Below are positions 1 through 64,000 of a DNA stretch of 64,000 nucleotides, piece after piece (the first letter of the stretch is position 1; every line of letters starts with the position of its first letter). The position numbers were made by a program, and so were the translations under genes. This stretch comes from Candidatus Nitrosotenuis aquarius. GTDB lineage: Archaea > Thermoproteota > Nitrososphaeria > Nitrososphaerales > Nitrosopumilaceae. The stretch covers positions 1,576,328 through 1,640,327 of the forward strand of contig NZ_CP024808.1 in the NCBI RefSeq assembly GCF_002787055.1, in the 5' to 3' direction. A model generated the notes under the pieces. That model was not told the DNA's origin and ran no database searches. It worked only from the letters and a program-made list of their open reading frames with translations.

Positions 1-548
1 ACAACTCTCCACCACAGCTTTATGTCCATGCCTTCTGGACAGTTTGTCAAAACGTTGTATGCAAGCTCGTGCCATCTTATGACGTAAACGTCATCGTATT
101 TTTTGGCAAGAGTTCTATAGTCCTGCTTCCAGTCAAAGGAAAGAAAGCATATTTCATGTTTGATCAACTGATCAACAAAGTTGAAGACTGTGGTGGTCTT
201 TCCATGGCCTGACCTGGCAACTACAAATTCATTTTCACGTAGATTTTCACTGGTGAGGCCGAAGGGGTGTAGCACTCTGTCTCCAGAGCAAACATGTCCG
301 ATGATCACTCCATCACCAATTGCGTCTGCCTTTGACGGAAATGAGAGCAATGGATTCTTTGATCTCATTGAATGTTCATTGAATTTTGTCTCGACCAAAC
401 TCTTTATCTTGTCAACCAGCTTCTTTCGCCTTCTCTCGTTTGCATACGGCAGCATCCTCAACAGAGTGTCGATGTAGCCTGTGGGGAGTCCTGGAATCTT
501 TGAGACCTTGTCCATTATCTCCTGTCTGAAATCATCTATCTCAGACAA
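1..548 (-). CDS. HerA/VirB4-like P-loop ATPase, N-terminal part (runs off the window)
   Basis: The minus-strand frame stays open from about position 554 to the window start, so only about 180 N-terminal residues are visible. A helical lysine/arginine-rich stretch (residues 10-50) leads to a beta-rich segment and then a Walker A-like loop ARSGHGKTT near residue 125, followed by FLSFDWKQDY, as in HerA/DUF87 ATPases where the strand after the P-loop leads to an acidic residue. The chosen TTG (548) follows an AGGAG motif by 8 nt and overlaps the end of the upstream gene; ATG 515 is the alternative. It is the last visible gene of the E2/JAB-E1 operon, so it may be the motor or effector of that system. 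The family call rests on the P-loop and context only. Confidence 0.6.
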   Translation of the reverse strand, partial: MSEIDDFRQEIMDKVSKIPGLPTGYIDTLLRMLPYANERRRKKLVDKIKSLVETKFNEHSMRSKNPLLSFPSKADAIGDGVIIGHVCSGDRVLHPFGLTSENLRENEFVVARSGHGKTTTVFNFVDQLIKHEICFLSFDWKQDYRTLAKKYDDVYVIRWHELAYNVLTNCPEGMDIKLWWRV

Positions 549-765
549 ACTCAAGACTCCTGAATACTTTGATTGCAAGAAATGACATTACCATCACAAC
601 CACTCCAGCTACTGCAAGTTGCAAGTAGACCGACGGAGAGTGCGGTGATAACATGTCGTTGAAGAACAGTATCAGCGCTATCGTAATGATGACTATTCCT
701 GCACCCACTAAGAGCTTCATAACACTCAGAACGGTGCCGGAACTTCGGTTAGGCCCGCGATACAT
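541..765 (-). CDS. Small two-helix membrane protein in the E2/JAB-E1 operon
   Basis: A 74-residue protein with two predicted transmembrane segments (about residues 16-36 and 48-66) and a basic N-terminus. It overlaps the 3' end of the zinc-finger gene and is followed by the ATPase gene with another short overlap, so translational coupling is likely. TTG 774 could extend it by three residues. I recognise no family. In this operon it could anchor the ATPase or be a membrane effector; both are guesses. Confidence 0.55.
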   Translation of the reverse strand: MYRGPNRSSGTVLSVMKLLVGAGIVIITIALILFFNDMLSPHSPSVYLQLAVAGVVVMVMSFLAIKVFRSLEFV

Positions 766-1351
766 ACTCCTCAATCCTCCCGTCCAAATCCTTCATGTCG
801 TCCTTGCCTCCCAGAACCTGAGAATGCGCGTAGAATGCCTCGGTTCCAAGGTCTGTGAGACGCTTGCCTCCGAGAAATGATGTCGTGACATATCCTGAAT
901 CTCTCAGAAAATCGACAATTCCTTTCATCTCATCCCTTGGTATTCCGGACACCTCGTTCATGTCGCGTTCACCTGTTATGCCGTTTGCAATCATCAGGAT
1001 GATCTTGAACACTTGTCTCGATATCGGATGGGTTTCTCTGAGATCTTGCAGACAGATTATCTCGTTTCTGAAATCAATGGCACAATTCTCGCAAAGTTTC
1101 TTGCCGCATTTTTTGCATAGCGATAGCTGATCAATTTTCCCAAAACAATAATCACACATTGTGATTCGTTTGGTGGTGACTACGCTGTCGTTTACTCTGG
1201 ACACTCGCTCGCTGTCCATCTCTCCCTCTCCAGCAACCTCGGTTCTCTCCTCCGTTATGATTTCGTTGTTTGTTGGCATGTCCTCAAGTCTTTGCAATCG
1301 TAACTCAATCTCGCCGAGCTTTTCCAGAATTCTGTCGGTATCCGATGTCAT
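749..1351 (-). CDS. Zinc-finger plus winged-helix-like protein
   Basis: A 200-residue protein. The first 70 residues are charged and start with a short coiled-coil-like helix (DRILEKLGEIELRLQRLED). Residues 68-95 carry four CxxC-type pairs (CDYC, CKKC, CENC pattern), a treble-clef or B-box-like zinc module. The rest (about 105-185) looks like a winged helix. Its ATG overlaps the stop of the JAB-E1 gene (ATGA), so the two are translated together. Zinc-finger proteins beside E1/E2 genes invite comparison with E3 ligases, but no RING cross-brace is clear and DNA binding is equally possible. Confidence 0.6.
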   Translation of the reverse strand: MTSDTDRILEKLGEIELRLQRLEDMPTNNEIITEERTEVAGEGEMDSERVSRVNDSVVTTKRITMCDYCFGKIDQLSLCKKCGKKLCENCAIDFRNEIICLQDLRETHPISRQVFKIILMIANGITGERDMNEVSGIPRDEMKGIVDFLRDSGYVTTSFLGGKRLTDLGTEAFYAHSQVLGGKDDMKDLDGRIEEYVSRA

Positions 1352-2664
1352 CTCCCAAGCCCCCTGATCCTATGTCTTAGTTTTTTTACGAGTCCTTTGG
1401 TGTGTGACTTTCTGATTTCTTTCGTTTTTTCTTCCTCATGTTTGAGCCAATTCTCATAGTTGCATGTGGCGCAGAGGTCTTTCTTTGGGACGTTGAGTTT
1501 CTCTACCCTTAGGTCGTCGTAGTATCTGACAAGATTGAAGATGAACTCTTTTCCAAGTAGGAGCCAAAGCGTCATTTTTACCATCATTGATCCTGGGATG
1601 GTAATGTCAGCAAACATTCCCTGTGCTGCTTTCAGCTCACCCTCTTCTAGGCCGTATTTTCGTCTCAATGTATTTTGGTCGATTGCAGCACTTGTGAGGC
1701 TGAATATGCAGTCAAAGCACGCATGTGAGCCTGATGAGACGCAGAACACGTATGCGCTCTTTGCCCCGGCGTATATCCCACAGTATACTGCTTTCTTGCC
1801 CAGTTCGCAGCAAATGACATTTGTGTGATAGTTCAGTTCCGGGTTTCCAGATGCCGCAACTATGATGTCGCATGATTCTATGATCGAGCGCAACAACTCT
1901 CTATTCTTTATCAGGTCGTCCTCCACCGTCTGCACCACTGCGAGGGGATTGTGTGACTCGATGTGTCTTTTGATTATCTGAGTCTTTGATCTGCCGATAT
2001 CGTAAATTCCTCCCAGATGTCTTATGACATTGACCGTGGCAAGCTTGTCCATATCGCATACGATGTAATCGCATATTCCAGTCCCAGATATTGCAGAAAC
2101 CACCGACGACGCAAGCGAGCCGCAGCCGATTATGCCGACCCTTGACTTTCTTAACGTATCATTGTCTGTAATCTGGTCGATTCTTTCAAGAAGACTCTCC
2201 TCGGAAAACCCATCTGGCACTATTTGGTACGGGATTTCTGTTCTTTCGCTATCTGCATCCAGCCCAAAGAATCTGACTTCTCCAGTTGAGGAAAACACCG
2301 CAATGACGAACCACGGTCTAGTTTTTCTGGAGCGACTCAACTGGTTGATGTCCGTGCCGCTTGGCGACGGGACTGTGGGCCAGGGGTGCGAGTGCCCGTC
2401 TCCTAGATATCTGATCTTGGGGTTTTCTGTCTTGGCCTTCTTTAGCTCTTCTAGTATCTTTACTTCGTCCGTTGTAAAACTTACATGGCCTCTTTCAGAT
2501 CGAGGTCCCCCAAGAACAATCTTTTTGATGACGTAAACTTTGTTGGACCTTATCTCTCCAAAGAACGCAAACCCAGTCTCGTTGCAGTCCTTTGCATGTT
2601 CTAGGACCTCGTCTCTGCACGTCTGAATGTCGGATTTTGTGATCAATATTTTTGTAGGATTCAA
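1348..2664 (-). CDS. Fused JAB (JAMM) isopeptidase - ThiF/E1-like activating enzyme
   Basis: A two-domain protein of about 438 residues. The N-terminal domain has a JAMM zinc-peptidase signature: Glu in FFGE (about residue 37) and HSHPWPTVPSPSGTD near residue 90 (HxHP...SxxD). A Rossmann E1/ThiF domain follows, with the nucleotide loop GIIGCGSLASS near residue 180, Asp in CDMDKL and the RHLGG motif that precedes the adenylation site; CFDC and CATC pairs near residues 300 and 400 can bind zinc or provide the catalytic cysteine. The expected roles are adenylating and transferring a ubiquitin-like protein and cleaving it. The start TTG 2664 is chosen because it overlaps the upstream TGA and follows GGAGGT by 10 nt; TTG 2682 would place that GGAGGT at the start codon. 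Confidence 0.85.
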   Translation of the reverse strand: MNPTKILITKSDIQTCRDEVLEHAKDCNETGFAFFGEIRSNKVYVIKKIVLGGPRSERGHVSFTTDEVKILEELKKAKTENPKIRYLGDGHSHPWPTVPSPSGTDINQLSRSRKTRPWFVIAVFSSTGEVRFFGLDADSERTEIPYQIVPDGFSEESLLERIDQITDNDTLRKSRVGIIGCGSLASSVVSAISGTGICDYIVCDMDKLATVNVIRHLGGIYDIGRSKTQIIKRHIESHNPLAVVQTVEDDLIKNRELLRSIIESCDIIVAASGNPELNYHTNVICCELGKKAVYCGIYAGAKSAYVFCVSSGSHACFDCIFSLTSAAIDQNTLRRKYGLEEGELKAAQGMFADITIPGSMMVKMTLWLLLGKEFIFNLVRYYDDLRVEKLNVPKKDLCATCNYENWLKHEEEKTKEIRKSHTKGLVKKLRHRIRGLGR

Positions 2665-3299
2665 AATCGGAACGACCTCCAAAAACTGGATTTGTTGTCG
2701 ATTTCGCCGATAATGCGCTCTGACTCTCTAATTATGTCCTCTATGCTCCTGTCGTATCCAGAGTCCCCGTAGTAGTCCTCAAGCCAGAACCTGACCTGCG
2801 TCGCGGTCTTGAGCATGGTCCAGGACCTGTTCCAGGCGTGGATGTAGCACGGCTTTCCGTCCATATACCAGTGGCCGACCATCTTGGAGAAACTCAGCTT
2901 TGGGTATTCTATTGAGGCGCTGATCTGGTAGTCTGGATGGTTTCTATCGTAGGTTAGCACCACCTTGTGGGATATGCCGCTGATTGTCATGTAGATGGTG
3001 CAGTAGATATCGCCTGTGGTATAGTTCTGTCCGATATAAATCGGGAATGCCTTTGGGAAAAGCTTCATTTCCTGCATCTCTGTCAGAAATCTTCTTTCGC
3101 CCATTTGCGTGTCGTAGAACTGCCCGTAGCCGGTCCTGATGTTGACAAGTGCTCCATTTAGAATGAAAGAAAAAGAGGGAGCGTATGCTCCGTAGGAATG
3201 TTTTTCCATGGCAAGGCTCTCAGGCGGGATTGACTCGACGCCCTCGCCCCTGTCAAGGTCTATGACCTTTCCAGAAGATGTGAGGATCCTCTTTGCCAT
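2661..3299 (-). CDS. E2-like ubiquitin-conjugating fold protein
   Basis: A 212-residue protein whose central part (about 70-185) reads like a UBC fold: an amphipathic helix (RRFLTEMQEMKLFP), three strands ending in hPxY..SASIEYPKL, then GHWYMDGKPCYIHAWNRSW, where the Cys sits at the usual E2 catalytic place ahead of a Trp, then C-terminal helices. This agrees with its position next to a JAB-E1 fusion. Its ATG directly follows the stop of the upstream gene with no gap. E2-like proteins of this kind are known from prokaryotic E1/E2/JAB operons such as CBASS Cap2 and the systems catalogued by Iyer, Burroughs and Aravind. The E2 call is by pattern and context; a structure prediction would settle it. 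Confidence 0.65.
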   Translation of the reverse strand: MAKRILTSSGKVIDLDRGEGVESIPPESLAMEKHSYGAYAPSFSFILNGALVNIRTGYGQFYDTQMGERRFLTEMQEMKLFPKAFPIYIGQNYTTGDIYCTIYMTISGISHKVVLTYDRNHPDYQISASIEYPKLSFSKMVGHWYMDGKPCYIHAWNRSWTMLKTATQVRFWLEDYYGDSGYDRSIEDIIRESERIIGEIDNKSSFWRSFRF

Positions 3300-3701
3300 C
3301 TAGGCCGCCTCCTCAATATTCGGGTTCCTTATCTTGTGCAGTACGACGTTTTGCTCCGTGTACCACACTACCCTTTCCGGTTTCTGTTTTGGGCGCTTTT
3401 CGTCAAGGGCGCAGAGCGCTGCATAGGCCACCTGCTCTATCTTGGAGTCAGAGTTCTGATTCGTGATGATCTCCAAGGTTCTCACCTTTTCAACAAACTC
3501 CTCGAACCGGCCCGTCTTTTCGTTTTCCTCGACATAGACGCCGGTTCCTGGTGGCGAGAACGTCGCTCCCTTGAAGAGCTTCTTTGCCACGGTTGTCACC
3601 TTGTTCAAGACATCCCTTGTCTGGGGCCCCTTGAACGGTGTCGGCACGTAGAGAACGTATCTCTTGCCGTTTTCATGTGATGAGTTTTGGTTTGTATTCA
3701 T
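3300..3701 (-). CDS. Unknown first gene of the E2/JAB-E1 operon
   Basis: A 133-residue soluble protein, alpha/beta in appearance: a short strand YVLYVPTP, a helix (TRDVLNKVTTVAKKLF), then a glycine-rich turn (FSPPGTGVYV) and further strand/helix units. I do not recognise the family. It lacks a C-terminal di-glycine, so it is not an obvious ubiquitin-like protein, though it sits where the Ubl stands in similar operons. ATG 3701 lies about 27 bp from a TATA-like CCTTAAGTC (near 3730), fitting a leaderless mRNA; the E2-like gene starts immediately after its stop. Confidence 0.55.
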   Translation of the reverse strand: MNTNQNSSHENGKRYVLYVPTPFKGPQTRDVLNKVTTVAKKLFKGATFSPPGTGVYVEENEKTGRFEEFVEKVRTLEIITNQNSDSKIEQVAYAALCALDEKRPKQKPERVVWYTEQNVVLHKIRNPNIEEAA

Positions 3702-3794
3702 CACCTATCCCCTACTAGCTGGCGACTTAAGGCGGGGCAAGTTCCGCGGGTACAAAACTTACGAACGGCGGGATGACCGAAAGGGGCTTAAATG

Positions 3795-3810
3795 TTAGCT
3801 GTACAGCTAA
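3795..3810. promoter_or_regulatory. 16-bp perfect palindrome (probable operator)
   Basis: TTAGCTGTACAGCTAA equals its own reverse complement. It lies between a box A-like GCTTAAATG (3786-3794) and the ATG at 3815, so a bound dimer would block the plus-strand gene. The binding protein is unknown; the winged-helix gene at 4494-5057 next door is a candidate. Confidence 0.5.
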
Positions 3811-3814
3811 ATTC

Positions 3815-4491
3815 ATGCCTAAACCACCTTCGATACTGGTGATGTATGGCCGGCACTCTGCCGAACTCTACGCTAACTAGATGAGGAAACGATAGGCGTC
3901 CAAGAGATCGGTAGAAGAATAGAAAAGCTCGGTATAGAAGGGGTCACCACTGTAGAGATTCCAGATCCTAACTATCCAAAGTATTATCTGTTGAATGTTT
4001 TCATGCCAGATGAAATCCGCCTCAAGGCCTCAGGCGGCCTTGATCCGGAACAATATCAACACAAATTGTTTGTCGAGTCAAGAAGATACACCAGAAAAAA
4101 GATCAAACAAACGGGAAAATCATATGATATAATATTTGATCTGCATGACAACACACCACATCCCGACATGTGGAAGTATGAGGAAATGATTCTCAAAGAA
4201 GACAACTTGGGAAACAAGACTGAGGAAGGCTATGTAATCAGTCCGCTGGCTGAGCAGATAGGGGTGTTTCATTATGCCAACCCGAAACTGGAGATCTTAC
4301 TCAAGTCTTTCAGACCAAGAATCTACCCGAAGATACCGTATGTGATCGACACCCGTGTGCTGTCAACAGACAACACAATAGGATTGGAATATTTTCCTGC
4401 AAGGTTCGACAAATGGACCAAGGAGGTGCACAAGCTTCCTGTTACAAAAGGCTTGCAGTTTCTCACAAGATTGCTCTACCACATGAAGTAA
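3815..4491 (+). pseudogene. Unknown gene (hydrolase-like?) interrupted by a frameshift near 3878
   Basis: From ATG 3815 the frame reads 21 codons (MPKPPSILVMYGRHSAELYAN) to a TAG at 3878. The frame one base out continues without a stop from LDEETIGVQEIGRRIEKL to 4491, about 200 residues. Restoring one C in AACTAG (AACCTAG) would join them into a protein of about 226 residues. The body has DLHDNTPHPDMW and IGLEYFP, faintly like carboxypeptidase or amidohydrolase families, but I cannot name one. Box A is 25-30 bp upstream of ATG 3815. If the frameshift is real the gene is dead or begins at TTG 3991; a sequencing error or programmed shift are alternatives. Confidence 0.6.
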
Positions 4492-4493
4492 AA

Positions 4494-5057
4494 CTACGAG
4501 TAGGTCAGATTCTCAAAGTATTTTGACTCGTAGGCCCACTTGAACATCCGCATCTTGGACAGCTCGTCTAGCTTGTCGAAGTCCCTGAGCAACCAACCTA
4601 GAAGCTCCCTCAATCTCTGTTCGGTTTTCTTAATCTTCTCTGTTTTTCTTTCCGACGGATCTTCGAGTTTGTATGATCTCAAATTATGATATGTCTTTTC
4701 AGCTTCAGGCACAATTTGAGCCACCATTGCCTCTGCCTTCAAATTGGTTACAGTGTCGATTATGATCTCCCTATGTTGCAAGAGCCGCTGGTAGAACCTT
4801 GGAGAATAAGGCTCCCATTTGACATGCTCGTATGAGCCGTGGACGACCCTCTTTATCCATCCCATGTCTTCCAAGTCTTTTAGTCTCCTGATTAGGGTGG
4901 GCTTTGATCTTGACATCCCGATTGCGTCAAGGCGTTCCTTGAGCTCACCAACGTAGAAGGGCTGCTGGCTGGATTCAAGAATTTTGACAATTTCATAGTT
5001 TATTCCGTCTAGTAGCATGCCGACAACTCTCGCATCGTCGATTTTGCTCGATTTCAT
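4494..5057 (-). CDS. Winged-helix transcriptional regulator
   Basis: A 187-residue protein. Residues 12-80 form a winged helix-turn-helix: IVKILESSQQPFYVGELKERL, then SRSKPTLIRRLKDLEDMGWIKR with the usual recognition helix and a short wing. The C-terminal half is helical and charged and may dimerise. It is convergent with the frameshifted gene (2 bp apart) and divergent from the AbrB-like gene, whose promoter carries a palindrome at 5111. The ligand is unknown. Confidence 0.7.
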   Translation of the reverse strand: MKSSKIDDARVVGMLLDGINYEIVKILESSQQPFYVGELKERLDAIGMSRSKPTLIRRLKDLEDMGWIKRVVHGSYEHVKWEPYSPRFYQRLLQHREIIIDTVTNLKAEAMVAQIVPEAEKTYHNLRSYKLEDPSERKTEKIKKTEQRLRELLGWLLRDFDKLDELSKMRMFKWAYESKYFENLTYS

Positions 5058-5110
5058 AACCTGATTACGTCACATTTTCGGATATCGACTGCGCCGACCT
5101 GCTAAACTTA

Positions 5111-5124
5111 TTAGATAAATCTAA
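5111..5124. promoter_or_regulatory. Inverted repeat overlapping the box A of the AbrB-like gene
   Basis: TTAGAT-AA-ATCTAA is a perfect inverted repeat with a 2-bp centre. It overlaps the AT-rich box A region (CTTATTAGATAAAT) and ends 12 bp before the ATG at 5137. That position fits repression, possibly autoregulation by the AbrB-like protein or control by the divergent winged-helix protein. Confidence 0.45.
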
Positions 5125-5136
5125 CAACCTACCGCG

Positions 5137-5442
5137 ATGGCCGAATCTGGCATGAATGAGATAAAAGTCAAGGTTAACGGAACAGTCGGATTCAAGGAGC
5201 CTTTCTCACAAGGGGGATCTTTTGCGTTGACAATACCAAAAAGATTGGTAAAGAAGTTCGGCTTGGAGGACAAAAGTCAAGAATCCTTCTTTGGATTTGT
5301 TTTTGTTGATACTGACAAGGGAATTTTGTTGGTTCCTTTGGAAGAAGGGTTCAGGCCAGAGACAGTGAAGAACGCCCTCAAATTTCTTGACCTCTCGAAC
5401 CTTACTGAAAACGACTTGCGTCTTTTAGCAAAGGACGACTAA
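5137..5442 (+). CDS. AbrB/SpoVT-type DNA-binding protein
   Basis: A 101-residue protein. Residues 10-60 match the swapped-hairpin AbrB fold: FSQGGSFALTIPKRLVKKFGLEDKS corresponds to the usual strand-turn IPKxLxxxLGL pattern, followed by strands ending in ILLVPL. The C-terminal 30 residues form a helix pair. ATG 5137 is about 27 bp from the box A; ATG 5152 is possible. The HtpX-like gene starts 3 bp after its stop, so the two are co-transcribed. Confidence 0.7.
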   Translation: MAESGMNEIKVKVNGTVGFKEPFSQGGSFALTIPKRLVKKFGLEDKSQESFFGFVFVDTDKGILLVPLEEGFRPETVKNALKFLDLSNLTENDLRLLAKDD

Positions 5443-5445
5443 GCT

Positions 5446-6867
5446 GTGACATTAGTGGAATCAAAATCGCATATTGTAACGGCAGAATCGACAGTCCGGA
5501 TGGTTGTGCCAATAATCTCAATATTATTTGTGGTTCTGAGTGCACTTGGAAATCTTTCCTCTTCTTATTACAAATTAGACACGCTAGAAGAAAGAGACGT
5601 AATTCTGTATTACATAGGACTCATGATTCTTCTATCGTTGCCATTGTTAGGCATTATCGCGTATCTTGCTTCTCCACTGATCGTAAATAAGAAGGACAAA
5701 ATCGAACTATCCAAAGTCTATCCTGAAGTGTACTCAAACATCATTAGTCTGTGTAAGGAGCTGAAAATCACAAAAATACCAAAATGCTACGTTGTCAATA
5801 CCGTCGAAAACTATTGCTACGTTTTTGGTAGAAATCTGGGAAAAGGAAATCTCATAATAACTTCGAATCTCATCAAAATTCTAGATAAAGAGCAACTCGA
5901 AGTAGTCATCTTGCATGAAATTGCGCACATAAAGCATTCTGATGTGGGATTCATGACTTGGGCCAATACGTTTCTGATCATGTTCAGGTATTGGGTTGTG
6001 TTTTTTGTAGTCAGTATAGTTCTTTCTTATTTTCTCGTATCTAGCAACCCTGTACAAGATGCGATTTCATGGTTTAGACAGTCTGTTTTGGTCGGAATTG
6101 GATTTCTGGCTCTACCGTACATATCAATAACATCTGTGTCGAGAATTAGAGAAAATCTTGCCGATGCCGAGGTGTTGTTACACAGACCAGCTGGACTGAT
6201 GAAATCAGCAATTAAAGAAATCACTATCGAATCACTTGGCAATTCATTGATCTTTAAAAAAAGAAAATCTGGCAAATTTGTAACTTTGAAATGTAAAGTG
6301 CCAAAATTTGTTAGGACCTACATAATTGACACCCATCCCACCCTCAGTGAAAGGCTTGTGAATATTGAAAGCCACAGATATGTCTATAATGAATCCAAAT
6401 TTTGGCACATCACGACAGAAACCGCAATCTATGCAGGAGCGATTAGCGCGTATGTGGTGTATTTTTCGTGGTTGGGGATGTTCTTTCTGTCTGGTGGGGA
6501 CACAAAGGAAATATCGATTTACATCCTTGTTTTCTTTCTAGTCCCAACAATAATCATCTCGCTAGTTAATGTGTATCCTCTCAGATATTCTGCGGAAAAA
6601 CAAGTAACAACGGTAGCGGGAATTTCTTGGAAATCGTTCCGAGATGCGTTTTCTCTGATTTATCGCGCTGGATTCCAAACAAGTTTGATAGGCGTTGTCT
6701 CATATGGAGTTTTTAGCATCTTGTATGGGGCGATTGTCAACGGTCTTTCTCAAGACCTCCTGTATCTGTTTCCGATGCTCATCTTGTTTCAAGGACTTTT
6801 GGTACTCTTGGTCCATACAGTCGCAATTCTAACGAAGGTCCATTACGCATCAGCAACCAATAAGTAA
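5446..6867 (+). CDS. M48-family membrane metalloprotease (HtpX-like)
   Basis: A 473-residue protein with two N-terminal membrane helices (about 17-37 and 50-75), then the zinc site HEIAHIKHSD near residue 157 (HExxH), further helices, and RENLADAE near 232 supplying the third ligand Glu. M48 proteases degrade misfolded membrane proteins. Residues 310-470 hold four or five extra membrane segments, more than the roughly 290 residues of HtpX, so it is a larger variant. GTG start, 3 bp after the AbrB-like gene. Confidence 0.8.
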   Translation: MTLVESKSHIVTAESTVRMVVPIISILFVVLSALGNLSSSYYKLDTLEERDVILYYIGLMILLSLPLLGIIAYLASPLIVNKKDKIELSKVYPEVYSNIISLCKELKITKIPKCYVVNTVENYCYVFGRNLGKGNLIITSNLIKILDKEQLEVVILHEIAHIKHSDVGFMTWANTFLIMFRYWVVFFVVSIVLSYFLVSSNPVQDAISWFRQSVLVGIGFLALPYISITSVSRIRENLADAEVLLHRPAGLMKSAIKEITIESLGNSLIFKKRKSGKFVTLKCKVPKFVRTYIIDTHPTLSERLVNIESHRYVYNESKFWHITTETAIYAGAISAYVVYFSWLGMFFLSGGDTKEISIYILVFFLVPTIIISLVNVYPLRYSAEKQVTTVAGISWKSFRDAFSLIYRAGFQTSLIGVVSYGVFSILYGAIVNGLSQDLLYLFPMLILFQGLLVLLVHTVAILTKVHYASATNK

Positions 6868-6886
6868 AAAACAAAAAAAGCGGGTG

Positions 6887-7249
6887 TCAAACGACGACCC
6901 GCACCAATTTGTTGTTCTTTACCGCACCCCTGTAGTTGTCTATCTTCTCCTGAATCTCGTAGAGCGAGCACTTTTTGTCGTTCATGTACTCGTTGGCGAA
7001 CCTAAGGAAGGGCTTTGCCTTGACCTCCAGCGGATTGAGGCTTGTCGGCTCAACTAGACCCTTCATTGAGAGCGTCTGAATCGAGTGGTAGACTTTGTTC
7101 TGTGGCACACCTGCCGATTGCCACAGTCTGCCCGCCTTGGTCTTACCGCTTACTTGGAGCGTAAAGTAGACCCTCGACTCATATTCGTTCAGACCGAACT
7201 TCTTGAAGAGTTCGGCTACCTCCTTTCCATTTCCGTTTATCGTGAACAT
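6887..7249 (-). CDS. TrmB-like winged-helix regulator
   Basis: A 120-residue protein containing only the DNA-binding part of the TrmB family: FKKFGLNEYESRVYFTLQVSGKTKAGRLWQ, then PQNKVYHSIQTLSMKGLV as recognition helix and wing, followed by a helix. There is no sugar-binding domain. GAGGTGA lies about 7 nt upstream of ATG 7249, a good Shine-Dalgarno site. It is the second gene after the 46-residue protein, 15 bp downstream of its stop. Confidence 0.75.
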   Translation of the reverse strand: MFTINGNGKEVAELFKKFGLNEYESRVYFTLQVSGKTKAGRLWQSAGVPQNKVYHSIQTLSMKGLVEPTSLNPLEVKAKPFLRFANEYMNDKKCSLYEIQEKIDNYRGAVKNNKLVRVVV

Positions 7250-7264
7250 TCCATTTCACCTCGA

Positions 7265-7406
7265 ATCATTGGAAGAGGGAGTCTTCCTCCCCCTTCCTCT
7301 TCTCGACCCTCCAGAGCGCGATTCTTCCCAGAATCTTCCTCTTCTTGGGGTCTTTCTCTCCTGACTGAATAACCCCAGTCAGCACGGGTTGCTTTCCATT
7401 CTCCAT
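7265..7406 (-). CDS. 46-residue basic protein upstream of the TrmB-like gene
   Basis: A short reading frame starting MENGKQPVLTGVIQSGEK, rich in Lys/Arg, ending DSLFQ. Evidence that it is real: GGAGGT sits 8 nt before the ATG, and the regulator gene follows 15 bp downstream with its own Shine-Dalgarno motif. I do not recognise it. It could be a small DNA- or RNA-binding partner of the TrmB-like protein. Confidence 0.6.
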
Positions 7407-7444
7407 TTTGATTACCTCCGTCAGTTAATTCTGGAGGCGAGCCA

Positions 7445-7511
7445 TGTCCTTTTCAGCGACGTTGCGACAAAGTTACACCAGGAGCGGTCCCGGAAAGGGA
7501 CGAAAAGGACA
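7445..7511 (-). promoter_or_regulatory. Long hairpin in the leader of the 46-residue/TrmB operon
   Basis: TGTCCTTTTC (7445-7454) and GAAAAGGACA (7502-7511) form a perfect 10-bp stem. Inside it, GTCCC-GGAAA-GGGAC (7487-7501) forms a second hairpin next to the outer arm. On the minus strand this lies 40-105 nt upstream of ATG 7406, so the mRNA would carry a 5' structure followed by a six-codon reading frame starting at the inner arm end (MARLQN) and then the GGAGGT. The function is unknown; a leader control element or small RNA is possible. Confidence 0.45.
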
Positions 7512-7579
7512 ATGAGCGAAGCCGATTAGGTTATTCTTGAAAAATTATGATTGAATACACAGGTGATTCTATCTTCGTT

Positions 7580-8134
7580 TTACTTTGTCAAAGAATCAAT
7601 CTTCTCTTTGATATCTTTCAAATAATCCAGATTGGTTAGTTTTTCTTTGGTCTCATTCTGGAAACTTACTATCTGTTTCATGTATTCTCCAAACACGCCA
7701 TATTTTTCAATCATTATTCCAAACTGTTTATCTATACTTCCCAATTGTTTATCTATGCTACCAAGTGATCCGGCAACCTGAGACATTGCAGTTATCCCAT
7801 GGTACATCTGTTCGGCATTGATCGTATTCAGACAATAATCCCAGTTGGGTTCCTTGCCTTTGTAATTTTCAGATTTAGATACTTTGTACATCGAGCCTTG
7901 TCTTAACAATCTAATGTCATTCATTTCCACGTAGTTACGGAATAGGGATATGCTTCTTTCATCGCCTTTGACAATGACTTCGACTCTGTTTTCTGTAGGT
8001 TTTTCTCCAAAGATGTTGTGAGCTACTATCTTCAGATTATATGTTGATGTAGCATGATATGCCAATGCAGGTCTTAACCCTACATCGGTGACTTTTCCAC
8101 CGTCTGCTGAAATGTAGAATCTCTTAATTGGCAT
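7580..8134 (-). CDS. Acylphosphatase-like domain protein with coiled-coil tail
   Basis: A 184-residue protein. Residues 5-75 resemble acylphosphatase: VTDVGLRPALAYHA (compare VxGVGFRP), then LKIVAHNIFGE and RVEVIVKGDERSISLF, with the substrate-binding Arg and a possible catalytic Asn kept. The C-terminal half has a repeated SLGSIDKQ/LGSIDKQ unit and an amphipathic helix likely to form a coiled coil. No partner such as HypF is nearby. The upstream small gene overlaps its start by 11 bp. Confidence 0.6.
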   Translation of the reverse strand: MPIKRFYISADGGKVTDVGLRPALAYHATSTYNLKIVAHNIFGEKPTENRVEVIVKGDERSISLFRNYVEMNDIRLLRQGSMYKVSKSENYKGKEPNWDYCLNTINAEQMYHGITAMSQVAGSLGSIDKQLGSIDKQFGIMIEKYGVFGEYMKQIVSFQNETKEKLTNLDYLKDIKEKIDSLTK

Positions 8135-8330
8135 CGCCAGGGAATCTCCGTGTTTTTATTTCCGAGTTATTCCCTAATTCAACTTGGAAAGGATAACCCT
8201 TAAAGCTGTATGTCGACGTACCTGAAACATGTGTTTCGGGTATGTTTTTCACTGAATATGCAAAATCGTCATTTTTTGTTACAATCACCGCAAACAGTAG
8301 CATAGTGGCAAAAATACTATTTAATCTCAA
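8124..8330 (-). CDS. Small secreted or membrane-anchored hypothetical protein
   Basis: A 68-residue frame from TTG 8330. The N-terminus is hydrophobic (SIFATMLLFAVIVT) like a signal peptide. A TATATAC element about 27 bp upstream fits a leaderless transcript starting at this TTG. It overlaps the acylphosphatase-like gene by 11 bp. No family recognised, so the gene is plausible but not certain. Confidence 0.4.
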   Translation of the reverse strand: MRLNSIFATMLLFAVIVTKNDDFAYSVKNIPETHVSGTSTYSFKGYPFQVELGNNSEIKTRRFPGDAN

Positions 8331-8562
8331 TTGACAAAACTCACGAAATACAGTATATAACGTTAATGGACAATTTTCCCAAAAGTCTGATACTTTCGAT
8401 AAAAATCAGGCAAACAGATGAAAATTGTGAATGACTCGCCTCGATTCAGCGTGTCGAAAAGGACAATGGAGATGAAATTATGACGTTGCTCTATTATTGG
8501 AAGTTTTACGTGGGCAAAACTGATTAGAAATCGATTGGACGACTTGTCTTCACCGATGATTT

Positions 8563-9504
8563 TTACAGTTCCCTGTTGGTTCCAATCAGATCCCAAGAGT
8601 TTCCATCGTCTGAGCTCTTGTAGACTTCTTGATATCCCTCAGGCGCATATCCTGCCACATACAAGGCCTTGTTTTGTGCATCGATTGCTATGCTCATGAT
8701 GGTCAACTCTGGCGTACTTATCTCATCCCAGCTTAATCCAAGATTGGATGACCTTGTGAGGCCAAACTCCTCAGTCGATGCATAAAGAATACCGTCCTCA
8801 TCAAAGGCTAAAGAAAGCGCAGGCAGTCCTTTGTATTGCTCAATCTGAGTCCAAGTGTTTGCGCCGTCCATTGATTGGTGTACTCCTTTTGCGGTAGCCG
8901 CAAAGACCACGTTTGCGTCATTCGGTGATATGGCAAGCGCGGAGACAAACTCTGGAAACTCTAATGTCTGCCAAGTCTTTCCGGAATCTGTTGTTTTGAA
9001 CAGTCCGCGTCCTGCACTGTCATGACCAATTATCACATTTGGATCTGATCTGCTGATACTCATTGCATGAAAGTCAACAGGCGGATCAAGTACTGTGGAG
9101 ACTTGCTGCCAAGTTTTTCCTCCATCCGTGCTTTTGATCAGCCCAGTGTTACCGCCAGTTGCAGGGTGTCCGCTCGCATAGAGAGGCACTCCTCGAGTGT
9201 ATGGAGCATTGAACGCCATGTAGTCTGCCCTTTGCTCGTCTACTTTGCTTGGAGGCCCGTCATTTACGCTCCAATAAAAATCCCCATGTGTTGCTATGTA
9301 CAAGATGTTTCTGTTGTCGGGATCAAATCCTAGTCCGTGAATATGTCTCCAGAAAACCGTTCTTGGATTGATTTCCGAGTTTTCATGCGTGTTGACTGCA
9401 AAATTTGCCAAGAACACCCCAGCTAGACCTCCTATGACCAACGCAATTCCGATTATCAAGATGACGAGTTTTGTGGGTGGTGTTTTTGTTAGCACTTTAA
9501 ACAT
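8563..9504 (-). CDS. Membrane-anchored BNR/sortilin-like beta-propeller protein
   Basis: A 313-residue protein with one N-terminal membrane helix (residues 12-34) and then an extracellular beta-propeller. Repeats of the type STDGGKTWQQV, TTDSGKTWQTL, SMDGANTWTQI and SSDDGNSWDLI are BNR/Asp-box motifs. The visible repeats fit a sortilin-like or photosystem-assembly-like propeller; the ligand is unknown. It is divergent from the PII-like gene across an intergenic copy of the island's palindrome (9574). A TTAAAAG element sits about 25 bp upstream of ATG 9504. Confidence 0.75.
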   Translation of the reverse strand: MFKVLTKTPPTKLVILIIGIALVIGGLAGVFLANFAVNTHENSEINPRTVFWRHIHGLGFDPDNRNILYIATHGDFYWSVNDGPPSKVDEQRADYMAFNAPYTRGVPLYASGHPATGGNTGLIKSTDGGKTWQQVSTVLDPPVDFHAMSISRSDPNVIIGHDSAGRGLFKTTDSGKTWQTLEFPEFVSALAISPNDANVVFAATAKGVHQSMDGANTWTQIEQYKGLPALSLAFDEDGILYASTEEFGLTRSSNLGLSWDEISTPELTIMSIAIDAQNKALYVAGYAPEGYQEVYKSSDDGNSWDLIGTNREL

Positions 9505-9573
9505 TAGATATCGATAATTGTGGATTGTCTTTTAATTAGTTATAGTTAACTAGCTGTAGACACCGGTTACTGT

Positions 9574-9587
9574 TTTACAAATGTAAA
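9574..9587. promoter_or_regulatory. Island operator 1 (BNR / PII-like divergent promoters)
   Basis: TTTACA-AA-TGTAAA, a perfect-arm copy of the palindrome found before most units of the 9.5-30.5 kb island. It lies in the spacer between the BNR-protein gene and the PII-like gene. Unlike most copies it is not 8-9 bp from an evident box A, so its target is unclear. Confidence 0.6.
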
Positions 9588-9674
9588 TTTAAATTTGACA
9601 ATTTTTTTGTAGATTATTTTTTTCGCAAACATATCTCAAATATGTTTATAGTTGACAATCGGTTTCTATACTCA

Positions 9675-9983
9675 ATGAAAAAAATTGAAGTTTATCTTCA
9701 ATCCGGCAAATTGGAGCAGATAGTTGAGACAATAGAACAAGTAGGCCAGAAAGGACTGACAGTATTTTATGCACGAGGACGTGGAGACGCAGAACGCTCA
9801 AAGATACATGGCCAACGAGGAGTAAAAATGCAGGAAGCCATGTTCAATATGGTTGACTGTGTTGTTGCTGTCGTGGAAGACAAATTGGTTGACGCTTTGG
9901 TGACAAAGATAAAGAAGCAAGTAGATGGCGACAATAAGGGACTAGTCATAGTTTCAAGTATTGACGATGCCATAAAACTATGA
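9675..9983 (+). CDS. PII (GlnB/GlnK)-like signalling protein
   Basis: A 102-residue protein with the ferredoxin-like PII fold: MKKIEVYLQSGKLEQIVETI at the start, a T-loop region GLTVFYARGRGDAERSKIHGQRG and a C-terminal KGLVIVSSIDDAI strand/helix. The T-loop lacks the classical uridylylated Tyr context. The start is ATG 9675: an ATGTTTATA upstream (9642) is better explained as the box A, 25 bp away, than as a start codon. No amt or glutamine synthetase gene adjoins it; the copper/redox island context suggests an unusual paralogue. Confidence 0.75.
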   Translation: MKKIEVYLQSGKLEQIVETIEQVGQKGLTVFYARGRGDAERSKIHGQRGVKMQEAMFNMVDCVVAVVEDKLVDALVTKIKKQVDGDNKGLVIVSSIDDAIKL

Positions 9984-10003
9984 TTCGTAAAAAACAAAAT
10001 GAA

Positions 10004-10558
10004 CTAGTCCATCAGATTTTTTTCTTCAAGTAATGCATGCAAAGTGTACACTGATCTACGTACTTCGGACTCTTTTTTTGCGCCGGTGCACACTACTTTT
10101 CCCGACGCAAATATCAAACTCACCGTCTTTGGATCAGGCATTCGGTATATGAGGCCTGGAAACTGTTCTGGCTCGTACATGCTTCGCGGCAGTATTCTTG
10201 CGGCCTCCTCCAGGTGCACTCTGCTGCCTAGGTCTACAGAGGCGACTATGTTTTGAATCGTTATGGTCGCATCATTGTCTATTCTTATTCCACCGTTTCG
10301 AAGATTTTGTACAACGTTTCTTACAGCCTTGATGGACTCTTCTTCTGACTTTGCTCCAGTACAGACCATCTTACCGGTGCGAAAAATCAATGTTGCAGTC
10401 ATTGGAGACTCTAGTCTGAAGACGAGCCCTGGAAATTGGTCTGGGTTGTACTCCACATCTGGAAAGATCTTTACGAGAAGATCAAGATCGATTTTTTGTC
10501 CTACCGACGCAGAGGCTACAACATTCTGTATGGTGATTACTGGCTTTACCTGTAACAC
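10004..10558 (-). CDS. tbp: TATA-binding protein, second paralogue
   Basis: A 184-residue TBP with its two symmetric repeats: ITIQNVVASASVG...FPGLVFRLESP...GKMVCTGAKSEEE and ITIQNIVASVDLG...FPGLIYRMPDP...GKVVCTGAKKESE. The DNA-intercalating Phe residues are in place. It is clearly diverged from the other TBP in the window (55858-56418). The start is GTG 10558, about 27 bp downstream of TTAAATAT. The island palindrome at 10596-10609 ends 9 bp upstream of that box A, so this TBP belongs to the putative copper regulon. Basal promoter binding is the family role; selective use is inference. Confidence 0.9.
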   Translation of the reverse strand: MLQVKPVITIQNVVASASVGQKIDLDLLVKIFPDVEYNPDQFPGLVFRLESPMTATLIFRTGKMVCTGAKSEEESIKAVRNVVQNLRNGGIRIDNDATITIQNIVASVDLGSRVHLEEAARILPRSMYEPEQFPGLIYRMPDPKTVSLIFASGKVVCTGAKKESEVRRSVYTLHALLEEKNLMD

Positions 10559-10595
10559 GAGCTCTGCATCACAATATCATATTTAACCAACGTAC

Positions 10596-10609
10596 TTTAC
10601 AAACGTAAG
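10596..10609. promoter_or_regulatory. Island operator 2 (TBP paralogue promoter)
   Basis: Read on the minus strand it is CTTACGTTTGTAAA followed by GTACGTTGG and then TTAAATAT, i.e. 9 bp from box A, which in turn is about 27 bp from the TBP GTG start. Confidence 0.65.
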
Positions 10610-10682
10610 ATTTCGGTGCTCATTTCGTCATCTGCGTATGTTCTAACTGGAAAGTCATTTTTCACATGTTTGAAGCAATATA

Positions 10683-10696
10683 TTTACAATTGTAAA
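10683..10696. promoter_or_regulatory. Island operator 3 (DsbA-like / multicopper oxidase promoter)
   Basis: TTTACAATTGTAAA, a perfect 14-bp palindrome. The likely box A (TATTTAAG, about 10715) is 18-20 bp further on, a wider gap than at the other sites. Confidence 0.65.
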
Positions 10697-10738
10697 CCGG
10701 ATATTCGGTATCGCGTATTTAAGCTCCAAGAATCCAAT

Positions 10739-11512
10739 ATGGTTTATCTATTTTGGATGGTGTCAAAAATCTCTCAAAGATTCACCCTTGAAATAACAAA
10801 ATCTACCATAATATTCGCTGCACTGTTCTTGGTTTTCGGATACTTTGTAGGCAATGTTCTTCCAATATCTGGCGGATCTGCGTCCGTTTCTATAAAGCAG
10901 GTTGATGCTGGTGCTTCGGCAGGCGAGTTACAGCAACAGCAGGCACCTTCCAATGTCAAGCTGGAGGTGGAGGACGACCCTACGATAGGGAGCAAGGACG
11001 CCAAGGTGATCTTTTATGAGTTCAGCGACTTCCAGTGCCCGTTCTGCAGAAGGTTCTTCACTGACAGTCTTTCACAACTGGAAAAAGAATATGTCTACAC
11101 CGGCAAGGTTCTTTTTGTCTACAAGGACTTTCCTCTGACTCAGATTCATCCTGGCGCCTTGCCAGCTGCAGTGTATTCAGAGTGCGCCAACAAGCAGGGC
11201 AAGTGGAGGGAGTTCCACGACATGGTGTTCAACGAGCAGAACAAGCAGGGCGGCGGCACCGTCCAGTTCGGCCAGGCCGAGCTCGACCAGTGGGCAAAGA
11301 CGGCAGGTCTGGACGCAACGGAGCTTGCCAAGTGCGTACAGGATCCGAGTGTTGTTGCGGAGGTCCAGAGCGACCAGAACACCGGGGTATCTTTGGGGGT
11401 ATCTGGCACACCGTCCTTCTTCATCGGCTCTCAGGACAAGGGCTTTGTCAACGTTGTAGGTGCGCAGCCGTATGCTGTCCTAAAGCAGGCAATAGACCAG
11501 AAGCTAAACTGA
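10739..11512 (+). CDS. Membrane-anchored DsbA-like thiol-disulfide oxidoreductase
   Basis: A protein of about 257 residues with one N-terminal membrane helix (FAALFLVFGYFVGNVLP), a linker, and a DsbA/thioredoxin_4 domain facing outside. The active site FSDFQCPFC is near residue 100; GVSGTPSFFIG carries the cis-Pro. It would introduce or isomerise disulfides in exported proteins, here possibly the copper proteins around it. ATG 10739 is about 25 bp from TATTTAAG; ATG 10757 (MVSKISQ) is the alternative. The multicopper oxidase gene follows 25 bp downstream. The 11.2-11.5 kb part is GC-richer than its neighbours. Confidence 0.85.
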   Translation: MVYLFWMVSKISQRFTLEITKSTIIFAALFLVFGYFVGNVLPISGGSASVSIKQVDAGASAGELQQQQAPSNVKLEVEDDPTIGSKDAKVIFYEFSDFQCPFCRRFFTDSLSQLEKEYVYTGKVLFVYKDFPLTQIHPGALPAAVYSECANKQGKWREFHDMVFNEQNKQGGGTVQFGQAELDQWAKTAGLDATELAKCVQDPSVVAEVQSDQNTGVSLGVSGTPSFFIGSQDKGFVNVVGAQPYAVLKQAIDQKLN

Positions 11513-11537
11513 TTGTCTCACTTGGAATGCAAACCCG

Positions 11538-13166
11538 ATGATCCTTATGAAAAAGTCAGTCAGAAATGCCCTCTTGGTCATGGTAATAATCATAGTTTCA
11601 GTTGTCTCGGCTTCTGGATATTTTCTGCTGGCCAACAAAATATCTGGACCCGAGTTTGATTCAGATGCAGCCAACGGGGTTTCTCTGGACAGATCTCTAC
11701 AGGGACTCGCCGCTCTTGACTCCAGGGAGCAAAATCTTTCCGACGGCGATGTTTTCAACATGGATGCCAGAAAAGCAACTAAGAGAATTGATGGCAGTGA
11801 GATATCCATGTACGCCTATAATGGCCAGATACCAGGACCTGTCCTGAAAGTCAGACAAGGGAACTCGTTAACTGTAAATTTCACCAATAATCTTGATGTT
11901 GACACGACTGTGCACTGGCACGGAATAAGGGTCAAGAACGAGTTCGACGGAGTACCGGGTGTAACTCAGAGAGCAATCAGACCTGGAGAGAGTTTTGCCT
12001 ATCGACTGGACTTTCCAGATGCTGGTGTCTACTGGTACCATCCTCATGTCCGTGAGGATTACCAGCAGGAACTAGGTCTGTACGGCAACATAATCGTGCA
12101 GCCGTCTGATCCTAGATACTACAACCAGGTCAACAGAGAGGAGATGCTGATTCTTGACGACATCATGTTAGTGGGTGGGGACGTCGAGGCGTTCTCAAAA
12201 GATTATGTGAAACGAACCCTCATGGGCAGGTTCGGCAACGTCATGCTTCTCAACGGCAAAGAGGACTACAGACTGGATGTTAAGAAGGGCGAGAAGGTCA
12301 GGTTCTACATAACTGACGCCGCAAATGCGAGGACCTTCAACCTTTCAGTGGAAGGGCAGCAGATGGTGCTAGTCGGGGACGATTCTGGTAGGTATGAGAG
12401 GGACTCCCCTGTCGACAGTGTCGTGATCTCGCCGGGCGAGAGGAGGATAGTAGAGATCCAATTTGACAAACCAGGCAGTTTCGACATCATCCACATAACT
12501 CCGGACTCAGGATATGTTATTGGTGGCATCGAGGTGTCCAACGTCGGTCTGGCCTTGGGAAGGAAAGAAAACGTCTTGCCGCCAAGCATCAGGGGCCAGA
12601 TAGACAAGTTTGACGGATATCTGAAAAAATCACCAGACATTGAGATGCAGTTGAAATCGGAGCTCACTGGAATGATGTCGAGGACAGGGGGCGGCACAAT
12701 GTCGCACACCATGCCTGATGGATCTGTCATGAGAACCTCTATGACAATGGACGAGTCAGGCCCAATAGAATGGGAGGACGACAAGTTCATGATGAACTCC
12801 ATGTCGAACAGCGAGAACACCAGGTGGGTAATCAGGGACGCAAAGACCGGCAAAGAGAACGATGATCTGATGTATAATTTCAAAGTAGGTGACATCAAAA
12901 AGGTCAGAATATACAACGACCCAAGCTCAATGCATCCAATGCAGCACCCAATACACCTGCACGGCCAGAGGTTCCTAGTGCTAAGCGAGGACGGAATGAC
13001 AAACGACAACTTGGCATGGAAGGATACGGTATTAGTCAAGAAAGGATCTACCGTGGACCTGTTGGTTGACTTCACGAATCCCGGTAACTGGGTGATTCAC
13101 TGCCACATACCGGAACACATGGAATCGGGGATGATGGCAAAATTCTCCGTGAGCGAAAAACCCTGA
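11538..13166 (+). CDS. Multicopper oxidase (laccase/CueO-like)
   Basis: A 542-residue exported protein with an N-terminal membrane/signal helix and three cupredoxin domains. Copper ligands: HWHG (about 128), YWYHPH (about 165), then near the C-terminus HPMQHPIHLHGQ and HCHIPEHMESGMM, giving the trinuclear cluster and the type 1 site with a Met axial ligand. A Met-rich loop (about 375-425: MMSRTGGGTMSHTM and so on) resembles the Cu(I)-binding insert of CueO. The likely role is Cu(I) oxidation or detoxification outside the membrane. ATG 11547 is an alternative start. It is co-transcribed with the DsbA-like gene. Confidence 0.9.
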   Translation: MILMKKSVRNALLVMVIIIVSVVSASGYFLLANKISGPEFDSDAANGVSLDRSLQGLAALDSREQNLSDGDVFNMDARKATKRIDGSEISMYAYNGQIPGPVLKVRQGNSLTVNFTNNLDVDTTVHWHGIRVKNEFDGVPGVTQRAIRPGESFAYRLDFPDAGVYWYHPHVREDYQQELGLYGNIIVQPSDPRYYNQVNREEMLILDDIMLVGGDVEAFSKDYVKRTLMGRFGNVMLLNGKEDYRLDVKKGEKVRFYITDAANARTFNLSVEGQQMVLVGDDSGRYERDSPVDSVVISPGERRIVEIQFDKPGSFDIIHITPDSGYVIGGIEVSNVGLALGRKENVLPPSIRGQIDKFDGYLKKSPDIEMQLKSELTGMMSRTGGGTMSHTMPDGSVMRTSMTMDESGPIEWEDDKFMMNSMSNSENTRWVIRDAKTGKENDDLMYNFKVGDIKKVRIYNDPSSMHPMQHPIHLHGQRFLVLSEDGMTNDNLAWKDTVLVKKGSTVDLLVDFTNPGNWVIHCHIPEHMESGMMAKFSVSEKP

Positions 13167-13203
13167 AACATGTTTTAATAACAACCTCGGTTACGGTGTC
13201 TAA

Positions 13204-13743
13204 ATGAAAGTGATTAGAAACATCATTGAGGTTGAAAGGAAGCCGAAATATGCGCTCTTGACATTTCTTATGTCGCTTGTTCTTTTCACCGTGTTCATAC
13301 TAGTTAACAACGTCTCAATGTTTTTGTCAGCGTTTGATGCCACAAAAGACCTCTGGCTCATGACGAGCGTCTTTGTAAGTGCAGTCGAGATGGTCTCGGA
13401 AGTTGGCGGCGCTGCTGTAATTGCGTCATCCATCATAATATCAATCCTGGGTGGCATAAGCATAGCCATGCTTGTCTACAAGATGAAGAACACCGCAAGA
13501 ATCGAGGGAGGTGGTCTGATGAGCTTTGGAGGCCTCTTTGGCGGAGCACTGTCCTCTACATGTTCGGCTTGCTCAGCTACGTTGATATCGGTTCTCGGCA
13601 TTGCTGGCGGACTGTCCTCATTTCCCTTCAAGGGACTTGAACTGAGTACTGCGAGTATCGCTGTCCTGATCGTGTCGATTTATTTCACGGCAAAGACGCT
13701 CGACGGGCAAACGTGCAGCTTGAAGGACAGAATCAAGAACTAA
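13204..13743 (+). CDS. Four-helix membrane protein with a CxxC motif
   Basis: A 179-residue protein with about five hydrophobic segments and a glycine-rich FGGLFGGALSSTCSACSATLISVLG stretch placing a CSAC motif in or near the membrane; another Cys is near the C-terminus. I do not recognise the family. A TTTTAATAAC box lies about 30 bp upstream of its ATG, so it may have its own promoter as well as being downstream of the multicopper oxidase. A role in copper or thiol chemistry is inferred from context only. Confidence 0.6.
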   Translation: MKVIRNIIEVERKPKYALLTFLMSLVLFTVFILVNNVSMFLSAFDATKDLWLMTSVFVSAVEMVSEVGGAAVIASSIIISILGGISIAMLVYKMKNTARIEGGGLMSFGGLFGGALSSTCSACSATLISVLGIAGGLSSFPFKGLELSTASIAVLIVSIYFTAKTLDGQTCSLKDRIKN

Positions 13744-13761
13744 TTATTCCGCGCCAGTAAT

Positions 13762-13775
13762 TTTACATTTGTAAA
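13762..13775. promoter_or_regulatory. Island operator 4 (small TRASH protein / DsbA-like 2 promoter)
   Basis: TTTACATTTGTAAA followed by TTACTGTA and TTAATATAT (8 bp from operator to box A). The GTG of the small TRASH protein is about 29 bp after the box A. The arrangement is nearly identical to those at 18197 and 21315. Confidence 0.7.
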
Positions 13776-13812
13776 TTACTGTATTAATATATCTCACATT
13801 CAAACCAAAATC

Positions 13813-13989
13813 GTGTTCGGATTACTTAAGAGACACTGTCCAGTGTGTGGAATGGATGTTGATAAGGAGTCCTCGATCAAAAGATTCGGAAAACACTTTT
13901 GTTCTATGGAGCACGCTGAAAAGTTTGCTTCGGAAAACGAATCTAGACAACAAGATGATTCGCGCAATCACGGCGGCGGTTGCTGTTAG
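13813..13989 (+). CDS. 58-residue YHS/TRASH-type metal-binding protein
   Basis: The frame from GTG 13813 reads FGLLKRHCPVCGMDVDKESS, then RFGKHFCSMEHAEKF and ends in GGGCC. CxxCG...CSxxH is the TRASH/YHS zinc-or-copper knuckle. It is a paralogue of the protein at 29769-29951, which has the same layout and also ends GGCC. The GTG is about 29 bp from a TATA box and the operator, and the DsbA-like gene follows 26 bp downstream. The terminal Cys pair suggests copper carriage or sensing; that is inference. Confidence 0.75.
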   Translation: MFGLLKRHCPVCGMDVDKESSIKRFGKHFCSMEHAEKFASENESRQQDDSRNHGGGCC

Positions 13990-14015
13990 TTTAGACGTGC
14001 GATGGATGGCAAGAG

Positions 14016-14777
14016 ATGTCCAATGAAAATTCTGGAAGGACAAAAAGCATAACCAAAACAACGATCGTTTTTGGCGTAGTGCTTCTAGTGCTTGGCTATT
14101 TTGTGGGAAACACCGTCCCACTAACAAGTATTAACAGTGGACAGCAGGCAAATGTAGGTACAATAATCTCGACCGTTGGCCAAAATGACAAGTCGCCTTC
14201 AACCAAGTTTGCTGGAAGCGTGAATTTTGATGTTCCTACAATAGCAAAATTCAAGGGATCTGAATCCGCAAGACTGAATTTGGTGGAATTTGGAGACTAT
14301 CAATGCCCATTCTGTGAAAAATTCTTCAAGGAGACCGAACCAATTCTCGAAGATGAATACATCAATACAGGAAAAGTAAAATTTTATTTTCTTGATGTTT
14401 CAATACTTGGATCTGATTCACTTGTGCTCGCACAAGCATCATGGTGTGCAGATGAGCAAGGAAAATACTATGAATATCATGACTATATCTATGCAAATCA
14501 GGGGCAGGAAAACAGTGGCTGGGGGACCACTGACAAGGTGAAGGGCCTTGCTAGGAACATTCCGGGAATCGACACGGAAAAATTCAATCAGTGTCTTGAC
14601 GCCAAAAAATACGAGTCAAGAAGTCAGCAGCTGACGCAGTTCGCCCAACAACTCGGTCTTACTGGTACACCTACGATGTTTGTAGGAAACTCAGAACTTG
14701 GCTATACAAAAATCACAGGCGCGCAGCCATATTCTGTATTCAAACAGGTAATCGAAAAATATCTAGAACAGATCTGA
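14016..14777 (+). CDS. Second DsbA-like thiol-disulfide oxidoreductase
   Basis: A 253-residue protein with an N-terminal membrane anchor (VFGVVLLVLGYFVGNTVP) and an external DsbA-like domain: LVEFGDYQCPFCEKFF (active site CPFC, near residue 98) and GLTGTPTMFVG with the cis-Pro. It is a paralogue of the protein at 10739-11512 and probably acts on exported cysteine proteins. It shares the promoter with the small TRASH protein and is convergent with copA. Confidence 0.85.
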   Translation: MSNENSGRTKSITKTTIVFGVVLLVLGYFVGNTVPLTSINSGQQANVGTIISTVGQNDKSPSTKFAGSVNFDVPTIAKFKGSESARLNLVEFGDYQCPFCEKFFKETEPILEDEYINTGKVKFYFLDVSILGSDSLVLAQASWCADEQGKYYEYHDYIYANQGQENSGWGTTDKVKGLARNIPGIDTEKFNQCLDAKKYESRSQQLTQFAQQLGLTGTPTMFVGNSELGYTKITGAQPYSVFKQVIEKYLEQI

Positions 14778-14784
14778 TTATGGT

Positions 14785-17193
14785 CTACTTTGTCGGTGAC
14801 CATCTCTTGAGTAACAGTGAGCTGCCTGTGACAGAAACAGAACTAGCAGCCATTGTGAGTCCAGCAAGTGCTGGATAAAGTAATCCAAGTCCTGCTATGG
14901 GGATTAGGGCCGCGTTGTATACAAAAGCGTAAAACAGATTCTGTTTTATCTTGCTGATTGTTTTCTTGCTGATCTCGATTGCCGTGACTACGTCCCTGAC
15001 GTCGTTTCTTATTAGAACAACCTTGCCAGATTCGATTGCAATGTCGGTGCCGCTCCCGACAGCAATGCCGACATCAGCCTGGGTTAGAGCAGCTGCATCG
15101 TTGACGCCGTCTCCTGCCATTGCAACCTTTTTTCCCTCTGCCTGCAGTTTTTTTATGACGTCTAGCTTGTCCGCGGGAAGAACATTTGCAATCACTCGCT
15201 CTATTCCTATTTCTTTTGCAACTGTATTGGATGTTCTCTGATTGTCACCCGTTAGCATAACAACTTCGATTCCTTTTGATTTTAGTGATTTCACAGCGTC
15301 TTTTGCACTCGGTTTTGCTGTGTCTATGAGCCCAAGTATTCCGATGATCTTATTATCCAAAGCAACAAGTATTGTTGTCTTGCCCTCGTCTTGCAGTTTT
15401 GTGGTTACTTCTTTGGCTTGAGAATCGTCAACTCCTCTTTCTGTGATGAATCCTTGGCTTCCGACAAGAATTTTTTTGCCGTCATATACAACATCGACTC
15501 CTCTCCCTGCTACAGAGATAAAGTCGGCCGGCTCTGCAATCACCAAGTTTTGTTCTTGGGCGTTTTTGACAATCGACTTTGCAAGGGGATGCTCGGAGTT
15601 TTTTTCTGCTATGGCAGCAATTTGCAGAATTCTGTTTTTATCAAAATTGACAATTGAGATTATGTCTGTTACCTCAGGACTTCCTTCGGTTAAAGTGCCG
15701 GTTTTATCAAAGACGGCGACTGTAATCTTGCCCAAAGTTTCTAGAGCTTCACCGCTTTTGAATATGACTCCATTTTGAGCGCTTTTGCTCATTCCTACCA
15801 TCACTGCAGTGGGCGTGGCAAGGCCTAGCGCACACGGACAGGCAACAACTAGTACTGCCACCGCCGGAATCAGAGATGCCGCAAGGTGGTGTTGGCCTGG
15901 CGCTGCGAAAACATACCATCCAGCAAAAGTAACTATTGATATGCCAATAACTACAAGTGCAAAATAGCCAGATATTTTATCGACCATTCTCTGCATCGGA
16001 GGTTTTCTGCCCATCGCGTCCTCGACCAGTTTTACAATTTGTGAGAGCATGCTCTCGCTTCCCACCTTTGTCGCCCGCACTATTAGGACACCGTCTTTGT
16101 TGACCGTGCTTCCTATTACAAAATCTCCCTGCTTCTTTTCAACTGCCACCGACTCTCCTGTGATCATTGACTCGTCTACTGCAGAATGCCCATCGATCAC
16201 TATGCCATCGACTGGGATCTTTTCTCCAGGACGAATCACTATGACGTCATCCTGCTTTATCATCTCAACAGGAATGTCAGTTTCTTTTCCGTCCTTCCTC
16301 AACCTTGCAGTCTTTGGTTGCAGCTCGAGCATTTTTTTGATTATTGATGAGGCCTTGCCCTTGGTCTTGTTCTCTAGATACTTTCCCAGAACTATGAATG
16401 TGATCACAACCGCGGCAGCATCATAGTAGATGTTGTGCCATACAAGGTTCGGAAACGTGTTGTAAGCGCTGAACAGATAGGCTGCAGTCGTGCCGATCAC
16501 TACAAGTGTGTCCATGTTTGCAGATTTCATTTTCGCAATCCTGAACGCTCCGATGTAGAACCTACTGCCAGTCGCAAACTGGACTATGCTTGCACAAGCG
16601 AACATAATGTAGCCGGCAATTTCAGTGCCGGCCCACGGAACAAACGATAGATATTCTGGGTATGCAAAAAGCAGAATTGGGACGGTGAATACGAGCCCGA
16701 CTGCGAACAATTTTCTGAGCTTTTTTGCCTCTATCTCTTCAGCCGATGCGGACAGGTCCTCACTTAGTATCTGGTATCCGTGCTTGCTAATTATCTGCCT
16801 GATGTCTGAAAGGGAAATCAGAGCCTGGTTGTATTCGATCACTGTTTGACTGTTCCCATAGTTAACAGATGCGTACCTGATTCCTTCAAGTTCTCGCAAT
16901 TTTTTCTCCAAGTTGTCTGCATCGCTTGAATCTGTGATACCACTTAGCTTCAAGGTGAGTTTCTCATAAACGACTTTGTAACCAACGTCCTGTATCGCGT
17001 CTTCGATCTTTCTCAAGTCGATTGAGGAGGGATCAAACTCCAAGACCGCCTTTTCTGCGGCAAGATTGACCTCGCATTTTTTAACGCCAGGAATGTCCAT
17101 GACGTAGTTTTGTATTGAATTAACACATCCAGCGCAGTGCATGCCACCTATCTTGATTGCAGTACGTTTGGTTTGAATCTGTTCGGAGCTCAT
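14785..17193 (-). CDS. copA: Copper-exporting P1B-type ATPase CopA
   Basis: An 802-residue Cu(+) pump. Residues 10-75 form a heavy-metal-associated domain with GMHCAGC. A second such domain (about 78-145) has lost its CxxC and reads SGITDSSDA, so it cannot bind metal in the usual way. Eight membrane helices follow, with [13 protein letters not shown] (the CPC ion site), TGES, the phosphorylation site DKTGTLT, the SEHPLAKSI motif, and [10 protein letters not shown]. It exports copper using ATP. The operator at 17243 ends 9 bp from TTAAGTATC, about 30 bp upstream of ATG 17193, and the Lrp-TRASH regulator is divergent across it. Confidence 0.95.
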
Positions 17194-17242
17194 TGGTTTT
17201 CCTAATTTAGTGGTTAGTTTATGTGATACTTAACCCCTAATC

Positions 17243-17256
17243 TTTACAGTTGTAAA
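17243..17256. promoter_or_regulatory. Island operator 5 (copA / Lrp-TRASH 1 divergent promoters)
   Basis: TTTACAGTTGTAAA. On the minus strand it is followed by GATTAGGGG and TTAAGTAT (9 bp), the copA promoter. On the plus strand the box A is weaker (AAATAAC). One site could serve both the pump and its regulator. Confidence 0.7.
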
Positions 17257-17288
17257 GTAAATAACTAGGTACACCATCACATATCCAG

Positions 17289-17729
17289 ATGCCTTTTGAA
17301 TTGGACAAAATCGACACAGACATCTTGGAATCACTGCTAGAAGACGGCAGAAAATCTTTCAGACAGGTTTCAAGGGAAATTAAAGTCAGCACACCAACTG
17401 TCAAAGCGCGGTATCAAAGACTAGTGAATGTGGGTCTCATTAAGGCAGTATTGCCAGTGATTGATCTTGGAAAAGTCGAAGACAAAACAGGCTTGAAGCT
17501 TGATAAAATACGCTCAAAGGCAATAAAAAACCACAATGTCAAGTTGAGCAAAGATGCTGTTGTGAAACTGTCTTGCGATTATTGCAAGGGGCCAGTACAT
17601 GGCAAACCGAGTATTCTGAAATTCTCAATATTTGAGAGGTTCTTTTGTTGCCCGTCATGCAAGACGTTGTACAAAGAAAAACACCACGGCAGAATCCAAA
17701 GCCTCTCTGAGAATCTTAATGCCCGATAG
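17289..17729 (+). CDS. Lrp/AsnC-type HTH regulator with C-terminal TRASH domain (copper sensor)
   Basis: A 146-residue protein. Residues 5-65 form an AsnC-type helix-turn-helix (IDTDILESLLEDGRKSFRQVSREIKVSTPTVKARYQRL). Residues 95-135 form a TRASH domain: CDYCKGPV...RFFCCPSCKTLY. This fusion is the architecture of the archaeal copper regulators called CopT/CopR in Sulfolobales. It is divergent from copA and shares its palindrome, so it most likely binds that palindrome and responds to Cu. A paralogue stands at 23501-23932. Confidence 0.85.
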   Translation: MPFELDKIDTDILESLLEDGRKSFRQVSREIKVSTPTVKARYQRLVNVGLIKAVLPVIDLGKVEDKTGLKLDKIRSKAIKNHNVKLSKDAVVKLSCDYCKGPVHGKPSILKFSIFERFFCCPSCKTLYKEKHHGRIQSLSENLNAR

Positions 17730-17730
17730 G

Positions 17731-18153
17731 TTATCTGAACGTTATCTGCATAACAATTCTTTTCCACAACGGTGGAAGTTCCCTCTCATCGTGTCCTATC
17801 TTTTCAACGGCGTCTGCCATCTCCATCGCCGATAGTTTATGTTTTACATTCAGATGTCCTATCAAATTTTCCAGCGGTCCAGCATGTCTACATCCATCAA
17901 TTGGGCAAAGTTTTTCCGTAATGGCTTCGTCATGGGTAAATCCGTATTTTTCTACAATATTGTCGATCAGATTAAATCTAATTCTCCAGTCTGCATAGCC
18001 TTTTTTCTTTTCAAGATAAGCTAAGGCGCAATAATGCGTGATTCCACCCTTTTTCTGAATGAATCTCCACCCTGCATAATATGGGAAATCCTCTCTCAGG
18101 GTTTTAGTGATTTCTTCAAATGGTGATAAAGTTTTAGCTGATTGTGAATTCAT
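17731..18153 (-). CDS. Unknown protein with a C2H2-like zinc motif
   Basis: A 140-residue protein. The C-terminal third has CPIDGCRHAGPLENLIGHLNVKHK, a C-x4-C...H-x4-H zinc-finger pattern. The N-terminal two thirds (YYAGWRFIQKKGGITHYCALAYLEKK) is unrecognised. It is convergent with the Lrp-TRASH gene (1-bp gap). The operator at 18197 with TTAATATAT 8 bp beyond it puts it in the island regulon. Confidence 0.6.
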   Translation of the reverse strand: MNSQSAKTLSPFEEITKTLREDFPYYAGWRFIQKKGGITHYCALAYLEKKKGYADWRIRFNLIDNIVEKYGFTHDEAITEKLCPIDGCRHAGPLENLIGHLNVKHKLSAMEMADAVEKIGHDERELPPLWKRIVMQITFR

Positions 18154-18196
18154 CGGATCAGCAGCTTTACTGTCTGGAGATATATTAATACAGTAA

Positions 18197-18210
18197 TTTA
18201 CAAACGTAAA
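18197..18210. promoter_or_regulatory. Island operator 6 (zinc-motif protein promoter)
   Basis: On the minus strand it reads TTTACGTTTGTAAA, then TTACTGTA and TTAATATAT. It is the same as the arrangement before the rhodanese operon (21315). Confidence 0.7.
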
Positions 18211-18242
18211 ATCTCAATCCCAACATCCAGAAATCATGTTAC

Positions 18243-18256
18243 CTTACAAACGTAAA
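18243..18256. promoter_or_regulatory. Island operator 7 (four-helix membrane protein promoter)
   Basis: CTTACAAACGTAAA followed by GTACCATCG and ATAAATAT (9 bp to box A), reading towards the gene at 18334. It lies 46 bp from operator 6, so the two divergent promoters each have a site. Confidence 0.65.
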
Positions 18257-18295
18257 GTACCATCGATAAATATGCCGTCTCAATCTCCAAAAGAC

Positions 18296-18337
18296 ATGCT
18301 AGCAAATTTGTTTGTTACTTCAGGCTGTGAGGAATGA
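18296..18337 (+). CDS. Possible 13-residue leader peptide
   Basis: An ATG about 30 bp after the box A starts MLANLFVTSGCEE and stops in TGA overlapping the ATG of the next gene (ATGA). An in-frame ATG at 18272 lies inside the box A region and is less likely. The overlap suggests translational coupling; the Cys near its end is suggestive in a copper island. Supported by arrangement only. Confidence 0.3.
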   Translation: MLANLFVTSGCEE

Positions 18338-18717
18338 AAACAAAACTAGCTATAGTACTTTCGATTGTAGCCTTGATCCTAATTCTGGTCTATGGCGCAG
18401 ACGTACTGTTGCCAATATATCTCGGAAAAGAGCTCCTCCATTTGGACATGAAAAGCAGGGGACTCTTGATAGGAACCCCAGCCGCTATTTTGCCAATCAT
18501 TTCATTTTTCTTAACCAGAAAAGAAAAATCAAAAACTTTAGGTTTGTTGATTTTATCTTCAGGAATTTTAATTATGAGCGGTTCGCTTGCAGCTGCTACA
18601 TCTGTAAATCAAAATATCTCTGATCTAGAGTCTTTTACACAGAATATTCTGTTGTTTGTGCCTGCTGTGGGCCTAGGGATGTACATAGCAATTTTAGGCA
18701 TAAGCAAGCTGAGCTAG
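18334..18717 (+). CDS. Four-helix membrane protein, island paralogue A
   Basis: A 127-residue protein with four membrane helices. It is a paralogue of 26469-26852: both begin with a lysine then a helix ending IYGAD/VYGAD, then a loop with RGLLIGTPAAILPIISF or RGMALGFPSVILPVISY, then SKTLG. GAGG stands just before the ATG. The function is unknown. Both copies lie behind the island operator (this one directly, the other after tfb). Confidence 0.65.
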   Translation: MKTKLAIVLSIVALILILVYGADVLLPIYLGKELLHLDMKSRGLLIGTPAAILPIISFFLTRKEKSKTLGLLILSSGILIMSGSLAAATSVNQNISDLESFTQNILLFVPAVGLGMYIAILGISKLS

Positions 18718-18760
18718 TAAAGCTATCCTAATGATATTGTTCGTCTTCTGATCGGAGTTA

Positions 18761-19951
18761 CTAGTTAGAAGGCCTTGCCTTCAATACCGTATTTAGTTGA
18801 ATTATGTTGCCGTTTCTGTTCACTTCTAATGATACATCGTCGCCTACGGCTTTGTTCTCGGAAAGATACAATATCAACTCCGCAATGCTGTTTATCTTGT
18901 TTCCATCAATTGAAATTATTATGTCTCCATTCTTAATTTCACGATTTATGTTGAACGTAGCTTCCAGTAATCCTGCCTCGTCTGCGGGACTATCTTTTAC
19001 CACCGTTGTGACAAGAACGCCCTTGTAGTTCTTTGGCAGATCAAGTTTTTTAATAATATCTGGGGTTAGACTCGTACCGGCCATTCCAAGCCAAGGATGA
19101 TCATACTTGCCTTTCTCAATTAAAACAGGAACAATTTTCTTCACCGTATTTGATGGAACGGCAAATCCGACTCCAGAAAATTCGCCAGTATTGGATTGAA
19201 TTGCAGTATTGATTCCTATTACTCTACCCTCAAGATTAAGTAAGGGCCCACCAGAGTTACCTGGATTTATTGCGGCATCTGTCTGTATTACATTGGGTAT
19301 CGAGAATCCTTCCTCTTGGTTTGGGAGAAGACGGCCAATCTGACTCACTATTCCGCTGGTCATTGTACCGCTTAACCCAAAGGGATTGCCTATGGCCGCC
19401 ACCGGATCCCCTACTTCAATTTTAGATGAATCGTCCAAGGCTAGGGGAATTAGACTTTCCTCTGAGAAATCATCGATGATTTGCAAGACGGCTATGTCAT
19501 TATAGGGATCCGTTCCAGTGACATTGGCAGAATAGGTATTGCCATCTACAAATGTCACATCCACGGTTTTTGCATCTTTTATGACATGGTTGTTGGTTAT
19601 TATCAGACCCGAGTCAGAATAGACAAATCCGGATCCTAGCTTTGTGGATTGCCTTTCCAACGGATTTCCGTTTATTATGATATTGGAATTTGTCTCAGAT
19701 ACCTTGCTTGTTATCTGGACAACGGAATTCTCTGTGCGCTTGAAGAGCGAAGATAATGATAGTACTTCGCTGTTAGCAATATTGTTTGGTTCTGATGTCT
19801 GAATGTCCTGCACTTCATTCGATTTTTCAGCAAGATCTATGTCTTGAGCAAGACTCGCGGGAACTCTGCCGAAATTTGTAAAAACTCCAATCAGGAGCAA
19901 AACACACAACGCGCCTATTACTCCTAACTGAATTGTTTCTCTACCATTCAT
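18761..19951 (-). CDS. HtrA/DegP-like serine protease with PDZ domain
   Basis: A 396-residue protein with an N-terminal membrane anchor (LGVIGALCVLLLIGVF), a trypsin-like protease domain with His in ITNNHVI, Asp in DPYNDIAVL and Ser in INPGNSGGPLL, and a C-terminal PDZ domain (about 290-390: GVLVTTVVKDSPADEAGL...GDIIISIDG). It degrades damaged exported proteins. It is the third gene of the rhodanese operon; its ATG directly follows the stop of the tyrosinase-like gene. Confidence 0.9.
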   Translation of the reverse strand: MNGRETIQLGVIGALCVLLLIGVFTNFGRVPASLAQDIDLAEKSNEVQDIQTSEPNNIANSEVLSLSSLFKRTENSVVQITSKVSETNSNIIINGNPLERQSTKLGSGFVYSDSGLIITNNHVIKDAKTVDVTFVDGNTYSANVTGTDPYNDIAVLQIIDDFSEESLIPLALDDSSKIEVGDPVAAIGNPFGLSGTMTSGIVSQIGRLLPNQEEGFSIPNVIQTDAAINPGNSGGPLLNLEGRVIGINTAIQSNTGEFSGVGFAVPSNTVKKIVPVLIEKGKYDHPWLGMAGTSLTPDIIKKLDLPKNYKGVLVTTVVKDSPADEAGLLEATFNINREIKNGDIIISIDGNKINSIAELILYLSENKAVGDDVSLEVNRNGNIIQLNTVLKARPSN

Positions 19952-20425
19952 TTAGAGCATCACGTATTGGTTGAAGGTATTGGGTTTGTTCCTAAGCCAG
20001 CTTTTTCTCCAAGTGTTAATCAGTCCGTACATCTGCCAAAAATACGAGCTTCTAGGCGACTCTAGTGTCTTCAGAACAGGTTCATTGTAAATTTTTGCTG
20101 CTCCATCATGTAACATGCGAGCCCATTTCTCCAGAAAGATTCCAAGATCGTCCAATGTCCCAAATGATTTTGGTTTTAGTGTGTTGATGCCGTCTGTGAT
20201 TTGCATCAATTCTGGTGGAACTTTGTACCAAGGCAATACGAATGGCTTGTCATATTGCTTGCACCATCGTTTGTATTTTGCAATAAACTGCCTATTCCAA
20301 TTGAGAAACTCTTCGCCTGATCCAAAATGTCCTTGAGGTATTGTTCTTCCTCCTTCTTCCGGTCTTTTGGAATGCCAAGAAATGTAACTATTTATCATGT
20401 TTTTTGGAACCTCGACTAACACCAT
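19952..20425 (-). CDS. Tyrosinase-like protein with lost copper ligands (copy 1)
   Basis: A 157-residue protein closely similar to 33310-33762. The family pattern is a helix with GSGEEFLNW(H) and a later SPRSSYFW..(H)GLI..W, which resemble the CuA FLxWHR and CuB FWxHH..IDR segments of tyrosinases. In this copy the second His is Asn (NWNRQF) and the CuB His is Tyr (QMYGLINTW), while the first His (SWHSK) and LHDGAA remain. So it probably cannot hold a full binuclear copper site. It lies between rhodanese and HtrA in one operon. Confidence 0.55.
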   Translation of the reverse strand: MVLVEVPKNMINSYISWHSKRPEEGGRTIPQGHFGSGEEFLNWNRQFIAKYKRWCKQYDKPFVLPWYKVPPELMQITDGINTLKPKSFGTLDDLGIFLEKWARMLHDGAAKIYNEPVLKTLESPRSSYFWQMYGLINTWRKSWLRNKPNTFNQYVML

Positions 20426-20430
20426 TTTTG

Positions 20431-21276
20431 TTATTTTTCGACTGGATTACCAATCATGTTGCCCCATTCAGTCCAAGAACCATCATAGTTTCTGACCTGT
20501 GGATATCCAAGAAGATATTTTAGGACAAACCAGGAATGTGATGAGCGCTCACCGATTCTGCAATAGCAAATGATTTCCTTATCTGGCGTGATTCCCTTCG
20601 GTACATAGTTTTGTTTTAGCTCATCTGCTGTCTTGAATGTGCCGTCTGCGTCATTTACTGCAGTGGCCCATGGAATGTTTTGTGCACCAGGCACATGTCC
20701 TCCCCTCTGTGCATGCTCCATTGGATATTCTGGCGGTGCAGTGATTTCACCTGTGAATTCTTTTGGAGATCTTACGTCAACGAGACCAACTTCTTTTCTG
20801 TCTAGTGCGCGTTTAACATCAAACAAATATGCTCGCAGTCCCTCGTCTGGCGGCTGTGCCAAATAACTGGTTGGTGATACCTTGGGCTCGTCAGTTGTGT
20901 ATGGTTTCTTTTCTAGTTCCCATTTCTTTCTACCACCATTCATAATTTTGACGTTTTTGTGACCGTAATACTTGAAAACCCAAAACACGAATGCCGCAAA
21001 CCAGTTGTTAAAATCTCCATACAGAATCACTTCGCTTTCAGGATTGATTCCGTTTCTGGACATCAATTCCTCAAATTGCTTTTTATCAACAATATCACGG
21101 GTTACCGGATCATTGATGTCGCGCTTCCACCAAATCAGGGTTGCGCCAGTGATGTGTCCCTTTCTGTAGCCATTTTCTGGATCATAGTCAACCTCTACCA
21201 GCTTCAAATTGGCGTTTGTCGGATTTTTTGATACAAAGTCTGTGTTCACTAGAACTTCGGGATGTGAGTATGTCAT
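20431..21276 (-). CDS. Rhodanese-type thiosulfate/3-mercaptopyruvate sulfurtransferase
   Basis: A 281-residue protein with two rhodanese domains. The C-terminal domain carries the active-site loop CYCRIGERSS, with the catalytic Cys near residue 240; the N-terminal domain ends in ILYGDFNNW without a Cys, as in two-domain enzymes. It moves sulfane sulfur to a thiol acceptor. The operator 21315-21328 and TTAATATAT lie upstream, and the genes for the tyrosinase-like protein and HtrA follow in the operon. Confidence 0.9.
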   Translation of the reverse strand: MTYSHPEVLVNTDFVSKNPTNANLKLVEVDYDPENGYRKGHITGATLIWWKRDINDPVTRDIVDKKQFEELMSRNGINPESEVILYGDFNNWFAAFVFWVFKYYGHKNVKIMNGGRKKWELEKKPYTTDEPKVSPTSYLAQPPDEGLRAYLFDVKRALDRKEVGLVDVRSPKEFTGEITAPPEYPMEHAQRGGHVPGAQNIPWATAVNDADGTFKTADELKQNYVPKGITPDKEIICYCRIGERSSHSWFVLKYLLGYPQVRNYDGSWTEWGNMIGNPVEK

Positions 21277-21314
21277 ATCGACTTGTTGCGTTGTCAGATA
21301 TATTAATACAGTAA

Positions 21315-21328
21315 TTTACAAACGTAAA
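21315..21328. promoter_or_regulatory. Island operator 8 (rhodanese operon promoter)
   Basis: On the minus strand TTTACGTTTGTAAA, TTACTGTA, then TTAATATAT, 8 bp apart; ATG 21276 follows about 30 bp after the box A. Confidence 0.7.
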
Positions 21329-21368
21329 ATAACTAGGCATCTTTTGTTTTATGAAAATTTTTCTTTAT

Positions 21369-23015
21369 TTATGATGTCTTAGATTTATTAATTTTAAAAT
21401 TAATGTAGGCAAACCATATGATCACTATTGATAGCAACAGTGAAATTGTAACATACGTGCTAGCGGTCATTGTACTGGTGTCTGCCGCAGTTTCTTTTTC
21501 ATCAACCTCTAGAGGTTTGTTTGTAACTGGGTTGAGGAGGTGTTCAACCGGTGCAAACTGATCCGTTAGTATGGAAACGTCACTTGTCTCCATTTGAGAA
21601 CCAATATAGTTGTCAAGAAATTTACTGCGATATGAGACGTCTTGGTTTTTCTCAAAAGCGTCATTAAAGTTTAGGTTGGATTTAGAGGTGACAAACATTA
21701 TGTTTTGTACCGAAATGGAGTCATATCCTTTTGTCTTGAATGCGTAAACTGTGGGAAACACCTGATCCATCGTTTTGTACACAGATCTAACTAAATTCGA
21801 CGTGTCTCCTTTTGTGGTTCCTATTAGGTTTGATACTATGACGCCGTCTGGCTCTAATCTGTTCTCTAATATCTCAAAATATTCCAGAGTCATAAGGTGG
21901 AATGGGACGTAATACTTTGAGAATGCGTCCAAGATTATCAAGTCATATTTCTCATCGGTATTTGCAAGAAAGATCCTAGCGTCTTCATTAAAAATTCTCA
22001 ATCTGGTATTCTCGCTTACCTTGAAGTAGGTTTTGGCAGCGCTGATTATGTCGGGATCTATCTCCACTACGTCGATCTGTATATTTGAATATGTGGCAAG
22101 GAAGTTTTTTGGTCCAGAAAACCCCCCTCCGCCAATGAAAAGAACTTTTTGGAAATCCGGATTGAAGACTTTGCCAGCATGAAAATATTTGGTATACTCT
22201 ACAACAAGCTCCTCTGGCCGATCCAGATTCATTCTACTGTGGAGCATGCCGTTCAGGTACATACTTCTCATCTGCTTGGAATCGACAACATCAAGATGAC
22301 TGTAAGGTGTCTCTTTCTCATACACTAGAATTCCAGAATGTGAAATTGTGCCTGCAACTACCGACGTGGGAAGAAAAACAAGGACTCCCACGAATACTAT
22401 TAGCAACATCGGAAATTTTGACAGTCCAATAAGTGAGACCAATAACAATGAAACTCCTAGAGAAAAAATGATCGTATTTACCTCAAAAAATGGAATTAGG
22501 CCAAAAACCGCAAGAAAAGTTCCTGCAATACTTCCAGCGGTAGACAAAAAGTAGAGATTGCCTGTGACGCTGCCCACTTTACTAAGGGCTGTCGTGCCTA
22601 GCTTTACCGAATATGGAGAGACAATTCCGAGCAGAAAAGAGGGAATTGTGAGTAGAGTAAACGTGCTCAAAAGTACAGTTAGCGAATTTAGTGGAATTGG
22701 ATTGTATAGAGATATGACGAGTGGTGCAATATATGGTATGAATATCACGTATAGGCCTGCGGAAAAGATTATTGCACTGAATTTGAACAGTGTGGGATTC
22801 CGATCTGCGATTCTCCCGCCATAAAAGTATCCCAAGCTTAATCCAGTAAGAACCACTCCAATCAAACTACCCCACATGTATGTAGTGCTTCCAAAAACAG
22901 GGGTAAGTATACGACTAGAAACAAGCTCGAGCGCCATTACCGATGCACCGCAAACAAACACCAAGACAGCAAGTTGCCAAAATTTCACGGTGCGGATGCT
23001 TGATTCTAATTCCAT
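21369..23015 (-). CDS. Membrane-fused spermidine-synthase-like protein
   Basis: A 548-residue protein. About 220 N-terminal residues form seven or eight membrane helices (VLVFVCGASVMALELVSSRIL at the start); then a SpeE-like Rossmann domain follows with VLFIGGGGFSGPKNF, DVVEIDPDI and YDLIILDAFSKYY, which match the AdoMet-binding and acidic loops. A last membrane helix is at the C-terminus. Such fusions are common, but the substrate is not clear; polyamine synthesis is only one option. The operator at 23063 lies upstream of its ATG and is shared with the small YHS gene. Confidence 0.75.
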   Translation of the reverse strand: MELESSIRTVKFWQLAVLVFVCGASVMALELVSSRILTPVFGSTTYMWGSLIGVVLTGLSLGYFYGGRIADRNPTLFKFSAIIFSAGLYVIFIPYIAPLVISLYNPIPLNSLTVLLSTFTLLTIPSFLLGIVSPYSVKLGTTALSKVGSVTGNLYFLSTAGSIAGTFLAVFGLIPFFEVNTIIFSLGVSLLLVSLIGLSKFPMLLIVFVGVLVFLPTSVVAGTISHSGILVYEKETPYSHLDVVDSKQMRSMYLNGMLHSRMNLDRPEELVVEYTKYFHAGKVFNPDFQKVLFIGGGGFSGPKNFLATYSNIQIDVVEIDPDIISAAKTYFKVSENTRLRIFNEDARIFLANTDEKYDLIILDAFSKYYVPFHLMTLEYFEILENRLEPDGVIVSNLIGTTKGDTSNLVRSVYKTMDQVFPTVYAFKTKGYDSISVQNIMFVTSKSNLNFNDAFEKNQDVSYRSKFLDNYIGSQMETSDVSILTDQFAPVEHLLNPVTNKPLEVDEKETAADTSTMTASTYVTISLLLSIVIIWFAYINFKINKSKTS

Positions 23016-23062
23016 CTGTTAATCTGACATGATAAAAACGGTTTTTTATTTGTAAAGCTATC

Positions 23063-23076
23063 TTTACAAATGTAAA
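23063..23076. promoter_or_regulatory. Island operator 9 (small YHS protein / SpeE-like divergent promoters)
   Basis: TTTACAAATGTAAA followed on the plus strand by TTACTATAC and TTATCTAAG (9 bp). A nearby half site TTTGTAAAG (23048-23056) faces the SpeE-like gene. Confidence 0.65.
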
Positions 23077-23114
23077 TTACTATACTTATCTAAGAGTAAC
23101 GCATTGCACCTAAT

Positions 23115-23255
23115 ATGAAAATAGATCCTGTTTGCAAAATGGAGTTGCCTGACGGTTCAAAGTCCGTATCTACACAATTTGAAGATGAGACATACTATTT
23201 CTGTTGTCCATCATGTAAGATGATGTTTGAAAAAAACCCGCATAAATTCAAATAG
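23115..23255 (+). CDS. 46-residue YHS-domain metal protein
   Basis: Starts MKIDPVCKMELPDGSKSV and continues YYFCCPSCKMMFEKNPHKF, the complete YHS pattern DPVCKM...FCCxxCxxxFxxNP. It is the minimal form of the domain and a likely carrier of copper or another soft metal. The start ATG is about 30 bp after the TTATCTAAG box. Confidence 0.75.
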   Translation: MKIDPVCKMELPDGSKSVSTQFEDETYYFCCPSCKMMFEKNPHKFK

Positions 23256-23272
23256 ACATATTTAATCGAAAA

Positions 23273-23425
23273 TTGACTCCATTAAGAATTGATTTATGTA
23301 GAAAGTGCGGTATTGAAATGAAATCTCATGCTAGGTGCAAGATATGTAACATGACATTAAGATTCATTTGCACAAAATGTCAAAACATAACCGATGACCT
23401 AGTCCACTTCCATAATATTGGCTAA
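23273..23425 (+). CDS. 50-residue zinc-ribbon protein
   Basis: A frame from TTG 23273 with three CxxC pairs: LCRKCG, CKICNM and CTKCQN, ending HFHNIG. Three closely spaced CxxC pairs in 50 residues are unlikely by chance. It follows the YHS gene by 17 bp. TATTTAATC between the two could be a box A. No function known. Confidence 0.5.
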   Translation: MTPLRIDLCRKCGIEMKSHARCKICNMTLRFICTKCQNITDDLVHFHNIG

Positions 23426-23434
23426 AACTGGCTT

Positions 23435-23462
23435 TTTACGTTTGTATTCTTACATTTGTAAA
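23435..23462. promoter_or_regulatory. Island operator 10, with a degenerate tandem copy (Lrp-TRASH 2 promoter)
   Basis: The strong copy CTTACATTTGTAAA (23449-23462) is followed by GTACTGTTG and TTAAATAT (9 bp). Directly upstream, TTTACGTTTGTATT (23435-23448) is a weaker copy in tandem, with no spacer. The gene behind it encodes one of the two likely binding proteins, so autoregulation is plausible. Confidence 0.7.
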
Positions 23463-23500
23463 GTACTGTTGTTAAATATGTTCTAGCGTAACTATCTTTC

Positions 23501-23932
23501 GTGCCTATAAAACTGGACTCGATTGATGTCGCAATTCTTAATGCGTTATCAAAAGATGGTCGTAAATCGTATCGCCAAATAGCAAGGGAAATAGGAGCAA
23601 GTACGCCAACAGTAAAACTCCGGTATGAACGTCTGATCAGTACTGGTCTGATTAAATCCATTGCTCCGATTCTAGATTTCAGTAAGATAACCAAAACAAC
23701 CAAAGATAAACTAGACAACAACGTCGCGACAGCAAAACCGACTCCGATCGATCTAGGTGAAGAGATTAGCCTTGATGTGAATTGTGAATACTGCAAAATA
23801 CAGATTGCTGGCAAACCACTCATTCTAAAAATATTGGATCAGGAACGGTTTTTCTGTTGTACTTCGTGCCGCGGCCTTTACAAGGAAAAATATCGCGGCA
23901 GAATTGATGCATTATTGTCAAAAGAGACATAA
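23501..23932 (+). CDS. Lrp/AsnC-type HTH regulator with TRASH domain, second copy
   Basis: A 143-residue paralogue of 17289-17729: LDSIDVAILNALSKDGRKSYRQIAREIGASTPTVKLRYERL in the helix-turn-helix and CEYCKIQIAGKP...RFFCCTSCRGLY in the TRASH domain. The recognition helices are nearly identical between the copies (STPTVKxRYxRL), so both should bind the same operator. The GTG start is about 28 bp after TTAAATAT. Two such sensors with differing spacers could respond to different copper levels; that is inference. Confidence 0.85.
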   Translation: MPIKLDSIDVAILNALSKDGRKSYRQIAREIGASTPTVKLRYERLISTGLIKSIAPILDFSKITKTTKDKLDNNVATAKPTPIDLGEEISLDVNCEYCKIQIAGKPLILKILDQERFFCCTSCRGLYKEKYRGRIDALLSKET

Positions 23933-23953
23933 ATGAATTTCTTGAACAAGAAT

Positions 23954-23967
23954 TTTACATTTGTAAA
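23954..23967. promoter_or_regulatory. Island operator 11 (ferric-reductase-like promoter)
   Basis: TTTACATTTGTAAA followed by TTACTATTG and TTATAAATC (9 bp); the TTG start at 24007 is about 28 bp after the box A. Confidence 0.7.
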
Positions 23968-24006
23968 TTACTATTGTTATAAATCACCAGTATACAAAGA
24001 AAGAAG

Positions 24007-24768
24007 TTGAAGTCAAAGATCAAACTGTATCTTCAAAATCTGTCTTTTAGAAAATTAGAAAACTATCGCGCAGTATTACATGGAATTGCATGTAAGTGGA
24101 CACTCCGCCATCTGATTGTGGGTCTGATAATGTCGGTTTTGGTTTACTCTTTCTGGCTTGGCCATTATGAATGGCAACAAGATATGAGATTATGGAAGTC
24201 ATTTGGAGATGTGGGGTATATCTTTCTGGCCTTTGCACTCATAATCGGACCCTTGAGTAAACTGAAAAATGGCGCAAAATTTCTTATTCTCTGGAGACGC
24301 GAAGTCGGGATCTGGGCCGCAGTTCTTGCTATCATACACGGTGTTTTGATTGTAGATGGTTGGATAAAATGGGACGTTGCCAAATTTTTTGGTTATGAAT
24401 TCATACCTCAGCTTGGTCGGCTCGCAAGACTGGAGCCTGGATTTGGATTGGCCAATTTGATTGGTTTTGTGGCGTTTTTGTGGTTAGCTGTTCTTGCAAT
24501 CACCTCATCTGATAGGATCATGAGGTTTTTAGGAGGACAGTCCTGGAAATGGCTACACACAGGTTCCTACATAGTGTTCTATCTGACATCAATACACACT
24601 TCGTATTTTCTTTTCATGCATTATACTGAGTCATTTCATCGTGAAATTGCGCCTCAAAGTGTCTTTATAATACCTTTTATTGTAAGCGCTTCCGCAGTTT
24701 TAGTTTTACAATTTTCGGCTTATATCAAAATGATAAACATGCGAAAAAAGCATCTAACAAATACCTGA
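24007..24768 (+). CDS. Ferric-reductase-like (YedZ/MsrQ-type) haem membrane protein
   Basis: A 253-residue protein with about six membrane helices. Histidines in paired helices (AIIHGVLIV and LHTGSYIVFYLTSIHTSYF) and a basic loop between them fit the ferric-reductase transmembrane domain that binds two b haems. It lacks flavin and NAD domains, like YedZ/MsrQ, which passes electrons to a periplasmic partner. A role in copper or methionine-sulfoxide reduction is possible. The start is TTG 24007 by its TATA box. Confidence 0.75.
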   Translation: MKSKIKLYLQNLSFRKLENYRAVLHGIACKWTLRHLIVGLIMSVLVYSFWLGHYEWQQDMRLWKSFGDVGYIFLAFALIIGPLSKLKNGAKFLILWRREVGIWAAVLAIIHGVLIVDGWIKWDVAKFFGYEFIPQLGRLARLEPGFGLANLIGFVAFLWLAVLAITSSDRIMRFLGGQSWKWLHTGSYIVFYLTSIHTSYFLFMHYTESFHREIAPQSVFIIPFIVSASAVLVLQFSAYIKMINMRKKHLTNT

Positions 24769-24845
24769 CACTGAAAAATACCTGACACTGAAAGACGGCT
24801 TAGCGAAGCTGTTTTTACAGTTTACGGCTATCAATGTCCAAAAAA

Positions 24846-24889
24846 AATCTTACATTTGTAAAGTACCATCCTTATACATCTGTAAATTT
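24846..24889. repeat. 44-bp promoter cassette, copy 1 (contains operator 12 at 24849-24862)
   Basis: Identical base for base to 30464-30507. It contains CTTACATTTGTAAA, the 9-bp spacer GTACCATCC, the box A TTATACAT and a second half-conserved palindrome TATACATCTGTAAA that overlaps the box A. Both copies drive Met-rich secreted proteins with alike N-termini. Confidence 0.75.
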
Positions 24890-24901
24890 TCCAGATGGAT
24901 A

Positions 24902-25495
24902 ATGCTACGAAACAGATACTTGATCGGCATGGCAATAACTGTGCTCTTTGTGGGTATTGCAACAACTTCGGTTACGCTATATGGACAAAAAGGACCCAGC
25001 GACTTTTTTGCATTCGGTCAATCCATGGATCATGGAAGCATGATGAATACAGACCAAGCAAAAACTGACTCGGGAATGAAAGATTCTATGAAAATGGAAG
25101 AAAAACAGACAAAGATGTCCAAGACAAAGGAATCAAAAACAAAGGATGGATACAAATTCACATCAAAAACCGTCACATCAACCAAAGATCCTGGAGTAGG
25201 ACATGAAGCACACCAACTTGCATTAGTTTTACCGCCAAGCGACAAAGGTTACAGTGGAATTCTAACATATTCGGCATCTGAAAACATTCAACTGGTTGCG
25301 TTACATGGCCCACTCAAGGCAGGGGAAGACAAAGGCCAACCCATATGGTCTGATGGCAAAAATAAATTTGCCTTGACGTTTGTGGATCCTGCTAATGCTG
25401 CTGGATCATGGCAATTTTCAGCAAATGCCGTGGCCATACACACAAAGAATACCACTCCATTTACGGTAAGCTATTCGGTGGCTACCGTAAACTAA
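24902..25495 (+). CDS. Met/His-rich exported protein (likely copper-binding), copy 1
   Basis: A 197-residue protein with a signal or anchor helix (IGMAITVLFVGIATTSVTLY), a Met-rich region (SMDHGSMMNTD, MKDSMKMEEKQTKM) and a beta-rich domain (about 75-195, GYKFTSKTV...HQLALVLPPSD...PFTVSYSV). Repeated M-x-H-x-x-M motifs typically bind Cu(I). Its start MLRNRYLIG matches MLDNKYRLG of 30519-31340, and both genes share a 44-bp promoter, so they are probably diverged duplicates. Confidence 0.7.
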   Translation: MLRNRYLIGMAITVLFVGIATTSVTLYGQKGPSDFFAFGQSMDHGSMMNTDQAKTDSGMKDSMKMEEKQTKMSKTKESKTKDGYKFTSKTVTSTKDPGVGHEAHQLALVLPPSDKGYSGILTYSASENIQLVALHGPLKAGEDKGQPIWSDGKNKFALTFVDPANAAGSWQFSANAVAIHTKNTTPFTVSYSVATVN

Positions 25496-25531
25496 TTTTT
25501 TCTTTCAATACTGTCATCATCGAATAGAATT

Positions 25532-25545
25532 CTTACATTTGTAAA
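25532..25545. promoter_or_regulatory. Island operator 13 (tfb operon promoter)
   Basis: CTTACATTTGTAAA followed by GTACTGTTG and TTATATAC (9 bp). The TTG start of tfb is about 30 bp after the box A. Confidence 0.7.
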
Positions 25546-25584
25546 GTACTGTTGTTATATACATATACTGTTTGGATCATCTGA

Positions 25585-26472
25585 TTGTCTGCAAAGAAAC
25601 CGGAAGAAGAGAAGATTAGACATGACCACAAAAATGGAGGGAATCTAATTCTAGACAAAGAAACCGGCGAAGTCTTCTGCAAGATCTGTGGGAAAGTGGA
25701 CGAAGAATGTGCAATCCTGGATCAAAATGTCTACAATAATGACCTTGACAGAGAAAATCGTAGGATATCATCTTTAAGGCTGTACGACAAAGGACTGCCG
25801 ACAGTCATAGGCTCTACTCACAAAGACTCTACTGGAAGAGTCCTTAGTGCTAACGTAAAGGCGCAATTTGATAGACTACGTATGGTGGATAACCGACTTA
25901 AATCACAATCCTCCGGCGCTGCCACCAAATCGTTTCTTTTACTAGATGGAATAAAATCAAAACTTGCAATACCAGAACATACTGCGGAAAAGGCCGCATA
26001 TCTTTTTAGAAAGTTCCTCTCTGGACAAACGCGACATCCGAGAAGCCATGCCTCCATGATGCTTGCGTCGCTTTATGCAGCATGTAGGATCACAAACATT
26101 CCTAGAACCATACAGGAAATATCCACCACATCAAACGTAAAAAAACGTCTTATCTTGCGTGATTATAGGATCTTAGTAGAGTCGCTGGATCTTAGCTTTG
26201 AGCCCTACAAACCTGCAGAGTTTGTAGCAAGAATATGTACAGGTCTGGGATTAACGGAAAAAACCCGCTTGCATGCGACCACCATTCTGTCAAAAGTGAA
26301 ACAGGATATCTTCTATGGAAGAAACCCAATTGCTTTGGCAGCTGCGGCAGTTTACATCTCATGCAAAAACAACACCGAACGAATAAATCAGTGGAGGATA
26401 GCAAGTTTGGTGGGAATTAGTAATGTCTCATTAAGGAACATGTATGTGCTATTGAAGGGGAATATAGCATGA
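25585..26472 (+). CDS. tfb: Transcription factor B (TFB) with altered zinc ribbon
   Basis: A 295-residue TFB: N-terminal ribbon, B-finger (RRISSLRLYDKGLPTVIG) and two cyclin folds (about 95-190 and 195-290). In the ribbon the first CxxC is replaced by HDH: RHDHKNGGNLILDKETGEVFCKICG, leaving HxH plus CxxC. TTG start, leaderless by its TATA box. TFB recruits RNA polymerase to TBP-bound promoters. It heads an operon with a four-helix membrane protein and a DUF192 protein, behind the island operator, a notable position for a basal factor. Confidence 0.9.
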   Translation: MSAKKPEEEKIRHDHKNGGNLILDKETGEVFCKICGKVDEECAILDQNVYNNDLDRENRRISSLRLYDKGLPTVIGSTHKDSTGRVLSANVKAQFDRLRMVDNRLKSQSSGAATKSFLLLDGIKSKLAIPEHTAEKAAYLFRKFLSGQTRHPRSHASMMLASLYAACRITNIPRTIQEISTTSNVKKRLILRDYRILVESLDLSFEPYKPAEFVARICTGLGLTEKTRLHATTILSKVKQDIFYGRNPIALAAAAVYISCKNNTERINQWRIASLVGISNVSLRNMYVLLKGNIA

Positions 26473-26852
26473 AATTACAAATCGCACTAATAATGACGGG
26501 AATCTCGATAATACTACTCGCAATTTATGGGGCAGATGCAATGTGGAGCATAGGCAAGTCGCATGGATTCCTACCACTTGACGCAAGAACCCGTGGCATG
26601 GCTCTTGGCTTCCCATCGGTAATACTGCCAGTGATATCTTATATTATAACAAGAAATGTTGCCTCAAAAACACTAGGTGTTATGATTGCAGTTGCGGGTG
26701 TGTTTATGTTCGGCGGCTCTGCGGCATTCTTGGGGATGCAAGATCAGACTGGAGATCCAAATCAATTAAGAAGTGCAATCTCGTCTCTTGCAGTGATATT
26801 TGCTGGCATCATAATCTCGGTTTTGGGCGCAATCAAAATCAGAAAATCATAA
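26469..26852 (+). CDS. Four-helix membrane protein, island paralogue B
   Basis: A 127-residue protein, four membrane helices, paralogue of 18334-18717 (shared YGAD, RTRGMALGFPSVILPVISY, SKTLG). Its ATG overlaps the tfb stop (ATGA), so it is translated together with TFB. Unknown function. Confidence 0.65.
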   Translation: MKLQIALIMTGISIILLAIYGADAMWSIGKSHGFLPLDARTRGMALGFPSVILPVISYIITRNVASKTLGVMIAVAGVFMFGGSAAFLGMQDQTGDPNQLRSAISSLAVIFAGIIISVLGAIKIRKS

Positions 26853-26865
26853 TTGTTTTTAGATT

Positions 26866-27366
26866 ATGCCAAACATCAAGACAATAGCTATAATATCTGT
26901 GGTGATGGCAACCGCTGCAGCCATAATCTACATTATAAACAATCAGGCCTATGAAACTGGATTAGAGCCGCAAAGCAACAAAGAGAGGTACCATCAGGCA
27001 AAAATAGACATTGATGGGTTTGAGATTCTAGCAGATGTTGCATATACGGACGAACAACTGGAAAAAGGACTGTCAATCAAAGACAACCTAAACGAAGATG
27101 AGGGAATGTTGTTCATTTTCCAAAACGAAGGACAACATAATTTCTGGATGAACAATATGAAGTTTCCAATCGACATATTGTGGCTTGATGCGGCAGGCAA
27201 AGTAATACACATAGAATCGAATCTACAGCCGTGTACTTCAGAGTTCAATTGCACTGTCTACGAACCTCAAAACAACTCTCTTTATGTGTTGGAGACAGTT
27301 GCAGGGTTTGCCGAAAAACATCAAGTTGAAATCGGTACAGACATTGATTTTGAATTAATTAGATAA
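26866..27366 (+). CDS. DUF192-family protein, membrane-anchored
   Basis: A 166-residue protein with an N-terminal helix (TIAIISVVMATAAAIIYII) and the DUF192 beta-barrel: ILADVAYTDEQLEKGLS, EGMLFIF, HNFWMNNMKFPIDILWLD and LETVAGFAEKH all match family hallmarks. The domain's function is unknown. It is the third gene of the tfb operon. Confidence 0.8.
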   Translation: MPNIKTIAIISVVMATAAAIIYIINNQAYETGLEPQSNKERYHQAKIDIDGFEILADVAYTDEQLEKGLSIKDNLNEDEGMLFIFQNEGQHNFWMNNMKFPIDILWLDAAGKVIHIESNLQPCTSEFNCTVYEPQNNSLYVLETVAGFAEKHQVEIGTDIDFELIR

Positions 27367-27388
27367 TCTTGGTTCTGATTCTGAAAGA

Positions 27389-27952
27389 TCATCTCTTGTT
27401 TACAATGTCCTTTAGGAAATTAGCTATAACCTCAAATTCTGGCATGCTTCCAAAACTTGGTTTCATGTCGGATATTTCATATCCCTCTGATGGCAAAATA
27501 ACATGATGACCTAATTCCTTTAGTGTTAACACATTTTTTTGATTTGCCTTACTAAACCACATAGTGGGATTCATAGCTGGGACAAAAACCACGGGTGCCT
27601 TACATGCCATAACCGCTGTGGATATTAGATCATCGCAAATTCCATTTGCTACTTTACCGATTATGTTGGCCGTTGCAGGCATGATCACAAACACATCGCA
27701 TTTTCTTGTGAGTTCAATATGGGGGACTCTTACATCGTCAGTAATATCGAAAGAGTCAGTGAAGACATAATTCCCAGAATAAAGTCTTAGCGTATACGGC
27801 GTAACAAACTTTTTTGCTGAATGAGACATCATGACGTGAACATTTTCTGCAATATTTTCTCTAAGGAGTCTAATGTAGTCAGGTAGAACCAGAACACCTA
27901 CGGAACCAGTTACTCCAAGCAATAAATTATTAATAATGATCTTTTCTGTCAC
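27389..27952 (-). CDS. Flavoprotein of the PPC decarboxylase/Dfp family
   Basis: A 187-residue HFCD-type flavoprotein: LLGVTGSVGVLVLPDYIRLL, then SAKKFVTPYTLR, then DVFVIMPATANIIGKVANGICDDLIS and VVFVPAMNPTMW. GVTGSV, PATAN and AMN are the FMN and active-site elements of the family (compare PPC decarboxylase). It lacks the CoaB part of a full Dfp, so it may act on another substrate or pair with a separate protein. No promoter palindrome is seen. Confidence 0.75.
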   Translation of the reverse strand: MTEKIIINNLLLGVTGSVGVLVLPDYIRLLRENIAENVHVMMSHSAKKFVTPYTLRLYSGNYVFTDSFDITDDVRVPHIELTRKCDVFVIMPATANIIGKVANGICDDLISTAVMACKAPVVFVPAMNPTMWFSKANQKNVLTLKELGHHVILPSEGYEISDMKPSFGSMPEFEVIANFLKDIVNKR

Positions 27953-28070
27953 ATCTAATCATTCTCATTGTTTACTATAAAGATCGTTGCGCAAGCCATT
28001 TTGCAATTTACTAGAATCATCTAATTTTGTCATGACCCAAGGATTCCCCTTAAAATCTTCTAAAATGTTC

Positions 28071-28310
28071 TCATGAGATCTTTCTAACACCTTCAATCTT
28101 TTCAATCAACTTCTGTTTTTTTGGAACTCCTGTAAATTCCAATTTTCCATTTATTACGACGCCTGGAGCTGTGTATATTGGATATTTTTGCAGGTACTCT
28201 GGCTTTTCTGTCACATCTATTATATCATAAGACACGCCCATCTCATCAAGCATTTTTTCTACCACACTGCAGTTTGAGCATCCAGGAGTTGTCAGTATTT
28301 CTACTTTCAT
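28071..28310 (-). CDS. Small thioredoxin/glutaredoxin-like protein
   Basis: A 79-residue protein with the active site TTPGCSNCSVVEKML near the N-terminus (CxxC) and YTAPGVVINGKLEFTGVPKK, with the Pro-Gly turn that closes the fold. It is the third gene of the CcdA-YHS-thioredoxin operon; its ATG overlaps the upstream stop (ATGA). A plausible electron acceptor or donor for the membrane protein. Confidence 0.8.
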   Translation of the reverse strand: MKVEILTTPGCSNCSVVEKMLDEMGVSYDIIDVTEKPEYLQKYPIYTAPGVVINGKLEFTGVPKKQKLIEKIEGVRKIS

Positions 28311-28450
28311 TTTTTCTCACCAACGAACTGGTTTGGGTTCTTTTCAAACGCCCATCTACAGCTTGCACAACAAAAACGATATTCTTTGCCTTCATACTTG
28401 ATTGACTCAGACTTTTCGTCAACTTCTGAACCACAGACGGGATCCTTCAT
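28307..28450 (-). CDS. 47-residue YHS-domain protein
   Basis: Starts MKDPVCGSEVDEKSESIKY and continues YRFCCASCRWAFEKNPNQF: DPVCG...FCCxxCxxxFxxNP is a YHS domain. It overlaps both neighbours in the ATGA way, so the three proteins (membrane, YHS, thioredoxin-like) are made together. Likely binds a soft metal such as copper. Confidence 0.75.
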   Translation of the reverse strand: MKDPVCGSEVDEKSESIKYEGKEYRFCCASCRWAFEKNPNQFVGEKK

Positions 28451-29550
28451 TTCATTCCCTCCATTGCTTCCATTCCCTTGGGCAAACCTTCCGACAAGCC
28501 CAGAATCTGCATAGAATCAAGACCTACATTGAACAACAATGCGCTCCACGCTAGAACAATTCCAAGTATCATCAGAACTTGTTTGCGTTCCTGCGGATAT
28601 TTACGCAGATACCAGAAAACTGGCACTACTGAAACAATTAGATTAAACAGCGCCCCATATTCTACAAATGGGACTTTTTGTTCCACCTCTTCGATTGGAA
28701 TGTCTGCCTCGCCTATCATCTTGCCTCCAGTTGTCATAAAGACCATGTTCAGGCCCTCGTGGAATACTCCTCCCTCATACCAAAGATGACCAAAAGCACC
28801 GTTGAGTATGATAAATGAGCCAAGAATAACTAGGGCCCACCCTGTAAACTTTCTTACAGTCTCAATCCTCTTTGTAAGGCCTCCAGTCGCATTGATTCCT
28901 AGAATCCCTAATGCGCTTAGAAGAAGAAGCGGAATCACCCTGCCCACTCCATTTATTGCCATCAAAAGGCCTCCCTGCAGCCAGTCTCCTGTTGATGCAG
29001 AAAATATCAGTATGATGTATGTGACTGGATTTGGGCAGCCAACTCCGGCATTTCCCAAAAGCAGTCCCAAGAGGAAGACCTTGGTATAGTCTCCCTGTTT
29101 TTGGATAAACTGCGGCATGCCAGAATATGTTGGCATTTTGAACTTGATCAGCTTCAGTTCCGAGAGTCCAAAGATAAAGGCTGCAATTCCTGCAGCAGCA
29201 TACATTATTCTTGTGGCACTGTCAAGTCCGACATATTTTCCAATTTGTGCTACCGCAGCCCCATACACTGACAATGTGATTATCAACCCGATGCCAAACA
29301 ATGCTGCCATGACGAGGCCTTTTCTTCCCGAGGCGCTCATTGCGATTGGAACTATGATAAAGACAAGTGGGAGAGTGCAGGGAAGAACAATATTAGAAAC
29401 TCCGCCAGCAAAGGAAAGAAGCATGGTAAGTGTGGTTGCAGGCGTTGTTGCAAGATAGATAAAACCAAAAAGCGTAATTGATGCTAGAACGAAAACTGCT
29501 ACGACTAGGAATGACTTGAATCCTTTTCCTTGCTGCGTTAGATCACTCAT
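28447..29550 (-). CDS. CcdA/DsbD-like membrane electron-transfer protein
   Basis: A 367-residue protein with about nine membrane helices. The CcdA/DsbD signature is present: SNIVLPCTLPLVFIIVP and LLLGNAGVGCPNPVTYI put a Cys next to Pro in two symmetry-related helices. These proteins move reducing equivalents across the membrane from a cytosolic thioredoxin. The cytosolic CxxC partner two genes downstream agrees. The C-terminus is Met-rich (PKGMEAMEGMK). An inverted repeat stands just before the ATG. Confidence 0.8.
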   Translation of the reverse strand: MSDLTQQGKGFKSFLVVAVFVLASITLFGFIYLATTPATTLTMLLSFAGGVSNIVLPCTLPLVFIIVPIAMSASGRKGLVMAALFGIGLIITLSVYGAAVAQIGKYVGLDSATRIMYAAAGIAAFIFGLSELKLIKFKMPTYSGMPQFIQKQGDYTKVFLLGLLLGNAGVGCPNPVTYIILIFSASTGDWLQGGLLMAINGVGRVIPLLLLSALGILGINATGGLTKRIETVRKFTGWALVILGSFIILNGAFGHLWYEGGVFHEGLNMVFMTTGGKMIGEADIPIEEVEQKVPFVEYGALFNLIVSVVPVFWYLRKYPQERKQVLMILGIVLAWSALLFNVGLDSMQILGLSEGLPKGMEAMEGMK

Positions 29551-29554
29551 GTAT

Positions 29555-29570
29555 TATGACGCCAGTCATA
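29555..29570. promoter_or_regulatory. Inverted repeat just before the CcdA-like gene
   Basis: TATGAC-GCCA-GTCATA has perfect 6-bp arms and a 4-bp centre, 4 bp upstream of ATG 29550. It is unlike the island palindrome, so another regulator or an mRNA hairpin may act here. Confidence 0.4.
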
Positions 29571-29670
29571 GTTCTGCTACAATTAATTTAAGAACTCGAT
29601 ATGAATATCAAGGCTGACATTGATCAACATATACCAGAACAAATCAAAATTTTGTTTTATTCTAGATTAA

Positions 29671-29684
29671 CTTACATTTGTAAA
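29671..29684. promoter_or_regulatory. Island operator 14 (TRASH protein / membrane protein promoter)
   Basis: CTTACATTTGTAAA followed by TTTACAATT and TTATCGTA (9 bp). A stronger-looking box TTATATGTTTAAA (29733-29745) is nearer the ATG at 29769, so the start of this transcript is uncertain. Confidence 0.6.
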
Positions 29685-29768
29685 TTTACAATTTTATCGT
29701 AACTTGGACAAATTATCAACATTGAGTTTTGCTTATATGTTTAAAAATCAAATTTAACAAGTAAGTCC

Positions 29769-29951
29769 ATGTTTGAAAAACATTGTCAGATTTGTGGTGT
29801 TGACGTTGACAAAAAATCTACATCAAAAAGATTTGGCAAATACTTTTGCTCAGAGGATCACGCTCAGCAATATGTGGCAAAAAGAGAGGAAGAAGAAAGA
29901 TTAATGGAAGAAGAAAGGAGGAGGAATCCTCGCCGTGGCGGCTGCTGCTAA
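29769..29951 (+). CDS. 60-residue TRASH/YHS-type protein with GGCC tail
   Basis: Reads HCQICGVDVDKKSTSKRFGKYFCSEDHAQQY, then a Glu/Arg-rich helix, then RRGGCC at the end. A paralogue of 13813-13989 (same CxxCG, KRFGKxFCSxxHA and final Cys pair). Possible metal carrier. The next gene overlaps its end by 17 bp. Confidence 0.75.
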   Translation: MFEKHCQICGVDVDKKSTSKRFGKYFCSEDHAQQYVAKREEEERLMEEERRRNPRRGGCC

Positions 29952-30387
29952 AACACCACGTGCTGAATCGGAACGACCCACAGGAATCCCAGTACTTGGA
30001 ATCACCTACACAATCTTTGGCGTTTTGATGATAGTGTTCGTGTCAATGGTGGTTACATTTACCGCTATGATGGGGGGATATTCTTCAATGATTGGAGGCA
30101 TGATGGGAAACACACTGACCGTTTTTGGAGGATTTATAGCAGTCGGGGTAGGAATCCTTGCAGCAATAGAGTTTGCCATATCTTGGGCATTATTTAGCGG
30201 GAAAAACGCTGGAAGGACGATTGTAATTGTTTTGTCCATGGTGGATTTTATCATACACTGCGTTACCCTGTTAGTTGGAAATGTGTTTGCCATACCTCAC
30301 ATAGCTCTGGATCTCATAACTTTCTTCTACATGTGGAAGCCAAGCGTCATTATGTATTATGATAGAAAAAGTATGAATCTTGTATAA
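29935..30387 (+). CDS. Four-helix membrane protein
   Basis: A 150-residue protein from GTG 29935, four membrane helices; Met- and Gly-rich first loop (MMGGYSSMIGGMMGN) that could bind Cu(I). Family not recognised. It overlaps the TRASH gene by 17 bp, so it is co-translated with it. Confidence 0.55.
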   Translation: MAAAAKTPRAESERPTGIPVLGITYTIFGVLMIVFVSMVVTFTAMMGGYSSMIGGMMGNTLTVFGGFIAVGVGILAAIEFAISWALFSGKNAGRTIVIVLSMVDFIIHCVTLLVGNVFAIPHIALDLITFFYMWKPSVIMYYDRKSMNLV

Positions 30388-30463
30388 GTATGGTAAGCCT
30401 CTTCGACAAACTATACCATATTAGGTGCTGCCATTTGAAATCAACAAAATAATTTGCTATCAT

Positions 30464-30507
30464 AATCTTACATTTGTAAAGTACCATCCTTATACATCTG
30501 TAAATTT
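30464..30507. repeat. 44-bp promoter cassette, copy 2 (contains operator 15 at 30467-30480)
   Basis: Identical to 24846-24889. Operator CTTACATTTGTAAA, 9-bp spacer, box A TTATACAT and overlapping second palindrome are all unchanged, and it drives the second Met-rich gene. Confidence 0.75.
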
Positions 30508-30518
30508 GCATGTCAGCA

Positions 30519-31340
30519 ATGTTAGATAACAAATACCGCCTCGGAACCACAATAGCCGCCTTTCTAATTATGGGAGTGGCCTTGACCTCATTTCAAGCAA
30601 CCAATTCCAGTGATTTTGTGGCGTATGCTCAAACTGACTCAAAGGCAATGCCAGATTCAAAACAAACAAACGCAGAGCAATTACTCACGGATCCTAAATT
30701 TCGCCAGCAAATTATCGATACCATGAAAAAGAACCACGACATTTCTCAGGAGATAATCATGAAAATGATAAGCGATCCAGCCCTACGTTTGCAATTGCTA
30801 GGACATCTGACTGAAAATAAGGAAGCAATGCAGGATCTGATGAAGCTGTTTGGATCAGGTGGAAGCGATGTGAAGATGGGCTCTATGATGGATCATTCCG
30901 GAATGTCCATGAAGAAAGATTCTTCGAAAACTGGAATGAAGGACTTGATGAAAAAAGAAACCAAGAAAGATTCGATGAAGATGGGCTCTATGATGGATCA
31001 TGGCAGCATGTCAATGAAAAAAGACTCGATGAAAACCGGAACCTCGGCAAGCGTAGACTTTAGTAACATCAAGATCACTAACATCTCTGCAAGCAGCGTA
31101 ACCATACAGGGAAGTACGAATCAGGCTGTCAACTGCCAAGTTGAATATTGGACAGCAAAGGATTCAAAACATTACTCTGCATCTGATACCGGTGACATGA
31201 TGGACATGAAGCACACTGAACACACAGTCACAATAAAGAATCTCGAACCGAATACAAAATACAACTACAAGTTCAAGGCAACGCTTGACGGCAAAACATT
31301 CCATTCGGATCTAAAAACATTCACCACAAAGACAGCATAG
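30519..31340 (+). CDS. Met-rich exported protein with fibronectin-III-like domain, copy 2
   Basis: A 273-residue protein: signal/anchor helix (GTTIAAFLIMGVALTS), a helical part, then two near-identical Met-rich blocks (MGSMMDHSGMSMKKDS and MGSMMDHGSMSMKKDS) and a beta-sandwich (about 185-273; NISASSVTIQGSTNQ...HTVTIKNLEPNTKYNY) like fibronectin type III. The repeated MxxMxHxxM units suggest Cu(I) storage outside the cell. ATG 30519 is chosen because MLDNKYRLG aligns with the other copy and it is 29 bp from the box A. Confidence 0.7.
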   Translation: MLDNKYRLGTTIAAFLIMGVALTSFQATNSSDFVAYAQTDSKAMPDSKQTNAEQLLTDPKFRQQIIDTMKKNHDISQEIIMKMISDPALRLQLLGHLTENKEAMQDLMKLFGSGGSDVKMGSMMDHSGMSMKKDSSKTGMKDLMKKETKKDSMKMGSMMDHGSMSMKKDSMKTGTSASVDFSNIKITNISASSVTIQGSTNQAVNCQVEYWTAKDSKHYSASDTGDMMDMKHTEHTVTIKNLEPNTKYNYKFKATLDGKTFHSDLKTFTTKTA

Positions 31341-31456
31341 TCCAATTTTTTTGTATTTTTTTGAAATAATTGCTCTATCTGCCAATTCTGTTGGAACACG
31401 AATCATTGTAAATATTCTGATGGGTGGAGTTTGCTTGCGACCGAGAGCACTTTATA

Positions 31457-31477
31457 TATTGGATGAATCATCCAATA
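31457..31477. promoter_or_regulatory. 21-bp perfect inverted repeat before the CbtA-like gene
   Basis: TATTGGATGA-A-TCATCCAATA has 10-bp perfect arms and one central base. It adjoins TTTATATA on the left, and TTAAATAA follows on the right about 28 bp before ATG 31509. That fits an operator for a metal-responsive repressor; the regulator is not identified. Confidence 0.65.
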
Positions 31478-31508
31478 GCTTAAATAATTGCCATAGAAAA
31501 ACGTGACA

Positions 31509-31595
31509 ATGACCCCGTCAAAACATGCCGCAATACTTTATTCGAATGTATCCATCTATGCGGCTGGATTTTCTTACCATTGTGAGATTTCATGA
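31509..31595 (+). CDS. 28-residue frame before cbtA (CbtB remnant or leader peptide)
   Basis: Reads MTPSKHAAILYSNVSIYA..., ending YHCEIS, and its TGA overlaps the ATG of the CbtA-like gene (ATGA). It is placed correctly for a leaderless mRNA. CbtB proteins are about 60 residues with a C-terminal His-rich tail; this could be a shortened form, but the likeness is slight. Confidence 0.3.
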   Translation: MTPSKHAAILYSNVSIYAAGFSYHCEIS

Positions 31596-32323
31596 AAGCG
31601 CATCTTTTTGTTTTAATTGTACTTGTTTCGGGGTTTTCCGCGGGAACTGTTTATGGTTTTATCAACTTTATAACAACAGAGCCGTTTCTTGATTCTGCAA
31701 TAGAGCTGGAAAATCGTGCTATGTTTGAATCCGGCGAAGAAAAAGACGGTCCAGAGTTCAGAGCAGAGTATGACGCATATCGATACTGGCAAAAGAGCGG
31801 CATGGTGCTGGCAGGCGGAATATATGGCCTTGCCATAGGTTCACTTTTTGGAATAGTTTTTGCCTATTCGAGAAATACGTTGCCTGGAAAACACCACGTA
31901 CAAAAAACACTGTTTCTGGCAGCTTTGATGTGGTTTACAGTATTTATGATTCCGTTTCTGAAATATCCAGCAAATCCGCCCACCGTGGGTGACCCCAACA
32001 CCATAGTTTACAGGGCTATTCTGTATCTTTCCTTTATTGCTATTTCTGGACTTGGTGCTCTGGCCTTTTACAGACTATACAAGAAACTCTCAAAGAGCAA
32101 AAAAATTCTGGCGTTTGCGGGCTACGCATTATTCATCAGCATCGCGTTTGTCCTGATGCCTCAGAACCCAGACAAGGTGTTGGCTCCAATGGATCTGGTA
32201 AACGGGTTTAGGACAATGTCTGCAACCGGCGTAACCATCTATTGGATAGTCAATGCGGTTATCCTTGGAGCCTTGTGGCAGAAACTCCAAGCAAGACATA
32301 AGATGCAAAAAGAACTTCAGTAA
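31592..32323 (+). CDS. cbtA: CbtA-like cobalt transporter subunit
   Basis: A 243-residue protein with about five membrane helices. The order SGFSAGTVYGFINFITTEPFLDSAI, then GGIYGLAIGSLFGIVFAY, then PFLKYPANPPTVGDP, is the CbtA family pattern (cobalt uptake, vitamin B12 supply). Nitrososphaerota make cobalamin, so cobalt uptake makes sense. The 21-bp operator and the short frame lie upstream. Confidence 0.75.
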   Translation: MKAHLFVLIVLVSGFSAGTVYGFINFITTEPFLDSAIELENRAMFESGEEKDGPEFRAEYDAYRYWQKSGMVLAGGIYGLAIGSLFGIVFAYSRNTLPGKHHVQKTLFLAALMWFTVFMIPFLKYPANPPTVGDPNTIVYRAILYLSFIAISGLGALAFYRLYKKLSKSKKILAFAGYALFISIAFVLMPQNPDKVLAPMDLVNGFRTMSATGVTIYWIVNAVILGALWQKLQARHKMQKELQ

Positions 32324-32348
32324 AAGACAAAGCCGACTCTCACAATAA

Positions 32349-32945
32349 CTATGTTCTTGATATTGTAGTAGAGTTCAAAACGCCTATCTCTACATCAATC
32401 TTGTCGGGGTTGCCATAGCTGATCAGGATCCTGTCACCGTCCTTTGGTACATAGTGCTGAAACTGCGAATTTGCCTTGCCGTTTACCACAAATGAAATCT
32501 GGTTGTCAAAATCACTACAGTATGAGGCGCCGCTGTCCAATGTAAGGCAGTTGTTGGCTAGCGTCATGTTGAGTGTCTGCAAAAACATGCCAAGCCAGGC
32601 CTTTCTTGAATGGTTGTGGAGCGTAACCCCATCACCATTCTCAAAATGTGTGAGAAGATCTTTATTTTGGTACTTGCTACCGGAAAAATCAACTGCTTTG
32701 CCGTCAACAAACACCATGAAGGCAGCATGAGTGTGTCCTTGAGTTGGTTGGGCGGCCTTGGCGCCAGTCACATTACTGATGGATGAAACCTGGATATTTT
32801 TTTGTGGCGACATCATGAATGAAACAGCGGAAAATCCTATGAACACAACGAAGGTGACCAAAACCGCCAAAACGCTAAGTACGATGACTTTACGCGATCT
32901 CTCTAGACTCATAACTTGTTTCAGCGCGTCAAATATTTGTACCAT
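32349..32945 (-). CDS. Membrane-anchored extracellular protein, unknown
   Basis: A 198-residue protein with one N-terminal membrane helix (VIVLSVLAVLVTFVVFIGF) and an external domain with GHTHAAFMVFVDG and TLHNHSRKAWLGMF: several His residues that could bind metal, and two Cys. I do not recognise the family. It is convergent with cbtA (gap of 25 bp) and divergent from the next small gene. Confidence 0.6.
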   Translation of the reverse strand: MVQIFDALKQVMSLERSRKVIVLSVLAVLVTFVVFIGFSAVSFMMSPQKNIQVSSISNVTGAKAAQPTQGHTHAAFMVFVDGKAVDFSGSKYQNKDLLTHFENGDGVTLHNHSRKAWLGMFLQTLNMTLANNCLTLDSGASYCSDFDNQISFVVNGKANSQFQHYVPKDGDRILISYGNPDKIDVEIGVLNSTTISRT

Positions 32946-32990
32946 GGTTTGGCAACAGACTATTTATCAAAATTCATCACATGAAAGTAA

Positions 32991-33254
32991 ATGAACAGAA
33001 AACTGGCCAAACTGATCATCGTTTCTGTACTTGTTGTCATTGCAGCTGCAGCATCACTTGCATTTCTTAGTTTTCTTCCACGTAACGTCACCGAATCAGT
33101 AACTGTCATAACCGTAGACCAAACTAGTTGCACCGTCCAAACGTCAGACAAGTTCATCCTCAAGATCAAACCATGTGATGTAAAACCGGGAGAGACCGTA
33201 ACTGTTACCTATGATGAAAAAATGAAGGAACGTTTTCGTGCCACTACGCCCTGA
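32991..33254 (+). CDS. Small exported hypothetical protein
   Basis: An 87-residue protein with a signal/anchor helix (LIIVSVLVVIAAAASLAFL) and a short beta domain with two Cys (SCTVQ, KPCDV) that could form a disulfide. No family recognised. Divergent from the previous gene across a 45-bp spacer. Confidence 0.55.
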   Translation: MNRKLAKLIIVSVLVVIAAAASLAFLSFLPRNVTESVTVITVDQTSCTVQTSDKFILKIKPCDVKPGETVTVTYDEKMKERFRATTP

Positions 33255-33309
33255 TGCGAAGACACGAATGTCATAAATCTTCATTAATCACTTGCCCTCA
33301 ATATTTGCG

Positions 33310-33762
33310 ATGCCTCCAGTAAACATACCTCAAAGCATGATAACTGAGCACGTCAACTGGCACACAAAGCCAGGCAAGCCAAATCAAGGAGGTCGCACAA
33401 TTCCAGGAGGTCAGCCTGGCTCCGGAGAAGAGTTCCTTAACTGGCATAAAGGATTCATCTCGCGATATAAAAAATGGCGAAAACAAAACGGCGAGCCTGC
33501 AATAAAAGCATGGTCCAAGATTCCGGCCGCACTAAACCCAATCCCCCCAAACCTGAATCCGCCTGATGTCATGGCATTCAACACGCTTGATAGTTTCGGA
33601 ATATTTCTTGAGGGCGGAGTTCATGCCACTTTGCATAACCGGGCATCTGTTGTGTATGGCGAGCCCGTACTTGCGTCATTTGAATCCCCCAGAAGCTCGT
33701 ACTTTTGGAAACTCCACGGCCTAATTGACAAATGGAGAAAGGACTGGGTAAAGGCTCACTGA
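33310..33762 (+). CDS. Tyrosinase-like protein with complete His set (copy 2)
   Basis: A 150-residue protein homologous to 19952-20425. Histidines at the CuA-like EHVNWHTK and FLNWHKGFISRYKKW, at VHATLHNRA, and at FWKLHGLIDKW match the type 3 copper pattern of tyrosinases. It is short for a tyrosinase (usually 280 or more residues), so it is a minimal form or a distant relative. TTG 33292 is an alternative start. It stands alone between the secreted protein and the Bil-like operon. Confidence 0.55.
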   Translation: MPPVNIPQSMITEHVNWHTKPGKPNQGGRTIPGGQPGSGEEFLNWHKGFISRYKKWRKQNGEPAIKAWSKIPAALNPIPPNLNPPDVMAFNTLDSFGIFLEGGVHATLHNRASVVYGEPVLASFESPRSSYFWKLHGLIDKWRKDWVKAH

Positions 33763-33847
33763 ACGGTTTTGTCAAGTCTTCATCGGTTTGTTATTCGTGT
33801 TAAATTCGTCGGCTGAATGGATATTTTCGTCAAAAATCACACAATAG

Positions 33848-35242
33848 TTATTGGATCCCGATATGATCATTATTCGCAAGTTTCCAAAATTTTGTATTTT
33901 CTCTAAATTTACTAAATATTTCTAATGGTTGTGTATTACATATGCAGTCATTTTTAGCTGAATATGTTAATTCCAAGTGTCCAAACGGCGGCTCAATGGA
34001 CATGTTGATAAAATTTCCTTTTGATTTGATGTTGCTTGCCAATTTCGCCATTTCGGCAAACATTATGACTGCAGAAGCTGGAGAAAGAAAAGGCAATACT
34101 CCAAGGACTTCCTCCTGATTCTTGGTTCTGATTACTCCTTCTTCACATCTAGGAATAAAATTATCTTTAATATGTTCACCAAATCTGCACATTATGCACC
34201 ATTCTTTTTTGGGAATATGCCTGCCGAAATTGGTTCCCCAGTTCTTAGTAGTAGTGGCATGGAGAACTAGAGGTGGAAAATTATTTTGTATTGTAGACCA
34301 GACATTTTCAGCATTAGCAAGGCAGAGTATGAGATCGGGAGGGTATTTACTGAATTCGCGCGTGCCTGAGAACTGGGAATATGATTTTTTGATAGGGAAT
34401 GCTTCTCTACCGTTCGATGCAATAACATTATTGCAAACAACTACTTTGTCTTTAGAATGTGTAGCATCATGTGCACTGAACGGCAAAGATCTATTGCAGT
34501 TAGAGTATGTGATTATATCTGGATCAATCAGAAAAAATCTACCCTTCCAATTTGTCAAAGAAATCAGATAATCCAATGAAGAGCCAACTGCACCGCAGCC
34601 TATCTGATAGATAGTACCAAAATCAAAATCATTACAAAAATCTGGATTCTGTAATCCGACCGAGCTGGCTCCATTCGAGTAATCATATAATGAATACCAT
34701 TTTTCAAAAGAATCGCTTTCTTTTTTGATAGCTTTCTTGAATACTTGAGCAACACCAAAACAAGCTGCAAACGATGGGCCAATCGGGTTGTTACTTCCGC
34801 TATAATGTATTTCTCCTGCACGATTACCGAATCCGCAACCGGAAATCCAGCCGTCTGAATTGATCCACGTGAATGGTTTGTCTGACTTAACTCCATTCCC
34901 AATAGCCAGTATGTCATCAACATCTTGAGGAATATGCTCAAAAGAAAATTCTCCATATGGATCAATTTCACTCATTAATTGCTTTATCTCCATTTTCAAA
35001 TCTGATTGTGTGTGGTGTATGATGTTCTGACAATTTTGCATGTCTATTGTGATTTTTCTGCACCATCTTGCAAGTATATTGCAGGCAAGTAGTGTCATGC
35101 ACTGAATTTCAAATGACTCGACTATTCTTGGATCTACGATTATGCCTAGATGATAATTGTCTAACTCTTTGATGCTCTCCGAATGATTAGTTCTGTCATC
35201 TCGTTCATTATGCCATGCACCTTTGTCCAAAGGAAATTTCAT
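33848..35242 (-). CDS. E1-like (ThiF) ubiquitin-activating enzyme, Bil-type operon
   Basis: A 464-residue protein. An N-terminal extension (about 200 residues) precedes a ThiF/E1 Rossmann domain: IYQIGCGAVGSS (nucleotide loop, near 220), FLIDPDII, and SNCNRS with the Arg used in adenylation. CIMCRF near 365 and PRCEEG near 380 offer zinc or catalytic cysteines. In a Bil system this position (last gene) holds BilD, the E1. Its ATG overlaps the JAB stop (ATGA). It has no fused JAB, in contrast to the 1-3.7 kb cluster. Confidence 0.8.
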   Translation of the reverse strand: MKFPLDKGAWHNERDDRTNHSESIKELDNYHLGIIVDPRIVESFEIQCMTLLACNILARWCRKITIDMQNCQNIIHHTQSDLKMEIKQLMSEIDPYGEFSFEHIPQDVDDILAIGNGVKSDKPFTWINSDGWISGCGFGNRAGEIHYSGSNNPIGPSFAACFGVAQVFKKAIKKESDSFEKWYSLYDYSNGASSVGLQNPDFCNDFDFGTIYQIGCGAVGSSLDYLISLTNWKGRFFLIDPDIITYSNCNRSLPFSAHDATHSKDKVVVCNNVIASNGREAFPIKKSYSQFSGTREFSKYPPDLILCLANAENVWSTIQNNFPPLVLHATTTKNWGTNFGRHIPKKEWCIMCRFGEHIKDNFIPRCEEGVIRTKNQEEVLGVLPFLSPASAVIMFAEMAKLASNIKSKGNFINMSIEPPFGHLELTYSAKNDCICNTQPLEIFSKFRENTKFWKLANNDHIGIQ

Positions 35243-35778
35243 TTTTTTCTCAAATCGATAAAATTTGAATATGATTGGTTTTCAATAATGAAATGTGTTT
35301 TCACATATGCCGTAGACAATCTGTGAAATGACCCTTTTGTAAACCGGTGTACTCCACAGTTTACTAATGGTAACATGCCATCAATACCATAATTCGGTAC
35401 AACAATGGAGATCAATCCCTCTGATTTGAACGCGGCCCATTTGTTGTCTCCAGGGGAATGAGATACCCATGAACTCGGGTGAGAATGTACTTGAGCGATC
35501 TGAATTATCTTGTTGTTATTTAGTGTCTTTACGAATTCAAAATTAGATCTATGTGATGTTGTAACACGCCCAAAATCGGACTCTGTGTCTGGCGCTATTA
35601 TCGCAGTTATTGATATTTCATTTCCAACGATATTTCCACCCCAATAAACCAGTCCTTCATTTGAAGGTGCCATCTTGGCATAATCATCAAGAACTTTCTC
35701 GGTGTCTCTTATTACTCCTGCAGATATGCAATAAGACATGCTGTCACGTTCTACTTTTCTTTCAAAAAAATGAGTCAT
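35239..35778 (-). CDS. JAB/JAMM deubiquitinase-like peptidase, Bil-type operon
   Basis: A 179-residue protein with the JAMM set: Glu in NEGLVYWGG (about 41), QVHSHPSSWVSHSPGD (HxHP then SxxD, about 96-109). It would process or remove the ubiquitin-like protein. It matches BilC by order and domain. Two bases separate the E2 stop from its ATG, and the E1 overlaps its end. Confidence 0.85.
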   Translation of the reverse strand: MTHFFERKVERDSMSYCISAGVIRDTEKVLDDYAKMAPSNEGLVYWGGNIVGNEISITAIIAPDTESDFGRVTTSHRSNFEFVKTLNNNKIIQIAQVHSHPSSWVSHSPGDNKWAAFKSEGLISIVVPNYGIDGMLPLVNCGVHRFTKGSFHRLSTAYVKTHFIIENQSYSNFIDLRKK

Positions 35779-35780
35779 TA

Positions 35781-36257
35781 CTATTTCATTCTTCCTTGAT
35801 ATATGTCACGATTATTTATGCGAGCATAGATTGCTTCTAAGATTGATCTGAGATCTACTAGGGTGTTGGTTTTTTGATTTTGCTGCCAGCCAGCAAGAGT
35901 CCAATCAGCATCTTTGTGAACGCCAGAATAATCAGCGTATGCTTTTCTAGAACATGGATTGCAGATGCATGGATGCTGGTGGAAAAAACTGTCGTCTCCT
36001 TTAGGATATGCATTTTTTGTTCCTTTTTCACCTGTAACTGGATCAATGAATTCTAGATAAAGAGGCCATTCTTTGTAGTTATCAAATCTGACTTCTAGAA
36101 TGTATTTTTCATTATCTAGTTTCGACTTTAGATTCACATTAAAGATCTGCTCTTTCTCGTTAATTTGTGATATTTCAAAATACTCTGATTGTATGAGTAG
36201 TTTGCAATCCTCAATTTCTTTTTTAATAACAGCTAATGAGATTTCAGATTGAATCGT
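35781..36257 (-). CDS. E2-like conjugating enzyme without a standard start codon, Bil-type operon
   Basis: The full E2-like fold needs the frame from 36257: ISLAVIKKEIEDCKLL (helix 1), FNVNLKSKLDNEKYILEVRF, YKEWPLYLEFIDPVTGEK, then HQHPCICNPC (a Cys at the active-site place) and DADWTLAGW with later helices, about 158 residues. Between the Ubl stop TAA (36258-36260) and GTG 36137 this frame has no ATG, GTG or TTG. Starting at that GTG would remove helix 1 and most of strand 1. So translation must use a rare codon (ACG or ATT just after the stop), or pass through the in-frame TAA. It corresponds to BilB. Confidence 0.7.
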   Translation of the reverse strand, partial: TIQSEISLAVIKKEIEDCKLLIQSEYFEISQINEKEQIFNVNLKSKLDNEKYILEVRFDNYKEWPLYLEFIDPVTGEKGTKNAYPKGDDSFFHQHPCICNPCSRKAYADYSGVHKDADWTLAGWQQNQKTNTLVDLRSILEAIYARINNRDIYQGRMK

Positions 36258-36533
36258 TTAAACTGCCACTCCAAGATCGGTAAAAACAAGTATGTCTCCA
36301 TCTTTGATCCCATAACTTACAAGTGGCCTTTTTGGATCAAATGGCTTGTCTGGTTCATTCTCTGGGTTAAGTTGGTATTTTCCATCCTTTGAAAAGCTAA
36401 AATGTTCTATTACAGCACTGATTACTTCGCTTATTTTCGCAGTTTTTTGGAATACTGCATCTTTCCATGCGCCTTTTGTGGTTTGTATTGTGATCGTAAG
36501 TTCATTATCGTTTTTCTTTTTCTCTTCAGCCAT
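36258..36533 (-). CDS. Ubiquitin-like (beta-grasp) protein, Bil-type operon
   Basis: A 91-residue beta-grasp protein: LTITIQTTKGAWKDAVFQKTAKISEVISAVIEHF (strands 1-2 and helix), KYQLNP, PLVSYGIKDGDILVFTDLG. A charged N-terminal tail (MAEEKKKND) precedes it. It ends VAV, one Gly before that, rather than Gly-Gly. The Ubl (BilA-like) is the first gene. ATG 36533 is about 27 bp from TTTAATAAGG, fitting a leaderless mRNA; a 13-bp palindrome overlaps the start codon. Confidence 0.75.
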   Translation of the reverse strand: MAEEKKKNDNELTITIQTTKGAWKDAVFQKTAKISEVISAVIEHFSFSKDGKYQLNPENEPDKPFDPKRPLVSYGIKDGDILVFTDLGVAV

Positions 36534-36542
36534 ACCGTATGG
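36530..36542. promoter_or_regulatory. Palindrome over the Ubl start codon
   Basis: CCATAC-C-GTATGG, perfect 6-bp arms, covers the start of the Ubl gene. On a leaderless mRNA it could be an operator for the operon. The rest of 36543-36798 holds this operon's box A and the promoter of the plus-strand operon; nothing else is clear there. Confidence 0.4.
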
Positions 36543-36798
36543 TACAGTAATTTACCTTATTAAAGATATTGGTATGAGATTCTATCGTCTTTGTCTATTC
36601 TGAGAATAAAATTTCATCGATCAGAGGTTTAGACTTAATGACAAAAGACAAACGTTGAATATAAAACGAATTAATCAGTTCAAGGCAACATGATACCTTA
36701 TCCTGTTAAGACTTGATCCATGTGAGAAAGATAAATCGAATCTAGTGTTTATTACTACATGAGATAAGGCTAATACCTTAATCATCTATTAGTTCCAT

Positions 36799-37977
36799 AT
36801 GAAAACTGATGAGATTAAATTTTGGGAAGATCTCTCTGTCCCAGTTGAAGACATAAGAGAAATGATCAATGCTAGTGTTCGTCCCACTACAAAACTCCTT
36901 AACAGACTAAACAAATATTCAGGCTGGCTCGAAATTTTGAATGCACATTATGACACTTCATATAGCGAGTTGAAATTAATAATTAGACATTTAGCAACTC
37001 ATAGAAAAGCAGAGTTTGCTAGATTATTCTGTTTGATAATTTTTGCTTTACAAGTAGACAGAATATCCATCAAGAATAGAATTCCAAATGATATATTAGA
37101 AAAATATAAAACCAAATTGGAAGACAATTCGGTAAGCTACGAATCAATTCTATTTCTTTTGCTTAAAAACAAACCTCAAACTTTGAAAGGTGTATTTTAT
37201 GATTCTATAATCAATCGATCACCAACAAGAACATTCATTTGTGAACCAACAATAGCTGTAACAGAAAAATTGCAGAATATTTCAGAAAACGATATTCAAG
37301 AGTTTTTCAAAAAATTAAGAGAGGATGGTATTATCAGAAGAGAAGTAAAGCTATGGTGGTTCGAGACTAACAATTCAAAGACAAAGATCTTTGTGAGATT
37401 GGAAAGCCGAAACAGAAATCCCATACACCAGGTAACAAAAAATTTGTTTCTCAAAACGGCCGGAATTAAGGGGATGGTATTATCAGAAAAGGGGAATAGA
37501 CTAGATATCGTATCGTCAAGAGATACCCAAGCAGTCACTAAGTGGATGGAGTTGCTAATTGAACATATATCAAAAAAGAGTGTCACGTTTTCCAGAATCG
37601 TTCAGGAATTTGAAACTTCTGAAATTTCAGATTTCTTGACTAGATTAAAAAATGGTAAAATAGCAGAAATGCGCCTGTTAGGAATAGAACGTAGGAATGC
37701 ACCAGTAGTAAATTCTCCCACCATACGTTTGGAATCATCAAACATGGAACCAATAACTGAGTCTCTAAAAGAGTTAGAAAGCAGTCATAATTTGAATCTC
37801 ATTTCAGAAATGAAAGATATTTTGGGAATAACTGTTGGTATTGGAGATATAACCTATAGACTGAATACTCTTACCAACAAAGATGAAAAAATTATTCTTA
37901 ATTTTGAAAACCGAAACATGTCAGAAGACAAAAAGGATGCGGTAATTTCCACTTTAATCACGGCCATCAGAAAGTGA
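36799..37977 (+). CDS. Unknown protein, first gene of an AT-rich three-gene operon
   Basis: A 392-residue soluble protein, Lys/Asn-rich. The first third is helical; the rest appears to contain a two-fold repeat (NDIQEFFKKLREDGIIRREVKLWWFETNNSK and SDFLTRLKNGKIAEMRLLGIERRNAP, each followed by a VRLESRNRNPI or IRLESSNMEPI strand). I recognise no family. The ribosome reaches the nuclease-like gene 4 bp after its stop. Confidence 0.6.
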   Translation: MKTDEIKFWEDLSVPVEDIREMINASVRPTTKLLNRLNKYSGWLEILNAHYDTSYSELKLIIRHLATHRKAEFARLFCLIIFALQVDRISIKNRIPNDILEKYKTKLEDNSVSYESILFLLLKNKPQTLKGVFYDSIINRSPTRTFICEPTIAVTEKLQNISENDIQEFFKKLREDGIIRREVKLWWFETNNSKTKIFVRLESRNRNPIHQVTKNLFLKTAGIKGMVLSEKGNRLDIVSSRDTQAVTKWMELLIEHISKKSVTFSRIVQEFETSEISDFLTRLKNGKIAEMRLLGIERRNAPVVNSPTIRLESSNMEPITESLKELESSHNLNLISEMKDILGITVGIGDITYRLNTLTNKDEKIILNFENRNMSEDKKDAVISTLITAIRK

Positions 37978-37981
37978 TTGT

Positions 37982-39067
37982 ATGAGCATACAAATTCGAA
38001 AGGGTTATTCTGTCAGCAGTGATGACGTACTTAGTCATTTACTTTTAAAAAAATTGGAATCTGAAAAACTGATTTCAACATCAATAAAAAAATCTGTGAC
38101 ATGTAACCGTTGTAAGAATAGAACGTTGTTGAATAGCAATAACATTGAGAATTTTATAATTTGTTCAAATTGTAACAAGCGTCAGAATATATCTAAAACA
38201 AACTCTGAAAATGAGATTTCCAAGATAAACTATGACAAAATTATTCAAAATATTGACTCCATGTTATCAGACATAGAAAATGTTTATGACAAAAATTCTA
38301 GATATTGGAAAGTGAAAATTGATGGTAAGATTATTCCTTTACTGATATTAGAAATTTCCGACTCCAATTATATCATGGCGAATGCAGAAAAACAATCTTC
38401 ATTATTTATTATACTGGATAGTGAGAAACACGCACACCTACTTAATCAATTCAACAAATCTCAGTTTGTGACATTTATCGAGTTGTTAGAAGATAAATCA
38501 CTGTTGATTAAACAGCTACAAAATGTTACGACAATCTTTGATACAAATTATTCGATAGAACTCGAAAATAAATTTGATGAATTAAGATCATCATTAACAC
38601 CAACGCAATTCGAACACTTTTGCGTGGATTTGTTAGAACAAATAAAAACAAATTATCCGAAACTGCAAACATTTTATGGTTATCTGGCCAGATTTCAGAA
38701 CACAATATTAAATTCGAAAATTATTCCAATGGGAGGACCAGCTAATCCAGATTTTGTCATAATAGACTTATTGCAATATCTACAATCTGGCTTACAACCT
38801 GAAAAATTTGGTGAAGCTAAAAGATATGGAGGAAAAACAACATTCACCTGGGAAAAGTACTCTGCAGCAATAATGCACGGTAATGCCAGTGATGCCCTAT
38901 TTCTTGTTTCTACTACAGATATTCAGTTTGAAATATGGAGGAATATATTAGAAAATAATCGAGATGGGAAATTCAAATACGTACTACTTGATAAACCACT
39001 CATGTTAATTCTGATAAAATGTCTTGGCCTTGAAAACATTATAGAAGATCATTTAAATTCAAAATGA
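37982..39067 (+). CDS. Zinc-ribbon and PD-(D/E)XK-like nuclease protein
   Basis: A 361-residue protein. Residues 38-62 form a zinc ribbon (CNRCK...CSNCNK). Residues 190-330 look like a restriction-type endonuclease: LTPTQFEHFCVDLLEQI, then PANPDFVIIDL and GEAKRYGG, giving the D...ExK active site. AT-rich and close to Bil-like genes, it is a candidate defence effector. It overlaps the membrane protein gene by 4 bp. Confidence 0.65.
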   Translation: MSIQIRKGYSVSSDDVLSHLLLKKLESEKLISTSIKKSVTCNRCKNRTLLNSNNIENFIICSNCNKRQNISKTNSENEISKINYDKIIQNIDSMLSDIENVYDKNSRYWKVKIDGKIIPLLILEISDSNYIMANAEKQSSLFIILDSEKHAHLLNQFNKSQFVTFIELLEDKSLLIKQLQNVTTIFDTNYSIELENKFDELRSSLTPTQFEHFCVDLLEQIKTNYPKLQTFYGYLARFQNTILNSKIIPMGGPANPDFVIIDLLQYLQSGLQPEKFGEAKRYGGKTTFTWEKYSAAIMHGNASDALFLVSTTDIQFEIWRNILENNRDGKFKYVLLDKPLMLILIKCLGLENIIEDHLNSK

Positions 39068-39546
39068 TTAAACAAATTGTAATCTGGATAATCGTAATCA
39101 TTGAAAAGATTTTGGGAATTCAATTCAGACGAGAAAACCTCAATCTCGAATTATGGAATCTATTTTCCGTAGCAGTTATTCTTAGTGTCACTTTTTTGAT
39201 AGCTATCTACTCTCCATTTCTACAAGTGATTGACGATATGGTTAACTCGTTGCAAACAGAATGGATATACCATCAGGCATTAGCAAGTTTCAAGTTTTCA
39301 TTTGTCACCACACCCATTCAACTTTCACTTGTCTGTCTTTTCAGAGATGTCAAAAACCCGCTTGTGAAATTTAAGAATACTTTTGCACTATTGTTAGCTG
39401 GTTTTGTAGGTGTATATGCGATGATTAGCATTATGCAGATTTTTCCAGAATCAATCCCTTCAGAGACATTGAGTATACTATGGCTATATCCACTCATAAC
39501 AGTAGCAATTGTGAGATTATCAATAGCTCAGGAAGTAAGAAAATAA
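39064..39546 (+). CDS. Membrane protein, last gene of the nuclease-like operon
   Basis: A 160-residue protein with about four membrane helices (VIWIIVIIEKIL; FSVAVILSVTFLIAIY; FALLLAGFVGVYAMISIM; LYPLITVAIVRL). Unknown family. Its ATG overlaps the nuclease stop (ATGA), so the two are made together. Membrane proteins of this kind are frequent in defence operons, but that is only circumstantial. Confidence 0.55.
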   Translation: MIKQIVIWIIVIIEKILGIQFRRENLNLELWNLFSVAVILSVTFLIAIYSPFLQVIDDMVNSLQTEWIYHQALASFKFSFVTTPIQLSLVCLFRDVKNPLVKFKNTFALLLAGFVGVYAMISIMQIFPESIPSETLSILWLYPLITVAIVRLSIAQEVRK

Positions 39547-39561
39547 AATGATTTTATGAAT

Positions 39562-40038
39562 TCATTTTTCATCAATTTTCTCCTTTTCCAAAACATCCTG
39601 ATAGATCCTCTTGCAGAATGTCTCAAAGAATGATCTTTGCTTGCACATTGCATCGTATTCCGCAATCAAATCCACGATATGGTATCTTTTCCACTTTTCA
39701 TATTTGGCCTCTTCAAGTGATTTTTTGAGCTTGTCATCTGACATCATGTCTTCCTCAGACATCAATCGAAGGCCTTTTTTGACAAAACCGGGGACATACC
39801 CAAACGAGTCAATCTCGTACAGCATTATGTGGCCAAACTTGGAATACGGATCATATCTTGTGGCTTCGCCTACTACCTTTCCATAATCGTCAACCAAATA
39901 ACCATCGTAAAGCGACTCGTATTTCTTTGAGCTGTCAGCAGGTATGTCGACGCTAAAATCATCCGCAAAATTGTCGTCTTCATCATCTGAGATGACGCTC
40001 CCTCCTGTATTGCTGCATTTTTTTCTGTGCCTCTTCAA
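39562..40038 (-). CDS. Unknown acidic protein of the integrated element
   Basis: A 158-residue protein with an acidic N-terminal stretch (ISDDEDDNFADDFSVD) and helical C-terminus (KSLEEAKYEKWKRYH). I recognise no family. It overlaps the 3' end of the DUF2958-like gene by 56 bp. It may act with the DUF2958-like protein and the ATPase. Confidence 0.5.
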   Translation of the reverse strand: MKRHRKKCSNTGGSVISDDEDDNFADDFSVDIPADSSKKYESLYDGYLVDDYGKVVGEATRYDPYSKFGHIMLYEIDSFGYVPGFVKKGLRLMSEEDMMSDDKLKKSLEEAKYEKWKRYHIVDLIAEYDAMCKQRSFFETFCKRIYQDVLEKEKIDEK

Positions 40039-40288
40039 ATGAGCAGGGCTTCCAGCTGTGACATTTTGTGACCTTGTTCTCAGTCAACTCATCCAGGCTG
40101 ATGTAGCCCCATTCCGCAAAATTGTCGTCATTCAGGTTGGCATAGCCAAACGCCAGATTTTCCTTCTTGTCCAGTTCCGCTATCAGCCAGTAAAAGCCAA
40201 TCTGCGGAATCTCCCATTTTTGGTAGATTACCTTCTTTTCGGCAGGTATGCCGTCGGTTTCGTACAGTTTTGGTATTTCATCTTCCAC
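39983..40288 (-). CDS. DUF2958-like protein
   Basis: A 101-residue protein: IPKLYETDG, FYWLIAELDKKENLAFGYAN and EWGYISLDELTE follow the DUF2958 pattern (lPkLyet...fGYv...ElGyfsL.EL). This domain is common on plasmids and integrated elements. Downstream of the HerA-like ATPase in the same direction. Confidence 0.6.
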   Translation of the reverse strand: MEDEIPKLYETDGIPAEKKVIYQKWEIPQIGFYWLIAELDKKENLAFGYANLNDDNFAEWGYISLDELTENKVTKCHSWKPCSFEEAQKKMQQYRRERHLR

Positions 40289-40303
40289 TTGCTCACCTCA
40301 TTA

Positions 40304-42145
40304 TCAAGTATTCAAGAAATCCTTCCCAATCCGCATCTTTTCAAATACGGCCGGAACTTTTTGGACTGGCAGAAACAAAATCCGGTTCTCCTTGGATTTG
40401 GCAGACAAGGCTTCAATGAGCTTTGAATCGTCCGAGCAAACGATCACTCTGTCGAATTCTTGCAGGTTTCTTTTCAGATTGCCAGATATGTTGGATGTGC
40501 CAAGCTCCACTTCAATCACCGTGCTGCGATCCAGCACTTCTATGTCTGGACCATCTTTGTTTTTTCGAATATCATATCCCTTTGCTGTGAGACTTTCCGC
40601 TATCCAGTTGACATAGAATTCGTGTTTGACTCCTGGAACCGTCCCAGGCCTCTGGTACAGGATCCTAGGCGCCCCCCTGCCGAGCTTGACTCTGACCAAC
40701 TCAATTTTCTTCTTCCTGCAAAGCTCATCCGTCACATTGGTGTATCTCTTGTCATCCCATCCTAACTTTGTTCGCCTTTCGATGACGGAAAGAAACGGTT
40801 CCTTGTCTATGCTTTCAAGGAAAGTCTTGTTGTCCTCATCGTCTCCGTTGTCTTTGTCGTCTTCTCTGTCTTTTGCTGCTTTTGCTTTGTTTGCCGTTTC
40901 TGTTGTTGCTGTTGCCGCTGCCGCTTCCATTACCGCTGCATCCGCTGCCACTTCATGCGGCATGATGTCGAAGCTGTCAGCTGTCACAAGAAACGGCTCG
41001 TACCCTGAGACAATTGCAATTGCAGTTGTGCGGGGAAGTCTGACAAAGCGGTCGGCTAGATACTCATATTCGACCTGGTCGACGAAGGCGGCAGCCTCGG
41101 ACAGGAGGCGGATGTCTTCCTGATGCTGGAGGCGGAAGGCTATTTTCGTGCCCACGTTCTTGAAGATGTCCTTCTCTATGTTGCTCGGAGATTGGGTGAT
41201 CAGCATAAGACCGCATCCGCGCTTTCTGAGACGTGTGGCAAACTCTGTTGCCGGCCAGGATTCTGTCACGACGATTTTATGTAGAATCTTAGGGACCAGC
41301 AACTGGGCCTCGTCTGCTATGAAAAGATTGGAGACCCAGTCGCAGGGCCCACGATTCAGCATCTTTCTCAGATAGTAGGTCGTGATTGTGTTGTAGATGA
41401 GGCGGATCTCAGCACCATACGCCACTAGGGCATCAAGTGCATGCAAGTCGATTATGACGTTCTTTTCATCGAGTCGGGAAAAATCTGGATTCGACTTGTT
41501 GCAGAGAAAAATTTCCTTCAATGGAGAGCGCATGAACGGGTCAAGCCTGACCAGGAGGGCAGTCTTCGTTTTGTCTAGAGCGGTAAGTTTTTGCCGGTCG
41601 TAATATTTGATGTTCTTGATCAGTTCATCTATGCTGTGGCTCTCACTGATCGTCTCTTGTAGAACGAAATTCATTTGAGCTGATAAATCGACGTACTCCT
41701 TCTCTATTCCTTTGAAGACGGTCTCTCTCATCAGCTCTCTGATGAGTGCCGGGTCGCCAAGATCAAACGGATTGATTTTCAGATTCTTATCGACTGCAAA
41801 ATATTCCGTCTGGCCTTTCAGCTTCGGAATAATGTTCTTCCACTCTCCCTCTACATCTACTACTAGCAGTTTGATTTTCTGAAAAGATTCGTAATTTGAA
41901 GACTTGACTGCAAGGTTCATCGCAAATCTGGTTTTGCCGGTTCCTGTCTGTCCGCTCACTAATACATGAGTGGCCAGAAAGTTCACCGGAAAGTTGAACG
42001 GAAGGCCATTAGACAGAGTACCGACTCTGAGGCCCCAATAATCGAGGATCGGTGAATTTTCTATCCTGAATCGGAAGAATTTGCATCTTGGACAGAATCT
42101 TTTGTCGCGGACGAAATTACCGCATATGCAGTACCAGTTCACCAT
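40304..42145 (-). CDS. HerA/VirB4-like ATPase with zinc ribbon and nuclease-like C-terminus
   Basis: A 613-residue protein. A zinc ribbon (CICGNF...CPRCKF, about 6-23) precedes the P-loop SGQTGTGKTR near 66 and the acidic VVDVEGEWK strand; IADEAQLLVPKI is the Walker B near 268. A Glu/Lys/Ala-rich linker (about 405-445) follows. At the C-terminus, GPDIEVLDRSTVIEVELGTS has the D...ExE-type layout of restriction-like nucleases. Such ATPases move DNA in plasmid conjugation or defence. First gene of the downstream operon. Confidence 0.75.
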   Translation of the reverse strand: MVNWYCICGNFVRDKRFCPRCKFFRFRIENSPILDYWGLRVGTLSNGLPFNFPVNFLATHVLVSGQTGTGKTRFAMNLAVKSSNYESFQKIKLLVVDVEGEWKNIIPKLKGQTEYFAVDKNLKINPFDLGDPALIRELMRETVFKGIEKEYVDLSAQMNFVLQETISESHSIDELIKNIKYYDRQKLTALDKTKTALLVRLDPFMRSPLKEIFLCNKSNPDFSRLDEKNVIIDLHALDALVAYGAEIRLIYNTITTYYLRKMLNRGPCDWVSNLFIADEAQLLVPKILHKIVVTESWPATEFATRLRKRGCGLMLITQSPSNIEKDIFKNVGTKIAFRLQHQEDIRLLSEAAAFVDQVEYEYLADRFVRLPRTTAIAIVSGYEPFLVTADSFDIMPHEVAADAAVMEAAAATATTETANKAKAAKDREDDKDNGDDEDNKTFLESIDKEPFLSVIERRTKLGWDDKRYTNVTDELCRKKKIELVRVKLGRGAPRILYQRPGTVPGVKHEFYVNWIAESLTAKGYDIRKNKDGPDIEVLDRSTVIEVELGTSNISGNLKRNLQEFDRVIVCSDDSKLIEALSAKSKENRILFLPVQKVPAVFEKMRIGKDFLNT

Positions 42146-42203
42146 CCAGATGTTGTTCTTGTTAAGAACTAGGTTACGGGTGTAGAATTCCGCTAGAAGT
42201 CAA

Positions 42204-42995
42204 TCACTTGAGAAACTTTTCTAATAATTCCCTGATCTCACTTATCATATCGTCAAGAGATGGCATTGGTTCTCTACTGAGTCTTGTCAGGCCTGTCTCA
42301 AGATATGGTTCCAGCGTTTTCACTATGCCGTCAGGGAAGAATTGATCAATACCTGTAAATGTGACATCTTTGCTCTTGCATTTTTCCAAAAATAATGCCT
42401 TTACTTTTTCTCTGTCAAATTTTTTGGTTTTTAGCAATCTCCATACATCGTAATAATCCCTGATCTTAGTGCGTTGTATGATGGCGCGTGTTTTCTCTGC
42501 AAGTATCTCATCTAGTGAATATACTCTAACATCGAATTCCGGATAGTCGAATACCCTTGGCATCTTTTTTGTATGTGTCTCTCCGGTCACTTCTTCCCTC
42601 GTTATCTCTATCTTTACGGTGTCCTTGCCCAGTGGGCCATCATATTGAAACCTGCTCATAAGATATCCCTCGTTACTATGAGGCCTATCTTTCAATCGAA
42701 CAGCCATACCGACTGCATCCTTGACAATTTTTGGAACTTCATCCTTCAGTACTTTTTCCAAAGTCTTTGGGTCCATGTCGTCAATCAGAGTGAAATCAAG
42801 GTCCTCAGAGAGCCTCCAGCCTTCGGGAAAGTGTACCTTGGAGAGGGCAGTACCTCCCTTGAAAATGAGCTTGCTACCTATCGAGCTTTTCATAATGCCA
42901 AATAACAGCCATCCTAATGCGTAATCCTTGCTTACTGCTGACGGGTTGAGCTTTTTCTCACCAGCAATTTTCATTATGTCGTCTTTACTCAACAT
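42204..42995 (-). CDS. AbiEii-like nucleotidyltransferase toxin
   Basis: A 263-residue protein with the nucleotidyltransferase signature LIFKGGTALSKVHFPEGWRLSEDLDFTLID (GG...DLDF catalytic motif, about 40-70) and RVYSLDEILAEKTRAIIQR later, as in AbiEii. Type IV toxins of this family block growth, often in response to phages, by modifying tRNA. The AbiEi gene directly abuts it, no gap. Confidence 0.9.
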   Translation of the reverse strand: MLSKDDIMKIAGEKKLNPSAVSKDYALGWLLFGIMKSSIGSKLIFKGGTALSKVHFPEGWRLSEDLDFTLIDDMDPKTLEKVLKDEVPKIVKDAVGMAVRLKDRPHSNEGYLMSRFQYDGPLGKDTVKIEITREEVTGETHTKKMPRVFDYPEFDVRVYSLDEILAEKTRAIIQRTKIRDYYDVWRLLKTKKFDREKVKALFLEKCKSKDVTFTGIDQFFPDGIVKTLEPYLETGLTRLSREPMPSLDDMISEIRELLEKFLK

Positions 42996-43814
42996 CTAAT
43001 ATCCTCTCCAACTCATCAAATCCTTCTTGGTCCTGTTTATGATCAAACCGTACTCTTTGGAATATTCTAATGCTTTTTTTGGTCCACTCGGATCCAGCCA
43101 CTTGAGATCTTTTGGAACTTTGTTCAGATCCTTTGATCTGATTTTCTTATTTAATTCTAATATATCGAGTATGTAGAACAGTCTTCTCTTGACAGAATCA
43201 TTTCTCATCTCTTTTGCATAGTCAATGACTTTTGCAAAGTCGATCTCGTTCTGAGATTCCCAAATACCTTTCACTATCTCGTCAAGACCGCCACAATATT
43301 TCGGATAGATCAAACCATCCACAATTGTTTTTTCTCTAGATGATATTTTGAATTTCTCACCCGAAATTTCTTCATCAACTATACCGAAGAATCTCTTTTT
43401 TGAAAATGTAATGAATTTGAATTTGAGCGAACCGTATTCCAGATTTCTCTTTCTCTTTGTTGTTACTACGAAAGTTGTGTTTGGAACCTGTTCCGTCATA
43501 CCCCAGTAATTGAGAGCTGATGCAAATCCTATGTAATAAGGATCTACAATTTCTGATACTATTAGAAAAGGCACTTCGGCCCATTTACCATGATAACCTG
43601 CTTTTGCTGGTATGAGAAGATATTTACCGCGTTCTATCTCCTCGACTCTCCCTTTTTTCCTGAGTCTGTACAGAACGTTCTTTATTGACGCCTCACTAGT
43701 TCCTAAAATTCTACGTGCATCATCTGTTTTGAATACAAATTTCCCTTCCTCTTCTAGGGTGAACAATAGCCTCAGTTCCCTCGGCCCCAAGAGCTTTAAT
43801 TCTTTTGTAACCAT
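42996..43814 (-). CDS. AbiEi-like antitoxin/repressor
   Basis: A 272-residue protein with an N-terminal winged helix (LRLLFTLEEEGKFVFKTDDARRILGTSEASIKNVLYRLRKKGRVEEI, about 12-60) and the AbiEi middle domain (GFASALNYWGMTEQVPNTTFVVTTKRKR). It should repress its own operon and neutralise the toxin. ATG 43814 has GGTGAG 5 nt upstream; TTG 43829 is an alternative. The repeats at 43825-43914 are the likely binding sites. Confidence 0.9.
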   Translation of the reverse strand: MVTKELKLLGPRELRLLFTLEEEGKFVFKTDDARRILGTSEASIKNVLYRLRKKGRVEEIERGKYLLIPAKAGYHGKWAEVPFLIVSEIVDPYYIGFASALNYWGMTEQVPNTTFVVTTKRKRNLEYGSLKFKFITFSKKRFFGIVDEEISGEKFKISSREKTIVDGLIYPKYCGGLDEIVKGIWESQNEIDFAKVIDYAKEMRNDSVKRRLFYILDILELNKKIRSKDLNKVPKDLKWLDPSGPKKALEYSKEYGLIINRTKKDLMSWRGY

Positions 43815-43824
43815 AGTCTCACCT

Positions 43825-43914
43825 AACAAGACTTTGGTTACATAAGTATTAAAATATATCCTTTGTAACGATAGTCTTGTCCAACAAGACTTTAGTTACA
43901 TAAGTATTAGAAAA
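43825..43914. repeat. Two direct repeats with inverted repeats in the AbiE promoter
   Basis: AACAAGACTTTGGTTACATA (43825-) and AACAAGACTTTAGTTACATA (43883-) start copies of about 31 bp, one mismatch plus one indel, 58 bp apart. AGTCTTGT-CCA-ACAAGACT (43873-43891) is a perfect inverted repeat at one copy; the copy near the ATG has an approximate form. Each repeat includes a TATA-like AATACTTAT. This fits cooperative AbiEi binding. Confidence 0.6.
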
Positions 43915-43934
43915 TCATGCGTAAACTGGTCTTG

Positions 43935-44162
43935 TCAGTACCAAATTTCCTTACAAATCCAGCATAATCTGTGGACATAGGGCTGCTGTTGCCGCATCAC
44001 TATCTTTGCTTCCATGTGCAGCATGCAGCATATCTCCTGGCACCTGTCGCAGATCCTCTTGCAATGGTTGCACGTGTGGTTCTTGCACGTCTTGCATACT
44101 CCGTCTATCTGATCCCTTGTCACAAGCGACCGGCAGATTCCACACTGCCAAAGCTCATTCAT
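43935..44162 (-). CDS. 75-residue Cys-rich zinc protein
   Basis: Contains CGIC, CKTCKNHTCNHCKRICDRCQEICC and CWIC: five or more CxxC pairs, compatible with two or three bound zinc ions. Translationally coupled to the next zinc protein (overlap of 8 bp). Probably a DNA- or protein-binding accessory of the integrated element; unknown function. Confidence 0.55.
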   Translation of the reverse strand: MNELWQCGICRSLVTRDQIDGVCKTCKNHTCNHCKRICDRCQEICCMLHMEAKIVMRQQQPYVHRLCWICKEIWY

Positions 44163-44334
44163 CCTTCTCCCTCATCTTATCCTCAAAGCATCTCGGGCAG
44201 ATCAGCTGACCGTCGATCACCTGAAGGCATCTACTACATTTGTTCATCTTGCATTTGGCACACTTGCCAAGGCCAGAGTTGGAGTTGATGGCGTGACCGC
44301 ACGACAGAATCACCAATTCAAACTCTTCTTCCAT
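44155..44334 (-). CDS. 59-residue zinc protein
   Basis: Reads MEEEFELVILSCGHAINSNS and CAKCKMNKCSRC, CPRC: a RING-like CxH plus CxxC pattern in a very small protein. Its ATG shares a base with the upstream TGA (TGATG), so coupling with the preceding 41-residue frame is likely. Unknown function. Confidence 0.5.
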   Translation of the reverse strand: MEEEFELVILSCGHAINSNSGLGKCAKCKMNKCSRCLQVIDGQLICPRCFEDKMREKDE

Positions 44335-44459
44335 CACTGGTCCTCCAGATCAACGAATGCACCACACTTGTCACACATGGGAAAATTCTCCCACAAATGT
44401 ATGTCCCACTCCTCCCCCACCCCCCTATGCTCCTTACATCGGGTACATAGGCCTCTCAT
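44334..44459 (-). CDS. 41-residue zinc-ribbon protein
   Basis: Reads MRGLCTRCKEHRGVGEEWDI, then CDKCGAFVDLEDQ: two CxxC pairs 25 residues apart, a small zinc ribbon. TGATG junction with the next gene supports it. First of three tiny zinc proteins in a row downstream of the integrase. Confidence 0.45.
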   Translation of the reverse strand: MRGLCTRCKEHRGVGEEWDIHLWENFPMCDKCGAFVDLEDQ

Positions 44460-44524
44460 TTTGAATCCAGACAATTCTGTTTTATCAATTAAAAATAGGC
44501 TGTGTCAGTGTGATTCCGCTAGGG

Positions 44525-45715
44525 CTAATCCTCTTTGCAGATCTTCGTTAATGCAACTCTCAACTTTTCGAATTTCTGCGGTTCTGCGGCGATCCCATAG
44601 ATGAGCTTGTCTAGCATGGTCTTATTCTGGTCAACATCGCTGGTTGTAGACGTATCAAGTAACGCGCCGCATCTGTTGCAGAACTTGGAAACATGAGAAT
44701 TCTCAAGACTGCATCTGAAACACTTCCTCGGTTGAGAGGTGACAACAACTGTCTTCTCCTGCGGCCTTATCCCGTTCATGATTGACTGCGCGTTGTCGAT
44801 GTGCTTTCCGTATCTTTTCATGTATGTGGCCGGCATGGCAGAGCCAAACCTCCATCCAAACATCATGCATTGCTGTGGTTCAGTCAGAATTCCCTGTGTC
44901 TCGTCTACTCTAGTGTGCCTGAAAAGGTAGTAGAACACTCTCTTCTTGATTCCGGCCCTCTTGGCTGCCTTTTTCAGAATGGATACGGCAGCAGCATATG
45001 CAATCTGGTTCATCATGTTGGTCTTGCCAAACCCAATCCAGACTGGGCAGTCCGGATGGTTCCTTCCTGGGTGGTGGTCAAGCCATATGGCAAGCGAGGG
45101 CGCAGAAGAGATTATCCTCACAAAGTCGGATCCTATCTTTCCGTCAACGTAGAGTTTTGCCCCTATGGTGTCAAATTCTATGTCGCTTAGATGTAGCGTG
45201 AGGATCTCTTCCAATCTTCTACCCGATTCGAATAGAATCTCAAATAGTGCCCTATCTCTTGGATTGTAGGTTGCACGTAGGAGGGCGTCCTTCTCTTCCG
45301 GTGTGAGGAGGTCCTTTGGAAGTATTGGCCTTTTGTTTTGCGCGCTCGAGGTCTTTTTGATCCATCTGACCTCAGGTGGTGCACCGTCCTCCCAATTTCT
45401 GAACCATTTGTAAAAATGCTTTAGGATCACCTTGTAGTCCCTCTTGGTCCAGTCCGACCAGTCAGTGCTTTCAAACCCTGAGACAAGCTTCACAAAGTCG
45501 TCCTTTGTGGCGTCCGCAAATGACTTTCCAAGCATTCTAGAAATGAGCTTGATGGTGTTGAGACACTTGTGTATCCTTGCAGGGCTGATGCCCTCTGCTA
45601 CTCTGGATTGATGATACTTTAGAATTGATTCTGCATTGTATGGATCCTTGCTAACAAGTTCGAGTTCTCTTTCTATTCTCTTCCTGAGTGGATAGATCTC
45701 TAATGCTCGGCTCAT
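44525..45715 (-). CDS. Tyrosine recombinase (integrase) with C-terminal zinc ribbon
   Basis: A 396-residue protein. N-terminal SAM-like core-binding part (about 30-110), catalytic part with Arg in FESGRRLEEIL, Lys in YVDGKIGSD, HxxR in FRHTRVDE, a later Trp position (FGWRFGSAM), and the nucleophile Tyr in ATYMKRYGK. An extra C-terminal zinc ribbon (CFRCSL...CNRCGALLD, about 335-370) and a helical tail. It would integrate the element. ATG 45715 is about 27 bp from TATAATAG; a TGTAACG palindrome lies just upstream. Confidence 0.85.
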   Translation of the reverse strand: MSRALEIYPLRKRIERELELVSKDPYNAESILKYHQSRVAEGISPARIHKCLNTIKLISRMLGKSFADATKDDFVKLVSGFESTDWSDWTKRDYKVILKHFYKWFRNWEDGAPPEVRWIKKTSSAQNKRPILPKDLLTPEEKDALLRATYNPRDRALFEILFESGRRLEEILTLHLSDIEFDTIGAKLYVDGKIGSDFVRIISSAPSLAIWLDHHPGRNHPDCPVWIGFGKTNMMNQIAYAAAVSILKKAAKRAGIKKRVFYYLFRHTRVDETQGILTEPQQCMMFGWRFGSAMPATYMKRYGKHIDNAQSIMNGIRPQEKTVVVTSQPRKCFRCSLENSHVSKFCNRCGALLDTSTTSDVDQNKTMLDKLIYGIAAEPQKFEKLRVALTKICKED

Positions 45716-45754
45716 CCGCATCACATTGTTTTCTATTATATTCCGTTTTGCGAC

Positions 45755-45771
45755 TGTAACGTTCCGTTACA
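45755..45771. promoter_or_regulatory. Inverted repeat upstream of the integrase box A
   Basis: TGTAACG-TTC-CGTTACA has perfect 7-bp arms. It lies just upstream (minus strand) of the integrase TATAATAG. A likely operator for the recombinase, or an accessory site. Confidence 0.5.
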
Positions 45772-45811
45772 TTTCCGCAAGAATTTCGGATGGAGACATT
45801 AGCCGATACTA

Positions 45812-45897
45812 GTGGCTCGCAGGGAGCATCACTCATTAGGTTCAAATCTTCTCCGCAGAGGAGATTTGTTCCGATGTGATGTGCTCCCAGCGAGCAC
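45812..45897. repeat. Large inverted repeat with nested hairpin between integrase and cdc6-like genes
   Basis: GTGGCTCGCAGGGAGCATCA (45812-) and its near reverse complement (45876-45897, GTGATGTGCTCCCAGCGAGC) form an arm of about 20 bp with one mismatch and two small indels. In the middle CAAATCTTCTCC and GGAGATTTG (45843-45868) form a second stem. AATAGCT...AGCTATT (45963-45986) is a further inverted repeat. The stretch 45725-46064 has no gene; it is a candidate origin, attachment site or both. Confidence 0.5.
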
Positions 45898-46064
45898 CTA
45901 ATTGCGGCTCATCTCTCGTGCCGAAAATCTCTGAAAACTAGATGATCTTCAACTAAGAAATCAATAGCTGTGATAGAATAGCTATTTTCCAAAAGCGAAT
46001 TTCTATCGGAAAATCACCGTGACAAAGGTTAAGCTGGACAAATGTACAGTTTTATGAAGATACG

Positions 46065-47048
46065 ATGGGGAGGCGTATAATATTAGACGAAGGTCTGCTG
46101 CATGAGGCCTTCCTACCGCAAAATACACTTTGCAGAGACAGCCACAAAAATGAGATTCTCAATTGTTTATCTCCAATAAAGACTGGCAATCTTGCGAGAA
46201 ACCTCTATGTCTATGGCTCCCCTGGAGCCGGCAAATCGACTGTGGTTCGGTCGGTATTGCGTGATCATTTCAAAGACATGCACGTGTACGTCAATTGCTG
46301 GTCGAACAGAACGTCCCACAAGGTCATGGAGGCGATACTCAGTCAGATGGGTTTCATGGTTCACGGAAAAGAGTCCACAAGTGAATTGATTCGCAAATTT
46401 GAGAAGTTAAAGCGCAAGGTCATAATCTGCCTTGACGAAGCAGACCACCTAAAGGACAATGATCTGCTCTATACCTTTACACGAAACTCGTGTCCGCTGA
46501 TTCTGATATCAAACTATTCCTACTCTCCAATAAACATGGACAACAGGATCAGAAGCAGCTTGCATCTGCATGAAGTGGAATTTGGTGGTTATGAGTCGCA
46601 TGAGATAACACAGATACTGCAAGATAGAATAGATTACGGCCTTCACCCACAGTCCATTTCTGGTGAGCTCATCTCTGAGATTGCAAGGTCTAGCGGTGGC
46701 GATGCTAGGGCCAGCATACAGATTCTGAAAAATGCAGCAATCGACGCAGAATCAAGAGGTGCTGAAACTATAGCATTGGATCACGTAAAGATCGCAACAA
46801 AATGCGCAAGAAAGTATCGGCTGTCCTATCTTCTCAGAAAACTGAACGAGCACCAACAGACCCTCTATGAACTGTTAAAGCAGAACAAGGTCATGGACTC
46901 TGGAAGACTGTTCAACCAATATAGAAAATCAATGAACGAGACAGTCACGGACCGCTCTTACCGAAATTACATGACAAAAATGGTTGAGCTTGGTCTTGTG
47001 AGAGAAATTGGTTCCGGTAGATGGAAAAAATACGAAATTTCAATTTGA
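46065..47048 (+). CDS. Orc1/Cdc6-like replication initiator of the integrated element
   Basis: A 327-residue AAA+ protein: YVYGSPGAGKSTVVR (Walker A near 45), IICLDEADHL (Walker B near 122), ILISNYS (sensor 1), SGGDARASIQIL (sensor 2), then a C-terminal winged helix (SYRNYMTKMVELGLVREI). This is the archaeal Orc1/Cdc6 layout, somewhat short (main proteins are about 400 residues), so an element-borne initiator is likely. It points away from the cruciform region and integrase. Confidence 0.8.
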   Translation: MGRRIILDEGLLHEAFLPQNTLCRDSHKNEILNCLSPIKTGNLARNLYVYGSPGAGKSTVVRSVLRDHFKDMHVYVNCWSNRTSHKVMEAILSQMGFMVHGKESTSELIRKFEKLKRKVIICLDEADHLKDNDLLYTFTRNSCPLILISNYSYSPINMDNRIRSSLHLHEVEFGGYESHEITQILQDRIDYGLHPQSISGELISEIARSSGGDARASIQILKNAAIDAESRGAETIALDHVKIATKCARKYRLSYLLRKLNEHQQTLYELLKQNKVMDSGRLFNQYRKSMNETVTDRSYRNYMTKMVELGLVREIGSGRWKKYEISI

Positions 47049-47117
47049 TTTTGTTATTTCCTATGGTTTGCCTAGGTGGAGATTTATACTACCAAGCGAA
47101 AATAGAAAAAAGTTCCC

Positions 47118-48101
47118 ATGCAGCAAGAATGAATACCAGTTGTCATACTTGATGATGAAGTTTACAATCTATACTCTTACAAGTTGGAAGAAGAATTAGA
47201 AAAGCTGGCAATAGAACACACTGCAGAATTATTTGGAAAGAACACGCATTTTTTCAATGTCAAGAGAAAAATAGTGAGCAAGAGCGGGATAGGTAGCACG
47301 CCAGACGGTTATTTGGTGGATCTAACCAATGACAAATTCTTCATCATTGAAGTAGAGCTGAGCTCTCATGATATCGTCCGTCATGTGATGAATCAACTCT
47401 CAAGATTCAAAATGGCCATGGACAACTCTGAGGCAAGATACGAACTGGCAAAATTCCTAGCCGGCACAACTGATACAGTGAAAAATAAGAACAAGGTTTC
47501 CGATATGGATTACTTGGCTAGGATTATTGGGAAGGGAGTGGGAATCTTCATAATTATTGATAGTATCTCAGAGCAGCTCAATGAAGTGGTTGAGTATCTG
47601 GCAAAGGATGGAACGGATGTAAGGGCAATACCTTTCGAGACATACACGAACAACCGGAACCAATCCCTCCATAAATTCACCACATTCACCAGAGAGACTC
47701 TGCAGAAAGAAGCCAAGAAGTGGACCTTCAAGTGGACAACAATTCCTGTGGACGAACATCTCGACAAAATCAACAATGACATGAAGAATGTCTTCTCCAC
47801 GTTAAGCAAACAGATTTGCTCTCTGCCGAACGTCAAGGAAAAATCAAGAAAGAATTGGATCACTTTCCAGACTTCGCCACTCAAGAACTTTTGCACAGTA
47901 AAATTTCTCCCGGACTGTCTGGAAGTACACATAAAATCCAATGATTCCTTCATGGATGAAAAGGGTATTACTAGGAAAATCAAAAGAACTCCGGCTTGGA
48001 CTTTTGACAGAGTGTTTACTATTAGTTCACAGAAAAATATTGAAGATGCGATGCATCTGATCCGACAAGCGTACCAGTGTACATGTGTCGAGCGCACTTG
48101 A
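47118..48101 (+). pseudogene. PD-(D/E)XK-like nuclease with an early in-frame stop (TTG 47184 possible restart)
   Basis: From ATG 47118 the frame reads MQQE, then TGA (47130-47132), then IPVVILDDEVYNLYSYKLEEELEKLAIEH and on for 320 residues. The part after the stop still looks coding up to TTG 47184. GSTPDGYLVDLTNDKFFIIEVELSS (D...ExE) is a nuclease-like active site as in NucS-type and restriction enzymes; the C-terminal half (about 220-305) looks like a DUF5655-type domain. So the gene either is disrupted by one point change or begins at TTG 47184 as a shorter but possibly active protein. Confidence 0.6.
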
Positions 48102-48183
48102 CACATTCAAGGACAAATTCGCAGATTTGTTTTCATATTTTTCCCAAGTTGGGTATCTGTCTGTGCCGTCGCTTGCGTTATAG

Positions 48184-50160
48184 TTAATACGATAATGTGA
48201 ACCTTCTGACAAGCAAGGAATTCCCAAATACTGATGAATCACTTACTATCCAGCCCAGTGCTGCGAGTGCAGGTGAAAGAATCAAGGAGTTTGTTACTCC
48301 GTACAATATGCCAGCAGCGATTGGGATTGTTATGGCATTGTAGGTAAATGAAATTGCCAAGTTTTGCTTTATCTTTGCAAAGGAGTATTTTGCCAATTTT
48401 ATTGCGTAGACTACGTCGTGGAGATCACTCTTCATTATTATGACGTGCCCAGAAGTAATGGCCACGTCTGTTCCAGAACCTATTGCAATCCCGACATCCG
48501 CCTGGGTCAGAGCAGGTGCATCGTTTATGCCGTCACCGACCATCGCAACTCTCTTTCCCTCCTCTTGCAGTCTTTTGACTTGTAACGCTTTTTGTTCTGG
48601 TAGCACTTGAGCCAAGATGTGCTTGATTCCTATCTGTTTTGCAACCGCGTTTGCAGTTTGCTGATTGTCTCCGCTAATCATTATGATGTCTTTTCCCATC
48701 TTTTTTAAATCATCTACAATGTGCTTTGCATTTTCTCTTGGAGTATCTGCTAATGCAATAAGACCGATTAGTTTATTGTCACTACACACGATGACAACTG
48801 TTTTTCCTTCCGATTCAAGATCGGATATTGTCATAAGTTGATCTTGTGGAATTGTTTCGATTTTTGTTTTTGGTCTTCCTACGAAGATCTGTTTTTGTTC
48901 ACACACTACAGATATACCGTGTCCTGACAATGCCTCAAAGCTGGTAATCTCAAGTGGTTTGATATCTAGATATGATGCCTTTGTAACTATTGCCTTTGAA
49001 ATAGGATGTTCTGATTTTAGTTCGGCTGAGGCGGCTACCTGTAAAACCGAGGTCGTGTCATATCCATTGCTTGGAATTACATCTGTGATCTGTAGATTTC
49101 CCTGAGTTAGGGTGCCAGTCTTGTCAAAGATTATGGTATCGACTGCTGCCAGCTTCTCAAGATATTCACCACCCTTTATCAAAACACCATGCCTTGCAGC
49201 TTTATCGACACCAAGGGACACCACCATCGGCGTTGCTATTCCCAAAGCGCAGGGACATGCCACTACCAGAACCGTAGCAAAGACGGTCAAAGCAAACGGT
49301 ATGGATTGGAGGCTGAACAACCAGAAAAGAGACGACGCTATTGCGATGGCAAAAAGAATCGGAACGAAATGTCTTACGGCCTTATCCGCGACTCTCTGTA
49401 TGTGAGATTTTGATGCTCTTGCTTGTTCTACCATTCCTATTATGCTAGCAAGAACTGTGTGGCTTCCAACGCTTGTTGCCTTGAATTGTATGTAGCCATT
49501 TTTGTTGATGGTTCCGCCAATTACCTTGTCGCCTATCCCCTTATCAACAGAAAGCGATTCTCCGGTGATCATCGATTCGTCAACCGACGATTCACCATAC
49601 ACAACTACCCCGTCTGTTGCAATTTTTTCGCCCGGTTTTACAACAATTATGTCGTCAACTTGAATCTGGTCGGCTTGAATTGTTTCCTCAGTGTTGTTCT
49701 TTAATATCGTTGCAGTTTTTGGCCTTAGCTCTAAAAGACTCCTGATGGAGCCTGATGTTGACTTTCTTATTCTTGCTTCGATGTATTCACCAATGAAAAA
49801 AATAGTGAGAACAGATGTAGATGCCTCAAAGAAAGTTGTGTGCGTTCCAACCAGAGTTGACAGTATGCTGTAAACGTAGGCTACCGTTGTGCTTATGACA
49901 ACGAGGATGTCAACTGTAAATCCAGATCTGTGCTTTATGGTGTAGTAAAACCTCACATAGAACGGTTTGCCTAAAATCACCTGAATTGGAGTTGCCAATC
50001 CCAAAAGAATGAAATCAATTTCTGGTGAATCAAAAAATGTCTCAAGAACTACTATTGCTACGGTGAGGGCAAGCCCCATGGAAATAAGATACTTTGAATT
50101 CTTAGAAGCATTCTCATCTTCTGTTTCATTGGTGCAGCAAACACATCCTAGTTCTGTCAT
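48184..50160 (-). CDS. Copper-type P1B ATPase (CopA/CopB-like), ArsR-controlled
   Basis: A 658-residue metal pump: no N-terminal HMA domain, only a short CVCC at the start; [13 protein letters not shown] (CPC site), TGES, DKTGTLT, SEHPISKAI, GDGININD-type GDGINDAPAL. The CPC motif indicates Cu(I) or other soft monovalent or divalent metals. It is co-transcribed with the ArsR regulator 11 bp upstream; ATG 50160 is preferred over TTG 50169. It differs from copA (14785-17193) in lacking the metal-binding domains. Confidence 0.9.
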   Translation of the reverse strand: MTELGCVCCTNETEDENASKNSKYLISMGLALTVAIVVLETFFDSPEIDFILLGLATPIQVILGKPFYVRFYYTIKHRSGFTVDILVVISTTVAYVYSILSTLVGTHTTFFEASTSVLTIFFIGEYIEARIRKSTSGSIRSLLELRPKTATILKNNTEETIQADQIQVDDIIVVKPGEKIATDGVVVYGESSVDESMITGESLSVDKGIGDKVIGGTINKNGYIQFKATSVGSHTVLASIIGMVEQARASKSHIQRVADKAVRHFVPILFAIAIASSLFWLFSLQSIPFALTVFATVLVVACPCALGIATPMVVSLGVDKAARHGVLIKGGEYLEKLAAVDTIIFDKTGTLTQGNLQITDVIPSNGYDTTSVLQVAASAELKSEHPISKAIVTKASYLDIKPLEITSFEALSGHGISVVCEQKQIFVGRPKTKIETIPQDQLMTISDLESEGKTVVIVCSDNKLIGLIALADTPRENAKHIVDDLKKMGKDIIMISGDNQQTANAVAKQIGIKHILAQVLPEQKALQVKRLQEEGKRVAMVGDGINDAPALTQADVGIAIGSGTDVAITSGHVIIMKSDLHDVVYAIKLAKYSFAKIKQNLAISFTYNAITIPIAAGILYGVTNSLILSPALAALGWIVSDSSVFGNSLLVRRFTLSY

Positions 50161-50171
50161 CAATGACAACC

Positions 50172-50498
50172 CTATGATTTTTCGTTATAGTGGACACATG
50201 AGTATAACCTATTGGCAACATCTGACAGGATGTTATCACTTTCTTCAAGAACCTTTGAGACCTTTCTATCGCTTATACTGTAAAAGATGCTTTTTCCCTC
50301 TCGCCTATTTTTCACCAGTCCGCAGTCCAGAAGACAGGCAAGATGGTTAGACACGTTTGATTGGCTCTGGCCGGTGACCTCAACTATTTGTGATGTTGTC
50401 TTTTCACCCTTTCGTAAATGTTCCAGAATTGCCAGTCTTGTGGAATCTCCAAATCCCCTGAAAAGTTTTGCCTTAAGTTTGAGTTTCTCTAATTGCAT
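50172..50498 (-). CDS. ArsR-family metal-responsive repressor
   Basis: A 108-residue winged helix: LFRGFGDSTRLAILEHLRKGEKTTSQIVEVTGQSQSNVSNHLACLLDCGLVKNRREGKSIFYSI is a standard ArsR/SmtB DNA-binding module. LDCGLV has a Cys as in CmtR/CadC-type sensors, and YSCVHYNEKS at the C-terminus gives another Cys and His. It probably releases the operator at 50504-50521 when metal binds and so controls the P-type ATPase gene. Confidence 0.85.
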   Translation of the reverse strand: MQLEKLKLKAKLFRGFGDSTRLAILEHLRKGEKTTSQIVEVTGQSQSNVSNHLACLLDCGLVKNRREGKSIFYSISDRKVSKVLEESDNILSDVANRLYSCVHYNEKS

Positions 50499-50503
50499 TA
50501 ATG

Positions 50504-50521
50504 TATCATTAATTAATGATA
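50504..50521. promoter_or_regulatory. 18-bp perfect palindrome, ArsR operator
   Basis: TATCATTAATTAATGATA is self-complementary and lies 5 bp upstream of the arsR start codon (minus strand), over the promoter region. Position and symmetry fit an ArsR site. Confidence 0.65.
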
Positions 50522-50660
50522 TGTTGTATTAATACTTATAATCACTAGAACATGTGTGAAACAAAGACCGATGAGATTATGATACTCGGTATATGTTGAT
50601 GAATAAAAAAATCTCTGGTTAACCTTTTGATTTCGTTTTCCTCTGCAATAGAAAAATAAA

Positions 50661-50697
50661 AAGTGGTATTGTAAGCCCCACGATGGCTTTCCGCCTT
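50661..50697 (+). repeat. Hairpin repeat element, copy 1
   Basis: AAGTGGTATTGTAAGCCCC, ACGATGGCTTTCCGCC: inner stem AAGCC/GGCTT and outer stem GTGG/CCGC. The same core (TATTnTAAGCCC.C.ATGGCTTTC) recurs at 54097 and 55063. It lies about 115 bp upstream of the SPAE P-type ATPase gene; ATTGACATGATT follows here and AATGACATGATT follows copy 2. Confidence 0.5.
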
Positions 50698-50810
50698 AAT
50701 GAAAGTCATTGACATGATTATAATGGATTCGTCCCTATCTCTTTTAATTCAAACTTGGATTAAGTGGTTTTGCTTAAAAACATATATCCTATCCTCCCCC
50801 AGGGGATATC

Positions 50811-52700
50811 ATGTCACAAACATATGAATACGACGAGAAAAAATCAAACAAATTTGTAGACATAATACAGAGCAAGCGCATAGATGTCTCCCGTATTGCG
50901 GTGACTGGAATTATTGCGATTTTGTACTGGCAGCAACTAGTTCCTGTATATGTGCTATGGGCAGCAATTGCCATCGGACTGTACCCGTTAGCGAAAAAAG
51001 CCGCCATCGAAGGTATACGCGAACGAAAAATTGGAACCGAGTTGTTCATAACGATTGCTACCTTGACGGCTGTTTTTGGTGGGGAGACGGTAGCTGGCGC
51101 AGTATTGATGGTGATTATTCTAATTGCAGAATTTATCGCCGAGCTTAATACTGATCGGGCAAGGGCATCAATAAAGAATCTAATTGGTTCTGTCCCAACC
51201 ACAGCAATAGTCAAAGACGGTGGGACGGAGCGAACAGTTGCCATTGCAGATCTAAAAGTGGGCGACATTGTGCTCGTGCGGGAAGGAGAAAAAATTTCTA
51301 TAGATGGCACAGTCATACATGGAAATGGCGCGGTGAATGAAGCGCCAATTACAGGAGAGAGCATTCCAAAAGATAAAGCATGCGGTGATCACGTTTTTGC
51401 AGGAACTATTGTAGAGGCAGGCGCTTTTGACATTCGAGTTGAGCAGGTTGGAAAAGATACTACATTTGCTCGCATCATATCGCTTGTTGAAGAGGCTGAA
51501 TCACACCAGGCTCCAGTCCAAAAACTAGTTGATAAGGTAGCTAAATGGCTGATCCCGGCAGTTTTTGCCTTTCTCATTATAGTTTATCTGGCAACACAGA
51601 ATGTACTACTGATCGTTACACTTCTAATTTTTACATCGCCTGCGGAATTGGGTCTTGCAACACCATTGGTTATGATTGCAGCCATTGCGCGTGCCGCACG
51701 TAGTGGTGTACTTGTGAAAGGCGGTATCTACTTGGAATCGCTTGCGAAAATAGACACCATTGTTTTTGATAAGACAGGTACACTGACATCTAACAAATCA
51801 CGCGTAGTCGATATCGAAGTATTTGACTCGTCTTTTTCAAAAGATGAATTGTTAGCGTTTGCCGCAACGGCGGATCGAAGATCTGCACATCCCCTGGCAA
51901 AAGCCATAGTGGATCATGCAAGCGGTAAAAAACTCGCCATTTCAGAGCCAACCGAATTTGAACAAGTGCGTGGAAGGGGTGTCAAGGCAACTGTGGAGAA
52001 AAAAGAGATACTGGTAGGAAACTCTGCATTACTCCAAGAAAACGGGGTTGAGGTACCTGTTATTGGATCTGGCTCATCCACCCCCGTGCATGTGTCGATA
52101 AACGGAAAGTTCGCAGGTGTGATCATGGTTGGAGATACGATTAGGCCAGGTGCCAAGACCGCGCTTGCAGAGCTACGAAACACCGGAGTAAAGCGCATTA
52201 TCATGTTGACTGGAGATAATGAATCTACAGCTAAGGCAGTGACAGACGAACTTGGCATTGATGAATATCGTGCAAACCTCCTCCCGCAAGACAAAGTGGC
52301 CGTCATAAGGGAGATGCAGCAGAGAGGGACAAAAGTGGTAATGGTTGGAGACGGTATCAATGATGCTCCGGCCTTGGCAGCTGCAGATGTAAGCATTGCT
52401 ATGGGTGGAGGAGGTACACAAGCCGCGATGGAGGCTGCAGATATTGTTTTGATGACCGACGATCTTGCAAAGATCGCAATAGCGCGTACAATATCGCGTC
52501 GTGCATATAGAACCATACAAGAAAACCTAATAGCTGGTGTTGGTGTAGTTCACATTCTAGGTATTACTGCAGCTCTGCTGGGGTGGATAGGTCCAATTCA
52601 AGCAGCAATACTTCACTTAGGGCCAGATGTACTCGTCTTCCTAAACTCTGTCAAATTATTAAAAGTAAAACTGGTAAAAGAATTACAAGTCAAAGATTGA
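50811..52700 (+). CDS. P1B-type ATPase with unusual SPAE motif
   Basis: A 629-residue metal-transport ATPase without HMA domain: TGES as ITGESIP, DKTGTLT, the SAHPLAKAI metal-ATPase signature, GDGINDAPAL. The ion-site CPC is replaced: FTSPAELGLATP. That removes both Cys and puts Glu one place later, so the metal is probably not Cu(I); Mn, Zn, Co or Fe is more likely. The start is the ATG 40 bp downstream of a TATATCCTATCC-type region. A CsoR/RcnR-like regulator follows 72 bp downstream. Confidence 0.85.
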   Translation: MSQTYEYDEKKSNKFVDIIQSKRIDVSRIAVTGIIAILYWQQLVPVYVLWAAIAIGLYPLAKKAAIEGIRERKIGTELFITIATLTAVFGGETVAGAVLMVIILIAEFIAELNTDRARASIKNLIGSVPTTAIVKDGGTERTVAIADLKVGDIVLVREGEKISIDGTVIHGNGAVNEAPITGESIPKDKACGDHVFAGTIVEAGAFDIRVEQVGKDTTFARIISLVEEAESHQAPVQKLVDKVAKWLIPAVFAFLIIVYLATQNVLLIVTLLIFTSPAELGLATPLVMIAAIARAARSGVLVKGGIYLESLAKIDTIVFDKTGTLTSNKSRVVDIEVFDSSFSKDELLAFAATADRRSAHPLAKAIVDHASGKKLAISEPTEFEQVRGRGVKATVEKKEILVGNSALLQENGVEVPVIGSGSSTPVHVSINGKFAGVIMVGDTIRPGAKTALAELRNTGVKRIIMLTGDNESTAKAVTDELGIDEYRANLLPQDKVAVIREMQQRGTKVVMVGDGINDAPALAAADVSIAMGGGGTQAAMEAADIVLMTDDLAKIAIARTISRRAYRTIQENLIAGVGVVHILGITAALLGWIGPIQAAILHLGPDVLVFLNSVKLLKVKLVKELQVKD

Positions 52701-52772
52701 GTATGATTGAATTATTTTAATATTGGACGTCTAAACTTATCAGATAAATATAATGAATAAGATGAATGGTAT

Positions 52773-53030
52773 ATGACTCATCATAAACTGCCTGAGGTAG
52801 AGAAAAGACTGGCCAGAATAGAAGGACATGTCAAGGGGATAAGAAAAATGATAGATGATGGGAAAAGCTATCCTGAAATCGTACAACAGATAACAGCAGT
52901 TCGTGCAGCACTCGATGGTGCAATTGGTGTCATAATAGAGGATTTGGTCGAAGGCATTAATCAAGCCCCGCACGGAAAACGAAGACAAGCTACTACAGAA
53001 CTAAAAGACGCAGTTTCAAAGATACTTTGA
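52773..53030 (+). CDS. CsoR/RcnR-family regulator lacking canonical Cys ligands
   Basis: An 85-residue all-helical protein: HKLPEVEKRLARIEGHVKGIRKMIDDGKSYPEIVQQITAVRAALDGAIGVIIEDL fits DUF156. The conserved Cys of the CsoR first position is Tyr (KSYPEI), and the second Cys/His region lacks both (IEDLVEG). The N-terminus MTHH could give His ligands as in RcnR. TATAAATATAATG-like sequences precede it. It may sense Mn, Co or Ni, or a non-metal. Confidence 0.8.
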   Translation: MTHHKLPEVEKRLARIEGHVKGIRKMIDDGKSYPEIVQQITAVRAALDGAIGVIIEDLVEGINQAPHGKRRQATTELKDAVSKIL

Positions 53031-53104
53031 TGATTTTTGCCGAACTTGGCAAAATTATAATCCGAAATAATTGAGAATCACACTAAATTCATAACCACTA
53101 GAAG

Positions 53105-53245
53105 AAAAGCTTGGAATCATACTTGGCATCTCTGCTGCCATATTTGTATTTGAGATCGTTGGCGGAATCCCTAAGCAACAGCCTTGCCTTAATCTCAGAC
53201 TCTTGCATGTTTTGTTGGATTTTAGTGCAATTGGCTTGGCATAGT
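53105..53245 (+). pseudogene. Remnant of a cation diffusion facilitator (CzcD-like) gene
   Basis: One frame reads LEEKLGIILGISAAIFVFEIVGG, a second frame reads SLSNSLALISDS, and the first frame resumes HVLLDFSAIGLA before TAG. Joined, it is the N-terminal two-helix hallmark of CDF transporters (EvvgG...SNSLALLsDa.Hml.D). Two compensating frameshifts and no later part show that it is decayed. The rest of the gene-free stretch 53031-53395 shows nothing further. Confidence 0.6.
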
Positions 53246-53395
53246 AAGACTCTTTCAGAAATTAGTTAAATGATTTATCGCGTATCAGAGGTAAACGAGG
53301 CAGATCTGGTAATTCTACAATCTATTTTCTAATATTATACAAGACGAATTCACCAAAGTAAATGATTAAAACAATCGTTTGGTTGTCAATTCCAA

Positions 53396-53758
53396 ATGAA
53401 TCAAAAAGATGTATTTTCATCAATTCTTCTTTTCTTTATTGCTGGACTGTGTGAGATTGGAGGCGGATATCTGGTATGGCTATGGCTTCGAGATAACCTT
53501 GCTTGGTGGGTCGGAGTGATTGGAGGCTTTGTGTTATTTCTTTACGGTGTTGTCCCGACTTTGCAAAAATCGCATTTTCATAGAATCTATGCAGCGTATG
53601 GGGGAGTCTTCATCGTGATGTCGGTTATGTGGGGATGGTTGATTGATGGCACACAACCAGATAACTATGATGTGATCGGCGCTATCATTGCAATAATTGG
53701 CGTTTTGATCATTTACTATTATCCAAGAAAAGGTGGAAAGGTTTGGTCGAAGTCATAG
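53396..53758 (+). CDS. YnfA/UPF0060-like small membrane protein, pair 1 subunit A
   Basis: A 120-residue protein, four membrane helices: [18 protein letters not shown], then [33 protein letters not shown], the UPF0060 signature. These resemble small multidrug resistance exporters. The partner gene starts 16 bp before its end with TTG 53743. Confidence 0.8.
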   Translation: MNQKDVFSSILLFFIAGLCEIGGGYLVWLWLRDNLAWWVGVIGGFVLFLYGVVPTLQKSHFHRIYAAYGGVFIVMSVMWGWLIDGTQPDNYDVIGAIIAIIGVLIIYYYPRKGGKVWSKS

Positions 53759-54075
53759 TAACAACACTTGCTGTTTTCTTTTTTGCGGCATTGCTAGAAA
53801 TTGGAGGCGGATATCTTGTGTGGAAGTGGCTGCGTGAGCACAAGGGTAAGATATTTGGATTGATTGGTGGATTAGTACTCTTTGTATATGGTGTAGTGCC
53901 TACATTACAGCCAGCCGAGTTTGGACGAGTGTATGCAACGTATGGCGGAATATTTGTTGTCATGTCAATAATTTGGGGATACTGGATTGACAAGAAAAAG
54001 CCGGATAGATTTGAAATTATTGGCTCGGTAATTGTGTTGATTGGAGTGGCAGTAATGTTTTACTTTCCACGGTGA
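53743..54075 (+). CDS. YnfA/UPF0060-like small membrane protein, pair 1 subunit B
   Basis: A 110-residue protein, four helices: [18 protein letters not shown] and [34 protein letters not shown] paralogue of subunit A that differs mostly in loop charges, so a heterodimer is likely. TTG start overlaps the previous gene by 16 bp. Confidence 0.8.
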   Translation: MVEVIVTTLAVFFFAALLEIGGGYLVWKWLREHKGKIFGLIGGLVLFVYGVVPTLQPAEFGRVYATYGGIFVVMSIIWGYWIDKKKPDRFEIIGSVIVLIGVAVMFYFPR

Positions 54076-54096
54076 TATATGCTTCATAAAAAATGA

Positions 54097-54182
54097 GGTA
54101 GGTGTATTCTAAGCCCACCGATGGCTTTCTACCGTTTCTGGTTTCCATCTATTACGTATTGGCGCAAACCTTTGGGCCCACC
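54097..54182 (+). repeat. Hairpin repeat element, copy 2
   Basis: GGTAG (54097-54101) ... AAGCC-CACCGAT-GGCTT ... CTACC (54129-54133), followed after 35 bp by CCTTTGGGCCCACC (54169-54182). It starts 21 bp after the YnfA pair 1 stop and lies upstream of pair 2. The rest of 54183-54363 holds no gene. Confidence 0.55.
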
Positions 54183-54363
54183 TTCGGTTTCACAACTCTG
54201 AGAGGATCGAAGCCTTTTTTCAAAAATCAATGACATGATTCCATGTGTATTGATGGAAGATGAAACACGGACTGGTGATTTTACAATTTATTTTCCAAGT
54301 ATCGGCACAAGATTAATCCACCAAAGGTAATGATTAAAACGATCATCTGGTTGTCAATTCCAA

Positions 54364-54723
54364 ATGAATCAAAAAGACATACTTTCATCAATTTTTCTTT
54401 TCTTTGTTGCCGGACTGTGTGAGATTGGAGGCGGGTATCTGGTATGGTTGTGGTTACGAGATGACTTTGCCTGGTGGGTTGGAGCAGTCGGGGGCTTTGT
54501 GTTATTCCTTTACGGTGTTGTCCCAACTTTTCAAAAGTCTCATTTTCATAGAATCTACGCAGCATATGGGGGAGTCTTTATCGTGATGTCTGTTATGTGG
54601 GGGTGGCTGATTGATGGCACACAACCGGATAATTATGATGTGATTGGCACGATAATTGCAGTAATTGGCGTTTTGATCATATACTATTATCCAAGAAAAG
54701 GAGAAAAGATTTGGTCGAAATAA
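54364..54723 (+). CDS. YnfA/UPF0060-like small membrane protein, pair 2 subunit A
   Basis: A 119-residue near-duplicate of 53396-53758: a handful of substitutions (for example DNLAWW to DDFAWW, LQKSHF to FQKSHF). The duplication includes upstream DNA (GGTTGTCAATTCCA). TTG 54711 of the partner overlaps its end. Confidence 0.8.
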
Positions 54724-55043
54724 TAGTAACGACATTAGCTGTTTTCTTCTTTGCTGCCTTGCTGGAAATAGGCGGTGGTTATCTTGTATGGAAATGGTTG
54801 CGTGAACACAAGGGCAAGATATTTGGGTTAGTTGGAGGTTTGATTCTCTTTGCATATGGAATAGTTCCAACACTGCAACCGGCCGAGTTTGGACGAGTGT
54901 ATGCAACATATGGCGGAATATTTGTTGTCATGTCAATAATTTGGGGATACTGGGTGGACAAGAAAAAGCCGGATAGATTTGAGATTATTGGCTCGGTAAT
55001 TGTGTTGATAGGAGTGGCAGTAATATTTTACTTTCCACGATGA
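54711..55043 (+). CDS. YnfA/UPF0060-like small membrane protein, pair 2 subunit B
   Basis: A 110-residue near-duplicate of 53743-54075 ([10 protein letters not shown] for IGGLVLFVYG, WVDKKKP for WIDKKKP). Together with 54364-54723 it forms the second copy of the gene pair. Confidence 0.8.
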
Positions 55044-55062
55044 TGTACACCATAAAAAATGT

Positions 55063-55152
55063 GGTAGGTGTATTGTAAGCCCACCGATGGCTTTCTGCCT
55101 GTTTTTAGTATATCTTCAATAAGCTGAGAATTGTGGAATCCTTTGGGCCCAC
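55063..55152 (+). repeat. Hairpin repeat element, copy 3
   Basis: GGTAG ... AAGCC-CACCGAT-GGCTT ... CTGCC (55063-55099), then CCTTTGGGCCCAC at 55140-55152. The outer stem changes CTACC to CTGCC, a wobble that keeps the pairing. It starts 19 bp after the YnfA pair 2 stop and ends at the end of uspA. Confidence 0.55.
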
Positions 55153-55644
55153 TTATTTTACCAATACTACTGGACACGCCGCATTAAGAGCCACATTGGT
55201 AGAGACCCTGCCTAGCATCATCTCCTTTACCATTCCTTTACCATGTGTTCCCATTACGATATAGTCCACCTTGTTCATGCTGGCAAATGAGATCAATGAT
55301 TCCCCAATTGTGTTTGATTCTAAAATTCTACAAGTAAGATGAATTTGGAATTTGGTGGCTTGGACTTCCAATAATTTGAAGATTCTTCGAAGTTCTGCGT
55401 TTCGACTAGCTGCAAGTGCTTTTTGCCTGCTTGGCGTGCCGTTAATCCACTCTGTGTTTTGGTCTTCATCAGTTATGGATATAACCGTGATTGCAGCCCC
55501 GTATTTTTTTGCCAAATCCAGTGCATGGCCAAATGCGCGAATCGCATGCTTTGAGTTATCAAATGGCACCATAATGTGGCGAATCAGGGTATTTGCAATA
55601 CCGCAATGCTCCAAGTCATTGCATACGATCTGGGTGTGATCCAT
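55153..55644 (-). CDS. Universal stress protein (UspA family)
   Basis: A 163-residue UspA-fold protein: HIMVPFDNSKHAIRAFGHAL, ITVISITDEDQ, then VDYIVMGTHGKGMVKEMMLGRVSTNVALNAACPVVLVK with the G-x2-G-x9-G-S/T nucleotide pattern (THGKG...GRVSTN). It binds ATP or a related nucleotide. Start ATG 55644; the conserved part begins near residue 22. The stretch 55645-55857 has only the divergent promoters. Confidence 0.85.
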   Translation of the reverse strand: MDHTQIVCNDLEHCGIANTLIRHIMVPFDNSKHAIRAFGHALDLAKKYGAAITVISITDEDQNTEWINGTPSRQKALAASRNAELRRIFKLLEVQATKFQIHLTCRILESNTIGESLISFASMNKVDYIVMGTHGKGMVKEMMLGRVSTNVALNAACPVVLVK

Positions 55645-55857
55645 CCATTATGGTACCAATACGGCTCTAAAATCAACGAGTTTGTCCACATTGAAAAGTC
55701 ATGCGCAAGGGGGACAATCAATAAAAGAAGTCCCGATAACATAGAACTTGGCCGCAATGAAGAATCAGAGTTATATCTGAAAAATGATGTGAAGGCATTT
55801 GACTGAGCTGCCAATTCATTTGAGTATAAATACGGCTGACTTGCAAAAAGTCTGAAG

Positions 55858-56418
55858 ATGCCGCAAACAAAACCCATAGTATCAATAGAAAACGTAGTGG
55901 CCTCTGCCACAATAGAGCAAAGGCTGGATCTGACAGAAATCACAAAAAAATTTCCAGACACAGAATGGAACCCAGAACAGTTCCCGGGACTAGTCTTTAG
56001 AATAAAGAGCCCGAAGACTGCAACTCTGATTTTCTCATCAGGCAAAATGGTCTGCACCGGAGGAAAATCAGAAGAGATGGCAGTCAAAGCTGTAAACTCT
56101 GTTGTAGCCCAGCTAAAAAAAGGCGGAATCAAAATAAAAAACAATGCAGTAGTAACTGTACAGAATATTGTTGCATCTGGAAATCTTGGCGGAAAAATTC
56201 ACCTAGAGCAGGCTGCTCGAGTTTTACCTAGGAGCATGTACGAGCCAGAGCAATTCCCTGGATTGATCCACAGGATGCTTGACCCAAAAACAGTGGTACT
56301 CTTGTTTGCATCTGGAAAGCTAGTATGCACCGGCGCAAAAAAGGAATCCGACGTTTACCGCTCGGTAAATAACCTGCACAACACCCTAGAAGACAAAAAG
56401 CTAATGATCTACGACTAG
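55858..56418 (+). CDS. tbp: TATA-binding protein, main copy
   Basis: A 186-residue TBP: VSIENVVASATIE...FPGLVFRIKSP...GKMVCTGGKSEEMA and VTVQNIVASGNLG...FPGLIHRMLDP...GKLVCTGAKKESD. TATAAATAC lies about 33 bp upstream of the ATG. It lies among ordinary conserved genes and has no island palindrome, so it is likely the general TBP. Convergent with pyrE (overlap of 4 bp). Compare the diverged copy at 10004-10558. Confidence 0.95.
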   Translation: MPQTKPIVSIENVVASATIEQRLDLTEITKKFPDTEWNPEQFPGLVFRIKSPKTATLIFSSGKMVCTGGKSEEMAVKAVNSVVAQLKKGGIKIKNNAVVTVQNIVASGNLGGKIHLEQAARVLPRSMYEPEQFPGLIHRMLDPKTVVLLFASGKLVCTGAKKESDVYRSVNNLHNTLEDKKLMIYD

Positions 56419-57020
56419 GACTGGACCTGTCTTTTTACCTTGTCCAAAACAGAATCATCGATCAGCTTTTGCTCGTGCAAAATTTTAGCAACCTGCATTA
56501 TATCCAAAATTTGATGTAATGTGACTCCTTCCTGCAACAAATTCTTCTCAGCTCCTTCCAGTCTGTTTACAATAACATAGGCATCTGTAATCTTGGCGCC
56601 TGCCTTTTTGAGTTCCTTGATTCCATTTATGACCGAGCCGCCAGTAGTTGCAACATCATCCACCAGAAGAATTCTGTCGCCAGACTTTACAATACCTTCT
56701 ACTAGTTTGCCAGTCCCATAGTCCTTTGCCTGAGACCTGACATAGACTAGAGGCTTTACCAGCTCGTACGCCAGTGAAGACGATATTACTAGGCCGCCCG
56801 TAGGCACAGATGCAACAGAATCAACATTGTCAAAGCCAATTTGCTCTGATATTAGGCTCTGCAAGTGCTTTATCATGCGCCGAAATTGGTGAGGATAGCT
56901 AGGAACTAGTCTTAAATCTACATAGTAGGAGCTTTTCTTGCCACTTGCCAGGGTATAGTCACCAAACTTGATTATGCCATTTTGGTGCAAAAACGTTGCA
57001 AACTCTTTTACAAACTCCAT
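56415..57020 (-). CDS. pyrE: Orotate phosphoribosyltransferase
   Basis: A protein of about 201 residues starting MEFVKEFATFLHQNGIIKFGDYTLASGKKSSYYVDLR, with the PRPP loop RILLVDDVATTGGSV near 120. It makes OMP from orotate in pyrimidine synthesis. A longer frame to 57215 is not needed: the family starts at ATG 57020, and the upstream part is the other strand's gene. Confidence 0.9.
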   Translation of the reverse strand: MEFVKEFATFLHQNGIIKFGDYTLASGKKSSYYVDLRLVPSYPHQFRRMIKHLQSLISEQIGFDNVDSVASVPTGGLVISSSLAYELVKPLVYVRSQAKDYGTGKLVEGIVKSGDRILLVDDVATTGGSVINGIKELKKAGAKITDAYVIVNRLEGAEKNLLQEGVTLHQILDIMQVAKILHEQKLIDDSVLDKVKRQVQS

Positions 57021-57070
57021 ACCAAAATTTACTAAACTGGATTTATTTTGCTTTGTTTTGTGGGGGTATT

Positions 57071-58156
57071 GTGCCCGAAATCTGGTTAAACTATGGAGCC
57101 ACAGATGTTGTCCTTGATATAAAGGCAGAAAACCTAGACCAAAAAATCGAGCTCGACTCTCCAGTACTGGATGACGCCCAAATATCTGAACGACTTGACG
57201 CACTAGACATAACAAAACCGATTACACTAGTTGCACTGAGTTACACTCCGGCAATCCAAAAAACATTATCTATAATATTTGAGAAATGCACACAAAAGTC
57301 AGCCCCCAGACCCAAAGTGTTTGCCGACAAGCAAATTATGAACTTGGTCCGCTCAAGCCTTCCGCCGGAAAGCCAAGTTCTGGCGTTTGAGGGAATTGAA
57401 AACGTTGATTCCAGTTTGGTCTTTGTGGGGGAAATGGAGTTTGACGGCTTGTTCGGCTTTGATACTGTATCTACTAAACTATTGCGAAAATTTGGCAAGG
57501 ACCAGATGCTGTCCGCATATGAGAAAAGGCAAGGCAACCTGCCAAATTCAGGAAAAGAAACACAACCAATGGAAGTTGCCAAGTCCTTTGCAGGAACATT
57601 TGATATTTCTGCAATAGAAATTGTAGCACACAACAAGGGGATTGCTGATCTTGCAGTAGGCCATCCCTCCAATACAAATACCATATCAAAAACAATGGCA
57701 ACATTTGTCAAGTCAATAGAAAAACACCGAACACTTCTAATCAGCACAGGCAAAGACGCAAGCAACGACACACTTGGCAGGTCCCTAGGCTCGCTTTGGA
57801 ACTGTTATACCGCGATTCGCGATGAGGGACTAGCAATTTTGCTTGGCGAATGCAGGGCAGGAATCGGCTCTGAGGCAATACGACAGTACATTGAGGGCAG
57901 GATGAGCATAGAGAGGCTGCAAAAGCCAGCAAAATACGTGGACGGCATGGAGGACTTGCTGTACCTATCGGAGATTCAAAAAAAGATCCAAATAGGAATT
58001 GTATCTGTTTTGCCAGAATTTTACATCAAAAAGCTAAACATGAAATTGTTTGATGGCGTCAAAGAAACTCTGGAATATGTCCTAAAACATCAGGGCGCAA
58101 GACAAAAAGTATCAATTGTCCCAGATGGGGCAAGAATCCTTCTAGGGCCAAATTGA
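57071..58156 (+). CDS. LarA-like (DUF2088) protein
   Basis: A 361-residue protein. IVPEIWLNYGATDVVLDIKAENL resembles the LarA N-terminal strand; AVGHPSNTNTISKTM and the C-terminal VSIVPDGARILLG match nickel-pincer lactate racemase elements, but the SDHTRP active-site motif is replaced (SYTPAIQKT). So it may not be a racemase. GTG 57071 is about 25 bp from GATTTATTTT; the longer start at 56996 overlaps pyrE and is unlikely. Confidence 0.55.
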   Translation: MPEIWLNYGATDVVLDIKAENLDQKIELDSPVLDDAQISERLDALDITKPITLVALSYTPAIQKTLSIIFEKCTQKSAPRPKVFADKQIMNLVRSSLPPESQVLAFEGIENVDSSLVFVGEMEFDGLFGFDTVSTKLLRKFGKDQMLSAYEKRQGNLPNSGKETQPMEVAKSFAGTFDISAIEIVAHNKGIADLAVGHPSNTNTISKTMATFVKSIEKHRTLLISTGKDASNDTLGRSLGSLWNCYTAIRDEGLAILLGECRAGIGSEAIRQYIEGRMSIERLQKPAKYVDGMEDLLYLSEIQKKIQIGIVSVLPEFYIKKLNMKLFDGVKETLEYVLKHQGARQKVSIVPDGARILLGPN

Positions 58157-59224
58157 AAACGGCAGAGGAGCGCACAATACGGCCAAGACCACCACTATGA
58201 TGTAGAGCAGTTTTCTGTTCTTGGATAGCGGCGAGACGTCATCCAGTGGACGTACACTCATGTTTCTCATGCTGAATATCAAAATGAATATTGCCATCAT
58301 TTCATATCGAAGCAAAAACAAAACTCCCACACTTGCATATGTTGCAATTTTGTGGATTTTTTGGCCAAACATTGCGTGAGCCATGTGACCACCATCAAGC
58401 TGCCACGCCGGAAGCAAATTCAAAAACGTGATCAAAAACCCAATCCATGCAGCAAACATCACAGGTGACATTAACACCTCGACGTCGGATCCTGCTTTTC
58501 CAAATGCACCAAGAGCTATCTGCATGAAAATGCTGTCGTCAAGCTTCCGCAAACCGTCCGCTCCTTCGGAAATGCTGGGATCCAAAATCGGCGAAGTATA
58601 TGCTCCATAAAATGACACCAACACAGCGATGACTAGGCCCGCAATGGGGCCTGCAATTGCAATATCAAAAATGATGTTGCGATTTACCATCAAGCCGCGG
58701 GATTGGATTACTGCGCCAAATGTCGGCACTAGGCCAAACACGGGAATTCCTGGTATAAAGTACGGCCAAGTCGTGCGTATTTTGTGCCATCTTGCCGCGA
58801 CTAGGTGTCCCGCCTCGTGCACACCAAGTATGCCAATCAGGGATATCGTGTATAATACTGCAAAGTCAAGCGGGTCTCCGATGTAAGTCAGACTGTTTGC
58901 GCCCAGCGTCTTGTAGTATCCATCAATCATGGCAAATGCCACGACAACACCAAACAGAATTCTTTGTAGCCAGGCGCGTGAAAGGAATTTTTTCTTTTTG
59001 GCCTCTGGGGGAAGCCTGTTTACCTGAATTACTATTTTGTTGTCATGTTTTTGCACAAAGCAGACAATTCCTATTTTTTCCAGTCTTTGCGCAAGGCCGA
59101 CAAACTTTTCCAAGTCGTAATCTGATATTTCAAACTCCATTTTCTCAAGTGTTACAGATATTCCTTTTATGGAAAACACTGATGATACAATGGCAATTAC
59201 GTCTTCCTGCGTAGGCTCGCTCAT
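58142..59224 (-). CDS. Site-2 protease-like membrane metalloprotease (M50)
   Basis: A 360-residue protein with about six membrane helices: GVHEAGHLVAARWHKI (HExxH, near 135) and LLPAWQLDGGHMAHAMFG (third ligand, near 270). A cytosolic domain (about 1-75) precedes. Such proteases cut membrane-bound regulators. Convergent with the LarA-like gene (15-bp overlap). Confidence 0.85.
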   Translation of the reverse strand: MSEPTQEDVIAIVSSVFSIKGISVTLEKMEFEISDYDLEKFVGLAQRLEKIGIVCFVQKHDNKIVIQVNRLPPEAKKKKFLSRAWLQRILFGVVVAFAMIDGYYKTLGANSLTYIGDPLDFAVLYTISLIGILGVHEAGHLVAARWHKIRTTWPYFIPGIPVFGLVPTFGAVIQSRGLMVNRNIIFDIAIAGPIAGLVIAVLVSFYGAYTSPILDPSISEGADGLRKLDDSIFMQIALGAFGKAGSDVEVLMSPVMFAAWIGFLITFLNLLPAWQLDGGHMAHAMFGQKIHKIATYASVGVLFLLRYEMMAIFILIFSMRNMSVRPLDDVSPLSKNRKLLYIIVVVLAVLCAPLPFSIWP

Positions 59225-59308
59225 TGTGTATCAAAGTATAATCTGGGCATTAATTGATTTGTATAATTCTACTTTAACGTTAAATATCGATTATTCCAGA
59301 ATAGTACA

Positions 59309-59809
59309 ATGCAGATAATCAACCACCAGACCGGTGATTACATAATCCGACACTGCGAGCCGGGAGACCTAATTCCTGTAATGGAGATAAACCTCAAGAC
59401 ACTGCCAGAGCATTATTCGGATTATTTCTATGAAAGTCTGCTAGCAGAACTACCGGAAGCGTTCCTTGTTGCAGAACACCAAGGCAAGCTAGTAGGATAC
59501 ATCATGTGCAAGACAGAATATGGATTTTCAAATTTCAAAAAGCTAGGCTTTGTCAAAAAGGGTCATGTGGTCTCTGTTGCAGTACTAGAAGAATACAGAA
59601 AGCAGGGATTGGGCAAGGCGATCATAGAAGAATGCATCCAGGGAATCAAGTCAAAGCGATGCGACGAGCTATACCTGGAGGTCAGATGTAGCAACGGCGA
59701 CGCAGTCCGATTGTACGAAAAAATTGGATTTGTCATAAAGCAGAGACTCAAGGCATACTATAGGGATGGCGAGGATGCCTTTTTGATGGCCATCGAATTT
59801 ACATATTAG
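59309..59809 (+). CDS. N-terminal acetyltransferase (RimI/Ard1 family)
   Basis: A 166-residue GNAT: IRHCEPGDLIPVMEINLKTLPEHYSDYF, VVSVAVLEEYRKQGLGKAII (acetyl-CoA Q/RxxGxG/A loop), DELYLEVRCSNGDAVRLYEKIGF. It acetylates N-termini of proteins, broad-specificity in archaea. TTAAATATC about 30 bp upstream of the ATG. Confidence 0.9.
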   Translation: MQIINHQTGDYIIRHCEPGDLIPVMEINLKTLPEHYSDYFYESLLAELPEAFLVAEHQGKLVGYIMCKTEYGFSNFKKLGFVKKGHVVSVAVLEEYRKQGLGKAIIEECIQGIKSKRCDELYLEVRCSNGDAVRLYEKIGFVIKQRLKAYYRDGEDAFLMAIEFTY

Positions 59810-59841
59810 ATTCATATACTTACAATCAAGTGTTTAGCTAA

Positions 59842-60063
59842 ATGACTAGGCGCAAGATGACTGGGATTTTGATCTTTTGTTCCTGCATAAGTGGGTTTTT
59901 TGTCTATGCGTATTTGCTGATGCTTTCCGAGTGGAGCCCAATTGTACTGCAGCTGTCGGTACTGATGATTGCAGGCGGAATCCTTGGTGTGATATCCTGG
60001 ATTGGTTACATGATGGCAACTACAAAGCCATCACCATCTTCTATTTTACCTGATGACAAGTAG
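59842..60063 (+). CDS. Small two-helix membrane protein
   Basis: A 73-residue protein with two membrane helices (ILIFCSCISGFFVYAYLLML and VLMIAGGILGVISWIGYMM). A typical conserved small membrane protein of this group; no function known. TATA-like ATACTTACAATC upstream. Its stop is directly next to the convergent Trm5 stop. Confidence 0.6.
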   Translation: MTRRKMTGILIFCSCISGFFVYAYLLMLSEWSPIVLQLSVLMIAGGILGVISWIGYMMATTKPSPSSILPDDK

Positions 60064-60894
60064 CTATTTTGTAATTTTGGCATCCACTACTGTTTGGTAG
60101 TATCGAGGACCTACTGCCCGCACCATTCTCCCGCCAATTATTTCGGCCTTTACTGGCACTACTTGCAAAAAGTGCTGCTTTGACAGTTCCGCAGAGTTTT
60201 GGCGCCTGTCCGCATGCTGGTGTGAGTAATAGTGGATTACTCCGCCTGACTTTGTTGCAAGAACGGCAGAATCCAAAAATTCATCGGATCTTTCGGGAAG
60301 CAACATCAGGGTTCTGTCCCCCCTGTCACAGAGCTGTTCCCTTACTACTTGGGCCGCATCGCCGTTAATGGATATTATTTTGCCCTTGAGCTTTTTGTTC
60401 AGCTTGACACTTTCCTCGCATAGCTTGGCAGCATGCGGGTTTAGGTCGATATTGTACACTGTGCAGTTTTTGGTCTTGGCGGCAACTATGGAGAACATAC
60501 CCACTCCGCCAAACATGTTGATTAGGACCTCACCATCTTGGACCAAATCTGCTATTCTCTTTCTTTCTGTTGATAGTCTTGGCGAGAAAAACGCCTTTTC
60601 GACGTCCACTTTGAATCTGCATCCATGTTCTTTGTATTCCGTCTCGGTTTTGTCTTCTCCTGCAATTACCTCTAGCTTTCTTGTCCTAAAGTCGCCTGAG
60701 ACATCTGAGCTCTGGTAAAAAACAGAGCGTGCAGGATGCACCGCATCCAACAATGTCTGGCCGATTATTTTTTTCTTTGATAGTAGGGAATCTGGAATCC
60801 TGACTACTATAATATCACCGATTTGATCAAATGCAGAATACAGCTCGGATGCCTCTGTTGGATTTAACACTCCCTCCAGTGCTTTTTTTAGCAT
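60064..60894 (-). CDS. tRNA (guanine37-N1)-methyltransferase Trm5-like
   Basis: A 276-residue class I methyltransferase with the Met-10+ pattern: YKEHGCRFKVDVEKAFFSPRLSTERKRIADLV, then VLINMFGGVGMFSIVAAK (AdoMet loop, near 140), DLNPHAAKL, and MLLPERSDEFL as the catalytic NPP/LP-type loop variant. Trm5 methylates G37 of tRNA; a Tyw2-like or related role remains possible. ATG 60894 is preferred over TTG 60903. It overlaps or adjoins the RLI1 stop (co-transcribed). Confidence 0.8.
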   Translation of the reverse strand: MLKKALEGVLNPTEASELYSAFDQIGDIIVVRIPDSLLSKKKIIGQTLLDAVHPARSVFYQSSDVSGDFRTRKLEVIAGEDKTETEYKEHGCRFKVDVEKAFFSPRLSTERKRIADLVQDGEVLINMFGGVGMFSIVAAKTKNCTVYNIDLNPHAAKLCEESVKLNKKLKGKIISINGDAAQVVREQLCDRGDRTLMLLPERSDEFLDSAVLATKSGGVIHYYSHQHADRRQNSAELSKQHFLQVVPVKAEIIGGRMVRAVGPRYYQTVVDAKITK

Positions 60895-60899
60895 TCGAG

Positions 60900-62684
60900 T
60901 CAATGCTTGTAGTAAAAGTGACCAGAGTCTTTTTGCTGCTTGTCCAGCCTGCTTCCTGCCTTGTTTACTCGTGGTCGTAGCGTTTGCTCGTCCCGCCTAA
61001 ATGTAATGTCTAAGGAATTGAGGAATCTATTCATTGCATCTGCTTTACTCATTGGTGTTGTTCCGTGGCCGGACTTGCCAGACTCTCCTTCAAAGATTAC
61101 CATGGTATCAGAAATCAAGTCCATTAGCTGAATGTCATGGTCTATTATGATGGCCGATTTTGCAAAAGATCTTACGAATCTCTGGATGAATTTGGCAATT
61201 GCAATTCTGTCTTCGACATCCAAAAATGCCGACGGTTCATCTAGTGCGTAGACATCTGCTTTTTTGAGAAGGCATGTGGCAACTGCCACCTTTTGCAATT
61301 CTCCTCCGGACAGGTTCTTGATTGATTTGTTGTATAGTTTTTTGATTTTTAGTGGATCCACGATTTGCTCTTCTTCTATACTTCCAAATATTGGGCCGCC
61401 ATTTGCCTTGTCCAGTACGGATAACACCTCGACATCATAGTCATTTGGAATGTATTGCGGCTTGTACGATATTGTGATTGCCTTATCAACTGTGCCTTCG
61501 TCAGGCTTTTCGACTCCTGCAATCATCTTCATCATGGTTGTTTTTCCAAGGGCATTTGCGCCCATTATTCCCATTACCTCGCCTCGCCTTACTTGGCCTG
61601 GTTCAACAGACACGGAAAACGCAGGATAGTTTCGCTTTAGTGCAGGATATTTGATTAGAACTTCGCCTTTCTCAAAGTCTTCTGCAGACGTGGAAACATC
61701 AAAGCTGAATTTCTTGTCACGGAACCGGACGTTTTCGTTTGGCAGGTACCCGTCCAAAAATACATTGATTCCCACTTTTGTTGACAAAATTCCAGACACT
61801 ATACCATATGCGGACGGCTCGCCATACAAAATTTCAATATAATCCGACAAAAAGTCAAGCAGCGTCAAGTCGTGTTCTACCACCATTACTGATTTTCCAA
61901 TGTTTGCCAAGCTGTGTATTACCCGGGCGACTCCTCTTCTCTGAAATACGTCATTGTAAGAGGATGGCTCGTCAAAAAAGTAAAAGTCAGCTTCCCTTGA
62001 TGCAGCTGCTGCAACAGAAATTCTTTGTAGTTCTCCACCAGATAATTCCTTTACATGGTGTTCTAGTGAATTTTGCAGGCCAAGCTCCTTGACCAAATCT
62101 CCTGTGACCCCTCTCTGATCATATTTGTCCAGCAACTCTTTTCCTGTACCGTCAAAGACTTGGGAAATGTTGTAGACTTGTTGTGGTTTTATTGCCGCTC
62201 TTATCTCTTGGTTTTTTATTTTCTCAAAGTGCTCCTTTAGCTCGGTTCCTGCAAATCTCTTTAGTATTTGGTCCCATTCCGGCGGGGAGTCATAATTGCC
62301 AAGGTTTGGCTTGAGGTTGCCAGACAAAATGGAAACGACAGTACTTTTTCCCATGCCGTTTCTGCCCAATAATCCTACGACTTCGCCTTTTTTTGGCGTA
62401 GGTAATTTGTATAGTCGAAATGAGTTTTTGCCATATTGGTGAATCTTGTCCACTCCTAGTTCTGTTGCCAGATTTACTATTGTGATTGCCTCAAACGGGC
62501 ATACTTTGACGCAAATCCCGCACCCATTGCAAATATCCTCGTCAATTTGCGCCTTTTTTATCTCCTCATTTAGTATGATACAGTCTGCGCCAGACTTGTT
62601 GACGGGACAGTACTTGATGCACTCTAGGCCGCATTTTTTTGGCTGGCACAACTCCTTGTCTAGTACCGCTACTCGGTGCGTCAT
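60900..62684 (-). CDS. ABCE1/RLI1 ribosome recycling ATPase
   Basis: A 594-residue protein with an N-terminal ferredoxin-like 4Fe-4S pair (CQPKKCGLECIKYCPVNKSGADC and CNGCGICVKVCP), then two ABC ATPase domains: GLLGRNGMGKSTVVS and LSGGELQRISVA...FFDEPSSYND, then GIMGANALGKTTMM and LSGGELQKVAVA...ALDEPSAFLD. It splits ribosomes after termination. All motifs are intact. Confidence 0.95.
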   Translation of the reverse strand: MTHRVAVLDKELCQPKKCGLECIKYCPVNKSGADCIILNEEIKKAQIDEDICNGCGICVKVCPFEAITIVNLATELGVDKIHQYGKNSFRLYKLPTPKKGEVVGLLGRNGMGKSTVVSILSGNLKPNLGNYDSPPEWDQILKRFAGTELKEHFEKIKNQEIRAAIKPQQVYNISQVFDGTGKELLDKYDQRGVTGDLVKELGLQNSLEHHVKELSGGELQRISVAAAASREADFYFFDEPSSYNDVFQRRGVARVIHSLANIGKSVMVVEHDLTLLDFLSDYIEILYGEPSAYGIVSGILSTKVGINVFLDGYLPNENVRFRDKKFSFDVSTSAEDFEKGEVLIKYPALKRNYPAFSVSVEPGQVRRGEVMGIMGANALGKTTMMKMIAGVEKPDEGTVDKAITISYKPQYIPNDYDVEVLSVLDKANGGPIFGSIEEEQIVDPLKIKKLYNKSIKNLSGGELQKVAVATCLLKKADVYALDEPSAFLDVEDRIAIAKFIQRFVRSFAKSAIIIDHDIQLMDLISDTMVIFEGESGKSGHGTTPMSKADAMNRFLNSLDITFRRDEQTLRPRVNKAGSRLDKQQKDSGHFYYKH

Positions 62685-62769
62685 GGTGTATTCTCTGATC
62701 TGGTCAATTTATACCTCATTCGGGACTAGTCGTAATCTTAATACAGAACAATTAGACCAAGACATTCAA

Positions 62770-62882
62770 GCCGGCCACAGCGTTAGGGCGCGACCCAGTC
62801 TCTTTCCGAACCTGGAAGTCAAACCTAATGTCGCCACTGTGTTACTAAGGTGCGAGAGCCCTTGGGAAGTAGTGGTGCTGGC
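62770..62882 (+). rRNA. rrf: 5S ribosomal RNA
   Basis: The sequence from GCCGGCCACAGCGTTAGGG through CCGAACCTGGAAGTCAAACC to AAGTAGTGGTGCTGGC matches archaeal 5S rRNA at the diagnostic places (CCACAGCG, TTCCGAAC.TGGAAGT.AAG/C, GGGAA). The terminal stem is GCCGGC/GCTGGC. The exact ends are uncertain by 2-3 nt. It is a solitary gene, typical for Nitrososphaerota. TATA-like TCTTAATAC (62736) lies about 30 bp upstream. Confidence 0.9.
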
Positions 62883-62890
62883 ATTTTTTA
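62883..62890 (+). terminator. Poly-T terminator after 5S rRNA
   Basis: ATTTTTTA directly follows the 5S 3' end, the run of T used by archaeal RNA polymerase to terminate. Confidence 0.6.
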
Positions 62891-62926
62891 ATCAAATTCT
62901 TATACTATACATTTTGTATCATATCA

Positions 62927-63055
62927 ATGCCAATCTGTTCAGTTTGCGGTGCACAGCTAGAAAACGACATTAGATTCATGAACCACATGATGGAAAAGCA
63001 CAACTTTAGAAATCCGACTGGCGGAACCCCGGATAGAAATTCTAGGGGCTACTAA
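62927..63055 (+). CDS. 42-residue C2H2-like zinc-finger protein
   Basis: Reads MPICSVCGAQLENDIRFMNH, MMEKHNFRNPTGG, then basic tail. CxxC ... HxxxxH is a zinc-finger pattern. TTATACTATAC is 25-30 bp upstream (leaderless). It overlaps the convergent pepA stop by 14 bp. Small C2H2-type proteins are common in archaea; the DNA target is unknown. Confidence 0.65.
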   Translation: MPICSVCGAQLENDIRFMNHMMEKHNFRNPTGGTPDRNSRGY

Positions 63056-64000
63056 GATAATCCAGCATCAGTCGCACGCCAAATCCAGTTGCACCTTTTG
63101 GGTTGTATGATTTTTCCTTGGCACCTGTCTGTACCCACGCAGTTCCTGCAATGTCAAAGTGAGCCCAAGGCGTGTTTCCAACTGCGTTTGCCAAAAATGC
63201 GGCTGCAGTTATTGTTCCGGCAACCCTGCCAGGACCTGTGTTTCTGATATCTGCATAGTCGGACTTTATCATGTCCATGTAATCGTCATTGATTGGAAGC
63301 TGCCAGACCTGCTCTCCAGTGTTCTGAGACGATTTTGCAATTTTGTCTGCGATTTTTTTGTTGTTGCTTACTAGGCCTGCGACATTTGCGCCCAGTGCCA
63401 CAATGCATGCGCCTGTAAGTGTTGCAAAGTCGATTATCTCCTTTGGCTTGTAGGTCTTGATGCCATAGGACAGTGCATCAAATAGGATCAGGCGCCCCTC
63501 TGCGTCGGTGTTTAGTATTTCTGCCGTTTTTCCATCGTATAGTTTTATTATGTCACCGGGTCGATATGACTCCCCGCCAGGCATGTTCTCAACTGATGGC
63601 ACAATTCCAACCAGATTTACAGGAAGCTTTAGCTCCGATGCGGCCTTGATTATTCCAAGTACTGTGCATCCACCACACTTGTCAAACTTCATCTCGTCCA
63701 TCTTGTCTGCAGGTTTTATCGAAATTCCGCCGGTGTCAAACGTGACTGCTTTTCCTACCAGTATGGTAGGTTTGACGTCTTTTTTGCCGTTGTATTCTAG
63801 TATGATGAGTTTTGGTTCGTTTTTGCTTCCCTGACCTACTGCCGTAATTCCACCAAATCCCTTCTGCTTTAGTTCTGCCTTTGATAGTACGGTGCACTTT
63901 AGCTTGTTCTTTGATGACAGTGATTTTGCAAAACCTGCCAGTTGTGCAGGATTGCACTCGTTTGGAGGAAGATTTGCAATTTCTCTAGCATAGATGACGC
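63042..64000 (-). CDS. pepA: Leucyl aminopeptidase PepA (M17), C-terminal part
   Basis: The frame stays open to the window end, so about 319 C-terminal residues are visible. LVGKAVTFDTGGISIKPADKMDEMKFDKCGGC is the M17 metal-binding block (Lys, Asp); ILNTDAEGRLILFDAL is the NTDAEGR signature with two more metal ligands. It cuts N-terminal residues from peptides. The family's MSGAA is KCGGC here. The start lies beyond 64000. Confidence 0.9.
   Translation of the reverse strand, partial: VIYAREIANLPPNECNPAQLAGFAKSLSSKNKLKCTVLSKAELKQKGFGGITAVGQGSKNEPKLIILEYNGKKDVKPTILVGKAVTFDTGGISIKPADKMDEMKFDKCGGCTVLGIIKAASELKLPVNLVGIVPSVENMPGGESYRPGDIIKLYDGKTAEILNTDAEGRLILFDALSYGIKTYKPKEIIDFATLTGACIVALGANVAGLVSNNKKIADKIAKSSQNTGEQVWQLPINDDYMDMIKSDYADIRNTGPGRVAGTITAAAFLANAVGNTPWAHFDIAGTAWVQTGAKEKSYNPKGATGFGVRLMLDYLSSP

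What the first reader, a model, noticed from the sequence alone, without database searches (positions are those of the whole stretch)
33848..36533. Archaeal Ubl-E2-JAB-E1 operon in the order of bacterial Bil antiphage systems
Four abutting or overlapping genes encode a beta-grasp Ubl, an E2-like protein, a JAMM peptidase (HSHP...SxxD) and a ThiF-type E1, exactly in the order BilA, BilB, BilC, BilD. In bacteria BilABCD attaches the Ubl to phage tail tip proteins. A complete set in a Nitrososphaerota-like genome beside a nuclease-like operon would be a new setting for this defence.
Basis: partly seen in the sequence, partly recalled or inferred. Interest (0 to 1): 0.85.

Follow-up and report, generated by a model that had tools for sequence, protein, structure and literature searches.

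The report
Archaeal Bil-type ubiquitin-like defence operon
An archaeon carries a complete four-gene ubiquitin-like tagging kit, related to the bacterial Bil antiviral system and sitting in a slot where a close relative keeps other virus-defence genes, so this kind of immunity is probably not confined to bacteria.

Summary
In detail: window 36533-33848 (minus strand) encodes, in order, a beta-grasp Ubl, an E2, a JAMM protease and an E1, the gene kinds and order of BilA-B-C-D. Profile searches place the protease (best PDB hit BilC, 1.5e-19) and the E1 (BilD, 9.9e-29) in the Bil family, well ahead of any other. The AlphaFold2 model of the E2 matches BilB best; the Ubl model matches ubiquitin, SUMO and ISG15. 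Catalytic residues are invariant across related operons from Nitrososphaeria, haloarchaea, Bacteroidota, an actinobacterium and a rhizobium. The E1 tree puts the window with another thaumarchaeon inside a clade with Bacteroidota, so transfer between domains is likely. The operon lies in the lowest-GC 5.7 kb of the window; in a same-genus genome the same slot holds a short Argonaute system. The variant is compact: single-domain Ubl, E1 without the helical CYS domain, E2 without the CEHH motif. Other archaea of the class carry CYS-domain Bil operons. Most likely mechanism: the protease trims the Ubl, E1 and E2 attach it to virion proteins, and progeny are spoiled. Target and antiviral activity are inferred. 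Caveat: this copy's E2 lacks a standard start codon.

The parts
36258..36533 (-). Ubl (BilA-like), 91 aa, one beta-grasp domain; conserved Gly88 followed by a VAV tail
   Evidence: Pfam YukD 5.6e-7; AF2 pLDDT 83; Foldseek top hits SUMO, Caldiarchaeum Ub, ISG15, probability 1.00; alignment
35781..36257 (-). E2 (BilB-like), 158 codons, conserved Cys99; no ATG/GTG/TTG start before 36137
   Evidence: PADLOC BilB 0.0024; AF2 pLDDT 89, pTM 0.86; three best folds are BilB chains; alignment; junction
35239..35778 (-). JAMM/JAB protease (BilC-like), 179 aa; invariant E41, H98, H100, S108, D111
   Evidence: PADLOC BilC 8.7e-7; PDB BilC 1.5e-19; alignment
33848..35242 (-). E1 (BilD-like), 464 aa; N-terminal Bil region plus ThiF-type adenylation domain, Cys366 in a short loop, CxxC and CxC zinc-site candidates
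   Evidence: PADLOC BilD 8.7e-12; PDB BilD 9.9e-29; alignments
36799..39546 (+). Divergent three-gene cassette (392, 361 and 160 aa) of unknown function, in the same low-GC slot
   Evidence: belonging to the same system is not shown
40304..42145 (-). HerA-type ATPase of the neighbouring element (context)
   Evidence: Pfam DUF87 3e-14; conserved in G225 at 88%
42204..43829 (-). AbiEii/AbiEi toxin-antitoxin pair (context)
44525..45724 (-). Tyrosine integrase (context)
   Evidence: Phage_integrase 2.6e-6
46065..48101 (+). Cdc6-like ATPase and a DUF5655 / PDC-S18 candidate defence protein (context)

Best explanation
This is a compact, archaeal version of the Bil antiviral ubiquitin-like conjugation system, carried as an exchangeable defence cassette next to an integrase-bearing element. 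Proposed action: the JAMM protease trims the last three residues (VAV) of the Ubl to expose Gly88; the E1 adenylates that glycine and takes the Ubl on Cys366; the Ubl passes to Cys99 of the E2, which attaches it to lysines of a viral structural protein, so that the virions made are defective. The protease may also recycle the Ubl. Shown here: homology, folds, invariant catalytic residues, conserved gene order, transfer pattern and defence-slot context. Inferred: each reaction, the viral target and the antiviral effect.
For: BilB/BilC/BilD matches in order; PDB profile hits BilC and BilD well ahead of all other families; E2 fold closest to BilB and Ubl fold; invariant catalytic residues and order in related operons; patchy distribution and a tree nesting the window with Bacteroidota; lowest GC of the window; in G225 the slot is filled by a short Argonaute pair, and other copies of the module carry other defence-type genes; related operons lie beside known defence genes.
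Against: No activity or target is known. The E2 of this copy has no standard start codon. E1 lacks the CYS domain and E2 lacks the CEHH motif of the characterised complex. Neighbours were chosen by eye, so no enrichment statistic exists.
Confidence: 0.7

Rival explanations
1. A Bil-family operon by descent that is decaying in this genome: loss of the E2 start codon leaves Ubl, JAMM and E1 but little or no E2, so the system is silent here.
For: Seven of nine relatives keep an ATGA or GTGA overlap for the E2 start; the window has GTTTAAACG and no ATG/GTG/TTG for 40 codons.
Against: All four frames are otherwise open; every aligned catalytic residue is kept; a GGAG motif precedes the junction and ATT is a permitted rare start; an assembly error is possible.
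Confidence: 0.17
2. A Ubl conjugation system of Bil ancestry used on host proteins (regulation or stress), not against viruses.
For: No viral target is known in archaea; related E1-E2-Ubl systems have cellular roles in eukaryotes (established knowledge).
Against: Patchy presence, plasmid carriage, and exchange with Argonaute in the same slot fit defence better than housekeeping.
Confidence: 0.1
3. A sulfur-transfer or cofactor operon of the ThiF/MoeB kind with ThiS/MoaD-like Ubl.
For: The E1 carries a ThiF-type domain and Cys366 lies in a short loop, as I recall for ThiF and UBA5.
Against: The E1 has the N-terminal Bil region; its score to the Bil profile is 622 bits against at most 64 for other ThiF-domain matches in the phylum; an E2 fold is encoded in the operon.
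Confidence: 0.03

Closest known systems
Bacterial BilABCD with solved E1-E2-Ubl complex and DUB (PDB 8tyz, 8tz0, 8tyx, 8tyy)
   Same: Four gene kinds; BilC and BilD are the best PDB sequence matches and BilB the best E2 fold; the N-terminal region of BilD is shared
   Different: 8tyz BilD has about 87 residues between the CxxC region and the last domain where the window type has about 24; E2 without CEHH (motif from PMC11354881); Ubl has one domain
Bil systems behind the PADLOC BilA-D models
   Same: BilB, BilC and BilD matches in order; BilD model length 453, near the window's 464
   Different: No BilA match for the window Ubl; the BilA model has 162 positions, about two domains
CYS-domain Bil operons of other Nitrososphaeria (G193, G103, G177, G137, G915)
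   Same: Ubl, E2, JAMM, E1 in order where all four were read
   Different: E1 with an insertion of roughly 60 residues holding the conserved Cys, and E2 with C-x5-E
Caldiarchaeum subterraneum ubiquitin system
   Same: Archaeal Ub, E1, E2 and JAMM; its Ub is a top fold match of the Ubl
   Different: Includes a RING E3 (PMC11354881); none is encoded next to the window operon
Bub (PDB 9ea4, Citrobacter BubCD)
   Same: JAMM and E1 activities in one phage-defence-linked operon (family from knowledge)
   Different: BubCD is one 458-aa chain; it matches far more weakly than BilD (2.5e-5 against 9.9e-29)

Membership tests
Bil (BilABCD), broad sense | Four genes in the order Ubl, E2, JAMM, E1 | tested here: met
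   order conserved in relatives
Bil (BilABCD), broad sense | E1 and JAMM closer to BilD and BilC than to any other family | tested here: met
   9.9e-29 against 1e-8, and 1.5e-19 against 1.9e-7
Bil (BilABCD), broad sense | E2 fold with conserved catalytic Cys | tested here: met
   BilB chains are the three best folds; Cys99 invariant
Bil (BilABCD), broad sense | Ubl with a conserved C-terminal Gly behind a cleavable tail | tested here: inconclusive
   Gly88 nearly invariant with a short tail; cleavage not tested
Bil (BilABCD), broad sense | Protection against viruses by tagging virion proteins | not testable with these tools
   needs experiment
8tyz-type Bil (CYS-domain subtype) | E1 with an inserted helical CYS domain carrying the catalytic Cys | tested here: not met
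   about 24 positions against about 87 residues; alignment
8tyz-type Bil (CYS-domain subtype) | E2 CEHH motif | tested here: not met
   after Cys99 the conserved residues are R104, Y107, H116, W119, W124; no E at +6
ISG15-like two-domain BilA | Two tandem Ub-like domains | tested here: not met
   91 aa, one domain
ThiF/MoeB sulfur-transfer operon | E1 without the Bil N-terminal region and without an E2 partner | tested here: not met

The most novel reading that the evidence does not exclude
Archaea outside the Asgard and Caldiarchaeum lines run at least two lineages of Bil immunity. The compact one (short-loop E1, non-CEHH E2, single-domain Ubl with a GxAV tail) was exchanged with Bacteroidota and tags capsid or other non-tail proteins of archaeal viruses, a target class I do not know of for bacterial Bil.
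Probability: 0.3. Interest if true: 0.85.

Novelty: new variant of a known kind. Interest (0 to 1): 0.63.

Why it matters
Complete E1-E2-Ubl-DUB cascades tied to virus defence are known to me from bacteria; the paper library searched here holds a single paper that names BilABCD, and it describes them as bacterial. Finding them in Nitrososphaeria and on haloarchaeal plasmids, in two E1 layouts, suggests that this immunity crosses domains. It supplies archaeal proteins for asking where eukaryotic ubiquitination and its antiviral use came from, and the compact E1 gives a test of whether the CYS domain is needed for E1-to-E2 transfer.

Tried and rejected
Reading the E2 as the 118-aa GTG ORF (36137): disfavoured because the model places a helix (4-21) and a short strand upstream of it; a truncated product is not excluded, and identity in codons 1-40 is low (7-11 of 40). 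A Ubl-E2 fusion by readthrough of TAA: considered because the frames agree, but seven of nine relatives use ATGA or GTGA overlaps in another frame and the other two also have separate genes. Sulfur transfer: rejected. Viral carriage: no relative found in viral contigs. Weak E1 matches in the first class search: three that I read were Bil operons of another type; L004 was a 45-residue fragment and was set aside. Claiming the compact E1 as wholly new: rejected, because the PADLOC BilD model length (453) suggests compact members may already be among described Bil systems. A phylum search with the CYS-type profile found none in 349 genomes, a sample that listed none of the known carriers. Two Bil papers looked up by DOI from memory were not held.

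Full report
What is there. The window is part of a 1.697 Mb single-contig genome; its same-family relative G127 is labelled Thaumarchaeota, and Nitrosopumilaceae is my inference. On the minus strand, 36533 to 33848, four genes follow each other almost without gaps: a 91-aa Ubl, a 158-codon E2 frame, a 179-aa JAMM protease and a 464-aa E1.

Family. PADLOC matches the last three to BilB (0.0024), BilC (8.7e-7) and BilD (8.7e-12), in that order. Profiles built from related operons and searched against PDB sequences put BilD first for the E1 (9.9e-29; next 1e-8) and BilC first for the protease (1.5e-19; next 1.9e-7). The E2 profile finds only BilB, at an insignificant 0.85, but its AlphaFold2 model (mean pLDDT 89, pTM 0.86) has BilB chains as the three best folds (Foldseek E 1.7e-3 to 4.7e-3, probability 1.00), with human UBE2D among the next. 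The Ubl matches YukD in Pfam (5.6e-7), and its model (pLDDT 83) matches SUMO, Caldiarchaeum ubiquitin and ISG15.

Relatives. One close archaeal operon (G127/L016; E1 44%, Ubl 61%, E2 43%, JAMM 51%), three from Bacteroidota MAGs (E1 37-42%, Ubl 54-57%), haloarchaeal ones, mostly on plasmids (E1 25-26%), and more distant ones on Mycolicibacterium and Mesorhizobium plasmids keep the order Ubl, E2, JAMM, E1 (in Halopenitus I did not resolve the Ubl gene). Residues invariant in the alignments include JAMM E41, H98, H100, S108 and D111, E2 C99, R104, W119 and W124, and E1 G215, G217, D240, K266, C349, C352 and C366. The Ubls of the clade that holds the window end G-[V/I/A]-A-V, so a three-residue tail behind the conserved glycine is the likely substrate of the protease (inference).

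Two layouts. Weak matches in other genomes of the class turned out to be Bil operons of a second type (G193 in the same genus, G103, G177, then G137, G915, G235 and G835; the G235 contig ends inside the protease gene, and for G137 I read only the Ubl and E1). Most of their E1s have an insertion of roughly 60 residues between the CxxC and the last domain (shorter in G835), and that of G193 aligns along PDB BilD through its CYS-domain cysteine (5.5e-32). Their E2s, where read, mostly carry C-x5-E as in the CEHH motif described in PMC11354881; G835 departs from it. The window type lacks both features: its Cys366 sits in a short loop and aligns with the CYS-domain cysteine. The E1 tree separates the two types (100/99); the window pairs with G127 (98/98) inside a clade with Bacteroidota (100/100), while haloarchaeal copies branch elsewhere. 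Transfer between domains is the simplest reading; its direction is not shown, and the fork that separates the thaumarchaeal pair plus two Bacteroidota from the third is weak (82/67).

Distribution. Strong compact E1 matches occur in 2 of 300 genomes of the class, in 1 of 398 of the phylum, where other matches reach at most 64 bits against 622, and in 3 of 194 genomes of the haloarchaeal class, two of them already known. The CYS-type profile found 9 of 400 class genomes, one of them being G127 itself, and none of 349 in a phylum sample.

Setting. The Bil operon and a divergent three-gene cassette form the lowest-GC 5.7 kb of the window (0.343; mean 0.418, sd 0.025; 1 of 195 windows as low). Next to it lie a HerA-type ATPase, an AbiEi/AbiEii pair, a tyrosine integrase, a Cdc6-like ATPase and a candidate defence protein. 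In same-genus genome G225 both flanks align at 72-79% (window 29948-33763 and 39576-45634), with some rearrangement, while 33764-39575 has no match there, and a short Argonaute with its partner protein sits beside the HerA module instead. Other copies of that module carry Prok-E2_E, JAB-ThiF and TIR genes (G225, L082), or a Schlafen-domain gene, an Argonaute-like partner (by eye) and a BsuBI/PstI restriction pair (G082, L083). Related operons elsewhere lie beside type I and II restriction-modification genes (G177), a short Argonaute (G915), Wadjet JetC and a type III methyltransferase (L018), a dCTPase (L019), an Argonaute (L022), and a CapP regulator plus an Snf2-type helicase (L017). These neighbours were chosen by eye, so no enrichment statistic is claimed.

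How it likely works. The JAMM protease trims the Ubl, the E1 activates it, the E2 receives it and attaches it to lysines of viral structural proteins. The enzymology is as described for bacterial Bil in PMC11354881; virion targeting is from my knowledge of the Bil literature, which could not be read here. Every step is inference for this operon.

Weak point. In most relatives the E2 starts in a 4-bp overlap with the Ubl stop; here the junction reads GTTTAAACGATT, leaving the E2 in the Ubl's frame behind a TAA and without ATG, GTG or TTG for 40 codons. A GGAG motif precedes it. A start at ATT, a truncated product, recent damage and a sequence error all remain possible.

Verdict. This is a compact variant of Bil in an archaeon, one of several archaeal Bil lineages found here.

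Noticed in passing
window 749-3704 (- strand): A second ubiquitin-like cluster in the same window: a 444-aa JAB-ThiF fusion (ThiF 1.7e-24, Prok-JAB 1.1e-5; PADLOC E1-E2 9e-23), a 212-aa protein that looks E2-like by eye (PCYIHAWNRSW), a 134-aa protein and a zinc-finger protein.
   Followed up: partly
window 36240-36270: Ubl and E2 are in one frame separated by TAA; the 4-bp start/stop overlap seen in most relatives is gone and the E2 has no standard start.
   Followed up: partly
window 36530-36542: A 13-base palindrome (CCATACGGTATGG) spans the Ubl start codon, with a TATA-like stretch upstream; it might be an operator (sequence, seen by eye).
   Followed up: no
L082 11869-16501 (G225 contig C48): Beside a HerA module copy lie a CARF-like protein, a Prok-E2_E protein (4.5e-26), a JAB-ThiF protein and a TIR-domain protein (8.9e-16): another ubiquitin-like cluster in a related slot.
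   Followed up: partly
L083 1337-7330 (G082): Beside another HerA copy lie a BsuBI/PstI restriction enzyme with its methylase and a Schlafen-domain protein with an Argonaute-like partner (by eye).
   Followed up: partly
L017 6647-8564 and L018 6643-8566: The Bacteroidota operons have a divergent CapP-type metalloprotease (7.6e-62 for L017) and a sigma-factor-like gene upstream; no such regulator lies directly beside the window operon.
   Followed up: partly
window E1 residue 251; L016-L019 E1: The window E1 has NCNRS at the adenylation site, while G127 and the Bacteroidota copies have S or T/A there in place of N-R (for example NCSSS), so the arginine is not conserved in the clade.
   Followed up: no
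window 37982-39067: The 361-aa protein of the divergent cassette is rare (4 of 250 class genomes, including this one) and has relatives in G062, G086 and G020; function unknown.
   Followed up: partly
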